A stretch of DNA of 64,000 nucleotides, from contig CM026429.1 of assembly GCA_014871385.1 (NCBI GenBank), forward strand, positions 14,681,979-14,745,978. Reading direction: 5' to 3'. The position numbers were made by a program, and so were the translations under genes. This DNA is from Ceratodon purpureus (lineage: Eukaryota > Streptophyta > Bryopsida > Pseudoditrichales > Ditrichaceae). Of the stretch, positions 1 to 64,000 are shown one piece after another (positions within the stretch are counted from its first letter, which is position 1; each line of letters begins with the position of its first letter). A model generated the notes under the pieces. That model ran no database searches, was not told the DNA's origin, and saw only the letters and a program-made list of their open reading frames with translations.

Positions 1-794
1 AATCATCATTTAGAATACAATACATATATCTCTCTTAATGGAGCAAACGGGATGATTATATAACGGGATATATACCTGCCAAAAAATCCGGCAGTAGGAT
101 CCCTGCAATATTGTGTCATCCGGGAGATCAACATGAATTTTACCGGACTTAAATTACTGAGATGTCATTTTGTTACCCGTAGGGTAGTTCTCTGAAGTGC
201 TGGAAGGGCGCCACCCGTGGTTTTGGTTCGGACCCAGAACGTAGTGCCGGATCCGTCAGATGATTTCCGGGACGGACTTGAGGCAAGGTACCCTGCCGCG
301 GGAGGGGAACGAAGTGGACTCAAAAAAACCGTCAGCCGGGTTTGGGAAGGGGCCGTGATGAGGGGGACCCGGCCCAATATCAGAATTCTTCATTATGCCA
401 TGACGACAACGTTTTTCGGGATGAGAATTGCGACGGCGTTTGGATGGATGCAACAGTTAGATAGCAGAGAAGTGAGAGCATGTGCATTCTATGTCTTCGG
501 TGTGATTGGGTACCATTGATAATAAGAAATTTTACTATCGTTGGCGCACAAAGTAGATCAATTTCTGGGAAAACTTAGAATATTTATAGAAATAAATACA
601 AATATACAAAAATGTCTGGATTGAACCGTATACTAAACGATGCTCATGCCAACACATGATCTGAATATCCGACATGAATACGAGCTGTTTTGCCACCGCT
701 TTAATCTGTGACGTAATAGGAATAAAAATGTCACCGAGTTCGTACCGAGCGCCCTAGGATGAAGGTAGGGGAAAAAGACACATCAGAAGCAAAC
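1..794. other. A1 left arm, downstream of transposase, non-coding
   Basis: No convincing gene. The stretch is repeated almost exactly at 20170-20963 in copy A2 and contains the imperfect palindrome CAAGGTACCCTG (284-295) about 25 bases after ATCCGTCAGATGATTT (251-266). The same pairing of a TCCGNCAG motif with a GGTACC palindrome recurs in the partner-gene intron array. A 100-residue open frame (217-519) is conserved between the copies but lacks an ATG and resembles nothing I know. Confidence 0.6.
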
Positions 795-3700
795 CTAGAC
801 ATTGATAAGCGAAAGAAGGCCACTCTGAAAAATAGCCTTGACCTCGTTAAAGCTGAGGCTTGGAGCATGGATGTAGGAGTCCTGGTGAATATCAAGGTTG
901 CATATAGCATTGAAGATGTAATAGAGATGCTTGCAAGGCACCCAGGGAGGTCGTTTTCCCAGCGACTTGATGGACATTTCCTTGAAGTTGGGGCAGGTGC
1001 AGGCGGGCTCCGGGCCAATTGTTATTTTGTAGACGTTGGACTCCGATACGGTCTCAGAGACAACGCTGATGATGCACCCGAAACCTGGGTTAGGTATGAG
1101 TGTGACTGATTGGATTCGAATGGTGAGTAGAGTAGATGAGGCCCAGTTGTTCTCGTGCTCTGTTCGTGGCACCCGGTTACAACGCCGAATCTTGAATCCT
1201 CCTCGCACCGTGGGATATATTCCTGGAGCAGGGGGTACACTCCACTGCGATAGGTCAAACCGTGGCCGCTGTGGGAGAGATGCACCATCGTGAAAAACTT
1301 GGTGAGCGGGTAATTCTTGGCGTTGAGGGAGTCTGAAACCGGCTGCCTCGAGGTCAAGTATCTCCCTCTTTGAAAGGCGAGAGCCACGCTTGACAGGCCA
1401 GATAAGCGGGGGAGGGGGCATGCTGGAGACCCAGTTCCGCTTAGTACCCATGACGCATCTCTGGATGTCGTTGTTACAGAAGCAGAACTGCATCCATTTT
1501 TGCTGATCCTTCCTGACGTCGGTGAAGATGCCCCAGTAGCATGGCACAATTGTAGCCTTCTTTCCCCGTATGAGCCTCGCCGTGCACTTCTTATTCGTCC
1601 TCGCCTGTTGAGCAAAACACGCCTTCGCCGATCCCTTTGGAAGCCTGACAAGGTGCCACATACTCTCGTCCACATCCGTCTCCTCCACAGCGGTTACGTG
1701 ATGACGACTCCTGTTCTCGTCCGGGCTTGAGACTGGCGATGGGGGTGCCGCTTGGACCGTTTGTGGAGGTGAATCCTCTCGTTCAGCATCAGGCTCCTTG
1801 CGTGCTCGCGTATTCCTAGTGCTCAGACGAGGTTGAGAAAAATTTACCTTGTCCGGCCAGTGGGAGTCATATTCGGATCCGATCGGTTGATTCAGCTTCC
1901 GTTTCGTGGACCCAAAGAGCTCCTCGCCTTCGCGATGTGGCTCACGGGAGAGCAACTGTGGAGCGTCATGGAAGTGTTCAGTGGCATCGGCAAGGCGCTT
2001 GGGAATCCCTGATTTCTGAGCTCGCCGTAAACGGAGTTCGGCTTTGCAAGGTCCCTTACCCGGGGTCTCACCTCGCAGGTAGGCGCTATAGTTAGTGCAT
2101 TGCATGAAGCCCCTGACATAATCGTCCACCGTGGCAAAGTAGATGTTGTCGCCACGATTGCCCGACATCTGAAGCCATATATTGTGCACAGTCTCCGAGA
2201 GGTTGCAAGAGGGCATCTCGTCCTTCTCGGCGTCAGTAAGGTCCTGCAATCAAAGAAATTGCTGATTCAATCAATTCTACGTCAAATAAGTGTATTAAGT
2301 GACTGGATAAAAAAAGAGATGTTGTACTCACCAATTGCATGAATCCTCCCCACTGCCGATATCTAAAGTGCCAAAATACGAGCCAGAGTTCGAGGTCACG
2401 AAGACCGGAGGCAGTAGTAGCGCCTGAGGAGGTCCACCATGCTCGGATCGCGTGGAAACGAATGTCGGCTTCTTCCATGTTCTTTGCATCACGATACTGC
2501 TTGCAAAGCACGTAATGCTGCCTCTGCAAATCTGATCCGATGATGTGAGCCTCAGTGTGCTTCCTAAGTGAGGTTGCCCAATGAAACTGGCACGTACGCT
2601 CACGGTCTGGCATTGGAACCGTCGCGTCGCCACTTCCATAGATCTTCCGCACACAGTTCCAGTTGGCCTGGGCGCTGTCCGCCATGAAGCCCTTGAAGTT
2701 GACTTTGTCATAGCCATATTTTGCCATTATTCCGTTCAGGAATTGCCACATCACGGTCTGGGCCCTCACGTCTTCTGACTGCATATCACAAATGGCGATA
2801 GTCATGACCCGGCAATACTGAGAGTCATAGACATGACATGCCATGGTTGTCCAACCCTTTGTGCGCTTGACGTGATCAAACATAATCCAGGAATCTTGGA
2901 GATCCCCGCCAGGTTGCATTCGCTTTACAAGGTCCACTCCCGACCCGGGACCTTTCTCGGACATCTTAAAGATAAAAACCTTATCCCCTTCAGAACCCTG
3001 CCCGGGAAATTTATTGTCATGAATAAACTCCCACTTGCTGCAGCCCCGCAAGGCAGCGATGCCGTCGATAATGCCCAGGTTACCGATCCCCCTGAAGGTC
3101 GTCACGGCGTTCTTAAGCCCGGGCTTGCTGAGTGTATAATACTTCTTGAACACCTCATCCAACTCTTCGTCCGAAAGAATGGTCCGCTTCTCCCCCGGTG
3201 CAGTTAGGAGGTACTCACTCAGAAAATCCTTACTCGCCTCTAGAGCTAGGGCCGATGTCTTGGCGTACGGAGTGTTCTGCATATGCAACTCGAGTAGGTC
3301 GAGAACCTTCTGCTTGGTCTCCCTGCACTCAACGTATCCAACAGGGTGGTTATGTGTACCGATATGGATACACGCACGTGACATCGCAGGATTCCCGAGC
3401 ACGTAGTACATCCTTGCAGGGCACGTGGCGATGCATTCCGGGGGATATCTGCAGATTTTGCATACAAGTGTGGACTTCGGAGGAGGATCACAACCAACGA
3501 CAAACGGGGTAAGCGTGACACCGTCCCACTCAGACTCGTTCACCTCCATCTTGCGTTTGTCTCCTCGAAGCAAGAAGTCGCACTTCTCGTTCTGGCATTT
3601 CAGATGACCTGCACATACAGAATATCTGAAAGTCAGTCCTTGGTCGTTTGTGATGTTGGTCGTCATGGTCTTGCACCATGGATGTGCGTCGTACTTCTTA

Positions 3701-4356
3701 TCCATCCCTGCCATCGACTTTGCGCTCGCTGCAGTGCCGCGATCAGGGATTGGTGGAAGCTCGAAGAGCACGTCCCCGTTAAACTCGGTCGGTAGAAATG
3801 GCACGCGATCCCTCTGAAGTGCTCTAAAGTCCAACCTCGACAATGCATTCCTCGCTCCGGGTTTGGAAAAAAGACGCATAAGGCCGGGGATGACACTGAA
3901 GCTACCCGATACTGGTTTCTGCGAAGAACTTGGCTGAGCTTGGGACGGCGTAACGAAATCATCCTTATCTGACTCACTTAGGACATGAATGCGTTGAGCT
4001 ACGGGTTGTTTCACAGGAAGATTGGGCTCGGTTCCAACATCGACAGTCGATGTCATGGATCGGCCCGGTGTTAATATCTCAGTGGATGCAGCCCAACGAT
4101 CCGCAGTGAGTCCCCTCACGACATATCTTCTAGCCTCAAGAAGCCACTCCCTACCATCCTTAGCTCTAATCGGCATCTGATATACAGTTTGAATCAGTTC
4201 GCCGTCGTCGTTGACAATTTCTTCCTCAAGATGGACGGACTCAAGAACAAGGTTGTATCTCACGCTCAACAAGATAGCGGTAATCGACCCTACACCCTCC
4301 GAATTACATGGGATACAGAATGGAACATCGTGACCTTCAGCACGTATACGAGCCAT
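795..4356 (-). CDS. Mutator-like (MULE) transposase with WRKY-GCM1 finger and SWIM finger, copy A1
   Basis: Two exons, 4356-2332 and 2243-795, joined across an 88-nt GT-AG intron (2244-2331), give 1157 aa. The ATG at 4356 is the first in frame and matches the start of the B homologue. Residues about 245-345 hold a Cys/His cluster (CAGHLKC, LVCKICRYPPEC, ACIHIGTHNHP) of the WRKY-GCM1 type used by MULE transposases to bind DNA. The DDE core shows D494 in MFDHVKR, D560 in FMADSAQANW and H592 in CQFHW; the third acidic residue was not placed. A SWIM finger (CTCP...CKH) lies near residues 1090-1120. Expected role: nuclear cut-and-paste transposase acting on element ends. Divergent from the ParB-methyltransferase gene across 442 bp. 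The frame is intact; copy A2 differs by only a few residues. Confidence 0.88.
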
Positions 4357-4798
4357 CTCTACGGGTAAGATGTGCACAGAGTGGAAGAGCCGAAGTGAAG
4401 CAGGAAGGCTGTTGCATTGGGTGGTTTAAGAGTTTTGTAACCAAGTACGTGATAGTTCACCATTGCAGCGTGGTTCAAGACCAGTATCATGTCCCAGAAT
4501 ATAGTTGAACAGCTTTTATTTTGGGCACACAATCAGCATTAATGACTGACAGATTCAAAAATAAATCGTCTATGAGAAGAAACCGTCATGGCAAAGCCTA
4601 TGACGCCCTATGGAACCTCAATTAATAGGCGAACTTAGAGCTCGGTGGGGGACATTTAGCCTAAGTGCATCACACATTGGCCTTAGTCATTTTCAACATA
4701 GCACGGTTGAGGTTCATTTCTCTCTCAATGCATCAAGGATCTGATAAGAGTATGAGCCGGTTTTGTCTTCGAAGTAAGTTTTACGTTCACCGTCACAG
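4357..4798. promoter_or_regulatory. Divergent promoter between transposase and ParB-MTase gene (A1)
   Basis: 442-bp spacer between the two ATGs, so both genes must be driven from it. I see no clear TATA box on either strand. The decamer GCCGAAGTGA at 4389-4398 is the empty-site version of the target where element B sits in copy A2. Confidence 0.6.
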
Positions 4799-7700
4799 AT
4801 GCCCAAGTCACATCGGAGTGGGGGGTTAGGCTCCCCCAGTGAAGAAACCCAGGAGAGATCAGGGAAGAAGCGCAGAAAGAGTAAGACGGGGTTGCGCTTG
4901 ACGGACAGGAAGTATCAGAGTCAGAGCAAGAGTCAAAGCAAGGTTGTTCGTTCAGTAAGCTCGATTCTCAGGGACTCGAGATCCAAGATTGAAGGGTGTC
5001 CGAGCGTCAACACTGGAGGATCGGCCACGAAAGTTAGCAGCAATCACTTCGTCGACGGGCAAATGACGGTGGCCGTCTCAAGGAGGGTGTTCAGCGATCT
5101 ACACGCCAGTTCCATTCTTCAGCCGCGACATTCTGATGTAAGCTTGTCAGCACGATGTCTTGGTACGTTCTAGACGCAGCTGTAGCATCATGATTGATCA
5201 GCGAGATTTTCGCTAGCCAGTGCCAGGTCGGGATCAAGTACTCGTAGGACTGGTTTGCGGCATCAGAATAGTGAGTGGTGTGATCGTCATGATAAGTGTT
5301 TTATGGTTTAATAGTTTGCCGTCGCAATTTTCATGGTACGCTGGGCGTAGAGGAGGGAGTGGTTGTTGTCATCATCCAACCGGGTTGAAGCCGGCCGCGG
5401 TGTGTACTAATGGCTTATGAGGGTTTTAAAAGTTTGTAGGTTCTTGGCATGCATCACAGTCATTGTCATACTTAACTTTGAGTAGGAAGTTGGTGCGGTC
5501 ATCATTGTAGTTAGCTGTAGGAATTGATGGTTGTCGCGTTTAGGGTAGAGTGGGGGCCGCCGCGAGCAGGAAGTGTGGCTTAGAAGCTAATCGTGGAAAG
5601 GGTGTGAGCAAGAAGTGTGACTTAGAAGCCTGTCGAGGCAAGGGAGTAAGCACGCATAAATTGACAGACGGGAACCCTTGCTCTTCAGTTTTCTGAGGGT
5701 TGCGGTGTTGGAGGTCGGAGATGCAAGGAGGGGGTTTGGAGTGAGGTTCTTTGGTAGGTTAAGGGTATGCTGAAATGGTGTAAGTATAGGTTTTGAGAGG
5801 GTCTGAGAGGGGCGGCTTCAGAGCACATCTCCATTTGGTTTGCCGTTGCAAGGTTTAGGTGGATAGTGCGAGGTCTGAATTATTGTGGCCGAGAAGGGCT
5901 TGTGGGTGTCAAGAGCGGCGTTTTTTCAAGGCTTTAATCATTGGGAGTGCAGAACAACTAGTGACGGATTGCCGTATAATACGCATTACATCTGTAAGTG
6001 TTGCTTAGGGTTTTTGTGACTTCTTAGGGTTTATGATGTTATGCTTCGCATTTGGGTGTATTTGTTGTGCTCTGAAATGCGGCCTTCTATTGACTTGCAT
6101 GTAACGTGCCTCTACCTTGCAGGGCGCGATGAGCACTTCCCACGATATGGTAGACGCGGCCACAGAGGCAGTGAAGAGCGTGATAGACGATATTCCGAGA
6201 GGTTCCTTCATGGACGAGGATATGGGTAGTTTGCAACCTCCCATCCGTAATGGCAGGGCCCCACCAAAAGTAAACTTTATGGGCTCCTTGCTCGAAGGAG
6301 ATGATGAAGTGGGCAAGGCGGGCTTCTCGAGCGAGCAGCAGGAGGAGGGCTCGCGTGAGCAGCAGGAGGACGGCTCGCGTGAGCAGCAGGAGGATGGCTC
6401 GCGTGAGCAGCCGGAGGAGGACTGGTTTCAGCAAGAACCCAGCAAGGACAAGGACAGCAAGGAGGATGACGATCAGACCGAGGATCAGACCCAAGTTGGT
6501 GATGGCGAAGCCGGCGCTGATACTCTATTGAGCCTTGGTGGGCAGGTGGAAGAGATTGAACCTCCTCGAAAGCCTGTGAATGTTCGGCAAGCATTCCGTC
6601 AATTCAGGGAGGAGTTGAAGCCGGACCCATACGCTGCATTACTCAAAATGCGCCGCAGACCTCACCAATATTCAATGATCAAGATTCCCTTATGCCGGTT
6701 AATCCCATGTGATTTCGTGCGTCCAGCAATGCAGAGTGATGTACAGAAGTTGCAAGCTGAGTTCTTCAACGGCATAAGACCCGGGTCTGGGGCATTTTAT
6801 GTTGCAGATACATCGCACACGGGGGACGTCGCAAGTGTCACCGAGGAGATGAAGTCAGGATGGTGTAATGCTTGGAAGGTGTTGAACGCTGCGTTCGAGG
6901 ATGAGATCAGGCAGCACAGGGAGACAAAAGATCTTACAGGAAAGATGTTTTATGTCTTCGATGGTAACCACCGCACAAGGGCATGGCGGGAGTTCATCGA
7001 AGTGGAATACCCAGATGATCTTGAATGGGCTAAAGCAAACGGAAGGCCGGACTGTATTCTGCTCGATGTGAAGGGAAGCCGTGAAGCTCTAGTGACAGCA
7101 ATGCATGCCATCAACAAGTGAGTCCTAAACTGTGCAAGAGTATTGTGTTTTCTCCGGATGTTGATGTTGGATATAATAACATGGAAATTTAGAATCTTTG
7201 ATATTAAAGAAGTGTGTGTTGTATTCGACACAGGGCCAATGAGGATGCTTACGTCAAAGAAAGGCTGCCGCACACTCTACACAAGATACAGACGTACGGG
7301 CAAATGTCTGTGGAGGAGCTGGAAAGGAGTGGAATTCTAACGCCGGATCTTCTGGCGCGCACGAAGAGTTCAACTAAGAAGTCGTGGCACTCGATGCCTC
7401 AAGAAGTATTTGTGACGTTTTTACACAGCGTAAGTGTTATAAGAAATCAGTGCTGTCAATTCGTAATTGGATGATTCAAGTCCCGAGATGTTAATGGCAC
7501 GTGGACTGAAACAGGCAACATTGGCCCAAGTCGCAGAGGAGGCTTCTCAAATTTGGATCAACGAGCACCCTGGTGATGATTCAGGGCACGAGATGAGGGC
7601 AGCTGTGGACAAGGCCGTGAAGGAAGCCAAGGATAGGCTGCAAACAAAGTTCAACAGAGAGCAAGCCGTTGCAAATCCAGTCCATGGCAAGGGATTTCAA

Positions 7701-10700
7701 AACGAGGTAAATACTTTGGAGTTGATCAATTGGGTTATTCTTTGAATATAGGACGTTAAAATTTGTGGTGATAAGTGGAAATTGATCTCAAAAATGGTCT
7801 GTCGGATTGTTCTCTAAATCTTTGGACGTTCGGATTCCGAGGGGATGTGCCCATTTAGTTCGTAGAAATGATCTGTCGGATTCTTATGAGAAATTTAGGA
7901 TGTATAATTTCCAAGGGGATGTGCCCATTGAGCTCCTTTAAAATGATCTGTCGGATTTTTATGAGAAATTTCGGACGTTCATATTCCGAGGGGATGTGTC
8001 CATTAAGTTCGTAGAAATGATCTGTCGGATTCTTATGAGAAATTTAGGATGTATAATTTCCAAGGGGATGTGCCCATCAAGCTCCTTTAAAATGATCTGT
8101 CGGATTCTTGGAAGAAATTTCGGACGTTCATATTCCGAGGGGATGTGCCCATTAAGTTCGTAGAAATGATCTGTCGGATTCTTATGAGAAATTTAGGATG
8201 TATAATTTCCAAGGGGATGTGCCCATCGAGCTCATTTAAAATGATCTGTCGGATTCTTGGAAGAAATTTCGGACGTTCATATTCCGAGGGGATGTGCCCA
8301 TTAAGTTCGTAGAAATGATCTGTCGGATTCTTATGAGAAATTTAGGATGTATAATTTCCAAGGGGATGTGCCCATCGAGCTCATTTAAAATGATCTGTCG
8401 GATTCTTGGAAGAAATTTCGGACGTTCATATTCCGAGGGGATGTGCCCATTAAGTTCGTAGAAATGATCTGTCGGATTCTTATGAGAAATTTAGGATGTA
8501 TAATTTCCAAGGGGATGTGCCCATCGAGCTCATTTAAAATGATCTGTCGGATTCTTGGAAGAAATTTCGGACGTTCAATTTCCGAGGGGATGTGCCCATT
8601 AAGTTCGTAGAAATGATCTGTCGGATTCTTATGAGAAATTTTTGATGTTCAATTTCCAAGGGGATGTGCCCATTGAGCTCCTTTAAAATGATCTGTCGGA
8701 TTCTTGGAAGAAATTTCGGACGTTCAATTTCCGAGGGGATGTGCCCATTAAGTTCGTAGAAATGATCTGTCGGATTCTTATGAGAAATTTTGGATGTTCA
8801 ATTTCCAAGGGGATGTGCCCATTGAGCTCCTTTAAAATGATCTGTCGGATTCTTGGAAGAAATTTCGGACGTTCAATTTCCGAGGGGATGTGCCCATTAA
8901 GTTCGTAGAAATGATCTGTCGGATTCTTATGAGAAATTTTGGATGTTCAATTTCCGAGGGGATGTGCCCATAAAGTTTGTAGAAATGATCTGTCGGATTT
9001 TTATGAGAAATCTTGGATGTTCAATTTCCGAGGGGATGTGCCCATTGAGCTCCTTTAAAATGATCTGTCGGATTCTTGGAAGAAATTTCGGACGTTCAAT
9101 TTCCGAGGGGATGTGCCCATTAATTTCGTAGAAATGATCTGTCGGATTCTTATGAGAAATTTCGGACGTTCAAATTCCGAGGGGATGTGCCCAATGAGCT
9201 CGCGGAAATTTTCTAAAAAATCCGACAGATTGATTTATAACACTCATGGTAGCAAGGTACCACAGAGATTTTACATACGTTTAGATGATTTGGATCAATT
9301 ATTTGCACTAAGATGTGTTTTTTTAGTAATTTTAAGGAAAATGTGCCTCAAAATGCGAAAAATACCGAAGTACCCTGGAATGTTTGAGTCGAGAAATCAT
9401 CTTTAGAATCCGACAGATGGTTTTTCTGTGTACATTTACCTAGGTACTCTGGGAAACTAGTCGCAAGAAATTATCTCTAGAATCCGACAGATGGTTTTCG
9501 AGTGTCAATCATCTCAAGGTACCTTGTCAAGTTGGTGATAGCAAACAAGTTTAGAAATCCGACAGATGATTCTATTGTTTCCATTTACCTGGGTACTCTG
9601 GAATGTTTGTCCGAAGAAGTAATCTCTAAAATGTGTCAGATGATTTTAATGTGTCGATTACCGCAGGGTACTCTGTCAAGTTGGAGAATTTAGATTAGCT
9701 CTGAAATCCGACATATGGTTTTGATTGTGTCAAATTACCTTGGTACTGTGGGAAGTAAGACAGTAGAAATAATCTCTGAAATTAGACTGTTGAATTCAAT
9801 GTGGCCAATTCCTCAAGGTACGTCAGGAAACTAGATATCGTAAACAATCTAAAACCTATGACAGATGGTTTATTTGTGTCAATCTACCTAGATACCTTGG
9901 AAACTTGGAGACATGAAATAATCTCAAAAATCCGACAGACGACATTGATGTGTCGACTTCCGCAAGGTACCTTGTCAAGTTGGCGATCAAAAATCATCTC
10001 TGAAATCCGACAGAGAATTATTTTGTGTTCACCTAGCTAGGTATTGTGGACTATATGACTGAAGAAATATTCTCTGAAATCCATTACATGATTTTTATGT
10101 TTCGAATACCCCAAGGTACCTCGGAAACTTAGCATTGATAAATCATCTGTCTTATCCGATAGATGAAATCTATATCGTATTCTTTACATGGTACTGTGTT
10201 GCATTCGTATGACAGATCAGCTGTTGGACCCTTTAGCGGTGATCTAACACACTTTCTATGACAGAAAATGATGATTTTACATAGATAGTTAATGCTCGGT
10301 TATGAGGAAATTTGGTATTCGATGCAATGATGTCTCTCAGATTCTAATCTTCACTAGTCTGATTACTTGGGATGCTGTTGATTTTCAGATCAAAAGACAT
10401 TATGATCGGCACCAAACAAAGGTTGAGATGACCATCGACAAGCTCCAAGCAATTGCAACATCTGAGGTGTCGGCCAAAACAAAAGCGAAATGGCTGAGAT
10501 GGTGGAATGGGTCGGCGAGTTCAAGGAAAACATTGAAGTTTCCACCATCACCTTGCTCAATTGAAGTGCTTAACCCCTGGATTACAAAAGCTGCATTTTG
10601 GGCAAACGTAAGTTTATTTCATTATTTCTAGAACTCTGGGTTGTTACACGGATTCGAGGTTATAGCCGATGGCGTCCTCTTTAGTTATTTGTGTCTCACT

Positions 10701-12886
10701 CTTAAGTTGATGGTTTTGTATCAGTTGGAAGACGAAGTCGAGAAAGAGTGCCTCAACTGGTTGGCAACCAGTTCCGATTCAGAGGAAGACGTCAACTCGA
10801 AGCGCACTCCTATGGCCGAGTACATCGAGAAGTGGCGTGTGCTCCTATGGGAGAAGGCATACTTGTCGTTCTTCACGGGAGCTAATGTGTATTCGAAGTC
10901 GCAACCATTCAATTCCCAACCAGGGACTGACATGGCTTGGAAGCGATGTCTGTATCGGTACTTTAAGCGGGAGCTCATCCCAGATGGTGTGGTAAAGAGT
11001 ATACCACCTCCGTGGTTCAGCTGGACGGAGACATCGAATTCCGAGTTCATCTTCACAACCAACCAGCGGAAGATGTTCAATTTGAACCATCTGATTGAGT
11101 GCTGCTGGTATATCGAGTGCCCAAAGTCATTTGTAACTGCTGAGGAGAAGGCTGTAAGGGAGATGTTTACCAAGAGGAAAGATGGGGATGACGACACCCA
11201 TGATATTTCAGATGAAGCACTTCCTGCTCAGGATGCAGAGCCAGAACAGGATACACAAGTCGTTTCGACATCCACTGGTGCGGGGGATGCGAACACAAAG
11301 AAACGGAAGAGGGGAGCGAAGTCGGCATCGAAGGAGTCCCACCAGGAACCAGTGAAGAAGAGGAGCAGGGGGAAGAAGTCGGACCCAGCGACTGTTGAGC
11401 CGAATGGTGCGGAGAATGGGACATTCTCTCCAAGGATTGGACATGCTGAGATGCCAGACGTCAGCGCACCTCAAGCAAGATGCCCTGTTCATGAGTTGAT
11501 TCTGAATGAATCAATAACTGAGTGGCAGAAGGCAAATCCTAGAATGAGGTTGAAAAGCATGCCAAAGGCTTTCAACGATATGGTCCAGTGGATTCGGAGC
11601 GTCACCCCGCAACGGGTCCGGATGAAGGACGGGAAGAGTGTTCGGGGGGGTGGATTGGCAGATCTCATTATCATTGATATTCCGGAGGGTCTACCGGTCC
11701 CTGGTATATCCGATGAGGACGAGATTCCAGATTGGAACAGCAGAGGCGACAATTACCTTGCAGCCGTCTTTGGCTTTGTTAAGCTCGTTCTCCAAGACCA
11801 GGGGTGTGTGATCATTATCCATCCGGATGACAATGGCGAAATTGAGGACGAGATTCGTGATTTTCATCAAGTGGTTGAATTGAAGTCTGAGAGGTCGTGG
11901 ACAGGCATCAATAGATTGCTTCTTCGCTCCGCGAAAATAAGCGGCATGACAACATGCTTCTTTAAGGTGCAACTTCTTACATTATCCTCGAATAACAGCT
12001 TTGACTTCAGACCGACACCCGAGGATTACAAGAAAAAGAGCATCGACATCGTTGACCGTGATGTCATCCTAAATTGGGTTACGCTGGAGCAACAGACGAT
12101 GCGCAAGGAGGTGCCATGGCGAGGAGCGAGGGAGAAAGACGTGCTGTTCATCGAGAGCTTAATCAGAGCCACCACCGACCCTGGTGACGTCGTCGTCGAT
12201 ATCGGCGCCGGAACGGGTAAGTCTCGTCGTTTTTGCACATGCGAGGTAACTATGAACAAGGCCTTTTTTTTGGAATTCGAAACTACTAAAATCTAACAAA
12301 GAGGCACTCAATTGTATCAGGTGCATCAATCAAAGCATGCCGGCAGTCAGGACGGAACATAGTCGCGCTTGAGGATGATCAGGAGCTGTATACAGAAGTC
12401 CTTAAGAAGTTGGCCCTGCCGCCACTGCCTCTACCAAAGGCGGATGCATCTCATGTACCGATGAAGCCAATGATCGAAAAAGACGTGGTGGCCACTCCTA
12501 AGCCGGTGAATAAATTCATCGCCATGATGACCGAGGAAAGCGACGACGAGTAAGTGAGTATTCCAATGAACATTTTCTAAATGAGACATTTTGAATTGAC
12601 ATGGATTTTTGTACAATATGAATCTGTTTTTTGATACGGTTGTTGTCGCAGACCGCTAAGTCCGCGTTCCGGGGGGATAATTAACGAGTGCATCAAGAAG
12701 ATTGCACTATCACCTGATCTGCTGCGGCTTCCAGAGTATGCCGAGCTAGGGGCTCAATTTCAAGCTAATGTGGAGTCTCCCAGAATGAAAAAAGTTACGC
12801 GTAGAAAATACGATGGTCGAGTCCTAAACTTTGTGGACATTGAAGCCGAAGTTGTTACTCATAGCATTCTTGTTGATCCTGAGTGA
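4799..12886 (+). CDS. ParB-like / beta-class DNA methyltransferase-like fusion protein, copy A1
   Basis: Eight exons: 4799-5137, 6123-7117, 7234-7429, 7488-7706, 10389-10607, 10725-12216, 12321-12549 and 12652-12886. They total 3924 nt with no internal stop, giving 1307 aa. The exon 4 acceptor (GAG at 7485-7487) is the weakest choice. Order: Lys/Arg/Ser-rich N-terminus (likely nuclear), acidic Gln/Glu repeats, ParB/sulfiredoxin-like domain about residues 290-450 with DGNHRTRAW near 392, a helical middle, then a methyltransferase region. Near 1147, PGDVVVDIGAGTG then GRNIVALEDD match the SAM-binding motif I and following strand of bacterial N4/N6 enzymes (family pattern DPFxGSGTT, then GRxFIGIE). 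The motif IV position (about 974) reads DIPEG rather than DPPY, so catalysis is doubtful. ParB-MTase fusions are familiar in bacteria and phages; as a MULE partner I know of none. Confidence 0.8.
6005..6032 (+). promoter_or_regulatory. Two telo-box-like TTAGGGTTT motifs in intron 1 (A1)
   Basis: TTAGGGTTT occurs at 6005-6013 and 6024-6032, just upstream of exon 2. The motif is the reverse complement of the plant telo-box core AAACCCTA. Family B has the same motif at 30411-30419 and 30792-30800, around its own first intron. Confidence 0.4.
7790..9215. repeat. Satellite array in intron 4 of the A1 ParB-MTase gene (74-bp monomers)
   Basis: About 19 monomers of about 74 bp, alternating between two subtypes (roughly 148-bp dimers). 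One subtype has CTTATGAGAAATTT, the other CTTGGAAGAAATTTCGGACG. Every monomer starts with ATGATCTGTCGGATT and includes GGGGATGTGCCCAT. The array lies wholly in the 2682-nt intron (7707-10388). The A2 copy of the intron is 298 bp shorter, equal to four monomers. Confidence 0.93.
9216..10250. repeat. Degenerate inverted-motif array in the same intron
   Basis: Diverged units of roughly 80-110 bp follow the satellite. They carry AATCCGACAGAT, the reverse complement of the satellite core ATCTGTCGGATT, alternating with GGTACC-centred motifs. Two are perfect palindromes CAAGGTACCTTG (9515-9526 and 9963-9974). Short open frames here are by-products of the repeats. Confidence 0.75.
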
Positions 12887-14289
12887 TCGTTACTTTACAC
12901 GTAAATGAATTTTGGATTTCTAGTTATTCCTTATGTTCTATGGATTTTCAATGATGCAGTTTTTCATTTCAACAATACTGCCTATTTTATTAATATACTT
13001 AATAGTTACTGTTTTGAATGAACTCTGTCCCACATTGCAATAATTAGATACTCCATTATTAAACCGTCTTTTTTTGTTCCAAATTGATGCCAGTAATGAA
13101 ATAGCTGACTCAATCTTATTTGTTTATATGCTAATATTCCGTTTTTGTTATTAATTTTTTGGGACACTATATCATATTGTTATGGTAATCTGTTTCTACT
13201 ATCTCCAATAGTAAGTTATCTCTCTCTTGCATTTTCAATCGACTGTAACAAGTCGAATCTACGCCCATAACCGCAAGTCGTTATCCTACAACCGGGCTAC
13301 ACCTACCACCGACCCCGGTGGTTTTCTTGGAGCTCAAAAATCATGTGTCGGATCCGTCAGTTGCTCTCGGCTTGCTCGAAGAACCGCCGGGGTTGATCAC
13401 CCTTCCTTCGTTGCCTGCCCTATCTAGTGCTTGGTTTGGCACTTGGTTTTTCCTGCGCGGTTCGGCACGTGGTTTCTATAGCAATTGATCTTACATTATT
13501 TTGCTGCTCATCCGATCAATCTCTCATTCTTTTATCCGTTTCACTTCTATATATTTTCTTCATTAATTATCAAAGGTAGCCTTACATAAACAAAATCCAT
13601 TTGATTATATATTTTTAGAAACTATTGAATTCATGAATTGAACCTTCAAATCATTGAATCAATGATGGTTTATATTTCTGATTCAACCTTGCCGTCCTTC
13701 TTATATGCATTTTTCTTCTATTCAATAATTCCTGCATTTGACCATTCTCCTTCTAATATGCATTTTAATCAGTCGTTTTTGAATATCTTTTTTCTCTGAC
13801 TTACCTTTATCATTCTTTCATACATTCATTCTATTAATTGCTTAATCGTCAAATGAATTTCTCTCTCATCATTTTAATGTTCTTTCATCTTTTTACCATT
13901 TATATCGTTCATTCTTTGATGCCTATAATATATGATTCATGTTATAATGTTTCAAGTCTTGTTTCATGTTTCAAGTCTTGGTATTAGCTGCTTATTGTTT
14001 GCTTTAATCGGTCTTATAATCAAATATTCTTCGATGCAAGGACATACTTAACTACTTAAATAAACAGGATGCACCGTAGTGCAAATTTACCCGTATAACT
14101 CATATGCAAGAATCTGATAACTCAGAGAATGGGTATCATATAAATAGATGAAATTCCATTGTACGCATGTTTACTTGTACTTCATTCCAAACTCCATGTA
14201 CATAGTCTATCAACAGAGGACTTATTGTACATCGCCTCCAATGTGCTGAACACATTGTGCTAATTCTACTGCTGAGAACACCCAATACA
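12887..14289. other. AT-rich spacer after ParB-MTase gene
   Basis: No gene, RNA or ordered repeat recognised. One GC-rich island (13290-13450) has GACCCCGGTGG and CGGATCCGTCAG, short motifs that resemble ones near the presumed left end of A2 (CGCACCGGGG at about 17.75 kb) and in the A1 left arm. This might be right-subterminal sequence of A1, but no terminus could be fixed. Confidence 0.4.
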
Positions 14290-14772
14290 TTACAACAATT
14301 CCACTACCCAAGCACCGAGATTAATGTCAAAATACTCCTTCTGGATGGCCTCTGATTCGCGACACTTACATACTTCTTCATCAGGGATGAGCCTGAGCCC
14401 AGTAACAACCTGAAATAAATCTCGTGGGGGAACACAACCAGGCAAAATTAGAATGTCAAAGACCTCGTCCATCATACTCATATACTCTTCTGGGCCATTT
14501 GAGATGTCTACTGTCTTCGTAAGACCTGCCATCTCCATTCGAAGCTCGGTGCGCTCGTGCTCCACAAGAATTGACTCAAGTCTTCGGACCTCCTGGTCAA
14601 CCCTTATGTCCTCACAATCGCAGGCATATTTTCGGAAGGGCATTAGAACCGACCCATCTGCTGAGAAATCAGCTGAAGCTAGGTACAAAGAGGCTTTGGC
14701 GATCTGCCGCTTAAAACGTCGAATAAGTTCAACACGACGGAGCTTAGATCGTCGTGACAAGGCCGTCGACAT
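14290..14772 (-). CDS. Hypothetical 160-aa protein
   Basis: Single ATG-started open frame, not recognised. The N-terminus is strongly basic (SRRSKLRRVELIRRFKRQ). The middle is heptad-like and charged (EVRRLESILVEHERTELRMEM), suggesting a coiled coil. Cysteines occur as CDCED and CKC. It is isolated in AT-rich DNA, which favours a real gene over a composition artefact. It lies where A1's right arm is expected; element B also has small unrelated genes in its right arm. It could instead be a host gene. Confidence 0.45.
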   Translation of the reverse strand: MSTALSRRSKLRRVELIRRFKRQIAKASLYLASADFSADGSVLMPFRKYACDCEDIRVDQEVRRLESILVEHERTELRMEMAGLTKTVDISNGPEEYMSMMDEVFDILILPGCVPPRDLFQVVTGLRLIPDEEVCKCRESEAIQKEYFDINLGAWVVELL

Positions 14773-14867
14773 CCTAACATAGATTGCTTGGCAATTACGT
14801 ACTTTTCAATAACTAACTTCTAATGTCAGCATGATACCCGAAAGCACTCGCGCTTTAAAGCTCCGCA

Positions 14868-15190
14868 CTCACCCTCACCCTTCCTCACCCTTACCCTCAC
14901 CCTTCCTCACCCTCACCCTCACCCTTCCTCACCCTCACCCGCACAGCATGATACCGCGAAAGCACTCCGCTTCACCCTCACCCTCACTCCTTCCTCACCC
15001 TTACCCTCACCCTAACCGCCACCGTCTACCTCACCCGAACCCTCACCATCACTCTCACCCGAACCCTCACCCGAACCCGAGACCATCACCCTCACCCAAG
15101 ACCCTCACCCGAGACCCGCACCCGAACTCGAGACCCTCACCTGATACCCTCTCATGAGACCCTCACCCGATACCCTCTCATGAGACCCTC
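14868..15190. repeat. CCCTCA/CCCTTA simple-sequence tract
   Basis: About 320 bp of C-rich hexamer-like repeats (CCCTCA, CCCTTCCTCA, later CCCTCACCCGA) with scattered purines. It resembles degenerate telomeric repeat but has no sustained CCCTAA or CCCTAAA run. The complementary strand is G-rich. Confidence 0.75.
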
Positions 15191-15519
15191 ACTGGTGACC
15201 CCGGTGGCCTTCGCCTTTTGCGAAATCCATCTGTCGGATTTTTCAAGTGTCTATGGCCCGTTGCCAATACCACCGGGGTTACCACCGCCAACCGAGCTTC
15301 CGCACCCGTTGTCGCTTGCCCTGACCTGGAATCCGCCGCCGCCAGCGCCGCCATTCTATCCTTTGACCTAGCCGCCGCCCGCGCCGCCATTTCTGGCCGA
15401 CAAGCGACCTATTTAAGCATCATATGTTTCCATTGATCTTCATCTTCTCTTCGAACTCCTAAGGTGCGTTTCGTCATCTTCTCTTCGATCTCCTGAGATG
15501 CTTCATTTGGACTTGTTAG

Positions 15520-15960
15520 GGCGGGCCGAATGGGGTGAGTGTTTATTGAGGGGAAGAAGAATGAGAGGAGAGGTGGGTGACGGGTGAGGGTGGGCCGAAT
15601 GGGGTGAGTGTTTATTGAGGGGAAGGAGAATGAGAGGAGAGGTGGGTGACGGGTGAGGGCGGGCCGAATGGGGTGTGAGTTGATAGAGGGGGTTAGGAAT
15701 GAAAGGGGAGGTGGGTTGAGGGTGAGGGCGGGCCGAAAGGGGGAAGAATTGAGGTCCGGCCGAATGGGGTGAGAGTTGATAGCGGTGAGGATGGTGAGGG
15801 GTGAGGGCGGGCCGAATGGGGTGAGAGTTGATAGAGGAGAGGTGGATGAGGGGTGAGGGCGGGCCGAATGGGGTGAGAGATGATAGAGGGGGTGAAGAAT
15901 GAGAGGGGAGGTGGGTGAGGGATGAGTGCGGGCCGAATGGGGATAGGATGGGATAGAAGG
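15520..15960. repeat. GGGCGGGCCGAATGGGGTGAG minisatellite
   Basis: About seven imperfect copies of a unit of roughly 60-75 bp. Each begins with GGGCGGGCCGAATGGGGTGA and continues with GA-rich sequence (GTTGATAGAGGGG, AATGAGAGG). The Pro/Ser/His-rich open frame on the minus strand is a shadow of the repeat. Confidence 0.8.
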
Positions 15961-16233
15961 GGTGCGGCTGATTTTCTTTGTCAAGGTTTCTTTAGTCTCT
16001 AAAATGTGATTGTTGCAACTGGTCTAACTTGGTGGCTGACACTGGTGTTTCAGGCGTTTTCCAAACTTGTAGCGTTGCATCATCAATACCGTTCGATGAG
16101 TGAAGGTAAATAGTGATATCATATTACACTCAATCACCTATTGCTTATTTTCATACTCTCGGCATTGCTTAAGATTCATTCTATCGTTGTTCTTTAGTTA
16201 TGCTAACAAAGATATGTCAATTGCTCTTATCAG

Positions 16234-16764
16234 ATGGCACACTCCCCTCCCACCGCCGAGGAGCCTTGCAAGACGTGCTTAGATGGGACTGCATGCACCT
16301 GCTCCGCAACTCCAATCCCTTTCCCAAGCTCTGCGGAGGTCTGCAAGACATGCCCTTTTCCCGGTGCTTGCACCTGTCCCAGCTTATCAAGTCCACCTGC
16401 GCTCAAGATCCCGGTCCCGAGGAGTTTGTTTGCGATGCCGTCCGAGGAGCGCGTTGACCACTGCGGCGACTCTCTCCCTGCAACCAGAGACACTATGCAC
16501 GTGATGTGTGTGCAAGGTCACGGGCGCTCAATTTGTTTTGAAGTGAAAAGTTCTGAGGATGGTCTCCCCGAGTGGGTCCAGAAGTGGATGGATGACGTTG
16601 CAGGTGGCGGCGACGGGCGTGACTACTACCCGAGTGGCTATGTATCTGAGGACGAGGACTCCGATTGTCTTGAGTACGCGGGAGAGTGTGTTTACGACGA
16701 GGTAGATAGTCCTGAGATCCCCCTCGTACTCTTAAGCGACGATGACGAAGATTCGGATAAGTAG
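16234..16764 (+). CDS. Hypothetical Cys-repeat acidic protein, 176 aa
   Basis: Not a family I recognise. The N-terminus has two copies of a Cys motif: CKTCLDGTACTC (about residues 12-23) and CKTCPFPGACTC (about 37-48), pattern CxxCx5-6CxC, suited to metal binding. The C-terminal third is acidic (SEDEDSD, LLSDDDEDSDK). The ATG follows a good splice acceptor (CTTATCAG ends at 16233), so a leader intron beginning near 16105 (GTAAAT) is plausible. A competing open frame overlaps the first half, but the repeated Cys spacing supports this one. Confidence 0.5.
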   Translation: MAHSPPTAEEPCKTCLDGTACTCSATPIPFPSSAEVCKTCPFPGACTCPSLSSPPALKIPVPRSLFAMPSEERVDHCGDSLPATRDTMHVMCVQGHGRSICFEVKSSEDGLPEWVQKWMDDVAGGGDGRDYYPSGYVSEDEDSDCLEYAGECVYDEVDSPEIPLVLLSDDDEDSDK

Positions 16765-17696
16765 ATTTGTGCTTCTGTAGCTGTAGGTGTTCTATGCGGC
16801 AAACCATATTCTCGGCTCTCTAGGATGATGCTTCTGTATAACCAGTCGATCCCTTTAAACAGTGGATTTTTGTAAAAACAAGATATCGGGTTGTATAATA
16901 TATTTGCATACTTTTGAAACAAGCACAATTATCTTTGACTGACGATCAATATTTTCCTTCAATCAGCATCATGCATTTATCCTTAACCCCTAACGGCAAA
17001 AGCGGACGAAAAGTGTCCGCAACCAAACGATTTCTTTTTATAACAATTTTTATTAGTTTTTTTTTTATAACATGACTCTTACTGTTTAACAGTTTCATTG
17101 AAATTTCCTCATTCGAATTTACTATTTACGCACTTTCCACATGTTGTTTATGAATCTATTTCACTTTATATAGTTTCAACTTTATATAAATTCTTCAACA
17201 GCAAGAGTCTTAATTCGGAAATTTAAATCATTTTTTTAATACTGTTCACCGCTGCCACACCTTCATTCCAAACAATTCAAGTAATACTTCTCTTATCATT
17301 CTTATTCCTCCGATTTCATAAGTACAGTCGCATGAATTAATATTATAAGTTTTTAAATACGAGCATTAACTGCAAGTGTTCGCGGCCAGCAATTGGATAT
17401 TGGAAATGTATGTGATAAGTACTGGATATCTTTGAATAAAATAACTGCTATGTTAAACCGTTCTCTATATTTAAAGGTATAACTGTTACTGAAAAGGTAT
17501 CGAGAGTGATATGAAAAGATGGGCACAATGCACAACAAGTTTTTTCAATATTTCAAAAATTAAAGCTCTGTAGTCTTTATTCAAAAGCTCCTAATCTTCA
17601 ATTAGAATTCGATCAAATTTCACATTTATTTTATAGCATGGAATATCATAGACTTAAACGCATTTTTTCACTGTTGTATTACTTAATTCAGCGATG
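16765..17696. other. AT-rich spacer, nothing recognised
   Basis: No gene or repeat. A short hairpin (GCGGAC gaaaagt GTCCGC) occurs near 17005-17025. The boundary between the end of A1 and the start of A2 should lie here or shortly before. Confidence 0.4.
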
Positions 17697-17830
17697 CTAC
17701 TGTGGCAGCGGCGAGCAGTGAGCAGTGAGCGGTGAGCAGCCAAAAATCGCACCGGGGGTCAAAAGTGAGCAGACAAAAACCGCACCGGGGCCAATATTTT
17801 CGTGTGCAAAAAACGCACCGGGGACCCATG
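17697..17830. repeat. Candidate left terminus of copy A2
   Basis: GAGCAGT/GAGCGGT heptamers in tandem (about 17702-17736) resemble the GAGCGGA heptamers that build the element B inverted repeats. They are followed by three copies of CGCACCGGGG (about 17748, 17781, 17814). The position, just outside the first gene of the A2 left arm, fits an element end. The matching right end of A1 was not found, and the right end of A2 is outside the window. Confidence 0.4.
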
Positions 17831-17949
17831 GCCGTGGAAATTTGTCGAGCATGTGTGGCATATAACCGTGGAAATTGCGAGGTACCGCCCCCGAATATTG
17901 GCAGCGGAAAGACTGTAAAATCCGACAGACGCTCTTGGGCGACCATAGA

Positions 17950-18450
17950 ATGTTGAGGTACCTCAGATGTGCGCAAGTGATTAGCGGCATGGGGATGGTG
18001 AAAGAGGACTGTGAAGTTTGGGTTCCGAGTGCGGAAGAGTGCGAAGTAATTCATATCCTCTCAAACCTAGGTGACTATTCGATTCAGTCTGGAAGGGAAG
18101 TGGCTGTGATCGACAAAGCGGAAAACATGGAGAACTTGATTCCTCCAAGAGCAGGCCCATATTCTCAGCTTCGCGGTTCGAGGAACATTCCAAGGATCGC
18201 AAGTCCGTGTTGGAAGCCAAAGATGATGAAACCGATCGTGACAAGGACGTTGAGATGCGCGGCCAATCCATATGCTGGTGCCGTTGGGGACGGAAAGATG
18301 TACGTATCGCAATTGCCCAAGCATTTAGAGAGACCAACAACGCCAACCATATCGGCGACTGATACTGCAATCAATCTTGAAGAACACCAAGGATGGGAGA
18401 GGCTAGACTTTTCTGTTGATGGAGAAGATAGTATTGCCGTTGAGCAGTAG
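17950..18450 (+). CDS. Hypothetical left-arm protein of A2, 166 aa
   Basis: ATG-started open frame, not recognised. It has the same place and orientation as the 24867-25391 gene of element B: first gene inside the left end, plus strand, about 170 residues. Only a weak resemblance is visible around IPPRAGPYS (A2) and IPPGTYS (B), so homology is a guess. The start overlaps the palindrome TGAGGTACCTCA (17954-17965), so the next in-frame ATG at 17989 is an alternative. It contains Pro/Arg-rich sequence and no membrane segment. Confidence 0.4.
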   Translation: MLRYLRCAQVISGMGMVKEDCEVWVPSAEECEVIHILSNLGDYSIQSGREVAVIDKAENMENLIPPRAGPYSQLRGSRNIPRIASPCWKPKMMKPIVTRTLRCAANPYAGAVGDGKMYVSQLPKHLERPTTPTISATDTAINLEEHQGWERLDFSVDGEDSIAVEQ

Positions 18451-19245
18451 TAAGGCTAACAAAATATTTAAGTGTAAACTGCATTAGTGGTTGCAGCCGT
18501 AGCATCGTCCGACCCTAGGAAATCTAAATGTCGTTATCATGTATCTTAACCAACCTGGGTACAATAAAGAATGACATGGGGGGCGAGAAAATATTTCAAT
18601 TTTGGCATTTCAATTTCACTTGATCTAATGTGACATGTTTCACCTCCATTCTGGGTACAATTAAGATCCGTAACAAGGACGTAGTGCGAAGGACGGCCGG
18701 CGTTATGAACTTTTATATTCATTATGAAACCATAAGTTACCGTGACGTAATTCTACAATTCCAATGTTAGTCCTGAACGGGTGGGCACCCTCGATATTGT
18801 TGGCAAGACTAAACTTACTGACGAATCCGTCAGCCACATACAGGAGAATGGTAGGGGTGCGGTACTAAGGTAGTAGGGTGAAGGGAAGGACGACCGAGTG
18901 TCATGGGACTCCGACGGCCGGACTACTGCATCATCTGGAGCCGGTGGTACCTGGATTATAGTGAGATAGGAAATGAAAATAGTTTGTGGGACAGTTTAGT
19001 GACAAAGAACTCAACATACACAGACACTTGGTTTGTGAAACGGGGCTTGATGATGCACAGTCTGCTGTTAATTTGGTTCAAGAATTAAAGTGTAGTGGTT
19101 CAAACAAAGTGCAAATGTAAGCTTGGCAAAGATAGACTGATATCAAAGTGATTACATATGTATTAAGGGAGCAAGTTAAAAGCAGTACAACGACTATACC
19201 CTGTTACAAAACAGCGACTATATCACGATGCTGTCAACATAGATG
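18451..19245. other. Spacer, nothing recognised
   Basis: Mixed-composition DNA without a supportable gene. CGAATCCGTCAG at about 18823 is another instance of the family A TCCGNCAG motif. Confidence 0.4.
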
Positions 19246-19977
19246 TCAAACGGGAACTTCCTTCGCCACCTCCGATACAGACTGCAGACTTGGACCTATC
19301 ACAGAACTATCACAAATCCATCTTTCGCCATTTCGTTTCCATAGAGAAATCATGCGCAGCGTAGGGCACTGCGTGGAAGGGTTGTCAACAACGTTAAGAA
19401 CCTGCAGCCCCGAATACGCTTCCTGGCGGTACGTGTCCCTCCAGAAATCGACTCTCAGAAACGTGACTGGGTCGGGTGGGGAGGGCTGCGCAAAACACAA
19501 CGTCACGCTATTGCCGTCCGGGAAGAACCCCACCTGACTCAGTCGATGAAAGGTTGTGGACTCACTCGGAGGAATATGAGGTGTCATGATTCCACCGGAA
19601 GGTGCTTCTTGAAAGCCTTGGCCAGGTACCCAGACAAAAAGCATGATGCACCTCATCATCTTTGGAGCGTCAACGGAATGGAGAAATTGATCATCAAAGA
19701 CCACACTGCAGGTAAACACTTTCAAAAGCCACGTCTTAAAATTCTGAGACCAATCCTCAGCGCACTGGTAGAGTGAGAACTCAATCTTGGCCTGGGCGGA
19801 GGGTTTGCGAAATACAATATCCCCGATCTGCGGATCCATCATGGAGCTGGTGTCTAACATAATTCGCGATTTACGGCCTAGGCTAAAATAGATTGGTTTC
19901 ATCGCGAGGTCCATTGGCATGAGGCTTGAGCTGAGAATGATTATGCGATCTCCACTAACCTCATATATAGAGACCAT
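19246..19977 (-). CDS. Hypothetical 243-aa protein of the A2 left arm
   Basis: Single exon from ATG 19977 (MVSIYEVSGD) to the stop at 19246. The composition is that of a normal folded globular protein: mixed hydrophobic strands, many Trp/Phe, no low complexity. I do not recognise the family. It lies between the left-arm gene and the 3' end of the A2 transposase, on the same strand as the transposase. Element B has only about 220 bp at this place, so this gene is specific to family A. Confidence 0.55.
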   Translation of the reverse strand: MVSIYEVSGDRIIILSSSLMPMDLAMKPIYFSLGRKSRIMLDTSSMMDPQIGDIVFRKPSAQAKIEFSLYQCAEDWSQNFKTWLLKVFTCSVVFDDQFLHSVDAPKMMRCIMLFVWVPGQGFQEAPSGGIMTPHIPPSESTTFHRLSQVGFFPDGNSVTLCFAQPSPPDPVTFLRVDFWRDTYRQEAYSGLQVLNVVDNPSTQCPTLRMISLWKRNGERWICDSSVIGPSLQSVSEVAKEVPV

Positions 19978-20963
19978 CCCACAAGCAATCACAGAGCGCC
20001 GGAATCAGCAATGAAACATTGGTAATTGAATACAGCTTTATCGATTGAGGTGTATCGTACTCTCACGAGGTCGGCGGCAGTCTGGCAGGATTCAGGTGAG
20101 TTAACCGAGATTTTTTGAACTCTGCTTATGAGGAAAGCGTGCATTTCGATGACCTCCAAAACATTATCTAATCATCATTTAGAATACAATACATATATCT
20201 CTCTTAATGGAGCAAACGGGATGATTATATAACGGGATATATACCTGCCAAAAAATCCGGCAGTAGGATCCCTGCAATATTGTGTCATCCGGGAGATCAA
20301 CATGAATTTTACCGGACTTAAATTACTGAGATGTCATTTTGTTACCCGTAGGGTAGTTCTCTGAAGTGTTGGAAGGGCGCCACCCGTGGTTTTGGTTCGG
20401 ACCCAGAACGTAGTGCCGGATCCGTCAGATGATTTCCGGGACGGACTTGAGGCAAGGTACCCTGCCGCGGGAGGGGAACGAAGTGGACTCAAAAAAACCG
20501 TCAGCCGGGTTTGGGAAGGGGCCGTGATGAGGGGGACCCGGCCCAATATCAGAATTCTTCATTATGCCATGACGACAACGTTTTTCGGGATGAGAATTGC
20601 GACGGCGTTTGGATGGATGCAACAGTTAGATAGCAGAGAAGTGAGAGCATGTGCAGTCTATGTCTTCGGTGTGATTGGGTACAATTGATAATAAGAAATT
20701 TTACTATCGTTGGCGCATAAAGTAGATCAATTTCTGGGAAAACTTAGAATATTTATAGAAATAAATACAAATATACAAAAATGTCTGGATTGAACCGTAT
20801 ACTAAACGATGCTCATGCCAACACATGATCTGAATATCCGACATGAATACGAGCTGTTTTGCCACCGCTTTAATCTGTGACGTAATAGGAATAAAAATGT
20901 CACCGAGTTCGTACCGAGCGCCATAGGATGAAGGTAGGGGAAAAAGACACATCAGAAGCAAAC
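19978..20963. other. A2 left arm, non-coding
   Basis: From about 20170 this is the second copy of bases 1-794 with only a few substitutions (for example AAAGTAG context and a T-for-C at 20369). The first 190 bases have no counterpart in the window. Confidence 0.6.
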
Positions 20964-23900
20964 CTAGACATTGATAAGCGAAAGAAGGCCACTCTGAAAA
21001 ATAGCCTTGACCTCGTTAAAGCTGAGGCTTGGAGCATGGATGTAGGAGTCCTGGTGAATATCAAGGTTGCATATAGCATTGAAGATGTAATAGAGATGCT
21101 TGCAAGGCACCCAGGGAGGTCGTTTTCCCAGCGACTTGATGGACATTTCCTTGAAGTTGGGGCAGGTGCAGGCGGGCTCCGGGCCAATTGTTATTTTGTA
21201 GACGTTGGACTCCGATACGGTCTCAGAGACAACGCTGATGATGCACCCGAAACCTGGGTTAGGTATGAGTGTGACTGATTGGATTCGAATGGTGAGTAGA
21301 GTAGATGAGGCCCAGTTGTTCTCGTGCTCTGTTCGTGGCACCCGGTTACAACGCCGAATCTTGAATCCTCCTCGCACCGTGGGATATATTCCTGGAGCAG
21401 GGGGTACACTCCACTGCGATAGGTCAAACCGTGGCCGCTGTGGGAGAGATGCACCATCGTGAAAAACTTGGTGAGCGGGTAATTCTTGGCGTTGAGGGAG
21501 TCTGAAACCGGCTGCCTCGAGGTCAAGTATCTCCCTCTTTGAAAGGCGAGAGCCACGCTTGACAGGCCAGATAAGCGGGGGAGGGGGCATGCTGGAGACC
21601 CAGTTCCGCTTAGTACCCATGACGCATCTCTGGATGTCGTCGTTACAGAAGCAGAACTGCATCCATTTTTGCTGATCCTTCCTGACGTCGGTGAAGATGC
21701 CCCAGTAGCATGGGACAATTGTAGCCTTCTTTCCCCGTATGAGCCTCGCCGTGCACTTCTTATTCGTCCTCGCCTGTTGAGCAAAACACGCCTTCGCCGA
21801 TCCCTTTGGAAGCCTGACAAGGTGCCACATACTCTCGTCCACATCCGTCTCCTCCACAGCGTTTACGTGATGACGACTCCTGTTCTCGTCCGGGCTTGAG
21901 ACTGGCGATGGGGGTGCCGCTTGGACCGTTTGTGGAGGTGAATCCTCTCGTTCAACATCAGGCTCCTTGCGTGCTCGCGTATTCCTAGTGCTCAGACGAG
22001 GTTGAGAAAAATTTACCTTGTCCGGCCAGTGGGAGTCATATTCGGATCCGATCGGTTGATTCAGCTTCCGTTTCGTGGACCCAAAGAGCTCCTCGCCTTC
22101 GCGATGTGGCTCACGGGAGAGCAGCTGTGGAGCGTCATGGAAGTGTTCAGTGGCATCGGCAAGGCGCTTGGGAATCCCTGATTTTTGAGCTCGCCGTAAA
22201 CGGAGTTCGGCTTTGCAAGGTCCCTTACCCGGGGTCTCACCTCGCAGGTAGGCGCTATAGTTAGTGCATTGCATGAAGCCCCTGACATAATCGTCCACCG
22301 TGGCAAAGTAGATGTTGTCGCCACGATTGCCCGACATCTGAAGCCATATATTGTGCACAGTCTCCGAGAGGTTGCAAGAGGGCATCTCGTCCTTCTCGGC
22401 GTCCGTAAGGTCCTGCAATCAAAGAAATTGCTGATTCAATCAATTCTACGTAAAATAAGTGTATTAAGTGACTGGATAAAAAAAGAGATGTTGTACTCAC
22501 CAATTGCATGAAGCCTCCCCACTGCCGATATCTAAAGTGCCAAAATACGAGCCAGAGTTCGAGGTCACGAAGACCGGAGGCAGTAGTAGCGCCTGAGGAG
22601 GTCCACCATGCTCGGATCGCGTGGAAACGAATGTCGGCTTCTTCCATGTTCTTTGCATCACGATACTGCTTGCAAAGCACGTAATGCTGCCTCTGCAAAT
22701 CTGATCCGATGATGTGAGCCTCAGTGTGCTTCCTAAGTGAGGTTGCCCAATGAAACTGGCACGTACGCTCACGGTCTGGCATTGGAACCGTCGCGTCGCC
22801 ACTTCCATAGATCTTCCGCACACAGTTCCAGTTGGCCTGGGCGCTGTCCGCCATGAAGCCCTTGAAGTTGACTTTGTCATAGCCATATTTTGCCATTATT
22901 CCGTTCAGGAATTGCCACATCACGGTCTGGGCCCTCACGTCTTCTGACTGCATATCACAAATGGCGATAGTCATGACCCGGCAATACTGAGAGTCATAGA
23001 CATGACATGCCATGGTTGTCCAACCCTTTGTGCGCTTGACGTGATCAAACATAATCCAGGAATCTTGGAGATCCCCGCCAGGTTGCATTCGCTTTACAAG
23101 GTCCACTCCCGACCCGGGACCTTTCTCGGACATCTTAAAGATAAAAACCTTGTCCCCTTCAGAACCCTGCCCGGGAAATTTATTGTCATGAATAAACTCC
23201 CACTTGCTGCAGCCCCGCAAGGCAGCGATGCCGTCGATAATGCCCAGGTTACCGATCCCCCTGAAGGTCGTCACGGCGTTCTTAAGCCCGGGCTTGCTGA
23301 GTGTATAATACTTCTTGAACACCTCATCCAACTCTTCGTCCGAAAGAATGGTCCGCTTCTCCCCCGGTGCAGTTAGGAGGTACTCACTCAGAAAATCCTT
23401 ACTCGCCTCTAGAGCTAGGGCCGATGTCTTGGCGTACGGAGTGTTCTGCATATGCAACTCGAGTAGGTCGAGAACCTTCTGCTTGGTCTCCCTGCACTCA
23501 ACGTATCCAACAGGGTGGTTATGTGTACCGATATGGATACACGCACGTGACATCGCAGGATTCCCGAGCACGTAGTACATCCTTGCAGGGCACGTGGCGA
23601 TGCATTCCGGGGGATATCTGCAGATTTTGCATACAAGTGTGGACTTCGGAGGAGGATCACAACCAACGACAAACGGGGTAAGCGTGACACCGTCCCACTC
23701 AGACTCGTTCACCTCCATCTTGCGTTTGTCTCCTCGAAGCAAGAAGTCGCATTTCTCGTTCTGGCATTTCAGATGACCTGCACATACAGAATATCTGAAA
23801 GTCAGTCCTTGGTCGTTTGTGATGTTGGTCGTCATGGTCTTGCACCATGGATGTGCGTCGTACTTCTTATCCATCCCTGCCATCGACTTTGCGCTCGCTG

Positions 23901-24525
23901 CAGTGCCGCGATCAGGGATTGGTGGAAGCTCGAAGAGCACGTCCCCGTTAAACTCGGTCGGTAGAAATGGCACGCGATCCCTCTGAAGTGCTCTAAAGTC
24001 CAACCTCGACAATGCATTCCTCGCTCCGGGTTTGGAAAAAAGACGCATAAGGCCGGGGATGACACTGAAGCTACCCGATACTGGTTTCTGCGAAGAACTT
24101 GGCTGAGCTTGGGACGGCGTAACGAAATCATCCTTATCTGACTCACTTAGGACATGAATGCGTTGAGCTACGGGTTGTTTCACAGGAAGATTGGGCTCGG
24201 TTCCAACATCGACAGTCGATGTCATGGATCGGCCCGGTGTTAATATCTCAGTGGATGCAGCCCAACGATCCGCAGTGAGTCCCCTCACGACATATCTTCT
24301 AGCCTCAAGAAGCCACTCCCTACCATCCTTAGCTCTAATCGGCATCTGATATACAGTTTGAATCAGTTCGCCGTCGTCGTTGACAATTTCTTCCTCAAGA
24401 TGGACGGACTCAAGAACAAGGTTGTATCTCACGCTCAACAAGATAGCGGTAATCGACCCTACACCCTCCGAATTACATGGGATACAGAATGGAACATCGT
24501 GACCTTCAGCACGTATACGAGCCAT
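20964..24525 (-). CDS. MULE transposase, copy A2 (intact frame, promoter displaced)
   Basis: Exact structural copy of the A1 transposase: exons 24525-22501 and 22412-20964, 1157 aa, with the same zinc finger, DDE and SWIM motifs. I count three amino-acid differences from A1, all in exon 2 (Asn/Asp in FCN-DIQ, Thr/Asn in HHV-AVEE, Ala/Val in PD-ERED). Insertion of element B 33 bp upstream of the ATG has replaced the native promoter. The open frame now runs upstream without ATG into the B terminal repeat. The protein is probably functional if transcribed, but expression is doubtful. Confidence 0.87.
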
Positions 24526-24557
24526 CTCTACGGGTAAGATGTGCACAGAGTGGAAGA

Positions 24558-24567
24558 GCCGAAGTGA
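24558..24567. repeat. Target-site duplication of element B, left copy
   Basis: GCCGAAGTGA, identical to 57503-57512. The unoccupied site at 4389-4398 in A1 has it once, in the same flanking context. Confidence 0.93.
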
Positions 24568-24619
24568 GAGGGAAGCTTGTATGTGAGCGGTGAGCGGAGA
24601 GCGGAGAGCGGAGAGCAGA
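24568..24619 (+). repeat. Left terminal inverted repeat of element B
   Basis: Begins GAGGGAAGCTTGTATGTGAG and continues with four GAGCGG(A/T) heptamers ending in AGCAGA. It matches the reverse complement of 57451-57502 at 47 of 52 positions. A further AGAGCAGA repeats about 30 bp inward. Confidence 0.9.
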
Positions 24620-24718
24620 GATTTTCTGCTCTTAGAGCGCAAAATGGAGAGCAGATTCTAAAAATGGAAATTTTTTTACTAAAAATAGAATAAAAGATGA
24701 TGAAAAGAGAATCTTTTC

Positions 24719-24744
24719 GAATATTCCAAGGAATATTCCTTGAA
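24719..24744. promoter_or_regulatory. GAA/TTC modules resembling a heat-shock element
   Basis: GAATATTC at 24719-24726 and 24731-24738, then GAA at 24742. Each GAATATTC has the spacing of a two-module HSE core; spacing between the two pairs is not canonical. It lies about 120 bp upstream of the left-arm gene. Confidence 0.25.
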
Positions 24745-24866
24745 TGTGGGATACTTTCCGGGTTCTGTTAAAGGGTTTTTTGGGTCTGCCCACCAAGTAC
24801 TGGTCTCGAAATTGTGCGGCAAGGCGTGAATGACGGGGTCTTTTGTGATTTCACTGGAATAAATGG

Positions 24867-25391
24867 ATGACTCTGGAGCCTTTGCTCTCTCACTCTCGTT
24901 TGTTAGCTGGTGGAATGTTCAGGGTTTGGGGTGGGGTGCATACCGTTTTCGCCATGGAGGAAGTCGGTTTTGGGGTTGTATCCCTAGGTGATGAGGGTGG
25001 GCCATTTGAACCTTTTCTTGAAGATGAGGGTGACGAGTTGTTGCTGAAGCCACGACCATCGCCTCCTAAACCGGTAGAAGGTGGACATAGCGGTGGGCTT
25101 GATGTGGTGCCATGCACTGTTACGGGGGCGCTCGACAAATCGCCCACTAAGGAGGTTGAGTCCAAGTCCCTTCCAAGCCATGCTTATTCCAGGGTTGGCA
25201 GAATTCCTCCGGGGACTTATTCGAGATCCGCAATCTGTGGACGTGTGGGGTCCAGTCCAGTCATTAAAATTCCTCGGCCTGGTTCTTCGTCAGGTCCACG
25301 TCTGGATGAATGCGTCGTCCGTCCGATGGAAACTAAAGGTAGCTATGTAGAAATATCAAAAGGACGGCCAAGCCGCATCCGATTCATGTGA
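24867..25391 (+). CDS. Hypothetical left-arm protein of element B, 174 aa
   Basis: Not recognised. ATG at 24867; a later start at the internal MEEVGFG is possible and better framed. It contains a short acidic stretch, then Pro- and Lys-rich sequence (KPRPSPPKP), probably disordered. It ends 221 bp before the convergent transposase. Its place and size match the A2 gene at 17950-18450. Confidence 0.42.
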   Translation: MTLEPLLSHSRLLAGGMFRVWGGVHTVFAMEEVGFGVVSLGDEGGPFEPFLEDEGDELLLKPRPSPPKPVEGGHSGGLDVVPCTVTGALDKSPTKEVESKSLPSHAYSRVGRIPPGTYSRSAICGRVGSSPVIKIPRPGSSSGPRLDECVVRPMETKGSYVEISKGRPSRIRFM

Positions 25392-25612
25392 TGTAATATT
25401 CTTTCAGAAAGTGCATGGTAATAAAGTAATTATTTGTGGAATAAGAATGGTGGACAAGATGTGCGACGACAATTACTCGGCCAGGTGTCACTTTTTTTTT
25501 ACATTAATGGCAAATCAAATCATGTATTACTGAGTCATAGTCAGACTCGATTAAAAACAAAAGCAGTGTACCACTGCGACGTCGTGATGGTCTTAATTAG
25601 AAAGGGCAAATT

Positions 25613-28600
25613 CTAGACTGTCTCGTCGGGCTCTGCCAAGGGGTGTGTCAAGATTCCACTCTCGAGGAGTAACTTCACTTCGTTGAAGCTAAAGGTCGGT
25701 GCATGGATGAAAAGTTCCACATCCGGGTCACGCAGGCATACCTTTAAGAGGACGTAATACATATGCTTGCAGTATGTAAATTGAACCCTCCCACGGAACT
25801 TCGTCATTGTTTTCTTGAATGCTGGGCATGTGCAGCCGGGGAGGGAGCTGATGGTGATCTGGTATTTCGTCACATTGGGAGGAGCACCGGAGTCTAGCGC
25901 GATGATGCAGCCGTGGCCGGGATGAGGAATCATGGTGATAGACCGTAGTCGTGCTTTGAGGGAGTCGGAGGAGGCCATGGACAGCCTCTGCTGCGGATTA
26001 GGACGAGTCGCAGTCCGCTTGACAATCTTCCCGTCTCTCTTTCCAGGGTACCGGTCAGCCTCTGCCGGCACCGGAACCGAGTCTAGGTTTCGCGGAGGGG
26101 GGTCGGAGGTGAAGAGCCTCCTAGGCGAGACTGGTTTCTTCTGTGGGAGCTGAAACCCTGCCTCCTCCAAGGCAAGAATCTCACAGTCTTTCAGGTTCGT
26201 CCCAAGTTTCACAGGCCATACTGTTGGGATGGGTGGAAATCCTTCCTTTCTCGATAAATCGTACCAGTTCACCCATTTGCGCCTTGTCCCCTTCACGCAC
26301 CTCTCAATGTCGTCGGGGCAGAAAAAGAAGTCCTCGGTTATGTCGAGGTTCCTCCTTCTGCTGTGCCATACACCGCTATAGGTCGGGGCAGGGGTGGGCT
26401 TAGCACCCCTGACAATCCTCTCTGTGCATTTCTTATTGGTGACGGCCCTCTGCGCCCAACAGCACTTTGCGGAAGTCTTTGGCAGTCGAGCAATGTGCCA
26501 CTGCTTCACGTTCACTCTGGTCTCCTCCACAGCCGAGACGTGACGCACGCCTCCTTCGCTGAAGGGTGAAGCGATGACGGAATCCATCTGTGGCGATGGA
26601 TGATGAGCAGCTTCAACCTCGCGGTCGCCTTCCTCGACGATGACCGGCATGGGAGCTACGCAAGCTCTGACAGGTCTGGTACTGACTTGAGGATGCGAGA
26701 AGTTTACCTTATCTGGCCTATGCGACTCTTCCTCAGCGCCAAGAGGCAAGTCGGGCTTGCGTTTCCGCGAACCAAACACCTCCTCCCCTGGCAGATGTGG
26801 GACACGCGTACAAAACTCATCGGCGCCAGGCATGTCCAGCATGGGGTCCTCCAAAACCTTTGGATCGCCCGTTTTCTTCGCCCTACGTTCTGCGGATCGT
26901 AGCCTCAGCTCCTTCTTGCTCGGGCCAGTACCCCCCACGTCGCCCTTTAGGTACTGGTAGTAATTCACAACCTGTAGAAAAGCACGGATAAAGTCGTCGA
27001 CGGTGGCGACGTACAGATCACTGCCATTATTCCCGGATGCTTGAAGCCACTTGTTGTGAACCGTCTCCGCGAGGTTGCAGGACGGCATCTCCGCGAGTTC
27101 CGCCTCCGAGAATTTCTGAGATCCAACAACGGATGAACGATTAATGAGTCACTACGATGAGCATGTACGGGGAAAGAGAAAACAACAGTGGGTGGCGTGG
27201 TTACCTCGGTCATGAACCCACCCCATTGGCGATATCGATAATGCCAGAATGAGAGCCATAAGTCAAGTTTCGATAAGGCAGATTCGGACACTGCACCCGC
27301 AGATGCCCACCAAGCCCTTATCCCGTGATAAAGAGCATCGGCCTCCGCCATTGATCTTGCCTTCCTGTATTGCTGACACATCTTTTTGTGTTGATCCCAC
27401 AACTCTTCGGCGACGTATTTCTCGGTATGATTCACCATCGACTGGGTCCAATGAAATTGACAGGTCCTCTCCCGGTCCTCCATCTGATCTTCCTTGTTGC
27501 CATTGCCGTATACCACCCGGACCGCATTCCAATTAGCCTGGGCGCTGTCCGCCATGAATCCCTTGAAGTTCGGCTTCTCCACGCCGTGTCTCTTCATGAC
27601 TGCGTTGAGGTTCTTCCAGAACACCATCTGGGCTTCGGCGTCTTCAGATTGCATGTCGCAGCAGGCGATCGTCATGACCCGGCAGTACGTGGAGTCATAC
27701 ACGTGGCATGCCATGGTTGTCCAATTTCGCACGCGCTTGACGTGGTCAAACATCATCCACGAAAGCTCCAGATCCCCCGTCGGCTGCATTCTCTTCACAA
27801 GATCGACACCACTCGCGGGCCCAATCTCGGACATTTTGAACACGTAGACCTTGTCAAATTCTGACCCTTGGCCAGGGAACATGTTGTTCTGTACGAAATC
27901 CCATGTGCTGAGTCCCCGCAGCTTCGTTATGCTGTCCATCACCCCGAAACGTCTGAGGTACCTAAAAGTAACGACCTTGTTCCGAATGTTAGGCGACGCC
28001 ATATCCTTGCACCTATCGAGCACCGGGTAAAGCTCTTGAACGGTGAGCGTCTTCGGTGGATCATCCTCCGATCGTAATAAAAAACTACCAATCAGGTCCT
28101 TGCTGGCCTCTAGTACAACGGCGCTCTTCGTAGCCTTGGGCGCGTTCTCGATCTGATTTTCTATCAAACTACTTATCTCGACCTTAATGTCACGGTAGTC
28201 TCCCACCTTGACAGGGTGGGTGTGGGATCCTACGTGGATGCACGCCCGTGTCCTATTGCCCTTGCCCGAAACATAAAATATCCTTGCTCTACAAGTGGCA
28301 ACGCAAACGGGAGGTTCCTTACATACCTTGCAGACCAAAGTGGATTCCTTCGGAGCCTCTTCACCCACAACAAACGCCTGCAACGTGCATCCGTCGAATT
28401 CGGTCTCATTCACGTCGAAGATGCGATGGTCGCGCTCAAGGTACCCGCAGTCCTTGTTCTCGCACCGCAAATGGCCCGCACATGAAGACGACCGGAAAGA
28501 GAGGCCCATATTGTTGGAGATGTTGGTGGTGATCGTCTTCGTCCACACGTGCCCATCGTACCTCTTATCCATGCCCTGCATGGACTTGGCGGCTGATCGT

Positions 28601-29370
28601 GAGGCAGAGGATCCCACAGGTGGCAGTTCAAAGATGACGTCGCCGTTGAACTCCGCCGGCAGATACTCCACTCTCTCATGTCGGATGGAGTCGTAGTCTA
28701 ACTTCTTCAGGAGGTTCTTCTTACCCGGCCGCGCAGTAAGCTTCTTCAACAGCGATACAATACTGACGGACTCGTCCAAAGAAGGGGGCATTGCCATGAG
28801 ATCCGAAGCGCGAGTGTCCACAGCCGCCTCGGGACGGACAGGTTCTCTGGCGGGTAAATCTCCGGCTGACTTTCGAGTCCGCGGGCTCCCGTCATCGTCA
28901 GAGGAGAGATTGATAACCGGGGTATCTAATCCCGGCTCAACTTTTACTTTGGCAAGGAGAGGCGTCGTTGAGCCAGAGTCGGTCTTCAACTTCACGTCCA
29001 CCGCTCCTGGTGTCTGGATGGTGCAAGTAGAGGACCGTCTGGGGGTCAGGATCTCGGTGGACGCAGCCATCTGGGAATCCGTGAGACCGTAGACTCTAAA
29101 CCTACCAGGCGTGAGCCTCCACATCTTACAATCCCTCTCGTCCACAAATGAGACCTGGCCTAGTGTATGTGTGATCTCTCCAGTGAGCTCATCACAGATC
29201 TCCTCCTCAACGCTAATGGAGTCCTCTTGATACTGGAACCTAAGACTAAGACGCTGACATGACACAAGAGCGTACCCATCATCATCTACGCGAAACGTAA
29301 GCGGAATTCCAACGCCATGTGCGTAAAGAAAAACGGAACCTTGGAACTGAGCCGGGACAGGTAGCGCCAT
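25613..29370 (-). CDS. MULE transposase with WRKY-GCM1 and SWIM fingers, family B
   Basis: Exons 29370-27205 and 27115-25613, joined over an 89-nt GT-AG intron at the same place as in family A, give 1222 aa. Same order as A: N-terminal domain, ASTEILTP motif before a linker, GCM-type Cys/His cluster (CAGHLRC, LVCKVC, ACIHVGSHTHP), DDE core (MMFDHVKR, FMADSAQANW, CQFHW) and SWIM finger (CTCP...CKH). Many substitutions separate it from A, so the families are old relatives. The ATG at 29370 (MALPVPAQ) aligns with the A start. A TATA box lies 78 bp upstream. The frame is intact, so B may be autonomous for transposition. Confidence 0.88.
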
Positions 29371-29447
29371 GGCGTAGGCAGATCGGAAAGAGCGACACAA
29401 TCGACGAAGCGCAGAATTGAGAGGATTGTTGCAGCATTTTCCACTGC

Positions 29448-29454
29448 ATTTATA
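29448..29454 (-). promoter_or_regulatory. TATA box of the B transposase
   Basis: TATAAAT on the minus strand in the context CGTATAAATGC, 78 bp upstream of the transposase ATG. Confidence 0.5.
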
Positions 29455-29614
29455 CGTTTGTATTTGCTAATCTCAACTTGTCATAACAGAGACGAATGTT
29501 GAAGAGAGGATGAACACCTGACGGACTAAAAGGGGATGATGACTGGGTTTAGGGGCCCCCTATGTTTACTTGAAAGGACGATCATGCGACAAATCACCAG
29601 CCACTAGAAGGCTC

Positions 29615-29622
29615 TATAATAA
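29615..29622 (+). promoter_or_regulatory. TATA-like box, plus strand, in the B divergent spacer
   Basis: TATAATAA within CTCTATAATAAGGACC. It faces the ParB-methyltransferase side and could start a transcript covering the basic open frame at 29888. Confidence 0.3.
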
Positions 29623-29887
29623 GGACCAGCCGTCTCTTGATTGCCACTGAATATAATTAGGGCTGGTACACCGTGTCAGAGTAAATTCCCTGACATGGGA
29701 AAAAGGGGAGGGATCTGAGCCGCCAATTCTAGGAATTTTGAGTTAAGGAAATCTTTATATGGAAGGGCGCCAAAACAGTTAGCAGCGTCAAAAATAACAG
29801 TACTCATCCTGACGAGAGATATATTAAAGCAATGAGTGGCATTCTCCGGGATGTTTAGTGTGGCGAGAGAGCAGGATAGTGTCACAG

Positions 29888-30319
29888 ATGCATGTCGATG
29901 ATTCAACTGAAGTGGTCGCCACTCCTGTGAGAGAGAGAAAGAGAAAGAGGAAGGGGAGAGACAAGCTGTTTTCAAACTCGAGGCAGCTGACAGCTTCGAG
30001 GATGAGACAGGCTGAGGAACGGAGGCGACGTGTTGAGGGGTTTGGCGGGACCGTGAAGGCATTGAGTAAGGACTTCGCAAAACTTCCAGTCATAGCAGTA
30101 CCTCGAGTAGCAAAGGGGGGCGGGTTGTGTGAGACATCGCCATCGCAGTGTGTGACGCCGCTCCAGCAATCAATTCCCCTCACCATACCTGAGTGCTTAG
30201 AGGTACGTGTGTTAATTGTAGACATCATTAGTTTGTGCGCCCTTGCTCTTGAGGCCAGGTATAAGAAGGGGGAGAAGCTCCATGCTCAGTCTCTCTGTGC
30301 CCCCTCGTGGTGTTCTTAG
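29888..30319 (+). CDS. Possible upstream exon or small basic protein
   Basis: ATG at 29888 opens a frame with a strong basic stretch (RERKRKRKGR), then an Arg-rich helix (RMRQAEERRRRVEG). After 105 codons there is a GT donor in phase 0 (GAG/GTACGTG, exon end 30202); if unspliced the frame closes at 30319. It resembles in character, not sequence, the basic first exon of the family A partner gene. It may be an alternative first exon of the B ParB-methyltransferase gene, or a separate gene. Confidence 0.3.
   Translation: MHVDDSTEVVATPVRERKRKRKGRDKLFSNSRQLTASRMRQAEERRRRVEGFGGTVKALSKDFAKLPVIAVPRVAKGGGLCETSPSQCVTPLQQSIPLTIPECLEVRVLIVDIISLCALALEARYKKGEKLHAQSLCAPSWCS
30260..30265 (+). promoter_or_regulatory. 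TATA-like box of the B ParB-MTase gene
   Basis: TATAAG in AGGTATAAGAAGG, about 190 bp upstream of the ATG at 30454, with pyrimidine-rich sequence beginning about 30 bp downstream. Confidence 0.35.
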
Positions 30320-32509
30320 CTCGCAGCCTTGCTGTGCCTGGCTTACACTGCGTTGTGGTTTTTGTGTGTCTGAGTGTAGTGCAGTCAGGGTTCGGTTTAG
30401 GGTGCCATAATTAGGGTTTGTAGGGTGCGGGTCGGTCTACATAGTTTGTCGCCATGTTTAACCCTAAGTATGGAGGGAAGTTGAAGAAGGGTAGGTCTAA
30501 GAAGGGCCATGGGGAGGAGAGGTCGTCCGGGACTGAGAAGTCACCGGCAAGTGAGAAGAAGGGTACAAAGAAGAGGTCAGGAGATGAGAGGTCATCAGAA
30601 AGCGAGAGGAAAAGTAAGAAGCGGCCAAGTAGGGAGGAGCGTCCAGAAAAGCACAAGAAGTCTAAGAAGGTTAGAATTGCGGAGTCCGCTGTCCAGCGAG
30701 AGCAGGTAAGATAGTACTCCTTGAAGTAAGGGCGGGAAAGGGTATTAGGGCATCGTCAGAGCGTCCAGTTCCACTGTATGTATCCAGGGTTTTAGGGTTT
30801 GGGTTCAACTCAGCTGACTACTTAGGTTGCGACACATTGTTGCAGGAAGAAGGAGAGGAGGAGGCGCAGGAGACGGCTGTGGAGGAGACGCAGGGGACAG
30901 CTGTGGAGGAGACGCAGAAGGCGGCCGTAGAAGAGACGGCGATCGTGGCTGCTGGGCACAGGCAAGGAGGGGAGGGGCAGGACGAGAGCATGGACCTGCA
31001 GGCGACAGAGCAGTCTGGACGGGAGGAACTGGCAGGCGATGTCAACAAGGAGACGGCGATGGCCGAGGGCCAGAACGATGGTGCGGAGCATACAATGGAG
31101 AGTACACCTTCACCGGAGAGGGCGAAGACAGCCGAGGTGGAGGCGGAAGAGAAAGATCCCTTGATGGATGAAGTAGAGGAAGAGGGGGACGATGCAGAGA
31201 CGCCGCCGGCTAAGCTGACATGGCCACGGGTAAAGAAGGGGGAGGAATTGCCGGAAAACCCTCTAGGAAAGGACGAGGGTGTGACACCAGCGGAGGTAGA
31301 GGCTCGGATGATCAAGGAGTTCGAGAACGATACCTTTGTTGCAGTCAACCGGAGTCGGAAACAGCCGATAGAGAAGTTCTCGAGGTTGAGAATTCCTTTA
31401 TGCCGCATGGTTAGTATGCCCGAAGTCAGGCCAGTGTTGGAGTCTGAGGTCTTACGGTTGCAGAGCGAGTTCCGGTCCGGGTACAGAGTAGGGTCAGCAG
31501 TGTTCTATGTGGCTCTGACCGATTCGAATCAGAGGGAGAAGCTTGTTACAGATGAAATCAGACGGGAATGGAGTTCGGAATGGGATCAGTTGGATAATGA
31601 ATTCGACCATGAATTGAATTCTGACCCGGATTTGAAGCCACTTCAAGGAAAGATGTTTTTCATTTACGATGGCAATCACCGCTACACGGCCTGGAAGCGC
31701 TACATCGATGAAGCGAAGATGGGAAACATGGAGTGGCATCGCCTTCACGGAATGCCTGATTGCTTGGTCCTTGAGATCCCTAAGATTCTTTACCCAAGTA
31801 TTCTCAGGGCCATGCATTCAGTAAACAAGTAAGTACCATTCCTTGGCTAGATCTTTAAGATTTTACTCCATGCTTGGTCGTCGATTTCATTGGATTAAGT
31901 TCGTGATATCTAATATCATACCACCTGACAGGTCAAATGAGCAGGCGCATGTGAGGACAAATGTCTTGCACCAGATCGAGATGGTGCACAGGTATGGGCT
32001 GCTACCCACAACGTATTTTGAGAATATCCTCAGCAAGGAAGAGTACCTGAAGGAGAAGGCAAAGACGACCAATACTTGGTATCCATTGTCTTCAGAGACA
32101 ATGGTGAACCACCTCTTCTCGGTAAATCCCTTAAAAGTTTTTACTCCTGCATGTTTTATAGATTGTGTCGAAATAATTAAAAAAACTAACTTTCTTGGTT
32201 TAATGCGGCAGGAAGAGATAGCAGGTGCAGGCGAGGAAGCATGCAATCACTACAAGCAGACGACGCCGCTGAACAAGCAAACAGGGGAGCGTTTGCGTGA
32301 GGTTATATTCAATCAGATTCTGAAGAAAAAAGAAGCCCTCAACAAGCTTTTTAGCAAGCTCCAAGCCGTCGCAAATCCGAGGAACGGGAAGGGCTTTATT
32401 GAAGAGGTATGTAGATTCTAGACTTTTTTTACTTAGTGAGTTTGTTTTTCCTTATTGAGGCCCGGTTGAGGCCCTGGCTTAGGTCAGGTTTGGCAACGGG
32501 AAGCCCCTC

Positions 32510-34110
32510 CCAGCCTCATGGGCGCGGTCGGGGAACCGCGCGAAGGGGCCTTATCGGGGCCCTCTTGGGTTGAGAGGGGCCCGATAAGGCCCCTTGGGGC
32601 CGGTATCCCGACCGCGCCCATGAGGCTTGCAGGGGTCTCTCGGTGCCGAGAGACCCCTCCCGGCCTCACCAGCGCGGTCAAGATACCGGCCCAAAGGGGC
32701 CTTATCGGGCCCCTCTTGGCCTGAGAGGGGCCCAATAAGGCCCCTTTGGGCCGGTTCCCCGACCACGCCCATGAGGCCCGGAGGGGCTTCTCGGTGCCGA
32801 GAGACCCCTCCCGGCCTCATGGGCGCGGTCGGGATACCGGCCCCAAGGGGCCTTATCGGGCCCCTCTTGGCCTGAGAGGGGCCCAATAAGGCCCCTTTGG
32901 GCCGGTTCCCCGACCGCGCCCATGAGGCCCGGAGGGGCTTCTCGGTGCCGAGAGACCCCTCCCGGCCTCATGGGCGCGGTCGGGATACCGGCCCCAAGGG
33001 GCCTTATCGGGCCCCTCTTGGGCTGAGAGGGGCCCAATAAGGCCCCTTGGGGCCGGTTCCCCGACCGCGCCCATGAGGCCCGGAGGGGCTTCTCGGTGCC
33101 GAGAGACCCCTCCCGGCCTCATGGGCGCGGTCGGGATACCGGCCCCAAGGGGCCTTATCGGGCCCCTCTTGGGCTGAGAGGGGCCCAATAAGGCCCCTTG
33201 GGGCCGGTTCCCCGACCGCGCCCATGAGGCCCGGAGGGGCTTCTCGGTGCCGAGAGACCCCTCCCGGCCTCATGGGCGCGGTCGGGATACCGGCCCCAAG
33301 GGGCCTTATCGGGCCCCTCTTGGGCTGAGAGGGGCCCAATAAGGCCCCTTGGGGCCGGTTCCCCGACCGCGCCCATGAGGCCCGGAGGGGCTTCTCGGTG
33401 CCGAGAGACCCTTCCCGGCCTCATGGGCGCGGTCGGGTTTCCGGCTCCAAGGGGCCTTTTTGAGCCCCTCTCAGCCACTGAGAGGCCTCTTTAGGCCCCT
33501 TGGAGCCGGAAACCCGACCGCGCCCATGAGGCCCGGAGGGGCTTCTCGGTGCCGAGAGACCCTTCCCGGCCTCATGGGCGCGGTCGGGTTTCCGGCTCCA
33601 AGGGGCCTTTTTGAGCCCCTCTCAGCCACTGAGAGGCCTCTTTAGGCCCCTTGGAGCCGGAAACCCGACCGCGCCCATGAGGCCCGGAGGGGCTTCTCGG
33701 TGCCGAGAGACCCTTCCCGGCCTCAAGGGCGCGGTCGGGTTTTCGGCCCGAACGGGCCTTAACGGGCCCCTTTGAGCCCAAAGGGGGGCTGAAAGAGCCC
33801 ACCAGGCAGATAAAGAACCCATTTATAGGGTTCTTTATGCCTGATGGGCCATTTCGTCCCCTTTTCCAATAAAAGGGGCCCAGATTCTGCCCCTTTGGAC
33901 CAGAAACCCGACCGCTCCACTGAGGCCCGGAAGGGGCTCTCGGTGCCGAGAAGCCCTTACGGGCCTCGAAGGCGCGGTCGGGTTTCCGGCCCAAAGGGGC
34001 AGAATATGTCGCTAGGTACCAAATCCCGACCGCGCCTTCGAGGCTGGGAAGGGTCTCTCGGTACCGAGAGCCCCTTTCGGGCCTCGAAGGCGCGGTCGGG
34101 TTTCTAGACA
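32510..34110. repeat. 151-bp palindromic satellite in intron 4 of the B ParB-MTase gene
   Basis: About eight units spaced 151 bp apart from 32510 to about 33720, then degenerate copies to 34110, all inside the intron 32407-34447. Each unit is two abutting inverted repeats: a roughly 115-bp palindrome around GGGCCCCTCT, and a 37-bp one centred on TCTCGGTGCCGAGA. The centre occurs ten times (first 32638, last TCTCGGTACCGAGAG near 34056). The sequence is very GC-rich. It sits in the same intron as the unrelated A satellite. Confidence 0.92.
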
Positions 34111-35016
34111 CTTAGTCAATTTTGGGGATTATATTACTTCTTGATTGTTGCTTTACGAATTAGAAGTTTAGGTATGATGTGTTTAAATTTCAGATGATGA
34201 CCAGTAGAACGTTACTGTCCAAGTTATTTTGACCCTCTAGGGGAGCTGCAAAGTCACGTGGCTCGTCATGTTCGGCATTGATAAGCCATTTGAATTTGCA
34301 GATTTCCTGGAAGGATCGATTGTTTTGGTCAATGACGTTATTTAACGCCTCCAGGATGTGGTGTAGCTGCAATGGTGGAATGGCCTGATGAGCGTTTGTT
34401 ATGGCATGACTTTGTTTCTTACGTTGTTTGGGTTTACGTCCTTTCAGATTCGGAACCATTACAACCATCGCCCTAATCAGAAGTGCGAGATGGGGCTAGA
34501 CAAACTGCAGCTGATTGCGACCACCAACGTCAAGGGGATGTATAAAGTGCGTTGGCTGAAGATGTGGAACGGCTCTGATAATACCAGGGCTGCAAACAGT
34601 TTTCCGAGGACTTCGTGCAGTGAGTCTCAACTTCATGCTTGGCTGCACAAAGCATGCTTCTATGCGCTGCTGGAGGACGAGATCACGGAGAAGATTGAGC
34701 CTATCCTGCTTGAATATCCGCTTCCAGACTGGACTAAGGAAGTCAAGTCCTGGCAAGTGTACCTGAACTACTGGAAGAAGAAGGTGTGGCAAAAAGCTTT
34801 TCCAACTGTCTTTGCCGGGAAACATGCATTCCAGCGGAACGACACTTGGAACCAGGTGCCTAAGGGCAATCTCATCGTCAGCCGGTTTATTTATAGGTGA
34901 GTATCAAAACCTTGGTATGCTCTTGTTTAGTTTTGTCTTTGCGCAGATGAAGAAATCTGACCCAATTCCCTCTGTTTTATAGGTACTACAGGAGGGAGTT
35001 GATGCCAAAGAAGGCG

Positions 35017-35024
35017 ATCACGGA
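35017..35024. repeat. Target-site duplication of the hAT element, left copy
   Basis: ATCACGGA, identical to 50624-50631; 8 bp is diagnostic of hAT insertion. Confidence 0.93.
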
Positions 35025-35159
35025 CATGGTTGTCATAATGGACGGACGGGCCAAAAAATTGTCGTGTAGTCACGTGACGAACGTGACGGACGGTTATCGG
35101 ACGGACGCTTATCGGACGGGCTCCCGACCGCGAGCAAAATTACTGTCCTCACAGTTTAC

Positions 35160-35487
35160 TACTGTTTACCATGGGTGGCGCCCGTCGTCGTGTCCGCGCG
35201 CGTCTTTGCGCCTGTTCGCGCCGGTCATTTGTGGCTGTTCGCGCCCGTCGTCAGTCTCGCGCGCGCGCGGTGATCGCGCCCGATTACCCTCGCCCGACCA
35301 GGGTCGCCCGCGCCCGTCGCGCGCTTGCTGTGATCGCGCCCGTCGTCAGTCTCGCGCGCGCGCGGTGATCGCGCCCGATTACCCTCGCCCAATCAGGGTC
35401 GCCCGCGCCCGTAACATGCTCGCGCCCGTAGCAGCCTGCGCGCGCCCAACCTGCTCGCGCCCACACTGTCGGCCCCGTGAGTATAAA
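35160..35487 (+). promoter_or_regulatory. GCGCCCG block and TATA box of the coiled-coil cargo gene
   Basis: Dense GCGCCCG and CGCGCGCG repeats end in a TATAAA box at 35482-35487, 128 bp before the ATG. The 5' leader (CCTTCAACAGCCC...GGGTAGCTGATTGC) is shared with the next gene. Confidence 0.65.
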
Positions 35488-35609
35488 TTGCCACCCTCCT
35501 CCACTGATTTCGCACCCCCCCACTTTGTGCATTTTGCCTTCAACAGCCCAAGGGTAGCTGATTGCTTAGTGCTACGGTGGGTTTCTCAACATTCGGTGTA
35601 CCGTCCAAC

Positions 35610-36014
35610 ATGAATTCCAACGCCTGCAATTGCCAACAAATCAAGTCCATTATGAGTTTAACGAATGGTGCTACTCCACCGGGCACTGCACAGCGAACGG
35701 ACACAGTTATTTGGTCAAAGCTGGAGCGACTCCGTCAACTGATTGAGTTCTTCGAGGATTGGATCTCTCGCCGTGACAAATTGGTGGCCTACGCAGAGAA
35801 TGGACGCCCTCTGCCTCCAACCACTGAAGAGCAGTTGGCAACCCAAGCGACTGTCGAAGAACTTGACTGTGAGATTGGCGATCTCATCAAAGAACTGAAG
35901 AAGGAGATGGCAATACTTTGTGTCCCCACTATTGTCTCTAGTGCTCAAACGAACCATTTCGAGACGCACTTGAAAGACCTAGAGGACCGGTACCTAGAGT
36001 GCATGGCACTGTAA
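35610..36014 (+). CDS. Small coiled-coil cargo protein, 134 aa
   Basis: ATG 35610 (MNSNACNCQQ) in the context CCAACATGA, single exon. Charged, helix-prone sequence (LERLRQLIEFFEDWISRRDKLV and ELDCEIGDLIKELKKEM) suggests two coiled-coil helices. It is followed by AATAAATAAA at about 36046, a good polyadenylation signal. Family not recognised. It is the first cargo gene inside the hAT left end and is driven by its own GC block and TATA box. Confidence 0.6.
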   Translation: MNSNACNCQQIKSIMSLTNGATPPGTAQRTDTVIWSKLERLRQLIEFFEDWISRRDKLVAYAENGRPLPPTTEEQLATQATVEELDCEIGDLIKELKKEMAILCVPTIVSSAQTNHFETHLKDLEDRYLECMAL

Positions 36015-36124
36015 TCGACATTACAATGAAGTGATACATTTCCAAAATAAATAAAGTATTCTTTTTTAACTCTGAATTTGCAAGTCCTCTTTGGTTACTC
36101 TGATTTTTAACAGTGTTCTAGGTT

Positions 36125-36505
36125 GTGGTGGCGCCCGTCCTGGCCCACTGCTCGCGCCCGTCCATTCAGTGTTGGCGCCCGACGGTCGCGCCCGTACAGT
36201 TCGGATCGCGCCCGAAAATATCCGCGCGCCCGCGTCGACGTCCGCGCGCGCGCCCCTTCGGTACCCGGACGACGCCCGCTCGCGCCCGACAAAGACCGGG
36301 TCGGTACCCGCTCGCGCGCGGTAAAACCCGCGCGCGCCCGTCATATACCCGCCACTGAACGGCTCGCGCCCGTTGATATCCGCGCGGGCGCGGACGGATA
36401 CACGGCCGAAACCCCGCCGTCGGTGCCCGCGCGCGCCCGTCGGGTTTCCGCTCGCGCCCGTAGCAGGCTGTTCGCGCCCGTTCCCTGGCGCCCGTGACTA
36501 TAAAA
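36125..36505 (+). promoter_or_regulatory. GCGCCCG block and TATA box of the RING gene
   Basis: GCGCCCG-rich DNA ends in TATAAAA (36499-36505). The leader at 36548-36600 (CTTGCCTTCAACAGCCC, GGGTAGCTGATTGCGTGG) is near-identical to that of the preceding gene, so the promoter and leader were duplicated. Confidence 0.68.
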
Positions 36506-36780
36506 GGGCGATTTCCCACCTCATTTTGCACTCCCCCCCCTTTGAGCACCTTGCCTTCAACAGCCCCCGGGTAGCTGATTGCGTGGTACTCAGGTGGGTC
36601 CCAGCACTCTGACACGTGTCTTTGTTTTTATTCTCCAGAACTCTATGGTGTCTGTGTATTACATTTGAGAATTTTGTAAATGTTTATAATTTGTAAATGT
36701 GATTGAGGTTCTGGGGTAGTCGTAGGGTTTTAATTTTGCACCTTCGGAAGACTTCGAAGAACGATCTACCTCGAGCAGAC

Positions 36781-39333
36781 ATGGAACGGCAACAACCAGC
36801 ACTCACGGCGGCAGAGCAGAGGAAAAAGCAAAAGGATGCGGGACGGCCCAGGCATGGAAACGTCCAACATAAGAGGGTCCACGTCTTATTGAATCCAGCA
36901 AAGCTGGCATTCAGAGGGTGGGAAGGTGCATCGCAACCGTGGACTCTAGCAACGTGTGAACAATTCATTGAATGGTGCCACATTGGGAAGTTATTCCCGT
37001 TGCACCGTCATAATAACAATCGTACTTCAAACAAGGCGAACATGAGATATTGCAAGAACCGTCAGTTCGGGAGGCGGTGTTTGGAGGTGTGGCAGGTCCT
37101 ATACAACCAGGCGATGAACGAGAGGAATGAGGTTCCGCTCTTTATTTGTAGAATGGTATATGCCGAGGTAGTGCTTCATAGGCAGGTGGATTGGAGGACC
37201 ATACGGTTGACTCCTAGTGTCCAGCAGCGTCCACATGAGATGGCGATACCTACAGGGGTCCTAAGATTTCCAGGTGTGGACTGGGCATACTTGGATGATC
37301 CTGAGGATCAAGCGCCTGTTGAATGGAGTGACTCAGGGGAGGATAATGATTCTGATGGTACGGTAGACCGTACCCCTCAGTCACAGACAAGAGCCGCGAC
37401 TAGTGCTAGAATCACACGGTTAAAAAAGAAGGATCCTGTGCTAGCTGCCTGTTTGTCGACGAGGAATCGTGCACCGCCTGCAAATCCTACTGGACCGGGT
37501 ATTCCTCATCAGGCTCCTCCAGCAATCGTCGGGGGCCCAAGCAATGTTGATGTTGCTCCTCCTATATTAGTTCCACATATTGCGGGCCCGAGCAATGTTG
37601 ATGTAGCTCCTCATGTACTAAATCCACAGATTGCGGGCCCGAGCAATGTAATGGAAGATGATGACACTGGGTTTGCAGATGAGTTGGAGGCTACAATAGC
37701 CGCCGCTGATGCCCAGGGCCTGCAAGTCGATGCATTGCAGAAGGAGCTGGAAGGAAAAAATGCAATAATTTCTGAGATGGAGAAGACTATCCAGAACTTG
37801 TACGAGGAAGCTGATAGGATGAATGAGATTATACGGAAGCAGAATGAAGAGATTTCGCAACTTAGATCTGCGAAGACTCCGACTTACATACCCGAAGCAA
37901 GCCAAGCTCCAATCCCTGGTAGCCCTGGAATGAACGAGGAAGACGTTAATGCCATAATTGAATCGGCCACGCACGGTCTCCTGGAAGATACCCCGGTCCG
38001 AGTTCCCCGTAAGCCAATCATTCCATTCGCGTCATCAAGTCAAGTGATGCACCCCCCCCAGCGGCAAATCATGTTCGTAGATTCTCAAGAGACGGAGGAC
38101 TCTTTGGGATTTCAACAGCCATCAGTACCCACTGTCTCCGAATTGCAAGCTACCAACGGGATGCTCAGAAAGTATCTGATCGAGATGAGCAGACAGTACT
38201 ACCAATGGAAGATTGCATGCATCATGAACGTCGACCGTTTCAGACAGATGCGCGCTGAGTTCGAGAGGATTGACCGCGACTACCTCCAGCTTAACTCCAA
38301 GAGAGATTTCGGACTTACCTCGTGGGCAGATCCAAATGAAATGTTCCCTGACAGCCTACCGATGATTGGTAAAGCAATAGATTGGACGCGGTTGGGGTGG
38401 GAGTACAAGACCGCCATATCCAATGAGAAGATCGCTAAAAATAAAAAGCCAAGCTTGCTCTGGCCCAATCCAGCGAAGTATGTGTTGGATGGAACCCACT
38501 GTGCAATTTGTACCAATCTATTTGGGCCAGAGGGGGGCTGGCAATTGGGATCCTGTCAATGCATGTATCATCCACAATGCTTGATCTCGTGGGCCTTGAT
38601 ACGTCGGAAGTGTGCAGTATGTAGGGCCCCCTTACACAAGCGTTTTTATGAGCAATTCGGCCTAGTGAATTGGATGCCACCGCATTGGGAGCAAAATGAG
38701 GAAAATACTCCTGACTTTCCAGACAAGTGGGGTGAAGACTTGATTTGGAATTGGCTTATGGGAATGCACCTGTCCTATATTAAACAAATGAGCGATCAGT
38801 GGAGGTGGGACCAGAAACCTGCGGAGATTGTACGGATCTGCCACGAACTCATCAAGGGCGGGACGGAGGAGGAACTCGAGGGAAGGAGGAATTTCTTCTA
38901 CCAAGTGCTACATGGGTATTGGGATATTCAAACTTGTACATTCCAGTACGGCCCCCATCCTCTTGGATTTAAGTGGAATTCCAAAGGGGAGTTGGTTGCG
39001 GATCAGATCAAGGAGTTGCACGACATGACTGCAGAGGATTTCCGGATCGCTGAGACTGTGGCTACCGCGGAATCTGAATGGGATATGTTGTTCAAGAATC
39101 AAGCCGTGGATTTCCTATGTGCTGAAGTGGCTCCGGAGGTCGTAACAGTGCTCCGTCGGATGCGCAACAACAACTTCATGGAAGCAATGCTTGGAGGAGA
39201 TGGCATAGCGAAGAGAACCCGTTCTGCCAAGCGGAAACTCATCGCCAACGATGGGGCAGAAAGTAGTGCAGCAGGTACCTCTCGTGCTCGACACGATGAG
39301 GGTGGATCGAGTTCCTCTGCACCGGGCACGTGA
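36781..39333 (+). CDS. RING-finger coiled-coil cargo protein, 850 aa
   Basis: Single long exon; ATG 36781 (MERQQPALT) is preferred because the upstream 26 codons lack an ATG. N-terminus basic. Residues about 75-145 form a Trp/Cys-rich region I do not recognise. A Pro-rich linker has three copies of the motif GPSNV(D/M). A coiled coil spans about 314-364 (ELEGKNAIISEMEKTIQNL). A RING-type finger lies at about 574-620: CAIC, a CQC-HPQC-type middle, then CAVCRAP. The tail holds KRTRSAKRK, a likely nuclear signal. RING fingers usually make E3 ubiquitin ligases. An accessory role for hAT mobility or host interaction is inference. Confidence 0.72.
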   Translation: MERQQPALTAAEQRKKQKDAGRPRHGNVQHKRVHVLLNPAKLAFRGWEGASQPWTLATCEQFIEWCHIGKLFPLHRHNNNRTSNKANMRYCKNRQFGRRCLEVWQVLYNQAMNERNEVPLFICRMVYAEVVLHRQVDWRTIRLTPSVQQRPHEMAIPTGVLRFPGVDWAYLDDPEDQAPVEWSDSGEDNDSDGTVDRTPQSQTRAATSARITRLKKKDPVLAACLSTRNRAPPANPTGPGIPHQAPPAIVGGPSNVDVAPPILVPHIAGPSNVDVAPHVLNPQIAGPSNVMEDDDTGFADELEATIAAADAQGLQVDALQKELEGKNAIISEMEKTIQNLYEEADRMNEIIRKQNEEISQLRSAKTPTYIPEASQAPIPGSPGMNEEDVNAIIESATHGLLEDTPVRVPRKPIIPFASSSQVMHPPQRQIMFVDSQETEDSLGFQQPSVPTVSELQATNGMLRKYLIEMSRQYYQWKIACIMNVDRFRQMRAEFERIDRDYLQLNSKRDFGLTSWADPNEMFPDSLPMIGKAIDWTRLGWEYKTAISNEKIAKNKKPSLLWPNPAKYVLDGTHCAICTNLFGPEGGWQLGSCQCMYHPQCLISWALIRRKCAVCRAPLHKRFYEQFGLVNWMPPHWEQNEENTPDFPDKWGEDLIWNWLMGMHLSYIKQMSDQWRWDQKPAEIVRICHELIKGGTEEELEGRRNFFYQVLHGYWDIQTCTFQYGPHPLGFKWNSKGELVADQIKELHDMTAEDFRIAETVATAESEWDMLFKNQAVDFLCAEVAPEVVTVLRRMRNNNFMEAMLGGDGIAKRTRSAKRKLIANDGAESSAAGTSRARHDEGGSSSSAPGT

Positions 39334-40837
39334 CGTCGTGGAGATCCATGAGTGAAGACCACGTTTTGTAAAAAGATATCGGAATATAAATACATGTAGA
39401 TGGCATAGGGGTATGGATTATTGGATAGGTTTGGGATTACATTCACATGTTTAATGTTTGTTAAACTCAAACAATGGATGATAATTTGCTTTTGTAAATC
39501 ATTGTCGTGATTCTCAAGACGCTTTTATGCTCCCTTCATAATACATTGGCCTCTCTTTTTTGGATTGCCAATCATGTTATTCATTCCGCCCGTTGTCTCA
39601 TCTCCTTCCATCGTATGATAAGTGTATAAATATCTCTGTTGCACACCAAAATGTTTAACCCCTAAATGCTCTTGAAAATTTCAGGCTCAAACTGTCTTTC
39701 GATACCTCTTTGTAAAGCAAGCTGATTTTTTTAATTTCAAAACATTCTTTTGCAATTTCAACCGTAGGATCTTATAAATAACTCATCAAAAAACTATTTC
39801 TCAAATTCTTAGAGTCAGAAACCAAACCAATCACAAGATCATGATGTTTAAACTTCCAAGACAAGTTATTTCCAATCCTTCAAAAACTAAAATCTTGGCT
39901 TCCACGAATTTTCAGAAAATATGCTTTGAGGTTTTAGAATGGGCAATTGAATATTCTATTTAAAGAATGACTTGAGATTCTTCACAAAAAATTTCAAAAC
40001 ATTAAACCTTAATTTTCATCTTCAAACCATAAATAATTAGAATAAGATGTAGAATAGAGGGAAAAACTAAACTACTAATTTTGTCCACATAAAAGTAGAT
40101 ATTGTCAATTCCAACGGTGAAAATGATGTAACAAGTAACCAAAAACTTTTCCAATTTTTAATTTTGAAAAATTGCTAAAATCGAGTTCAAAATCAATAGT
40201 TGAAGTTATTTTTGATGAAGAGTTGACCGAACTGCCCGCATAATATGACTTCTCATATCTCTTACCTCACTTATTGGATTGGCATGGCTCAAAGCTTCCT
40301 ATGTGCATACAAATCAGTAGAAAATGATGATATTTTAATTTATTTTTAAAAAAAAGATTTGAGTTTTTTTTATGCTGCCCGCGTTGAGATTTTGAACCTT
40401 TAATCCTTCATAACTTTTGCATTACATATCAGAATCATATGAAACAAAGCTTCACATGTACGTAATGACTGAAAGAATCTACATACAAAATTTCAAAACT
40501 TAATAATTATTTTTGACGCCGTTGCAGCCTGCCCAAAATAGGCTGCGACCACATTTTGGACAGTGGATTTAAGTCGCGCTAAGGGTCCCTTCACACCTGG
40601 AGGTGTGTACCACCGGCTACCGACTGTCTAACTCCGGGCCCTCCAAAAAACCCGTTTCCGATTCACAGGGTTCGAGTTAATTTACAGGGGGTTGGGTCTC
40701 GTGATAGGCCAGAGTCGGGGATCGGGGGCCGGGGTTCTTGCTGGATTTAAGTCACGCTAAGAGAACTTCAGTTATTGTAAGTGTATTAAACTTATGGACT
40801 GAATTTTATGTTACGTGGATTTGAACTCTGATCCCGC
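39334..40837. other. Non-coding AT-rich spacer in the hAT
   Basis: No gene. A direct repeat GGATTTAAGTC(G/A)CGCTAAG occurs at about 40565 and 40743, about 180 bp apart, possibly a remnant of a small insertion. The rest is AT-rich without structure I can name. Confidence 0.45.
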
Positions 40838-41470
40838 CCGCATGGTCGCGCGCGTTTGCGCGCGCCCGTAGTGTGCGTACTCGCGCGCGCGCGAACCTGC
40901 CCCAGCGAGAATAAAACCAGGATTACGCCCGCCCGTGCGCGCGCGCACGAACTGCTCGCGCGCGTGCGAAGTGCTCGCGCCCGTCGCGCCCACAGCGCGC
41001 GAACGGATACTGAAATGTGGAACACCCGACGGTGTCTCCGTCGTTTGGCTCGCGCCCGATTCCGCATGCGCCCGCCCGATTTCGCGCGCGCCCGACAGTG
41101 CACGCGCGCGCGCACTGCAACCTGGGTGGGGGACTAATTTCTCTCCCCAAACTCTCTTTTCCATTTGCCCGCGCCCGTACGCGCGCGCGCGTCCTGATCG
41201 CGCCCGTCAAACCAACCGCGCGCGCGCGGTCGCGTGATTCTGAATCTCTTCCTCCCCCACAATGTCCCCCGCATTTCGTTCGCGCCCAATTTCGCGCGCG
41301 CCCGATTGCGCGCGCCCGTCAATACTCGCGCGCGCGCACTGCAACCATGTCATGGAAGTAATTTCTCCCCATTCAGTCCCTCGTTCCATTTGCACGCGCC
41401 CGGACGCGCTCGCGCCCATCAATGCGGGCGCCCGTTTTGCACGCGCCCAAGCACTCCAACAACATCACTC
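40838..41470. repeat. GCGCCCG-rich block without an assigned gene
   Basis: Same repeat chemistry as the promoter blocks, with CACTGCAACC-containing units at about 41108 and 41336. No TATA box or long frame follows. It may be a decayed promoter copy. Confidence 0.6.
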
Positions 41471-41559
41471 AAATAAATTTTATGATTCCCCCATTCTCCC
41501 ATCGTATCCCCTTGTTTTTATTAAATAATCCTACACTCTCTAAATTTTTAATTGTTTTT

Positions 41560-42780
41560 TTTCCCCGTCTTTGAACAGTACGTTTTTATTTAACTCGTAA
41601 TCTCATTTTGTCTGTTCATTTTTATAATATACTAAAGGTAGTAAATCTTCATGTCGACCCAGAGTCACATGAAGATCCTCTAAGCGCCTGAGTTCAGCTG
41701 ATTTATATCCACTATTTTTTTTTTTCCCACTGTTTTTTTTTCCCCCTTCGTTGAACACTACGCTTTTATTTAATTCCTTCTTTCATTTCGTTTGTTCAAT
41801 TTTATAATTCCACCTCTCCCCCTTCTTCCCGCCTTATTTTTATTCAATACTTCTACGCTCTGTAATTTGTTTTATATTTTTTTTTCCCCTTCGTTGAACA
41901 CTACGCTTTCATTTAATACCTTCTCTCATTTTGTTTGTTTATTTTTATAATTCCACCTCTAGTCTATCCTCCCGCCTTATATTTATTCAATACTCCTACG
42001 CTCTTGAATTCCTTTTTTTTTTTCCCCCTTCGTTGAACACTACGCTTTTATTTAATTCCTTCTTTCATTTCGTTTGTTCAATTTTATAATTCCACCTCTC
42101 CCCCTTCTTCCCGCCTTATTTTTATTCAATACTTCTACGCTCTGTAATTTGTTTTATATTTTTTTTTCCCCTTCGTTGAACACTACGCTTTCATTTAATA
42201 CCTTCTCTCATTTTGTTTGTTTATTTTTATAATTCCACCTCTAGTCTATCCTCCCGCCTTATATTTATTCAATACTCCTACGCTCTTGAATTCCTTTTTT
42301 TTTTTCCCCCTTCGTTGAACACTATCATTCTATTTAATTCCTTCTCTCATTTCGTTTGTTCATTTTTATAATTCCACATCTCCCCCATCCTCCCGCCTTA
42401 TTTTTATTCAATACTCCTATGCTATTTAATTTGTTTTATATTTTTATTTCCCTTTCGTTGAACACTACGCTTTCATTTAATACCTTCTCTCATTTTGTTT
42501 GTTCATTTTTATAATTCCACCTCTGGTCTATCCTCCCGCCTTATATTTATTCAATACTCCTACGCTCTTTAAATCCCTTTTTTTTTTTTTTCCCTCTTCG
42601 TTGAACACTATCATTCTATTTAATTCCTTCTCTCATTTCGTTTGTTCATTTTTATAATTCCACATCTCCCCCATCCTCCCGCCTTATTTTTATTCAATAC
42701 TCGTATGCTATTTAATTTGTTTTTTTATTTTTTTCTTCATTTTATAAATTTGAATGCCTATTCGTTTACTTTTTTTTTTT
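41560..42780. repeat. 142-bp T-rich tandem array in the hAT
   Basis: About eight units spaced about 142 bp, each with CTTCGTTGAACACTACGC, a CATTTCGTTTGTTCATTTTT segment, and CCCGCCTTATATTTATTCAA. Two subtypes alternate in part of the array. Poly-T runs separate units. Confidence 0.85.
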
Positions 42781-42896
42781 TTTTTTCTTTTGGGTACTCC
42801 AATCTCCCATACTAATGTATGGTATTTCAGTGTAGTCCAGTCTCTCCCTTAAGCTTTATTTTTTTTCTTTTTTTGAACTTACGACTTTTAAACTTC

Positions 42897-43150
42897 AATG
42901 AGCGCGCCCTGTTGGATCGCGCGCGTCCGAACGCGCCCGCAGGCGCCGGCGCGGTGGTGTCCGCAGTGGACCCACTGAACCTGCCCACGCGCGCGCGCGC
43001 ACACTCGCGACCGCGCCCGCAAGTACGCGCGCGCGCCTGCTTGTTCGACGCGCGCACGCGTCGTCCCCGACCTGCGCTCGCCCTGCTCGCGCCCACCCGT
43101 TCGCGCGCGCCTGCTCGCGCCCCACGCCGCCTGCGCGCGCGCTCGGGGTT
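42897..43150. repeat. GCGCCCG-rich block
   Basis: GCGCGCGC- and GCGCCCG-rich DNA following the T-rich array. No TATA box or gene directly after it. Confidence 0.6.
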
Positions 43151-43482
43151 TCAACTGGATTAGTGCAGTAACTAGTAAAATTTATCCCATATTCTAAGTT
43201 AACACTCCCTGAGGTTAGCTTAAAACGGCTTACCTTCCACTAGGAGGGCAGAAACATGAGGGGCGAAATGACAACCTGCTCTAGTTCTTAGACATGTGTG
43301 AATGGAGTGGTTTGTCCTTTCGCACTGTCATGTTTCTCATTTTTTTTACTAAAATAGGGTTCCTTTTAATGTAGATGTGCACGTGTATGTAGTTCACACA
43401 CTTTAATTTATTTAAATTTTATTCATTTTTCCCTCTCGTTGTTACTTCTTCTCATAGAATTGAGGTGGTCAAATCGATCCCG

Positions 43483-43832
43483 GCCGTTTGATCGCGCCCG
43501 CACCCGACCGCCCGTGCGCGCCCGCGCCTGCATTCGCCCGCCGCTCTCCGCCCGTGCGCGCCCGCGCCCGCATTCGCCCGCTGCTCTCCGCCCGCGCCCG
43601 CCCGCGCCCGCCCGCGCCCGCCCGCTTCGCGATCCAGCGCTCGCGCGTGCATGCGCCCGCCCCCGCCCGTCTTCCACCGCGCGCGCTATCCGCCACGCGG
43701 CCTTCAATCGCGCGCACCCACCTGCGCCCGCCCGTTCGCCTCGGAGCGCGCCCGATCTTCTGGTGCGCGCGCGCCCGTTCGGTCGCGCCCGTCCGGACAG
43801 TACTCGCCTGGTCGAGGGCGGCAGTATATAAA
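43483..43832 (+). promoter_or_regulatory. GCGCCCG block and TATA box of the hAT transposase
   Basis: GCGCCCG repeats end in TATATAAA (43825-43832), 250 bp before the transposase ATG. The leader (GGGCTCCTTGCTTG...TTGGGTGGGGGGA) is shared with the kinase gene leader at 48285-48370. Confidence 0.68.
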
Positions 43833-44075
43833 CTGCCCCCTTGATTTGACATCCACCTTACCTCCTTGCGTGCTTCATGTCCTGGGTCTCCTTGAGGGCT
43901 CCTTGCTTGAAACTGTTAGCTTGGGGAGACACTTGGTTTGGGTGGGGGGAATGTAAAAATTCTTCTCTCCATAAATCAATGTGTCAGGCACTTTTCAGAC
44001 ACACTAAGTTATTCAGATAATAATCTTTTGGTACTACTGGTCCTATTAGTCCCGATACTTCCCTAATCATTCACT

Positions 44076-47060
44076 ATGGATCCGGATGAAGCGGTTGAAC
44101 CGGTTGAAGTGGTTGCTCCGGCTAGAGCCATTCCAAGACTCGGTACGAGAGAGTGGGCACCATGGTTTTCGATCAAGTTCCAGGAAGGGTCACTGTCACA
44201 TAAGGTAGCCCAATGTGTGTATTGCAGGACCAAGTTTTCGTACGTGAGGTCCAGGTGCTTTCAGCATTATGGTTGGGACCAGTCCAATCTCTCGAGGGTT
44301 TGCCAAAAGGCACCTACCGTAGTGAAGAGGAAGTTTCAGTTTTGCGCTGGAAAGATTCCCGGCCCTTTGACACAGGAGGAGGTGGATGGTATCAGGCCAA
44401 CGTTCCCCGCGTCAGTTCAACGTGGAACATCCAGTGCTTCCACACACGGCACTCTGTACGGTGGATCCGAACCCTCGTATAATGATTCCGAAGAGGACCG
44501 AAATGTCTCCAGTGTTGCACCTAGTAGGGCCGGTTCGAATACCACTAGGAGCTTGCGGCAACAGGACATGAGTGAAGTACTCCAGATCGCCAAGCGGAAG
44601 GAGCTGGACATGTTGTGGTCATCCTTCTTTTACGAAGCCAACGTCGCATTCAACGTGGCCAAGCACCCAGCATTTATTAAGGCGGTGAGCACAACCGCGG
44701 CTGCCGGATTTAACTACAGTCCTCCTTCCTATGACGCGATGCGAACAACGCACATCAAGGAAAAAAAGAAGTTAATCAAGGCAAAGATTGATGAACGTAC
44801 GAAAACCTCGACCGAGTTATACGGGGGTACCATATGCTCCGATGGCTGGGATAATGTGAATCGCCGACCGTTGATGAATGTCATGCTAGTATGTCCGGCA
44901 GGCGATGTATTTCTTGGGTCTGTTGATACGACTGGCGAGAAGAAGTCAATGGGATATATTGCCGGGGAGATGAAGAAATATATTCGAGAAATTGGCCCTC
45001 AGAATGTTGTCCAGATTTGCACGGACAATGCAGCCAACATGCTTGGCGCCATGGATAATATCCTGGAGGAGTTTCCTCACATGTACAAGCAGGGCTGTTG
45101 TGCCCATATTCTAGATCTTCTTATGGAGGACTGGGGCAAGGAAGTCTTTGTGAAGGATTTGGTCGCCAAGGCTAAACACGTGTGTCATTACATTCGGAGA
45201 CACCATGTTCCCATGGCCCTTTTCCGCAAATTTGAACCGAAGTTGTCCTTGGTGGTTCCCGCTGAAACCAGATTCGCTTGTAACTATCTGATGATAGAGC
45301 GCCTTATGGAGGTTAAATTTGCTTTGGAGCAAGTGGTCATGGCACAGGAGTGGTACGAGTATGTCGACGGTTTATTCAACCAAACCGAGGGGGTGCGTAA
45401 TCATGCACGCGCAAGCGTAGTGCGTCAAACAATTCGTGACGATGGGTTCTGGCATCAGTGTGACAACTTCACGCACCTAGTGAAACCAGCCCTAGTAGCT
45501 CTCAGGACCTTCGATGGAAGCCAGCCGGCAATGGGCAAGGCATGGATTACAATGAGCAACCTAAAGGATCACGTGTACAATCTCCGAGGATCCCCTTGCT
45601 TTTTCCCACCTGTCATGGCAACAAGGATGGAGCTGCGGTTCGATCGTAGATGGGACATGATGCATACCGATCTTCATTATGCCGCGGCGCTCTTGAACCC
45701 TTGGGTTAGAACGCATAAGGGCTTACAAGTCATAGGAGAAGCGAAGGCGGCTCTCAATCGGGTGTTTCGTCAGGTGGGTGGCCAAATGGGAATTCCATTT
45801 GGCGATCTAATGAAAGAGATGATCGAGTTCGACGAGGGACGTGGCCCTTACAGCCCCGAAGTGACCATCGATATCAGAGGTTTGAATCTGGAACCCCATC
45901 AATGGTGGCAGAGGATTGGAGGGGGACCATTGGCAGTCATTGCGAAGCGCATTTTATCTCAGGTCTGCTCCGCCTCATCGTGTGAACGGAATTGGAGCAT
46001 GTACTCGTTTGTCCACAACAAGGTACGCAACCGCCTGGGGTTAGAGAAGTCTGAGGCCTTGGTGTACATTTATACGAATAGCAGACTCCTCCGCGAACGC
46101 CCAAAGCCCAACCCCCTCAGATGGTACGAGAACAATGCATGGTCAGAGGAGTCGGATCCGGAGAGAGATCCAAGCGAAGAGGAAGGAGATGACGACGATC
46201 ATTACATACCAGTTGACCATGCAGGCAGTGGGGATGATGATGTCTGGGGACATGATAACATCGACGTTAACACGAATGGGCAAAACGACGGTAATGGCAA
46301 CGGACGCGGTGACCCTAACCGCAACAATCCGCGTGACCGCAACAACCACGACGATAACGGTGATGAGTACGACTTCAACAATGAACCAGAATATAACCAG
46401 GGAAACCCGGACATGAACATCTATGGAGACGAATTACCCACGCTCCCGGTATTTGATGAAGCGGCTAATGCAGAAGGAAGAGGCGCTCGTGACGAAAGAG
46501 ATGCTATTCCAGTCCAAATCAATCCTGAGAACAATGACGGGGTTGCAGATGATTCATCCAGCGAGGACCATCTAGGCAACGATGTCCATGCTGGCGATGA
46601 TGATGACGACAGTGACGAAGGGGGTGATGGAAGTCATGGACGGGCTGTAGATGGACCTCATTGGACCGGCCTCGTTAGTGGGGAGGGCAACTGGGGAACC
46701 GTTCCGGCACAAGGCGACTCAAGCTTGTTTCAAGAGATTCCTCCTGCTCACGAGAGAAGGACTGTGCACGCAATCCCCGCACAGACTGTGGCTCCATCGC
46801 AACCCACTGGTACGGGGGGTATCGAACCAGATACAATCGTGGATGGAAGCCTAGCTCAGAGGCCCACAAGTTCAATGGGCGCAAAAATAGCTCGACTCCT
46901 TAGATCATCAGCAGCGGCGAGGCCTCCACTCAATCGAGCTAGTGGTAGTCGGCGTGGTGCCTCCACCGCCAAGCTAGTCCCCCGTGGCGCCAGCTATAGA
47001 CGAAGCCGTACAGAATGTGGCCCAACGTGGTGCGAAGAAGTCCACAGCCAAAGTTGTTAG
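44076..47060 (+). CDS. hAT transposase (BED, DUF659, hAT-C), 994 aa
   Basis: Single exon from ATG 44076. N-terminal BED-like zinc finger about residues 25-85 (CVYC then a Cys/His pair). RNase H-like DUF659 core with SDGWD near 255 and CTDNAAN near 316, followed by GCCAHILDLL and RFACNYLMIERLM. C-terminal hAT dimerisation motif about 631-675 (SSCERNWSMYSFVHNKVRNRL). A long Asp/Asn-rich acidic tail follows, making it longer than usual hAT transposases (600-800 aa). The core frame is intact, so it is the likely mover of the 15.6 kb element. An overlapping +1 frame continues past its stop. Confidence 0.88.
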   Translation: MDPDEAVEPVEVVAPARAIPRLGTREWAPWFSIKFQEGSLSHKVAQCVYCRTKFSYVRSRCFQHYGWDQSNLSRVCQKAPTVVKRKFQFCAGKIPGPLTQEEVDGIRPTFPASVQRGTSSASTHGTLYGGSEPSYNDSEEDRNVSSVAPSRAGSNTTRSLRQQDMSEVLQIAKRKELDMLWSSFFYEANVAFNVAKHPAFIKAVSTTAAAGFNYSPPSYDAMRTTHIKEKKKLIKAKIDERTKTSTELYGGTICSDGWDNVNRRPLMNVMLVCPAGDVFLGSVDTTGEKKSMGYIAGEMKKYIREIGPQNVVQICTDNAANMLGAMDNILEEFPHMYKQGCCAHILDLLMEDWGKEVFVKDLVAKAKHVCHYIRRHHVPMALFRKFEPKLSLVVPAETRFACNYLMIERLMEVKFALEQVVMAQEWYEYVDGLFNQTEGVRNHARASVVRQTIRDDGFWHQCDNFTHLVKPALVALRTFDGSQPAMGKAWITMSNLKDHVYNLRGSPCFFPPVMATRMELRFDRRWDMMHTDLHYAAALLNPWVRTHKGLQVIGEAKAALNRVFRQVGGQMGIPFGDLMKEMIEFDEGRGPYSPEVTIDIRGLNLEPHQWWQRIGGGPLAVIAKRILSQVCSASSCERNWSMYSFVHNKVRNRLGLEKSEALVYIYTNSRLLRERPKPNPLRWYENNAWSEESDPERDPSEEEGDDDDHYIPVDHAGSGDDDVWGHDNIDVNTNGQNDGNGNGRGDPNRNNPRDRNNHDDNGDEYDFNNEPEYNQGNPDMNIYGDELPTLPVFDEAANAEGRGARDERDAIPVQINPENNDGVADDSSSEDHLGNDVHAGDDDDDSDEGGDGSHGRAVDGPHWTGLVSGEGNWGTVPAQGDSSLFQEIPPAHERRTVHAIPAQTVAPSQPTGTGGIEPDTIVDGSLAQRPTSSMGAKIARLLRSSAAARPPLNRASGSRRGASTAKLVPRGASYRRSRTECGPTWCEEVHSQSC

Positions 47061-47523
47061 GAAACCACCATCACAAGAACCCCGCGGAGGAACACGAAAG
47101 TCAAGCAAAAAAACTGGACCTGATCCCCTTCCATTCTATACAGGATACACTGAAGGGGGGCCTTCTTCTGGAACTGGGGTTGTTCGCACACGCATAAACT
47201 TTGAGGATGGCATCACAGCCATCGGTAATTCCGGAAAGGAGAGGCCTATGAAGCGCCTAGTAAGTGCCAGAGATGGCAATACGGGTGAAGTTTCCGTGCA
47301 AGTGCGCAATCTTACATCGGAGGTGGAAGGAGAGGTACAAGCTCCAGTGGTCGGAGCTCCTGAGGATGAAGGTGACAACGAGCACTCAGAGGAGGTAGAC
47401 CCCGATTGCGATGAGGCGCCAGATGACGAAGATGTGATAATCCGGCACGAATTGAGGCCCACTGTAGCTCGGAAAAGACAATCTTCACGCAAGAAGAAGC
47501 CCCGCAAAGCAAGGAGAGTCTAG
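46978..47523 (+). other. Overlapping +1 frame after the transposase stop
   Basis: Open from 46978 to the stop at 47523 with no ATG near its start. It encodes a Lys-rich then acidic then Lys/Arg-rich tail (ending KKKPRKARR). The 83-nt overlap with the transposase means a single frameshift, by mutation or programmed, would append about 155 residues. A splice alternative was not evident. Confidence 0.45.
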
Positions 47524-47857
47524 ACTGTGGTCACCTTTTTAGGGCATGAAGTAGCAGTAAATCTAAACATAAAATCTACCGGCTAAAAACCAAAAAAAAT
47601 ACTACGTTATTCTTAATGTTTTTTTTTTTTTTTTGGTAGCACCTTCTTATTACGTAGGCTTATACTGTTACTTAGAGTCAACCTAGTTCATTATCTCACA
47701 CTCGAAGGAATTGTATGGTTGTGCTCTGTATTAATTTTTGTGCGCTAAATGCGGTTAATATATCTCCATTGAGTAATTTCCCAGTGAATTTTTTTGGTAT
47801 TCTGTTCAATATACGAGTATACCGTAACCGAACCTGTACAGTGTATGTAACGCTGCC

Positions 47858-48238
47858 TATCCGGGCGCGTGCACTGGGACGGGCGCGTACAGGAAGGCGC
47901 CCGCAGGGGCACGGTGTCGGGCGCGTGCGCGGGGACGGGCGCGTGCACGGTCACGGGCGCGTACAGCGTGCTCGCGCGTACAGATAACCGGCGCGCGGAG
48001 GGGTACGGGCGCGAGCACGCGGGCACGGGCGCCTCCGGCGTCGGGCGCGCCCGATGTGGGCTGACGGGCGCGCACGTGGGCACGGGCGCGCAAACGCGGG
48101 CACGGGCGAGGGCAGTCCCCCGCGCGAACGCGGTGGACGGGCGCGTGCAGACGGGCGCATGCGGACGGGCGCGTGTGGAGGCCCTGTGCGCGCGCGTGTA
48201 CGCGCTTACGGGCGCGAACAGCCGAGGGGAGCATAAAA
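47858..48238 (+). promoter_or_regulatory. GC block and TATA-like box of the kinase gene
   Basis: Here the repeat reads GGGCGCG on the plus strand, the reverse orientation of the other blocks. It ends in GCATAAAAGG (CATAAAA 48232-48238), 178 bp before the ATG. Confidence 0.6.
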
Positions 48239-48415
48239 GGCGCCCCTTAACCCTTATTTTCTACTTTTCAAAGTCTCCTCTTCCAGGTGGCTCCTTGTCC
48301 TAGCCCGTGACTCCACGTGCTCTGCTTGGAACTGCAGGAAGTGGGAGCAACCAGATTGGGTGGGGGGGATCTTTTGGTTTTTTTTTTATTGTGTGTCCAG
48401 TTCATTATTCAAACT

Positions 48416-49984
48416 ATGTCGGTCTCTCGCGGATCCGGGAAACGCCCTGCCTACGTAGATCTTGATGCTCCTGTAGAGGATGTGATGGCAACCTCCACAG
48501 CACCGACCGTTACAGGCTCAAACCCGTCATCAAGCTCATCGGGAAAGAAGAACCGGAAGTCGGCGAGTGAGAGGGACCCGGACTACCCACCTCCTCGGTA
48601 CCAGGAATTCGTTAGAGAGCTAGCATTGGAGTGGTACGGATGTCGGAAACGGGAGATGATTACCCGTACGTACGTTGAGAAGGGGGAGACCGGAATTAAG
48701 GACTTAAAGACCCATTTGGAAGAGTATTTGTGGAAGAAGCTGGACCTTTCCGAGAGATATAATGATTGTATTCATTACTTTCATTTCCCTAAGTGGATGG
48801 AGCAAACAAATAACAACAAACACTACGAACATTGTGCATGTCTTTGAGTGTGTCAACAAGAAGCCAAAGGAGGGCTACTCGCGGGCGCAGAAGGAAGAGA
48901 TAGAGAAGCTCAAATATGTCCAGGATTCGTGCGCGAGATTCTCGAATAATAAGACGAGGGCGAGGCCATGGCTTGAAGCTGGACTGAAAAGCGCAATGGA
49001 GAAGTACTTGTGGGGAGCAGTGGTTGGAGTTCCGAGAGGGGTCAAGTTGGTTCCGCTGTCAGGCACAAAGGAAGGCGGTTATGGTAAAGTCCGAAAATTA
49101 CGTATTGTTGGCATGCAAACCATACCTGAGACTTGTGTCTTTGCGGGGAAGACGTCCAAGGCTCCTGACGAGACCCAGAAGCGGCACGAGACATCAATAG
49201 AAGCTATGGTTTGCAGAATTGACCATCCCGGCGTTATTAAGTTTTTGCGGTCAATGACTGGACGATGGAAGCCTACACGCTTTGGTGGAATGGGGATTGC
49301 CTGCAGAATTTTCTGCACAAGTTCAATTCAAATATCGGTGAGGGTACTCAGAACCGTAACATCCACAAGCAGATCGATATGCCCATGGAAACACGTGACC
49401 GTGTTAAGGCCTTCCGCACCCATAGGGCCAAGCTAGCTTGGGCACTCATCTGTATTATGGACCGGGTGCATAAGGGGTATTTGCAGCATAATGACATCTC
49501 CCCGGGAAATGTCTTGCTTCACTTCCCAGAGGATAAAGTGAGCGAGGTTTACATTGGAGTATGCGACTGGGGCCTTGCAAGTCGAGTGTGTGAGACAACT
49601 CCTTCAAGGTACGGTTACCCAAGTGATGAGGCGCGTACGGAAGCCTTCAAGGAACGTGGTAGTTTTGTGGCTCCGGAGTTGTGGTACACTTATGGTAAGC
49701 GAAATTCGGAGACCTCTTATGAAACTGTAAGGAGGAGACATCTATATACGCAGGCTGCCGATGCGTACTCGGTTGGAGTGGTAGCAAATAAGATTTGGGA
49801 TAACGAGGACGACTTCGACCTTTTCAAGGATACAGCGGGGAAGGCTAGATTTGCGGTGGCGTTGAAGGAGCTCACAAATCCCGATCCCAAGAGCCGCTCC
49901 ACCTTGCGTTTGGTCCACGCTACTCTAACAGCCCCTCCCTACAATTTCCAAATCCCAGAGTGTTGTTATCGCAAACATATTTAG
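48416..49984 (+). pseudogene. Protein kinase-like cargo gene with two frame shifts
   Basis: ATG 48416 (MSVSRGSGKR). The reading frame shifts by one between 48762 and 48847 and shifts back between 49265 and 49436, so three frames encode one kinase-like protein of about 520 aa. Motifs in order: Gly-rich loop (GTKEGGYGKV), Lys in FAGKTSK, Glu in the next helix (RHETSIEAM), HND in place of HRD with Asn (HNDISPGNVLL), DWG in place of DFG, then APELW. The HND-ISPGN pattern recalls fungal FunK1-type kinases. Catalytic residues are all present. Either two compensating indels or two very short unusual introns; no good GT-AG pair was found. Polyadenylation signal AATAAA at 50084. Confidence 0.62.
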
Positions 49985-50179
49985 AAGTAGGCAAGTAGTG
50001 ACAACAATGTGATATTCTCAGTTCTCCATAAGAGGGGACATTTTTTGTAAGTGGTTTACTGCCACAATTTTGCAAAACTTTTCAATAAACATTGCACTTC
50101 CCAATTGCCCTCTTCTGAAATACATGCCCTCTCTTGTCATTTATGATTTTGCCCGATGTCGCTCTTTCCCTACTAACCT

Positions 50180-50480
50180 GCAGCGCTCGCGCCCGACCGC
50201 CGGCGCCCGATGCAGCGCACTCGCCCAAATGCACGCGCCCGATCCAGGCTCGCGCCCACATGACCGCGCCCGATAAGTGTGCTCGCGACCGTCAACTGGA
50301 TCGCGCCCGCAGCGACGCTCGCGCCCGTTCGCAGGCGCACGCGCGCGACCGGAACGACGCACGCGCCCTCGCTCTCGCGCACTCCAGCGCGCGCCCGTGA
50401 CATCGCGTTCGCGCGGACGCTCGCGCCCGTCGTCCTGCTCGCGCCCACCCGCTCGCGCCCGTAATCGCGCTCGCGCCCGC
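50180..50480. repeat. GCGCCCG-rich block near the hAT right end
   Basis: Seventh block, oriented like the first, about 120-430 bp from the right terminus. With the 35160 block it flanks both ends of the hAT, though not as inverted copies. Confidence 0.6.
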
Positions 50481-50604
50481 ACTAATTCAGCGCTAGGTAA
50501 ATTCGTTTTACCCTTACAGTGAGTCAACTGGTCAACGCCCTTATGTGACGGACACGGGGGTCTGTCTTGTCACCATGACGGACTAACGGACTAACGGACG
50601 GTCG

Positions 50605-50631
50605 GTCCATTATGACAACCATGATCACGGA
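50605..50631. repeat. hAT right inverted repeat plus target duplication
   Basis: GTCCATTATGACAACCATG (50605-50623) is the perfect inverse of 35025-35043. It is followed by ATCACGGA (50624-50631), the second copy of the target duplication. Confidence 0.93.
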
Positions 50632-52518
50632 AGAACCAGATTGGATGGATACCCAAACTGAGCCTGGCCATGACTCATTCATTTTCACGGAGTATCAGAA
50701 GATCACTTATCCGTCAGCGCATCTGAAGGAATGCGGTTGGTACATCGAGTGTGCGAAGACTTTCTGCCCCGCCGAGGAGGAAGATCTGAAGAGACGACTA
50801 GGTGCCATCAACGCCACTCCGGAGGAAGTACCTGACGTCGAAGAGGCTGCACCGGAGGACCCGAAAGTTGGTCAGAGGAGAAAGAAAGCGCAGGCGCAGC
50901 TAGGAAGACGCGTAGCGCAGAGGACCACTGCCTCACAAGACGGTGGCACTGGTTCAGTTGCAGGGTCACCTGTTGATAACCGGAAAGGACAACGGTCCCC
51001 TAAATCTCCCAAGTCCCGACGTAGACTGGATGGACCTTCGCCATCAGGGAACTCCTCTGGGACAGATTTTACTCTGTCTCAGCCTGAGTTTCGACTGGTT
51101 GACGAACCGAAGGAGCTGGAGTACGATACTTTCGATTTGATCATGAATGGTATGATCAATAAGTCGATGTTCGATGCGGTGTACAAGTTCGCAAGCCAGT
51201 GCAATTATGGTAAATCCTGCCGGGTTTATGGGAGGAATCAGACGAAGGACGGAATGGTGGACCTTGTAGTAGCCCAGGTTCCGGACAACTCCCCGGTACC
51301 AGGCATATCAAGAACGGCCTCGGATGTCCCTAAGTGGAATGTCCTTGACAAGGACTGGTTCAAGAACACGTTCGTGTTTGCCCATACTTTCTTGCACGAT
51401 GATGGCGCCCTTGTCTTTGTTTACACTGACGATAACTCCACAAGAAAGACTATCAGGTCCTTTTGCCCAAGCCTTGGGTTCAAGATGTTCAAGGAGTGGA
51501 CCGGCTTCAACATACTGCCGCTTCGGGTTCCATCAAGGGTTGAGACCACTAATCTTTTTAGGGTGGGTCTTTATGTCAGATGCAATCCGGATCCCAGGGC
51601 AGCATCTCTCCCCACCGGCACTCGGAACTCTGCCTTCACTCTGAAGCCAACTCACAGTGGAGATATTGACGTTGTTAAGGGAAACGTCCTTATGAACTCG
51701 GCTAACGCCAAGACTGTGAAGATGAACGGCGATCGGCCTTGGCGTGGTCCTAAGGAACTTGATGAGTATTTCTGGGGCTGCCTTGTCTTGTCTTGCACAT
51801 CTCCTGGAGGCATTGTGGTTGACCTCACGGCGGGAACAGGTACGGCCTTTCAATCTTATGACATTGTCTTTCCCGTACTTCCAGATTGTAGTTTGCCTTA
51901 ATACTAACTCCCTACTTTGTCGACTTTTGTAGGCGACTCCATACAAGTCTGTCGCAATCGTGGCCGTCACATTGTCGCTATTGAGGAGGACGAGGACATA
52001 TTCAAGGAACTTCTTGCTCCGATGAGATCTGACTTGGTTCCCCGTGCACCTGCCGGGGACCATCACAGTGACCAAGATGACGATGACGACGACGACGACG
52101 ACGATGAAGAGGATCCTCTGATACAGCTTGCAGAAGAAGATCTGGCTTACCATCCTCCGGAAATCCGACCGAAGGGCAGGCAGTGAGTGTAGTCGTCAGG
52201 TCTCGTATTAGACAGCAATTTTGAACATTTTTTGAATCTAACAGTCAGGCTTAGAATCGTCTTTTCTCAGATACTGCCTTCGTATGCAGAGTCGCCCGAG
52301 TTCCCTTGTCGCCGGTAGCTACGTTCTTCCGCATGCCTGTTTACGCTGAGCAGGCAGCAAGACACCAGGCTGCATTACCTTCCCCAAAGGAACGAAAGAC
52401 GAAGCGGAGATATGACCAGGCAGTTAAGGAGTACCTACATCTGGAGGCTGCTGTTGATAATACATTGGATCTAGGTGACGAAGACTCAGACTATTTTGAT
52501 ATTTACCGTCGATATTAA
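50624..52518 (+). pseudogene. ParB-like / DNA methyltransferase-like gene, family B, 3' part
   Basis: Continuation of the gene from 30454: rest of exon 6 to 51839, exons 51933-52182 and 52290-52518. It starts in frame (EEPDW) with exon 6 upstream of the hAT and aligns with A through HLKECGWYIECAKTF. Motif I appears as PGGIVVDLTAGTG/GDS, then GRHIVAIEED. The motif IV position reads AQVPDN, not DPPY. An Asp run (about 52078-52106) and the tail RRYDQAVKEY...LEAAV match A's RKYDGRVLNF...IEAEV. The last acceptor (TATGCAG, 52283-52289) was chosen because it keeps the frame. Cut off from its start, it is non-functional now. Confidence 0.82.
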
Positions 52519-53029
52519 GACCAAACTATTTTATTGACACCAATATTTACTTAGTTTAAAATTTTGGTATTGCTGTAAAAATTTAAAAATATAAATTTAA
52601 AGAGGAAAGGAGGGTTATGTGAATCATGATTATTGAACCAGTTAGTCATGATTATGTTGGTTACTGTCCTATGTTGTACCATTCCTTGTTGCATAGGTAT
52701 CCCATTAACCCATCTCCATTGGATTCCATTCTTCGAATTTTTGAATTCCAATTCTTCCCACACTTCCTATCTTTCCAATTTCTGAATTCCCCTCCCTCCC
52801 TACTACCAAAGTTCTCATACACCGGGAGACGCCAAACAGTGGAGGGGAAACAATTTAAAAATTTAAATAAAATGAGAAGTAGAACCCCCTTCTCAAAGAA
52901 GAAAAATTACAAATAAAACAAAAAAACAAAAAAAAGAAAAGAAAAGAAAAAACAAAAACAGTGAATCACAAAGACACCCAAGAGTTAAGATTTTTTTAAA
53001 AAAAAAAAAAAAAACATAGAGCCGGGACA
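52519..53029. other. AT-rich spacer, right arm of B
   Basis: No gene. Contains A-rich stretches including a near-pure A run (about 52997-53014). Confidence 0.45.
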
Positions 53030-54230
53030 CCCACTGGGAGAGAGGGAGAGGGAAAGGGAGAGGGACAGGGACAGGGAGCGAGGGAGAGGGAGAGGGACAG
53101 GGAGTGAGGGAGAGGGAGAGGGATAGGGAGTGAGGGAGAGGGAGAGGGACAGGGAGTGAGGGAGAGGGAGTGGGAGAGGGACAGGGAGTGTGGGAGAGGG
53201 AGAGGGACAGGGAGTGAGGGAGAGGGAGTGACCGCGAGGGAGATGGAGAGGGACAGGGAGTGAGGGAGAGGGAGAGGGGGAGGGAGAGGGAGAGGGACAG
53301 GGAGTGAGGGGGAGGGAGAGGGAGAGGGACAGGGAGTGAGGGAGTGGGAGAGGGACAGGGAGTGTGGGAGAGGGAGAGGGAGTGGGAGTGAGGGAGAGGG
53401 ACAAGGGGAGGGACAGGGAGAGAGAGGGAGAGGGACAAGGGGAGGGACAGGGATAGAGGGAGAGGGAGAGGGAGAGGGACAGGGAGTGAGGGGGAGGGAG
53501 AGGGAGAGGGACAGGGAGTGAGGGAGTGGGAGAGGGACAGGGAGTGTGGGAGAGGGAGAGGGAGTGGGAGTGAGGGAGAGGGACAAGGGGAGGGACAGGG
53601 AGAGAGGGAGAGGGACAAGGGGAGGGACAGGGAGAGAGGGAGAGGGAGAGGGAGAGGGAGAGGGACAGGGAGAGAGGGAGAGGGAGAGGGACAAGGGGAG
53701 GGACAGGGAGAGAGGGAGAGGGAGAGGGAGAGGGGGAGGGACAGGGAGAAGGAGAGGGAGTGACCGCGAGGGAGAGGGAGAGGGACAGGGAGTGAGGGAG
53801 AGGGAGAGGGAGAGGGACAGGGAGTGAGGGAGTGGGAGAGGGACAGGGAGTGTGGGAGAGGGAGAGGGAGAGGGAGAGGGACAGGGAGAGAGGGAGAGGG
53901 AGAGGGACAAGGGGAGGGACAGGGAGTGAGGGAGTGGGAGAGGGACAGGGAGTGTGGGAGAGGGAGAGGGAGTGAGGGAGAGGGACAAGGGGAGGGACAG
54001 GGAGAGAGGGAGAGGGACAAGGGGAGGGACAGGGAGAGAGGGAGAGGGAGAGGGAGTGGGGGAAGGACAGGGAGAGAGGGAGAGGGAGAGGGAGAGGGAG
54101 AGGGAGAGGGACAGGGAGTGAGGGAGAGGGAGAGGGACAGGGAGAGGGAGTGACGGCGCGGGAGAGGGAGAGGGAGAGGGAGCGGGAGTGACCGCGAGGG
54201 AGAGGGACAGGGAGAGGGACAGGGGTCGGG
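53030..54230. repeat. GA-rich minisatellite
   Basis: About 1.2 kb of GGGAGAGGGAGAGGGACAGG / GGGAGTGAGGGAGAGGG variants, with higher-order units of roughly 180-300 bp punctuated by GTGACCGCGAGGG. Every 5-6 bases there is a GGG on the plus strand, so G-quadruplex or triplex potential is high. Pro/Ser/Leu open frames opposite it are artefacts. Confidence 0.92.
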
Positions 54231-54369
54231 AGTCGCGTCGGGACAGGGAGACGGGGGGGGGGTAGGGAAGGAGGGTGGGTGGTCTTCCAAAAAAAGTGTG
54301 TCTCGGAACTCTCTTAGACCCAGGAGGGGGGGGCCTGCCGATTCCCACAGAGAGTACTATGTGGGGGAA

Positions 54370-54690
54370 GGGTTCCTCGGGAGCCCAAGGGGACTCCTTG
54401 TCCCCCGTCGCGGCGGGACTCCCTGTCCCTGCTCGCGGCGGGACTCTTTGTCCCGCGTCGCGGCGGGACTCCCTGTCCCTGCTCGCGGCGGACTCTTTGT
54501 CCCGCGTCGCGGCAAGAGTCGGGGCTCGCGGCTGGGGAGTCGGGAGTCGGGAGTCGAGAGTCGGGAGTGGGGACTCGGGTCTCGGGACTCGGGTGTTGGG
54601 CCTCGGGACTCAAGACTCGGGACTCGGGACTTGGGACTTGGGACTTGGGACTCGGGTCTCAGGACTCGGGTCTCGGGACCCGTTTAATTT
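54370..54690. repeat. Short GC-rich repeats
   Basis: About 58-bp repeats of CGCGGCGGGACTCCCTGTCC / CTCTTTGTCCCGCGTCGCGG (54405-54520), then CGGGACTCGGGTCT-type 10-14-mers to about 54680. Confidence 0.7.
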
Positions 54691-55011
54691 ACAGAACCAA
54701 AGCATAAATAAGAATAAAAAAATAGAAGTAAAAACATTAAACAAATAGCATAATAAAGGGAAAGAAAAGGAAATTAAAATCAATAAATTAAAGATTAAAA
54801 TGATCAAAAAATTTAAGATTAAAGACATAACAACTTTAAGGTTGTCGTTATAACTCGCATTTATAGTACTTACAAAATGGTACACGGTTTTCAAAAACCT
54901 CTACAAAAGGGCGTTGAACCTGCCAAAGAGGCGCCACTCCGCTAAACAACACGGTACCTCAATAATTTGCACACATTCCTAGCCAATTTCTAGGCTACCA
55001 CCTACAAATGT
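54691..55011. other. AT-rich spacer, nothing recognised
   Basis: A-rich simple sequence, then mixed DNA containing one GGTACC (about 54954). No gene. Confidence 0.4.
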
Positions 55012-55521
55012 CTAGGCTACACCATCATCAACTACATCTGATTTGTTTTCCGGGGCTATGATCTCCACCACATCCGTTGCATCTTCCTCCAACTTCCGCC
55101 TATAAGCCTGTGCCGCCTCCTGATCTTCGAAGCCCAACCAATGGAGATGAGAATCGGAATCATAGTCTTCAGCATCATCCATCTGCATATGGACAGTCTC
55201 CCCTTCATATTCAACGATGGTGAGAATGAGTGTATCTCCCCTACGACCATAAGGCACCCATTGCGCTCCATCAAAATTTCCCTCCTCCTCCGACACCTCC
55301 TCCTTCGGCACCTCCACCTTGGGCATCTCCACCTTTGGCACCTCCACATTCGGCACCTCCTCCTTCGGCACCTCCACCTTCGGCATCTCCACCTTAGGAA
55401 CCTCCACCTTCGGCACCTCCACCATAGATCCTCCAGAACTGGATTCTCCCCTTCCCCTCTTCTTGCCAATAGTCTTCGAGCACTGCCCCTTGGAAGCCAC
55501 CTTCACCACCTTGCGAACCAT
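55012..55521 (-). CDS. Small protein with VEVPK repeats, 169 aa
   Basis: Single exon from ATG 55521. Basic N-terminus (MVRKVVKVASKGQ...KKRGRG), then about ten tandem pentapeptides of the type VE(V/M)PK (about residues 34-78). A globular acidic C-terminal half follows (WVPYGRRGDTLILTIVEYEGE...). Family unknown. A TATA-like ATATAA lies about 180 bp upstream on the minus strand (near 55704). Divergent to the 56643 gene across a palindrome-rich promoter. Confidence 0.55.
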   Translation of the reverse strand: MVRKVVKVASKGQCSKTIGKKRGRGESSSGGSMVEVPKVEVPKVEMPKVEVPKEEVPNVEVPKVEMPKVEVPKEEVSEEEGNFDGAQWVPYGRRGDTLILTIVEYEGETVHMQMDDAEDYDSDSHLHWLGFEDQEAAQAYRRKLEEDATDVVEIIAPENKSDVVDDGVA

Positions 55522-56642
55522 CTTGAGAAAAAGGAGGGAGAGGAGAGGAGGAAGGAAGAGAAGATTGAGGGAGAAGAGAGAAGAAGAGAGGGAGAGGAGA
55601 GAAGAGTCCGAATGGAGAGGAGAGAGTGAGAGAGAGAGTGAGAGAGAGAGTGAGAGAGAGAAGTGAGGAGAGAAGTGTGAGTTGTGAGGGGGAGTGGGAC
55701 CCCTTATATGGGCCCCACCGAGCCCCCTCGGCCGCCTCCACTTTCCAGGGCTGGGAGGCGGCTCCCTCCCAACCCTGGGAGAAGCCCTCCCTCCTTAGGG
55801 TTGGGAAGGTCGCTCCTTCCCAATCACAAGGAAGGGAGCCCCCACCTAGGGTTGGAAGGGCGCCACCCTTCCAACCCTCAAGGGAGGAGAAGAGGCCGCC
55901 GCCTTCCTTAGGGGCGGTGGCCACCTTAAGGCGGCCTCGCCCTAGGGCGGCCTCGCCCTAAGGCGGCCTCGCCCTAAGGCGGTGGCCACCCTAAGGCGGC
56001 CTCGCCCTAAGGCGGTGGCCACCCTAAGGCGGCCTCGCCCTAAGGCGGTGGCCACCCTAAGGCGGCCTCGCCCTAAGGGCTCTCGGTACCGAGAGCCCCC
56101 ATGGTGATGGGGCTCTCGGTACCGAGGGTCCCTAGCGGGGACTCTCGGTACCGAGAGCCCTATCACCATGGGGCTCTCGGTACCGAGGGCCCCTCGCGAT
56201 CATAGGGCTCTCGGTGCCGAGAGCCCTATGGCCGCTAGGGGCGCCCGATACCAAGAGCCCCTATGAAGGGGCTCTCGGTACCGAGGGTCCCTCCCGGCCA
56301 TAGGGCTCTCGGTGCCGAGAGCCCTATGGCCGCAAGGGGCCCTCGGTACCGAGACCCCCTATGAAGGGGCTCTCGGTCACGGGCGCCCCTAGCGGCCATA
56401 GGGCTCTCGGCACCGAGAGCCCTCTTCAATGGGCCTAACCCTGGGTGAGGGGGGCGCCCCTTGCGGCGCCCCCTTCTCTGACCTAACCCTGGGTGAGAGG
56501 AGCGCCCTTTATAAGGGCGCCCCTCCTCCCCATTCCTCACAATCTCTCCTCCCTCCCTTCTCATACTCTCTCCTTTCTCTGCTCTCCCCTCCTCTCATTC
56601 TTCTCCCTCTTTGATTCTCTTTCAGTTTTTTCGAACTTCAGG
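55522..56642. promoter_or_regulatory. Bidirectional repeat-rich promoter of the B right-arm gene pair
   Basis: Near-symmetric layout: GA-rich leader, TATA-like box (near 55704, minus strand), GC repeats, TATA-like box TTTATAAGG (near 56507, plus strand), pyrimidine-rich leader. The centre holds about five 33-bp GGCGGCCTCGCCCTAAGGCG units (55930-56075). Next come about ten palindromes of the type CTCTCGGTACCGAGAG (first 56080-56095, last near 56403). The same palindrome is the core of the 151-bp intron satellite. Confidence 0.6.
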
Positions 56643-56873
56643 ATGGAGCGGCCGCAGACGGAGGTGGAGATGAAGAGCTTCTTTGGGGACGTGCGTTTCA
56701 TCGGAGTCATTCTGGAGATTGAGGCTGAGGTGGAGGAGTACTCTCGAATTCTGAGGGAGAACATCGTGTACTCCAAGGACCTCACTGCAATTGGAACTAT
56801 GAGGCAGGCGTTGCGTTTTCTCGACTTGTCGACATCTGCAAGTACACCTGGGAGCCGCCATCCGCAGAGCTAA
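56643..56873 (+). CDS. Small hypothetical protein, 76 aa
   Basis: ATG 56643 (MERPQTEVEMKSFFGDV) in an AGGATGG context, after a TATA-containing promoter and a CT-rich leader. A helix-prone sequence (VILEIEAEVEEYSRILREN) suggests a short coiled coil. No family recognised. It is the outermost gene on the right of element B. Confidence 0.45.
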   Translation: MERPQTEVEMKSFFGDVRFIGVILEIEAEVEEYSRILRENIVYSKDLTAIGTMRQALRFLDLSTSASTPGSRHPQS

Positions 56874-57450
56874 CCCGTATCCGGGGTTCTTCTAGATTTA
56901 GCTTGTCCTAGCTTTGGTGTAGCTTGTAATTAAAGACCAGATTTGTCCCTATTGTGCTAGCGCCGGTTGGCCAATATCATGTACAAGTTTCATCATCGAT
57001 TAATGGAGAGGCACAATTGAACAAGATGAAAAGCATGCGCCTTCATTGTTCTGGATCCGCAAGTTTCTTAGCTAATTGCTTAGTATGTGGTATGTCCATT
57101 GCATTTTGTTGTCAGGTTTCAAGCATAATTGGAAGTTACTTTTTGTGTTGATTTTGGTGGATGATAATGTGCAAGCAGGTTCAAAGGTTTGGGAAGGGTT
57201 TAGATATGAAGGGGATGGTATACAACCTCTAAATCATGAGGTCATTATGACGTCAGCCCTAATTTTTTTACTAGAAAGAGAGTATGTCTACACATGTGAC
57301 ATCTTTTTTTATGCGGATGTGTTCACAACACCCTAAACCTAGGGTGACATCTCTTAAAAATATTTCAAAATATGAGCTTAAAATGCGCAGTCTAAGGCGA
57401 CACTAAACCCTGAACTAGTCCTAAAATTTCCAATTCTCTGCTCTCCGGTT
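56874..57450. other. Right end of element B, non-coding
   Basis: AT-rich, no supportable gene. It leads into the heptamer-built terminal repeat. Confidence 0.45.
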
Positions 57451-57453
57451 TCT

Positions 57454-57485
<32 letters not shown>

Positions 57486-57502
57486 ACATACGACCTTTCC
57501 CC
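57451..57502 (-). repeat. Right terminal inverted repeat of element B
   Basis: The reverse complement begins GGGGAAAGGTCGTATGTGAG and continues with GAGCGGA heptamers. It matches the left repeat (24568-24619) at 47 of 52 positions. Confidence 0.9.
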
Positions 57503-57512
57503 GCCGAAGTGA
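57503..57512. repeat. Target-site duplication of element B, right copy
   Basis: GCCGAAGTGA, identical to 24558-24567. The sequence to its right continues A2 exactly where the left half stopped. Confidence 0.93.
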
Positions 57513-57912
57513 AGCAGGAAGGCTGTTGCATTGGGTGGTTTAAGAGTTTTGTAACCAAGTACGTGATAGTTCACCATTGCAGCGTGGTTCAAGACCAGTA
57601 TCATGTCCCAGAATATAGTTGAACAGCTTTTATTTTGGGCACACAATCAGCATTAATGACTGACAGATTCAAAAATAAATCGTCTATGAGAAGAAACCGT
57701 CATGGCAAAGCCTATGACGCCCTATGGAACCTCAATTAATAGGCGAACTTAGAGCTCGGTGGGGGACATTTAGCCTAAGTGCATCACACATTGGCCTTAG
57801 TCATTTTCAACATAGCACGGTTGAGGTTCATTTCTCTCTCAATGCATCAAGGATCTGATAAGAGTATGAGCCGGTTTTGTCTTCGAAGTAAGTTTTACGT
57901 TCACCGTCACAG
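57513..57912. promoter_or_regulatory. Remaining divergent promoter of the A2 ParB-MTase gene
   Basis: 400 bp matching 4399-4798 of A1. The partner gene keeps nearly all of the spacer, whereas the transposase side keeps only about 30 bp. Confidence 0.55.
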
Positions 57913-60900
57913 ATGCCCAAGTCACATCGGAGTGGGGGGTTAGGCTCCCCCAGTGAAGAAACCCAGGAGAGATCAGGGAAGAAGCGCAGAAAGAGTAAGA
58001 CGGGGTTGCGCTTGACGGACAGGAAGTATCAGAGTCAGAGCAAGAGTCAAAGCAAGGTTGTTCGTTCAGTAAGCTCGATTCTCAGGGACTCGAGATCCAA
58101 GATTGAAGGGTGTCCGAGCGTCAACACTGGAGGATCGGCCACGAAAGTTAGCAGCAATCACTTCGTCGACGGGCAAATGACGGTGGCCGTCTCAAGGAGG
58201 GTGTTCAGCGATCTACACGCCAGTTCCATTCTTCAGCCGCGACATTCTGATGTAAGCTTGTCAGCACGATGTCTTGGTACGTTCTAGACGCAGCTGTAGC
58301 ATCATGATTGATCAGCGAGATTTTCGCTAGCCAGTGCCAGGTCGGGATCAAGTACTCGTAGGACTGGTTTGCGGCATCAGAATAGTGAGTGGTGTGATCG
58401 TCATGATAAGTGTTTTATGGTTTAATAGTTTGCCGTCGCAATTTTCATGGTACGCTGGGCGTAGAGGAGGGAGTGGTTGTTGTCATCATCCAACCGGGTT
58501 GAAGCCGGCCGCGGTGTGTACTAATGGCTTATGAGGGTTTTAAAAGTTTGTAGGTTCTTGGCATGCATCACAGTCATTGTCATACTTAACTTTGAGTAGG
58601 AAGTTGGTGCGGTCATCATTGTAGTTAGCTGTAGGAATTGATGGTTGTCGCGTTTAGGGTAGAGTGGGGGCCGCCGCGAGCAGGAAGTGTGGCTTAGAAG
58701 CTAATCGTGGAAAGGGTGTGAGCAAGAAGTGTGACTTAGAAGCCTGTCGAGGCAAGGGAGTAAGCACGCATAAATTGACAGACGGGAACCCTTGCTCTTC
58801 AGTTTTCTGAGGGTTGCGGTGTTGGAGGTCGGAGATGCAAGGAGGGGGTTTGGAGTGAGGTTCTTTGGTAGGTTAAGGGTATGCTGAAATGGTGTAAGTA
58901 TAGGTTTTGAGAGGGTCTGAGAGGGGCGGCTTCAGAGCACATCTCCATTTGGTTTGCCGTTGCAAGGTTTAGGTGGATAGTGCGAGGTCTGAATTATTGT
59001 GGCCGAGAAGGGCTTGTGGGTGTCAAGAGCGGCGTTTTTTTCAAGGCTTTAATCATTGGGAGTGCAGAACAACTAGTGACGGATTGCCGTATAATACGCA
59101 TTACATCTGTAAGTGTTGCTTAGGGTTTTTGTGACTTCTTAGGGTTTATGATGTTATGCTTCGCATTTGGGTGTATTTGTTGTGCTCTGAAATGCGGCCT
59201 TCTATTGACTTGCATGTAACGTGCCTCTACCTTGCAGGGCGCGATGAGCACTTCCCACGATATGGTAGACGCGGCCACAGAGGCAGTGAAGAGCGTGATA
59301 GACGATATTCCGAGAGGTTCCTTCATGGACGAGGATATGGGTAGTTCGCAACCTCCCATCCGTAATGGCAGGGCCCCACCAAAAGTAAACTTTATGGGCT
59401 CCTTGCTCGAAGGAGATGATGAAGTGGGCAAGGCGGGCTTCTCGAGCGAGCAGCAGGAGGAGGGCTCGCGTGAGCAGCAGGAGGACGGCTCGCGTGAGCA
59501 GCAGGAGGATGGCTCGCGTGAGCAGCCGGAGGAGGACTGGTTTCAGCAAGAACCCAGCAAGGACAAGGACAGCAAGGAGGATGACGATTAGACCGAGGAT
59601 CAGACCCAAGTTGGTGATGGCGAAGCCGGCGCTGATACTCTATTGAGCCTTGGTGGGCAGGTGGAAGAGATTGAACCTCCTCGAAAGCCTGTGAATGTTC
59701 GGCAAGCATTCCGTCAATTCAGGGAGGAGTTGAAGCCGGACCCATACGCTGCATTACTCAAAATGCGCCGCAGACCTCACCAATATTCAATGATCAAGAT
59801 TCCCTTATGCCGGTTAATCCCATGTGATTTCGTGCGTCCAGCAATGCAGAGTGATCTACAGAAGTTGCAAGCTGAGTTCTTCAACGGCATAAGACCCGGG
59901 TCTGGGGCATTTTATGTTGCAGATACATCGCACACGGGGGACGTCGCAAGTGTCACCGAGGAGATGAAGTCAGGATGGTGTAATGCTTGGAAGGTGTTGA
60001 ACGCTGCGTTCGAGGATGAGATCAGGCAGCACAGGGAGACAAAAGATCTTACAGGAAAGATGTTTTATGTCTTCGATGGTAACCACCGCACAAGGGCATG
60101 GCGGGAGTTCATCGAAGTGGAATACCCAGATGATCTTGAATGGGCTAAAGCAAACGGAAGGCCGGACTGTATTCTGCTCGATGTGAAGGGAAGCCGTGAA
60201 GCTCTAGTGACAGCAATGCATGCCATCAACAAGTGAGTCCTAAACTGTGCAAGAGTATTGTGTTTTCTCCGGATGTTGATGTTGGATATAATAACATGGA
60301 AATTTAGAATCTTTGATATTAAAGAAGTGTGTGTTGTATTCGACACAGGGCCAATGAGGATGCTTACGTCAAAGAAAGGCTGCCGCACACTCTACACAAG
60401 ATACAGACGTACGGGCAAATGTCTGTGGAGGAGCTGGAAAGGAGTGGAATTCTAACGCCGGATCTTCTGGCGCGCACGAAGAGTTCAACTAAGAAGTCGT
60501 GGCACTCGATGCCTCAAGAAGTATTTGTGACGTTTTTACACAGCGTAAGTGTTATAAGAAATCAGTGCTGTCAATTCGTAATTGGATGATTCAAGTCCCG
60601 AGATGTTAATGGCACGTGGACTGAAACAGGCAACATTGGCCCAAGTCGCAGAGGAGGCTTCTCAAATTTGGATCAACGAGCACCCTGGTGATGATTCAGG
60701 GCACGAGATGAGGGCAGCTGTGGACAAGGCCGTGAAGGAAGCCAAGGATAGGCTGCAAACAAAGTTCAACAGAGAGCAAGCCGTTGCAAATCCAGTCCAT
60801 GGCAAGGGATTTCAAAACGAGGTAAATACTTTGGAGTTGATCAATTGGGTTATTCTTTGAATATAGGACGTTAAAATTTGTGGTGATGAGTGGAAATTGA

Positions 60901-63900
60901 TCTCAAAAATGGTCTGTCGGATTGTTCTTTAAATCATTGGACGTTCGGATTCCGAGGGGATGTGCCCATTTAGTTCGTAGAAATGATCTGTCGGATTCTT
61001 ATGAGAAATTTAGGATGTATAATTTCCAAGGGGATGTGCCCATTGAGCTCATTTAAAATGATCTGTCGGATTCTTGGAAGAAATTTCGGACGTTCATATT
61101 CCGAGGGGATGTGCCCATTAAGTTCGTAGAAATGATCTGTCGGATTCTTATGAAAAATTTAGGATGTATAATTTCCAAGGGGATGTGCCCATCGAGCTCC
61201 TTTAAAATGCTCTGTCGGATTCTTGGAAGAAATTTCGGACGTTCATATTCCGAGGGAATGTGCCCATTAAGTTCGTAGAAATGATCTGTCGGATTCTTAT
61301 GAGAAATTTAGGATGTATAATTTGCAAGGGGATGTGCCCATCGAGCTCATTTAAAATGATCTGTCGGATTCTTGGAAGAAATTTCGGACGTTCAATTTCC
61401 GAGGGGATGTGCCCATTAAGTTCGTAGAAATGATCTGTCGGATTCTTATGAGAAATTTTTGATGTTCAATTTCCAAGGGGATGTGCCCATTGTGCTCCTT
61501 TAAAATGATCTGTCGGATTCTTGGAAGAAATTTCGGACGTTCAATTTCCGAGGGGATGTGCCCATTAAGTTCGTAGAAATGATCTGTCGGATTCTTATGA
61601 GAAATTTTTGATGTTCAATTTCCAAGGGGATGTGCCCATTGAGCTCCTTTAAAATGATCTGTCGGATTCTTGGAAGAAATTTCGGACGTTCAATTTCCGA
61701 GGGGATGTGCCCATTAAGTTCGTAGAAATGATCTGTCGGATTCTTATGAGAAATTTTGGATGTTCAATTTCCGAGGGGATGTGCCCATAAAGTTTGTAGA
61801 AATGATCTGTCGGATTTTTATGAGAAATCTTGGATGTTCAATTTCCGAGGGGATGTGCCCATTGAGCTCCTTTAAAATGATCTGTCGGATTCTTGGAAGA
61901 AATTTCGGACGTTCAATTTCCGAGGGGGTGTGCCCATTAATTTCGTAGAAATGATCTGTCGGATTCTTATGAGAAATTTTGGACGTTCAAATTCCGAGGG
62001 GATGTGCCCAATGAGCTCGCGGAAATTTTCTAAAAAATCCGACAGATCGATTTATAACACTCATGGTAGCAAGGTACCACAGAGATTTTACATACGTTTA
62101 GATGATTTGGATCAATTATTTGCCTTACGATGTGTTTTTTTAGTAATTTTAAGGAAAATGTGCCTCAAAATGCGAAAAATACCGAAGTACCCTGGAATGT
62201 TTGAGTCGAGAAATCATCTTTAGAATCCGACAGATGGTTTTTCTGTGTACATTTACCTAGGTACTCTGGGAAACTAGTCGCAAGAAAATATCTCTAGAAT
62301 CCGACAGATGGTTTTCGAGTGTCAATCACCTCAAGGTACCTTGTCAAGTTGGTGATAGCAAACAAGTTTAGAAATCCGACAGATGATTTTATTGTTTCCA
62401 TTTACCTGGGTACTCTGGAATGTTTGTCCGAAGAAGTAATCTCTAAAATGTGTCAGATGATTTTAATGTGTCGATTACCGCAGGGTACTCTGTCAAGTTG
62501 GAGAATTTAGATTAGCTCTGAAATCCGACATATGGTTTTGATTGTGTCCAATTACCTTGGTACTGTGGGAAGTAAGACAGTAGAAATAATCTCTGAAATT
62601 AGACTGTTGAATTCAATGTGGCCAATTCCTCAAGGTACGTCAGGAAATTAGATATCGTAAACAATCTAAAACCTATGACAGATGGTTTATTTGTGTCAAT
62701 CTACCTAGATACCTTGGAAACTTGGAGACATGAAATAATCTCAAAAATCCGACAGGCGATATTGATGTGTCGACTTCCGCAAGGTACCTTGTCAAGTTGG
62801 CGATCAAAAATCATCTCTGAAATCCGACAGAGAATTATTTTGTGTTCACCTAGCTAGGTATTGTGGACTATATGACTGAAGAAATATTCTCTGAAATCCA
62901 TTACATGATTTTTATGTTTCGAATACCCCAAGGTACCTCGGAAACTTAGCATTGATAAATCATCTGTCTTATCCGATAGATGAAATCTATATCGTATTCT
63001 TTACATGGTATTGTGTTGCATTCGTATGACAGATCAGCTGTTGGACCCTTTAGCGGTGATCTAACACACTTTCTATGACAGAAAATGATGATTTTACATA
63101 GATAGTTAATGCTCGGTTATGAGGAAATTTGGTATTCGATGCAATGATGTCTCTCAGATTCTAATCTTCACTAGTCTGATTACTTGGGATGCTGTTGATT
63201 TTCAGATCAAAAGACATTATGATCGGCACCAAACAAAGGTTGAGATGACCATCGACAAGCTCCAAGCAATTGCAACATCTGAGGTGTCGGCCAAAACAAA
63301 AGCGAAATGGCTGAGATGGTGGAATGGGTCGGCGAGTTCAAGGAAAACATTGAAGTTTCCACCATCACCTTGCTCAATTGAAGTGCTTAACCCCTGGATT
63401 ACAAAAGCTGCATTTTGGGCAAACGTAAGTTTATTTCATTATTTCTAGAACTCTGGGTTGTTACACGGATTCGAGGTTATAGCCGATGGCGTCCTCTTTA
63501 GTTATTTGTGTCTCACTCTTAAGTTGATGGTTTTGTATCAGTTGGAAGACGAAGTCGAGAAAGAGTGCCTCAACTGGTTGGCAACCAGTTCCGATTCAGA
63601 GGAAGACGTCAACTCGAAGCGCACTCCTATGGCCGAGTACATCGAGAAGTGGCGTGTGCTCCTATGGGAGAAGGCATACTTGTCGTTCTTCACGGGAGCT
63701 AATGTGTATTCGAAGTCGCAACCATTCAATTCCCAACCAGGGACTGACATGGCTTGGAAGCGATGTCTGTATCGGTACTTTAAGCGGGAGCTCATCCCAG
63801 CTGGTGTGGTAAAGAGTATACCACCTCCGTGGTTCAGCTGGACGGAGACATCGAATTCCGAGTTCATCTTCACAACCAACCAGCGGAAGATGTTCAATTT

Positions 63901-64000
63901 GAACCATCTGATTGAGTGCTGCTGGTATATCGAGTGCCCAAAGTCATTTGTAACTGCTGAGGAGAAGGCTGTAAGGGAGATGTTTACCAAGAGGAAAGAT
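57913..64000 (+). pseudogene. ParB-like / DNA methyltransferase-like gene, copy A2 (nonsense mutation, cut by window edge)
   Basis: Exons match A1: 57913-58251, 59238-60232, 60349-60544, 60603-60821, 63206-63424 and 63542 onward past the window edge. A C-to-T change makes CAG into TAG at 59589-59591, in the acidic region just before the ParB domain, so only about 230 residues could be made from the start codon. Other differences are rare (Leu/Ser and Val/Leu in exon 2, Asp/Ala near 63801). The DGNHRTRAW motif and downstream exons are intact, and an in-frame restart could in principle give a shorter protein. Its last exons and methyltransferase motif I are outside the window. Confidence 0.85.
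60905..63065. repeat. Intron 4 satellite and inverted-motif array, copy A2
   Basis: Same two-part array as 7790-10250: about 15 monomers of 74 bp to about 62030, then the AATCCGACAG / GGTACC part. The whole intron (60822-63205) is 298 bp shorter than in A1, four monomers fewer, while the flanking exons are near-identical. Array size changes faster than point sequence. Confidence 0.9.

Follow-up and report, generated by a model that had tools for sequence, protein, structure and literature searches.

A putative Mutator-like transposon lineage in Ceratodon purpureus pairs a DDE transposase gene with a divergently oriented gene for a candidate ParB-methyltransferase-derived protein

Results

The stretch of DNA analysed here (the window) comprises 64,000 nt from Ceratodon purpureus (GCA_014871385.1, CM026429.1 positions 14,681,979 to 14,745,978, forward strand). 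A1 holds a divergent pair, a Mutator-like transposase gene on the minus strand and a partner gene on the plus strand, and comparison within the window identified A1 and A2 as a 20.17-kb direct tandem duplication. A2 is split by a second element, B, which is itself interrupted by a hAT element. The features are as follows.

795..4356, minus strand: A1 transposase gene (exons 4356-2332 and 2243-795; 1157 aa; one 88-bp intron)
4799..12886, plus strand: A1 partner gene (8 exons, GT-AG junctions; 1298 aa, no internal stop)
4799-5137, 6123-7117, 7234-7429, 7515-7706, plus strand: A1 partner exons 1-4
10389-10607, 10725-12216, 12321-12549, 12652-12886, plus strand: A1 partner exons 5-8
6615..7115, plus strand: ParB-like part, A1 partner (DGNHR at residue 393)
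7791..10163: two tandem arrays in A1 partner intron 4
10725..12549, plus strand: methyltransferase-like part, A1 partner (DIPE at 965, PWRG at 1111, motif I DIGAGTG at 1139, acidic motif at 1160)
20964..24525, minus strand: A2 transposase gene (open; 3 amino-acid changes relative to A1)
24568..57502: element B (32,935 bp; inserted in A2)
25613..29370, minus strand: B transposase gene (exons 29370-27205 and 27115-25613; 1222 aa)
31317..52455, plus strand: B partner gene, in pieces and interrupted by hAT (tblastn)
31317-31829, 31927-32415, 34430-34897, 50636-52066, 52291-52455, plus strand: B partner pieces (tblastn)
31317..31829, plus strand: ParB-like part, B partner (tblastn piece)
32504..33771: 151-bp tandem array in the homologous intron of the B partner, with a self-match in inverted orientation
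35025..50623: hAT element (15,599 bp; transposase ORF 44067-47060 with DUF659 and hAT dimerisation)
50636..52066, plus strand: methyltransferase-like part, B partner (QVPD at the motif IV position)
57913..64000, plus strand: A2 partner gene (stop at codon 231; runs past the window end)

The two halves of A2 (20170-24567 and 57503-64000) are 99.6% and about 98-99% identical to A1, respectively, and the A1 and A2 partners differ by no synonymous and four nonsynonymous changes, the stop among them. Because A1 and A2 arose as a tandem duplication, A2 is not an independent insertion and was dropped as a third case. The original prediction placed a complete divergent pair in A1, a diverged form of it in B and the pair again in A2; the pairs in A1 and B are real, but the B partner is broken by hAT and the A2 partner carries a stop. 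The A1 partner frame is open, as had been claimed, although it encodes 1298 aa rather than 1307 codons. The B partner had been read as an uninterrupted 1265 codons with hAT left out, a reading that fails in that the hAT insertion point (inverted ends CATGGTTGTCATAATGG, 8-bp target duplication ATCACGGA) corresponds to coding sequence in A, so that the B partner is broken in the present copy.

Element B, which measures 17.3 kb without hAT, has terminal inverted repeats identical at 19 of 23 positions and a 10-bp target duplication, GCCGAAGTGA, for which A1 provides the uninterrupted site for comparison. These ends enclose both the transposase and the partner gene, indicating that the two moved as one unit. 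At element A, the left end of the repeat (17689) resembles the left repeat of B at 15 of 23 positions and is paired with a short inverted copy near 17259 (17/19). No target duplication was found for A, so that its ends can be placed only within the 20.17-kb unit. Inverted-repeat candidates at 17881 and 15283 were rejected, as 35 of 300 random pairs scored equally high. A search of Rfam returned no match.

The A and B transposases are 50% and 47% identical at the protein level in two alignments and have their intron at the same position. Catalytic residues, assigned by eye at motif level, are D494-D560-E692 in A1 and D542-D608-E739 in B, giving a spacing of D-65-D-130/131-E with a C-x2-H motif after the second D (CQFH in both); the A1 protein also has an HxHP finger-like N-terminal part and a SWIM-like C-terminus. 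The MULE profile PF10551 matched neither full transposase, A or B, and matched 93 other places in the C. purpureus genome; when the transposase was compared by hhalign with four of these genomic MULEs, P was 0.057 and the score was reached in 5 of 150 column shuffles. The IS256 profile NF033543 matched the B transposase at E 0.0025 (16.9 bits, far below its cut-off of 150) and did not match that of A. The SWIM profile stayed below cut-off in both (E 0.017 in B, 0.043 in A), and 29 and 21 of 2000 shuffles produced the SWIM-like C-x-C...C-x-H pattern as well. The B transposase had no match among plasmids, and AlphaFold modelled the transposase core poorly (pLDDT 47). The 10-bp target duplication of B is not the 4 bp of Sola1, and it falls within the MULE range of 8-11 bp stated in the available text of PMC6446971. 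At motif level and by sub-threshold matches, then, the transposase appears to be of the MULE type, as predicted, though the PF10551 match expected of that assignment was not obtained.

The partner diverges faster than the transposase (31-37% protein identity between A and B). Four of its introns lie, as read by eye, at matching positions in A and B, the intron between A exons 5 and 6 is missing in B, and another intron occurs in B alone; a further upstream exon of the B gene may lie near 30560-30706. Intron 4 of the A1 gene contains two tandem arrays with a period of about 149 bp, each unit being a doublet of half units (about 74.5 bp). The half units of array 1 contain AATCCGACAGA, and array 2 is inverted relative to array 1 and more diverged.

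The C-terminal part of the partner is homologous to DNA methyltransferases of the N6/N4 type. In support of this: (i) PF01555 (N6_N4_Mtase) matched the spliced A1 partner at E 8.2e-7 (29.6 bits, above the cut-off of 26.7), single exons of A and B falling below cut-off; (ii) a model built from three phage methyltransferases scored 32.0 bits against A and 12.6 bits against B, with none of 3000 shuffles reaching either score; and (iii) 6 of the 11 PDB sequences listed are methyltransferases of this type (DpnA, RsrI, CcrM, MboIIA; E 0.0014 to 0.15). In PHROGs, A had only a weak match, to a DNA methyltransferase (E 0.006). Motif IV of active beta-class N6/N4 enzymes (DPPY) follows the pattern [DNS]PP[YFW]. 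In each of the ten sequences read, which comprise A, B and eight other copies and represent about four lineages, this motif is substituted. It is DIPE in A, DVPE in the A-type copies L069, L070, L071, L072 and L075, and QVPD in B and the B-type copies L076, L077 and L078. SAM-binding motif I reads DIGAGTG in A and DLTAGTG in B, followed by an acidic ALEDD or AIEED, respectively; it is altered in L069, L070, L071, L075 and L076, some copies of the A type reading AATG or AATS. PPPW at A residue 741 was considered as an alternative motif IV and rejected because it is not conserved in B.

The ParB identity of the N-terminal part is suggested by motifs and by weak matches to phage ParB-methyltransferase proteins. 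Pfam ParBc matched neither A, B nor five of these phage proteins. The A part hit 11 records from seven phages, all annotated as ParB (7) or methyltransferase (4) and all weak (E 0.6-9), and hhalign against phages picked by A itself gave P 3.8e-4 (control P 0.05). For the B part, 143 of 5000 shuffles scored as high, and none of the 8 matches in its own phage search carried a ParB or methyltransferase annotation. Plasmids yielded one match to the A part, which was unrelated, PDB gave no support, and the AlphaFold model was poor (pLDDT 40). The predicted ParB-methyltransferase fusion accordingly stands on a PF01555 match above cut-off for one part and on motifs and sub-threshold matches for the other; among the profile searches originally proposed, PF01555 matched A1, whereas PF10551 and ParBc did not match and SWIM remained below cut-off.

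Searching the 362-Mb genome with the ParB part gave 1832 candidates, of which 150 matches were scored (best E 2e-114, far above chance). The neighbour survey that had been proposed was carried out on a sample: of 20 partner copies taken by systematic sampling, 15 had the transposase in the divergent position expected of the pair, and in the other five none was present within the stretch read. Together with the position of the partner inside the ends of B, this bears out the predicted two-gene mobile system. Many copies are near-identical, which argues that the element lineage was recently active, and several diverged partner copies contain stops. Seven dN/dS comparisons were made, three of them saturated. 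For the partner, dN/dS was 0.27 between L069 and L071 (dS 0.20; unsaturated) and 0.14 and 0.17 for A1 against L069 and L071, with dS near saturation; for the transposase it was 0.05 between A1 and L058, again with dS near saturation. These values indicate constraint on the methyltransferase part of the partner, in keeping with the prediction that the gene was kept under selection.

Discussion

There is precedent for ParB-methyltransferase genes on transposons, which qualifies the novelty proposed for the system. Such a gene has been published for a Sola1 element of Ectocarpus, and similar transposon proteins of green and red algae are cited there, Petroll 2025 among the citations (available text of PMC12477816). 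One of these cited algal elements could itself be a MULE. Sola1-1_Ec32, as described in the available text of PMC12477816, resembles the present system in having a protein of ~1100-1300 aa with ParB-like and N4/N6 methyltransferase parts, encoded opposite the transposase on a giant DNA transposon. It differs in its Sola1 host, the host here being Mutator-like with a 10-bp target duplication, and motif IV is substituted here, the Ectocarpus protein being compared by description.

Two actinophage proteins (Gordonia phage Stormageddon gp207 and Mycolicibacterium phage phi1_186018) join the same two parts, with an alignable N-terminal part annotated as ParB-like followed by a PF01555 methyltransferase, which upholds a phage-type fusion as a plausible source. 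They differ in being 444 and 428 aa long, in their canonical TDPPYG motif IV and in having no adjoining transposase in the stretches shown. Four of five scans of viral contigs confirmed no relative, and the fifth returned one contig. VANC is an accessory gene beside a MULE transposase, and its protein, like those of mudrB and Mutyl mutB, is of another kind than ParB-methyltransferase. Mutyl MutB, which is antisense, and mudrB also adjoin a MULE transposase (available text of PMC6446971; the words methyl and ParB are absent from its main text).

We favor the possibility, which we consider reasonably probable, that this is a giant MULE-like transposon lineage with a divergent DDE transposase and a ParB-methyltransferase-derived accessory protein that aids silencing escape or transposition. 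In this scenario the transposase would cut and join the element ends, generating the 10-bp target duplication, and the accessory protein would descend from a fusion of the phage-carried kind that was presumably acquired before the split of A and B and inherited together with the transposase from then on. The ParB-like part may bind DNA of the element, with the iterated sites of the partner intron as possible targets, and the C-terminal part would bind SAM and DNA; both together might act as a helper in the manner of mudrB or VANC. A ParB-methyltransferase gene on a high-copy, constrained Mutator-like lineage points to recurrent recruitment of one bacterial module by unrelated transposons. Furthermore, the motif IV substitution in all copies read opens the DNA methylation assumed for such proteins to direct testing, and a genome with dozens of near-identical copies offers an experimentally tractable system.

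The transposase might instead belong to another or a new DDE superfamily that carries a ParB-methyltransferase gene, as Sola1 does. We regard this as quite unlikely; the missing PF10551 match and a resemblance to the MULEs of this genome that is weak and not significant would fit, but the catalytic spacing, the C-x2-H motif, the C-terminal SWIM-like finger, the sub-threshold IS256 match of B and a target duplication of MULE length (PMC6446971, available text) all argue for a MULE. It is very unlikely, in our judgement, that the partner simply hitchhikes and contributes nothing to transposition. Its faster divergence, the five sampled copies lacking a neighbouring transposase and the stop in A2 would be expected of such a passenger, yet the 1298-aa frame is open, introns are common to A and B, the methyltransferase part appears constrained and the gene was retained across families that share only about 50% transposase identity.

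In a further scenario, the partner has N6-adenine or N4-cytosine methyltransferase activity and, guided by its ParB-like part, marks the DNA of the element. Both A and B preserve SAM motif I and the acidic residue following it, the A lineage keeps the Asp and Pro of motif IV (D[IV]PE), DVPY stands at that position in one phage enzyme, and N4mC or N6mA was predicted for the Ectocarpus protein by its authors (PMC12477816, available text). Against this, the aromatic residue of motif IV has become Glu or Asp in 10 of 10 sequences, B-type copies have Gln in place of the catalytic Asp, and some copies of the A type have AATG or AATS in motif I. The substitution in all ten sequences makes methylation of element DNA as the suggested mark doubtful, and we consider an active enzyme unlikely. 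Somewhat less probable still is that a catalytically altered, repurposed methyltransferase serves as a partition-like protein, coating iterated sites of about 75 bp (in the arrays of 149-151 bp) and marking or clustering copies without methylation. Iterated arrays are kept in the homologous partner intron in both A and B.

A transposase and partner gene that move together

The A and B elements belong to a giant Mutator-like transposon lineage that is real and present in high copy, and in which an old partner gene derived from a ParB-methyltransferase (MTase) lies beside the transposase. Transposons are nested within one another across the window (C9:14681979-14745978 in a 362-Mb genome of 151 contigs). 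A complete divergent gene pair had been claimed for A1, the first of two family-A copies, and our models of the two divergent genes, which are predictions based on open frames and splice signals, bear this out.

Features of the window
A1 transposase (predicted): minus strand, 2 exons, 1157 aa
A1 partner (predicted): plus strand, 8 exons with GT-AG junctions, 1298 aa, 0 internal stops
Element B: between A2 blocks 20170-24567 and 57503-64000, 32,935 bp
hAT element in the B partner: 35025-50623, 15,599 bp, 8-bp target duplication
Premature stop in the A2 partner: codon 231, 59592 region
A array: 7791-10163, partner intron, 149-bp period, half units of 74-75 bp
B array: 32504-33771, partner intron homologous to that of A, 151-bp units, self-matching in inverted orientation

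A1 aligns with A2, the second family-A copy, in two blocks (20170-24567 at 99.6% and 57503-64000 at ~98-99%) that share ten bases of A1 as overlap. The intervening element B has inverted ends GAGGGAAGCTTGTATGTGAGCGG and GGGGAAAGGTCGTATGTGAGCGG and a 10-bp target duplication, GCCGAAGTGA. Because these ends and the duplication enclose a diverged transposase and partner, oriented as in A, the two genes transposed together in a single insertion. The partner copy in B is broken, since the hAT sits in sequence that codes in A. This 15.6-kb hAT, which also has a transposase, is itself a giant element with cargo. A RING finger (ORF 36703-39333) and a protein-kinase part (ORF 49241-49981), both under the Pfam cut-off, and a long-period tandem array (41734-42735) were seen in it.

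The pair was also said to occur again in A2. The sequence is indeed there, but it is not an independent case: once flanking DNA is included, the two copies turn out to be a 20.17-kb direct tandem duplication, with an end-to-end junction at 17685-17689, and do not represent two independent transpositions; moreover, the A2 partner carries a stop. The duplication could have arisen through a circular or dimer intermediate or by plain duplication. The junction adjoins a left element end. The A1 and A2 transposase genes differ by 7 synonymous and 3 nonsynonymous changes, their partners by 0 synonymous and 4 nonsynonymous changes over 800 common codons (one being the stop), and noncoding sequence at 24 of 4097 columns. 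Stops in the ParB part were also seen in several other genomic copies.

Assignment of the transposase

Identity between the A and B transposases is 50% in exon 1 and 47% in exon 2, and both genes have a single intron at an identical position. Both proteins contain D-65-D-130/131-E with C-x2-H; their N-terminal part is finger-like (H-x-H-P), and C-x-C...C-x-H lies at the C-terminus. Taken together with the 10-bp duplication, which lies inside the range of 8-11 bp given in a passage of PMC6446971, these motifs suggest that Mutator-like is the best filing. The claim of a MULE transposase is thus supported at the level of motifs and target duplication, with profile matches absent or under cut-off: PF10551 matched neither protein, and SWIM stayed under its cut-off (E 0.017 for B, 0.043 for A). 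IS256 gave E 0.0025 with B, far under its cut-off, and no match with A. Elsewhere in the genome PF10551 gave 93 matches among 150 scored candidates; against four such MULEs the second-D region aligned, although not significantly (P 0.057; 5 of 150 shuffles as high).

The partner protein

The original prediction of a ParB-MTase fusion fared better for its second half. N6_N4_Mtase matched the spliced A1 partner over the curated cut-off (E 8.2e-7), and single exons did not reach it. Six of 11 PDB sequences listed are N6/N4-type DNA methyltransferases (DpnA, RsrI, CcrM, MboIIA; E 0.0014 to 0.15), and the rest are rRNA dimethyltransferases or methyltransferases without a name. Scored with a model built from three phage methyltransferases, A reached 32.0 bits and B 12.6 bits, and 0 of 3000 shuffles scored as high for each. 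Motif IV precedes motif I, the order of beta class methyltransferases.

At the motif IV position, usually DPPY, phages have DVPY or DPPY and A has DIPE. DVPE occurs in five A-type copies (L069, L070, L071, L072, L075) that are 43-50% identical to A in the MTase part, with L069, L070 and L071 mutually close, and B has QVPD, as do the B-like copies L076, L077 and L078. Two of the 10 stretches examined for the motif (L073, L074) had no MTase-part match, and stops interrupt the part read in L070 and L072. Whereas A and B keep an intact motif I, other copies have AATG, AATS or AETG. Because it is common to diverged lineages, the motif IV substitution looks kept rather than decayed, and it argues against assuming ordinary DNA methylation by the partner. 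The Ruminococcus phage phiRM10 methylase (L001, 988-1797) has DVPY, so the first Pro is not invariant among phage enzymes.

The other part of the fusion is likely, though not proven, to be ParB-like. It reads IPLCRL...FYV-DGNHR--AW...DC--L---NK, in keeping with the ParB/Srx pattern. Eleven phage records, from 7 distinct phages, matched the A sequence; each carries a ParB or methyltransferase annotation, but E was 0.6-9. None of 8 phage records matched by B was so annotated, and the single plasmid match of A was an unrelated gene. Two of the phage proteins combine ParB and MTase parts, judged by alignment with depositor-named ParB-like proteins and, for the methyltransferase, by Pfam; the Pfam ParB domain was found in 0 of 5 phage proteins scanned. 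Profile comparison with the phages gave P 3.8e-4 (control 0.05), a partly circular value because the phages had been selected using A. The B sequence alone outscores 4857 of 5000 shuffles.

The A and B arrays occupy homologous introns of the partner but have unrelated sequences; they are a lead rather than a result because long arrays occur elsewhere in the window too, such as the 143-bp units of the hAT. The motif AATCCGACAGATG, picked after the arrays were seen, has 57 matches in the window at <=2 mismatches (1.7 expected).

Genome survey and precedent

The ParB-part search gave 1832 candidate places; among the 150 scored, 60 matches at 95% or higher span nearly the entire query, and another 25 (38-39%) are B-like. 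Taking one row in seven, from row 4 through row 137, gave a sample of 20 places, and at each the 1.7 kb surrounding the site expected for the transposase was read. Far from standing mostly without a neighbouring transposase, the outcome named beforehand as telling against the pairing, partners had one at that position in 15 of 20 places, divergent in all 15 and including the first seven sampled rows and both B-like rows; none was found in the 1.7 kb read at rows 53, 60, 81, 95 and 123. For the MTase part, L069 and L071 gave a dN/dS of 0.27 at dS 0.20. Comparison of the MTase part with A1 yielded 0.14 and 0.17, and the transposase 0.05, all on near-saturated dS; three of seven comparisons were saturated.

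The partner class is already known on transposons (Ectocarpus Sola1, PMC12477816, which also cites green and red algal cases, Petroll 2025 among them). A ParB-MTase partner on a MULE was not described in the titles and abstracts searched, in agreement with the original prediction, although most subscription journals lay outside that scope and absence is unproven. As far as we have seen, the Mutator-like host superfamily and the common change in the catalytic motif are undescribed.

One contig, C6 (110.5 Mb), is nearly fourfold the size of the other large contigs seen (16-29 Mb) and, among the matches listed, accounts for the majority both of diverged partner copies and of MULE matches to PF10551.
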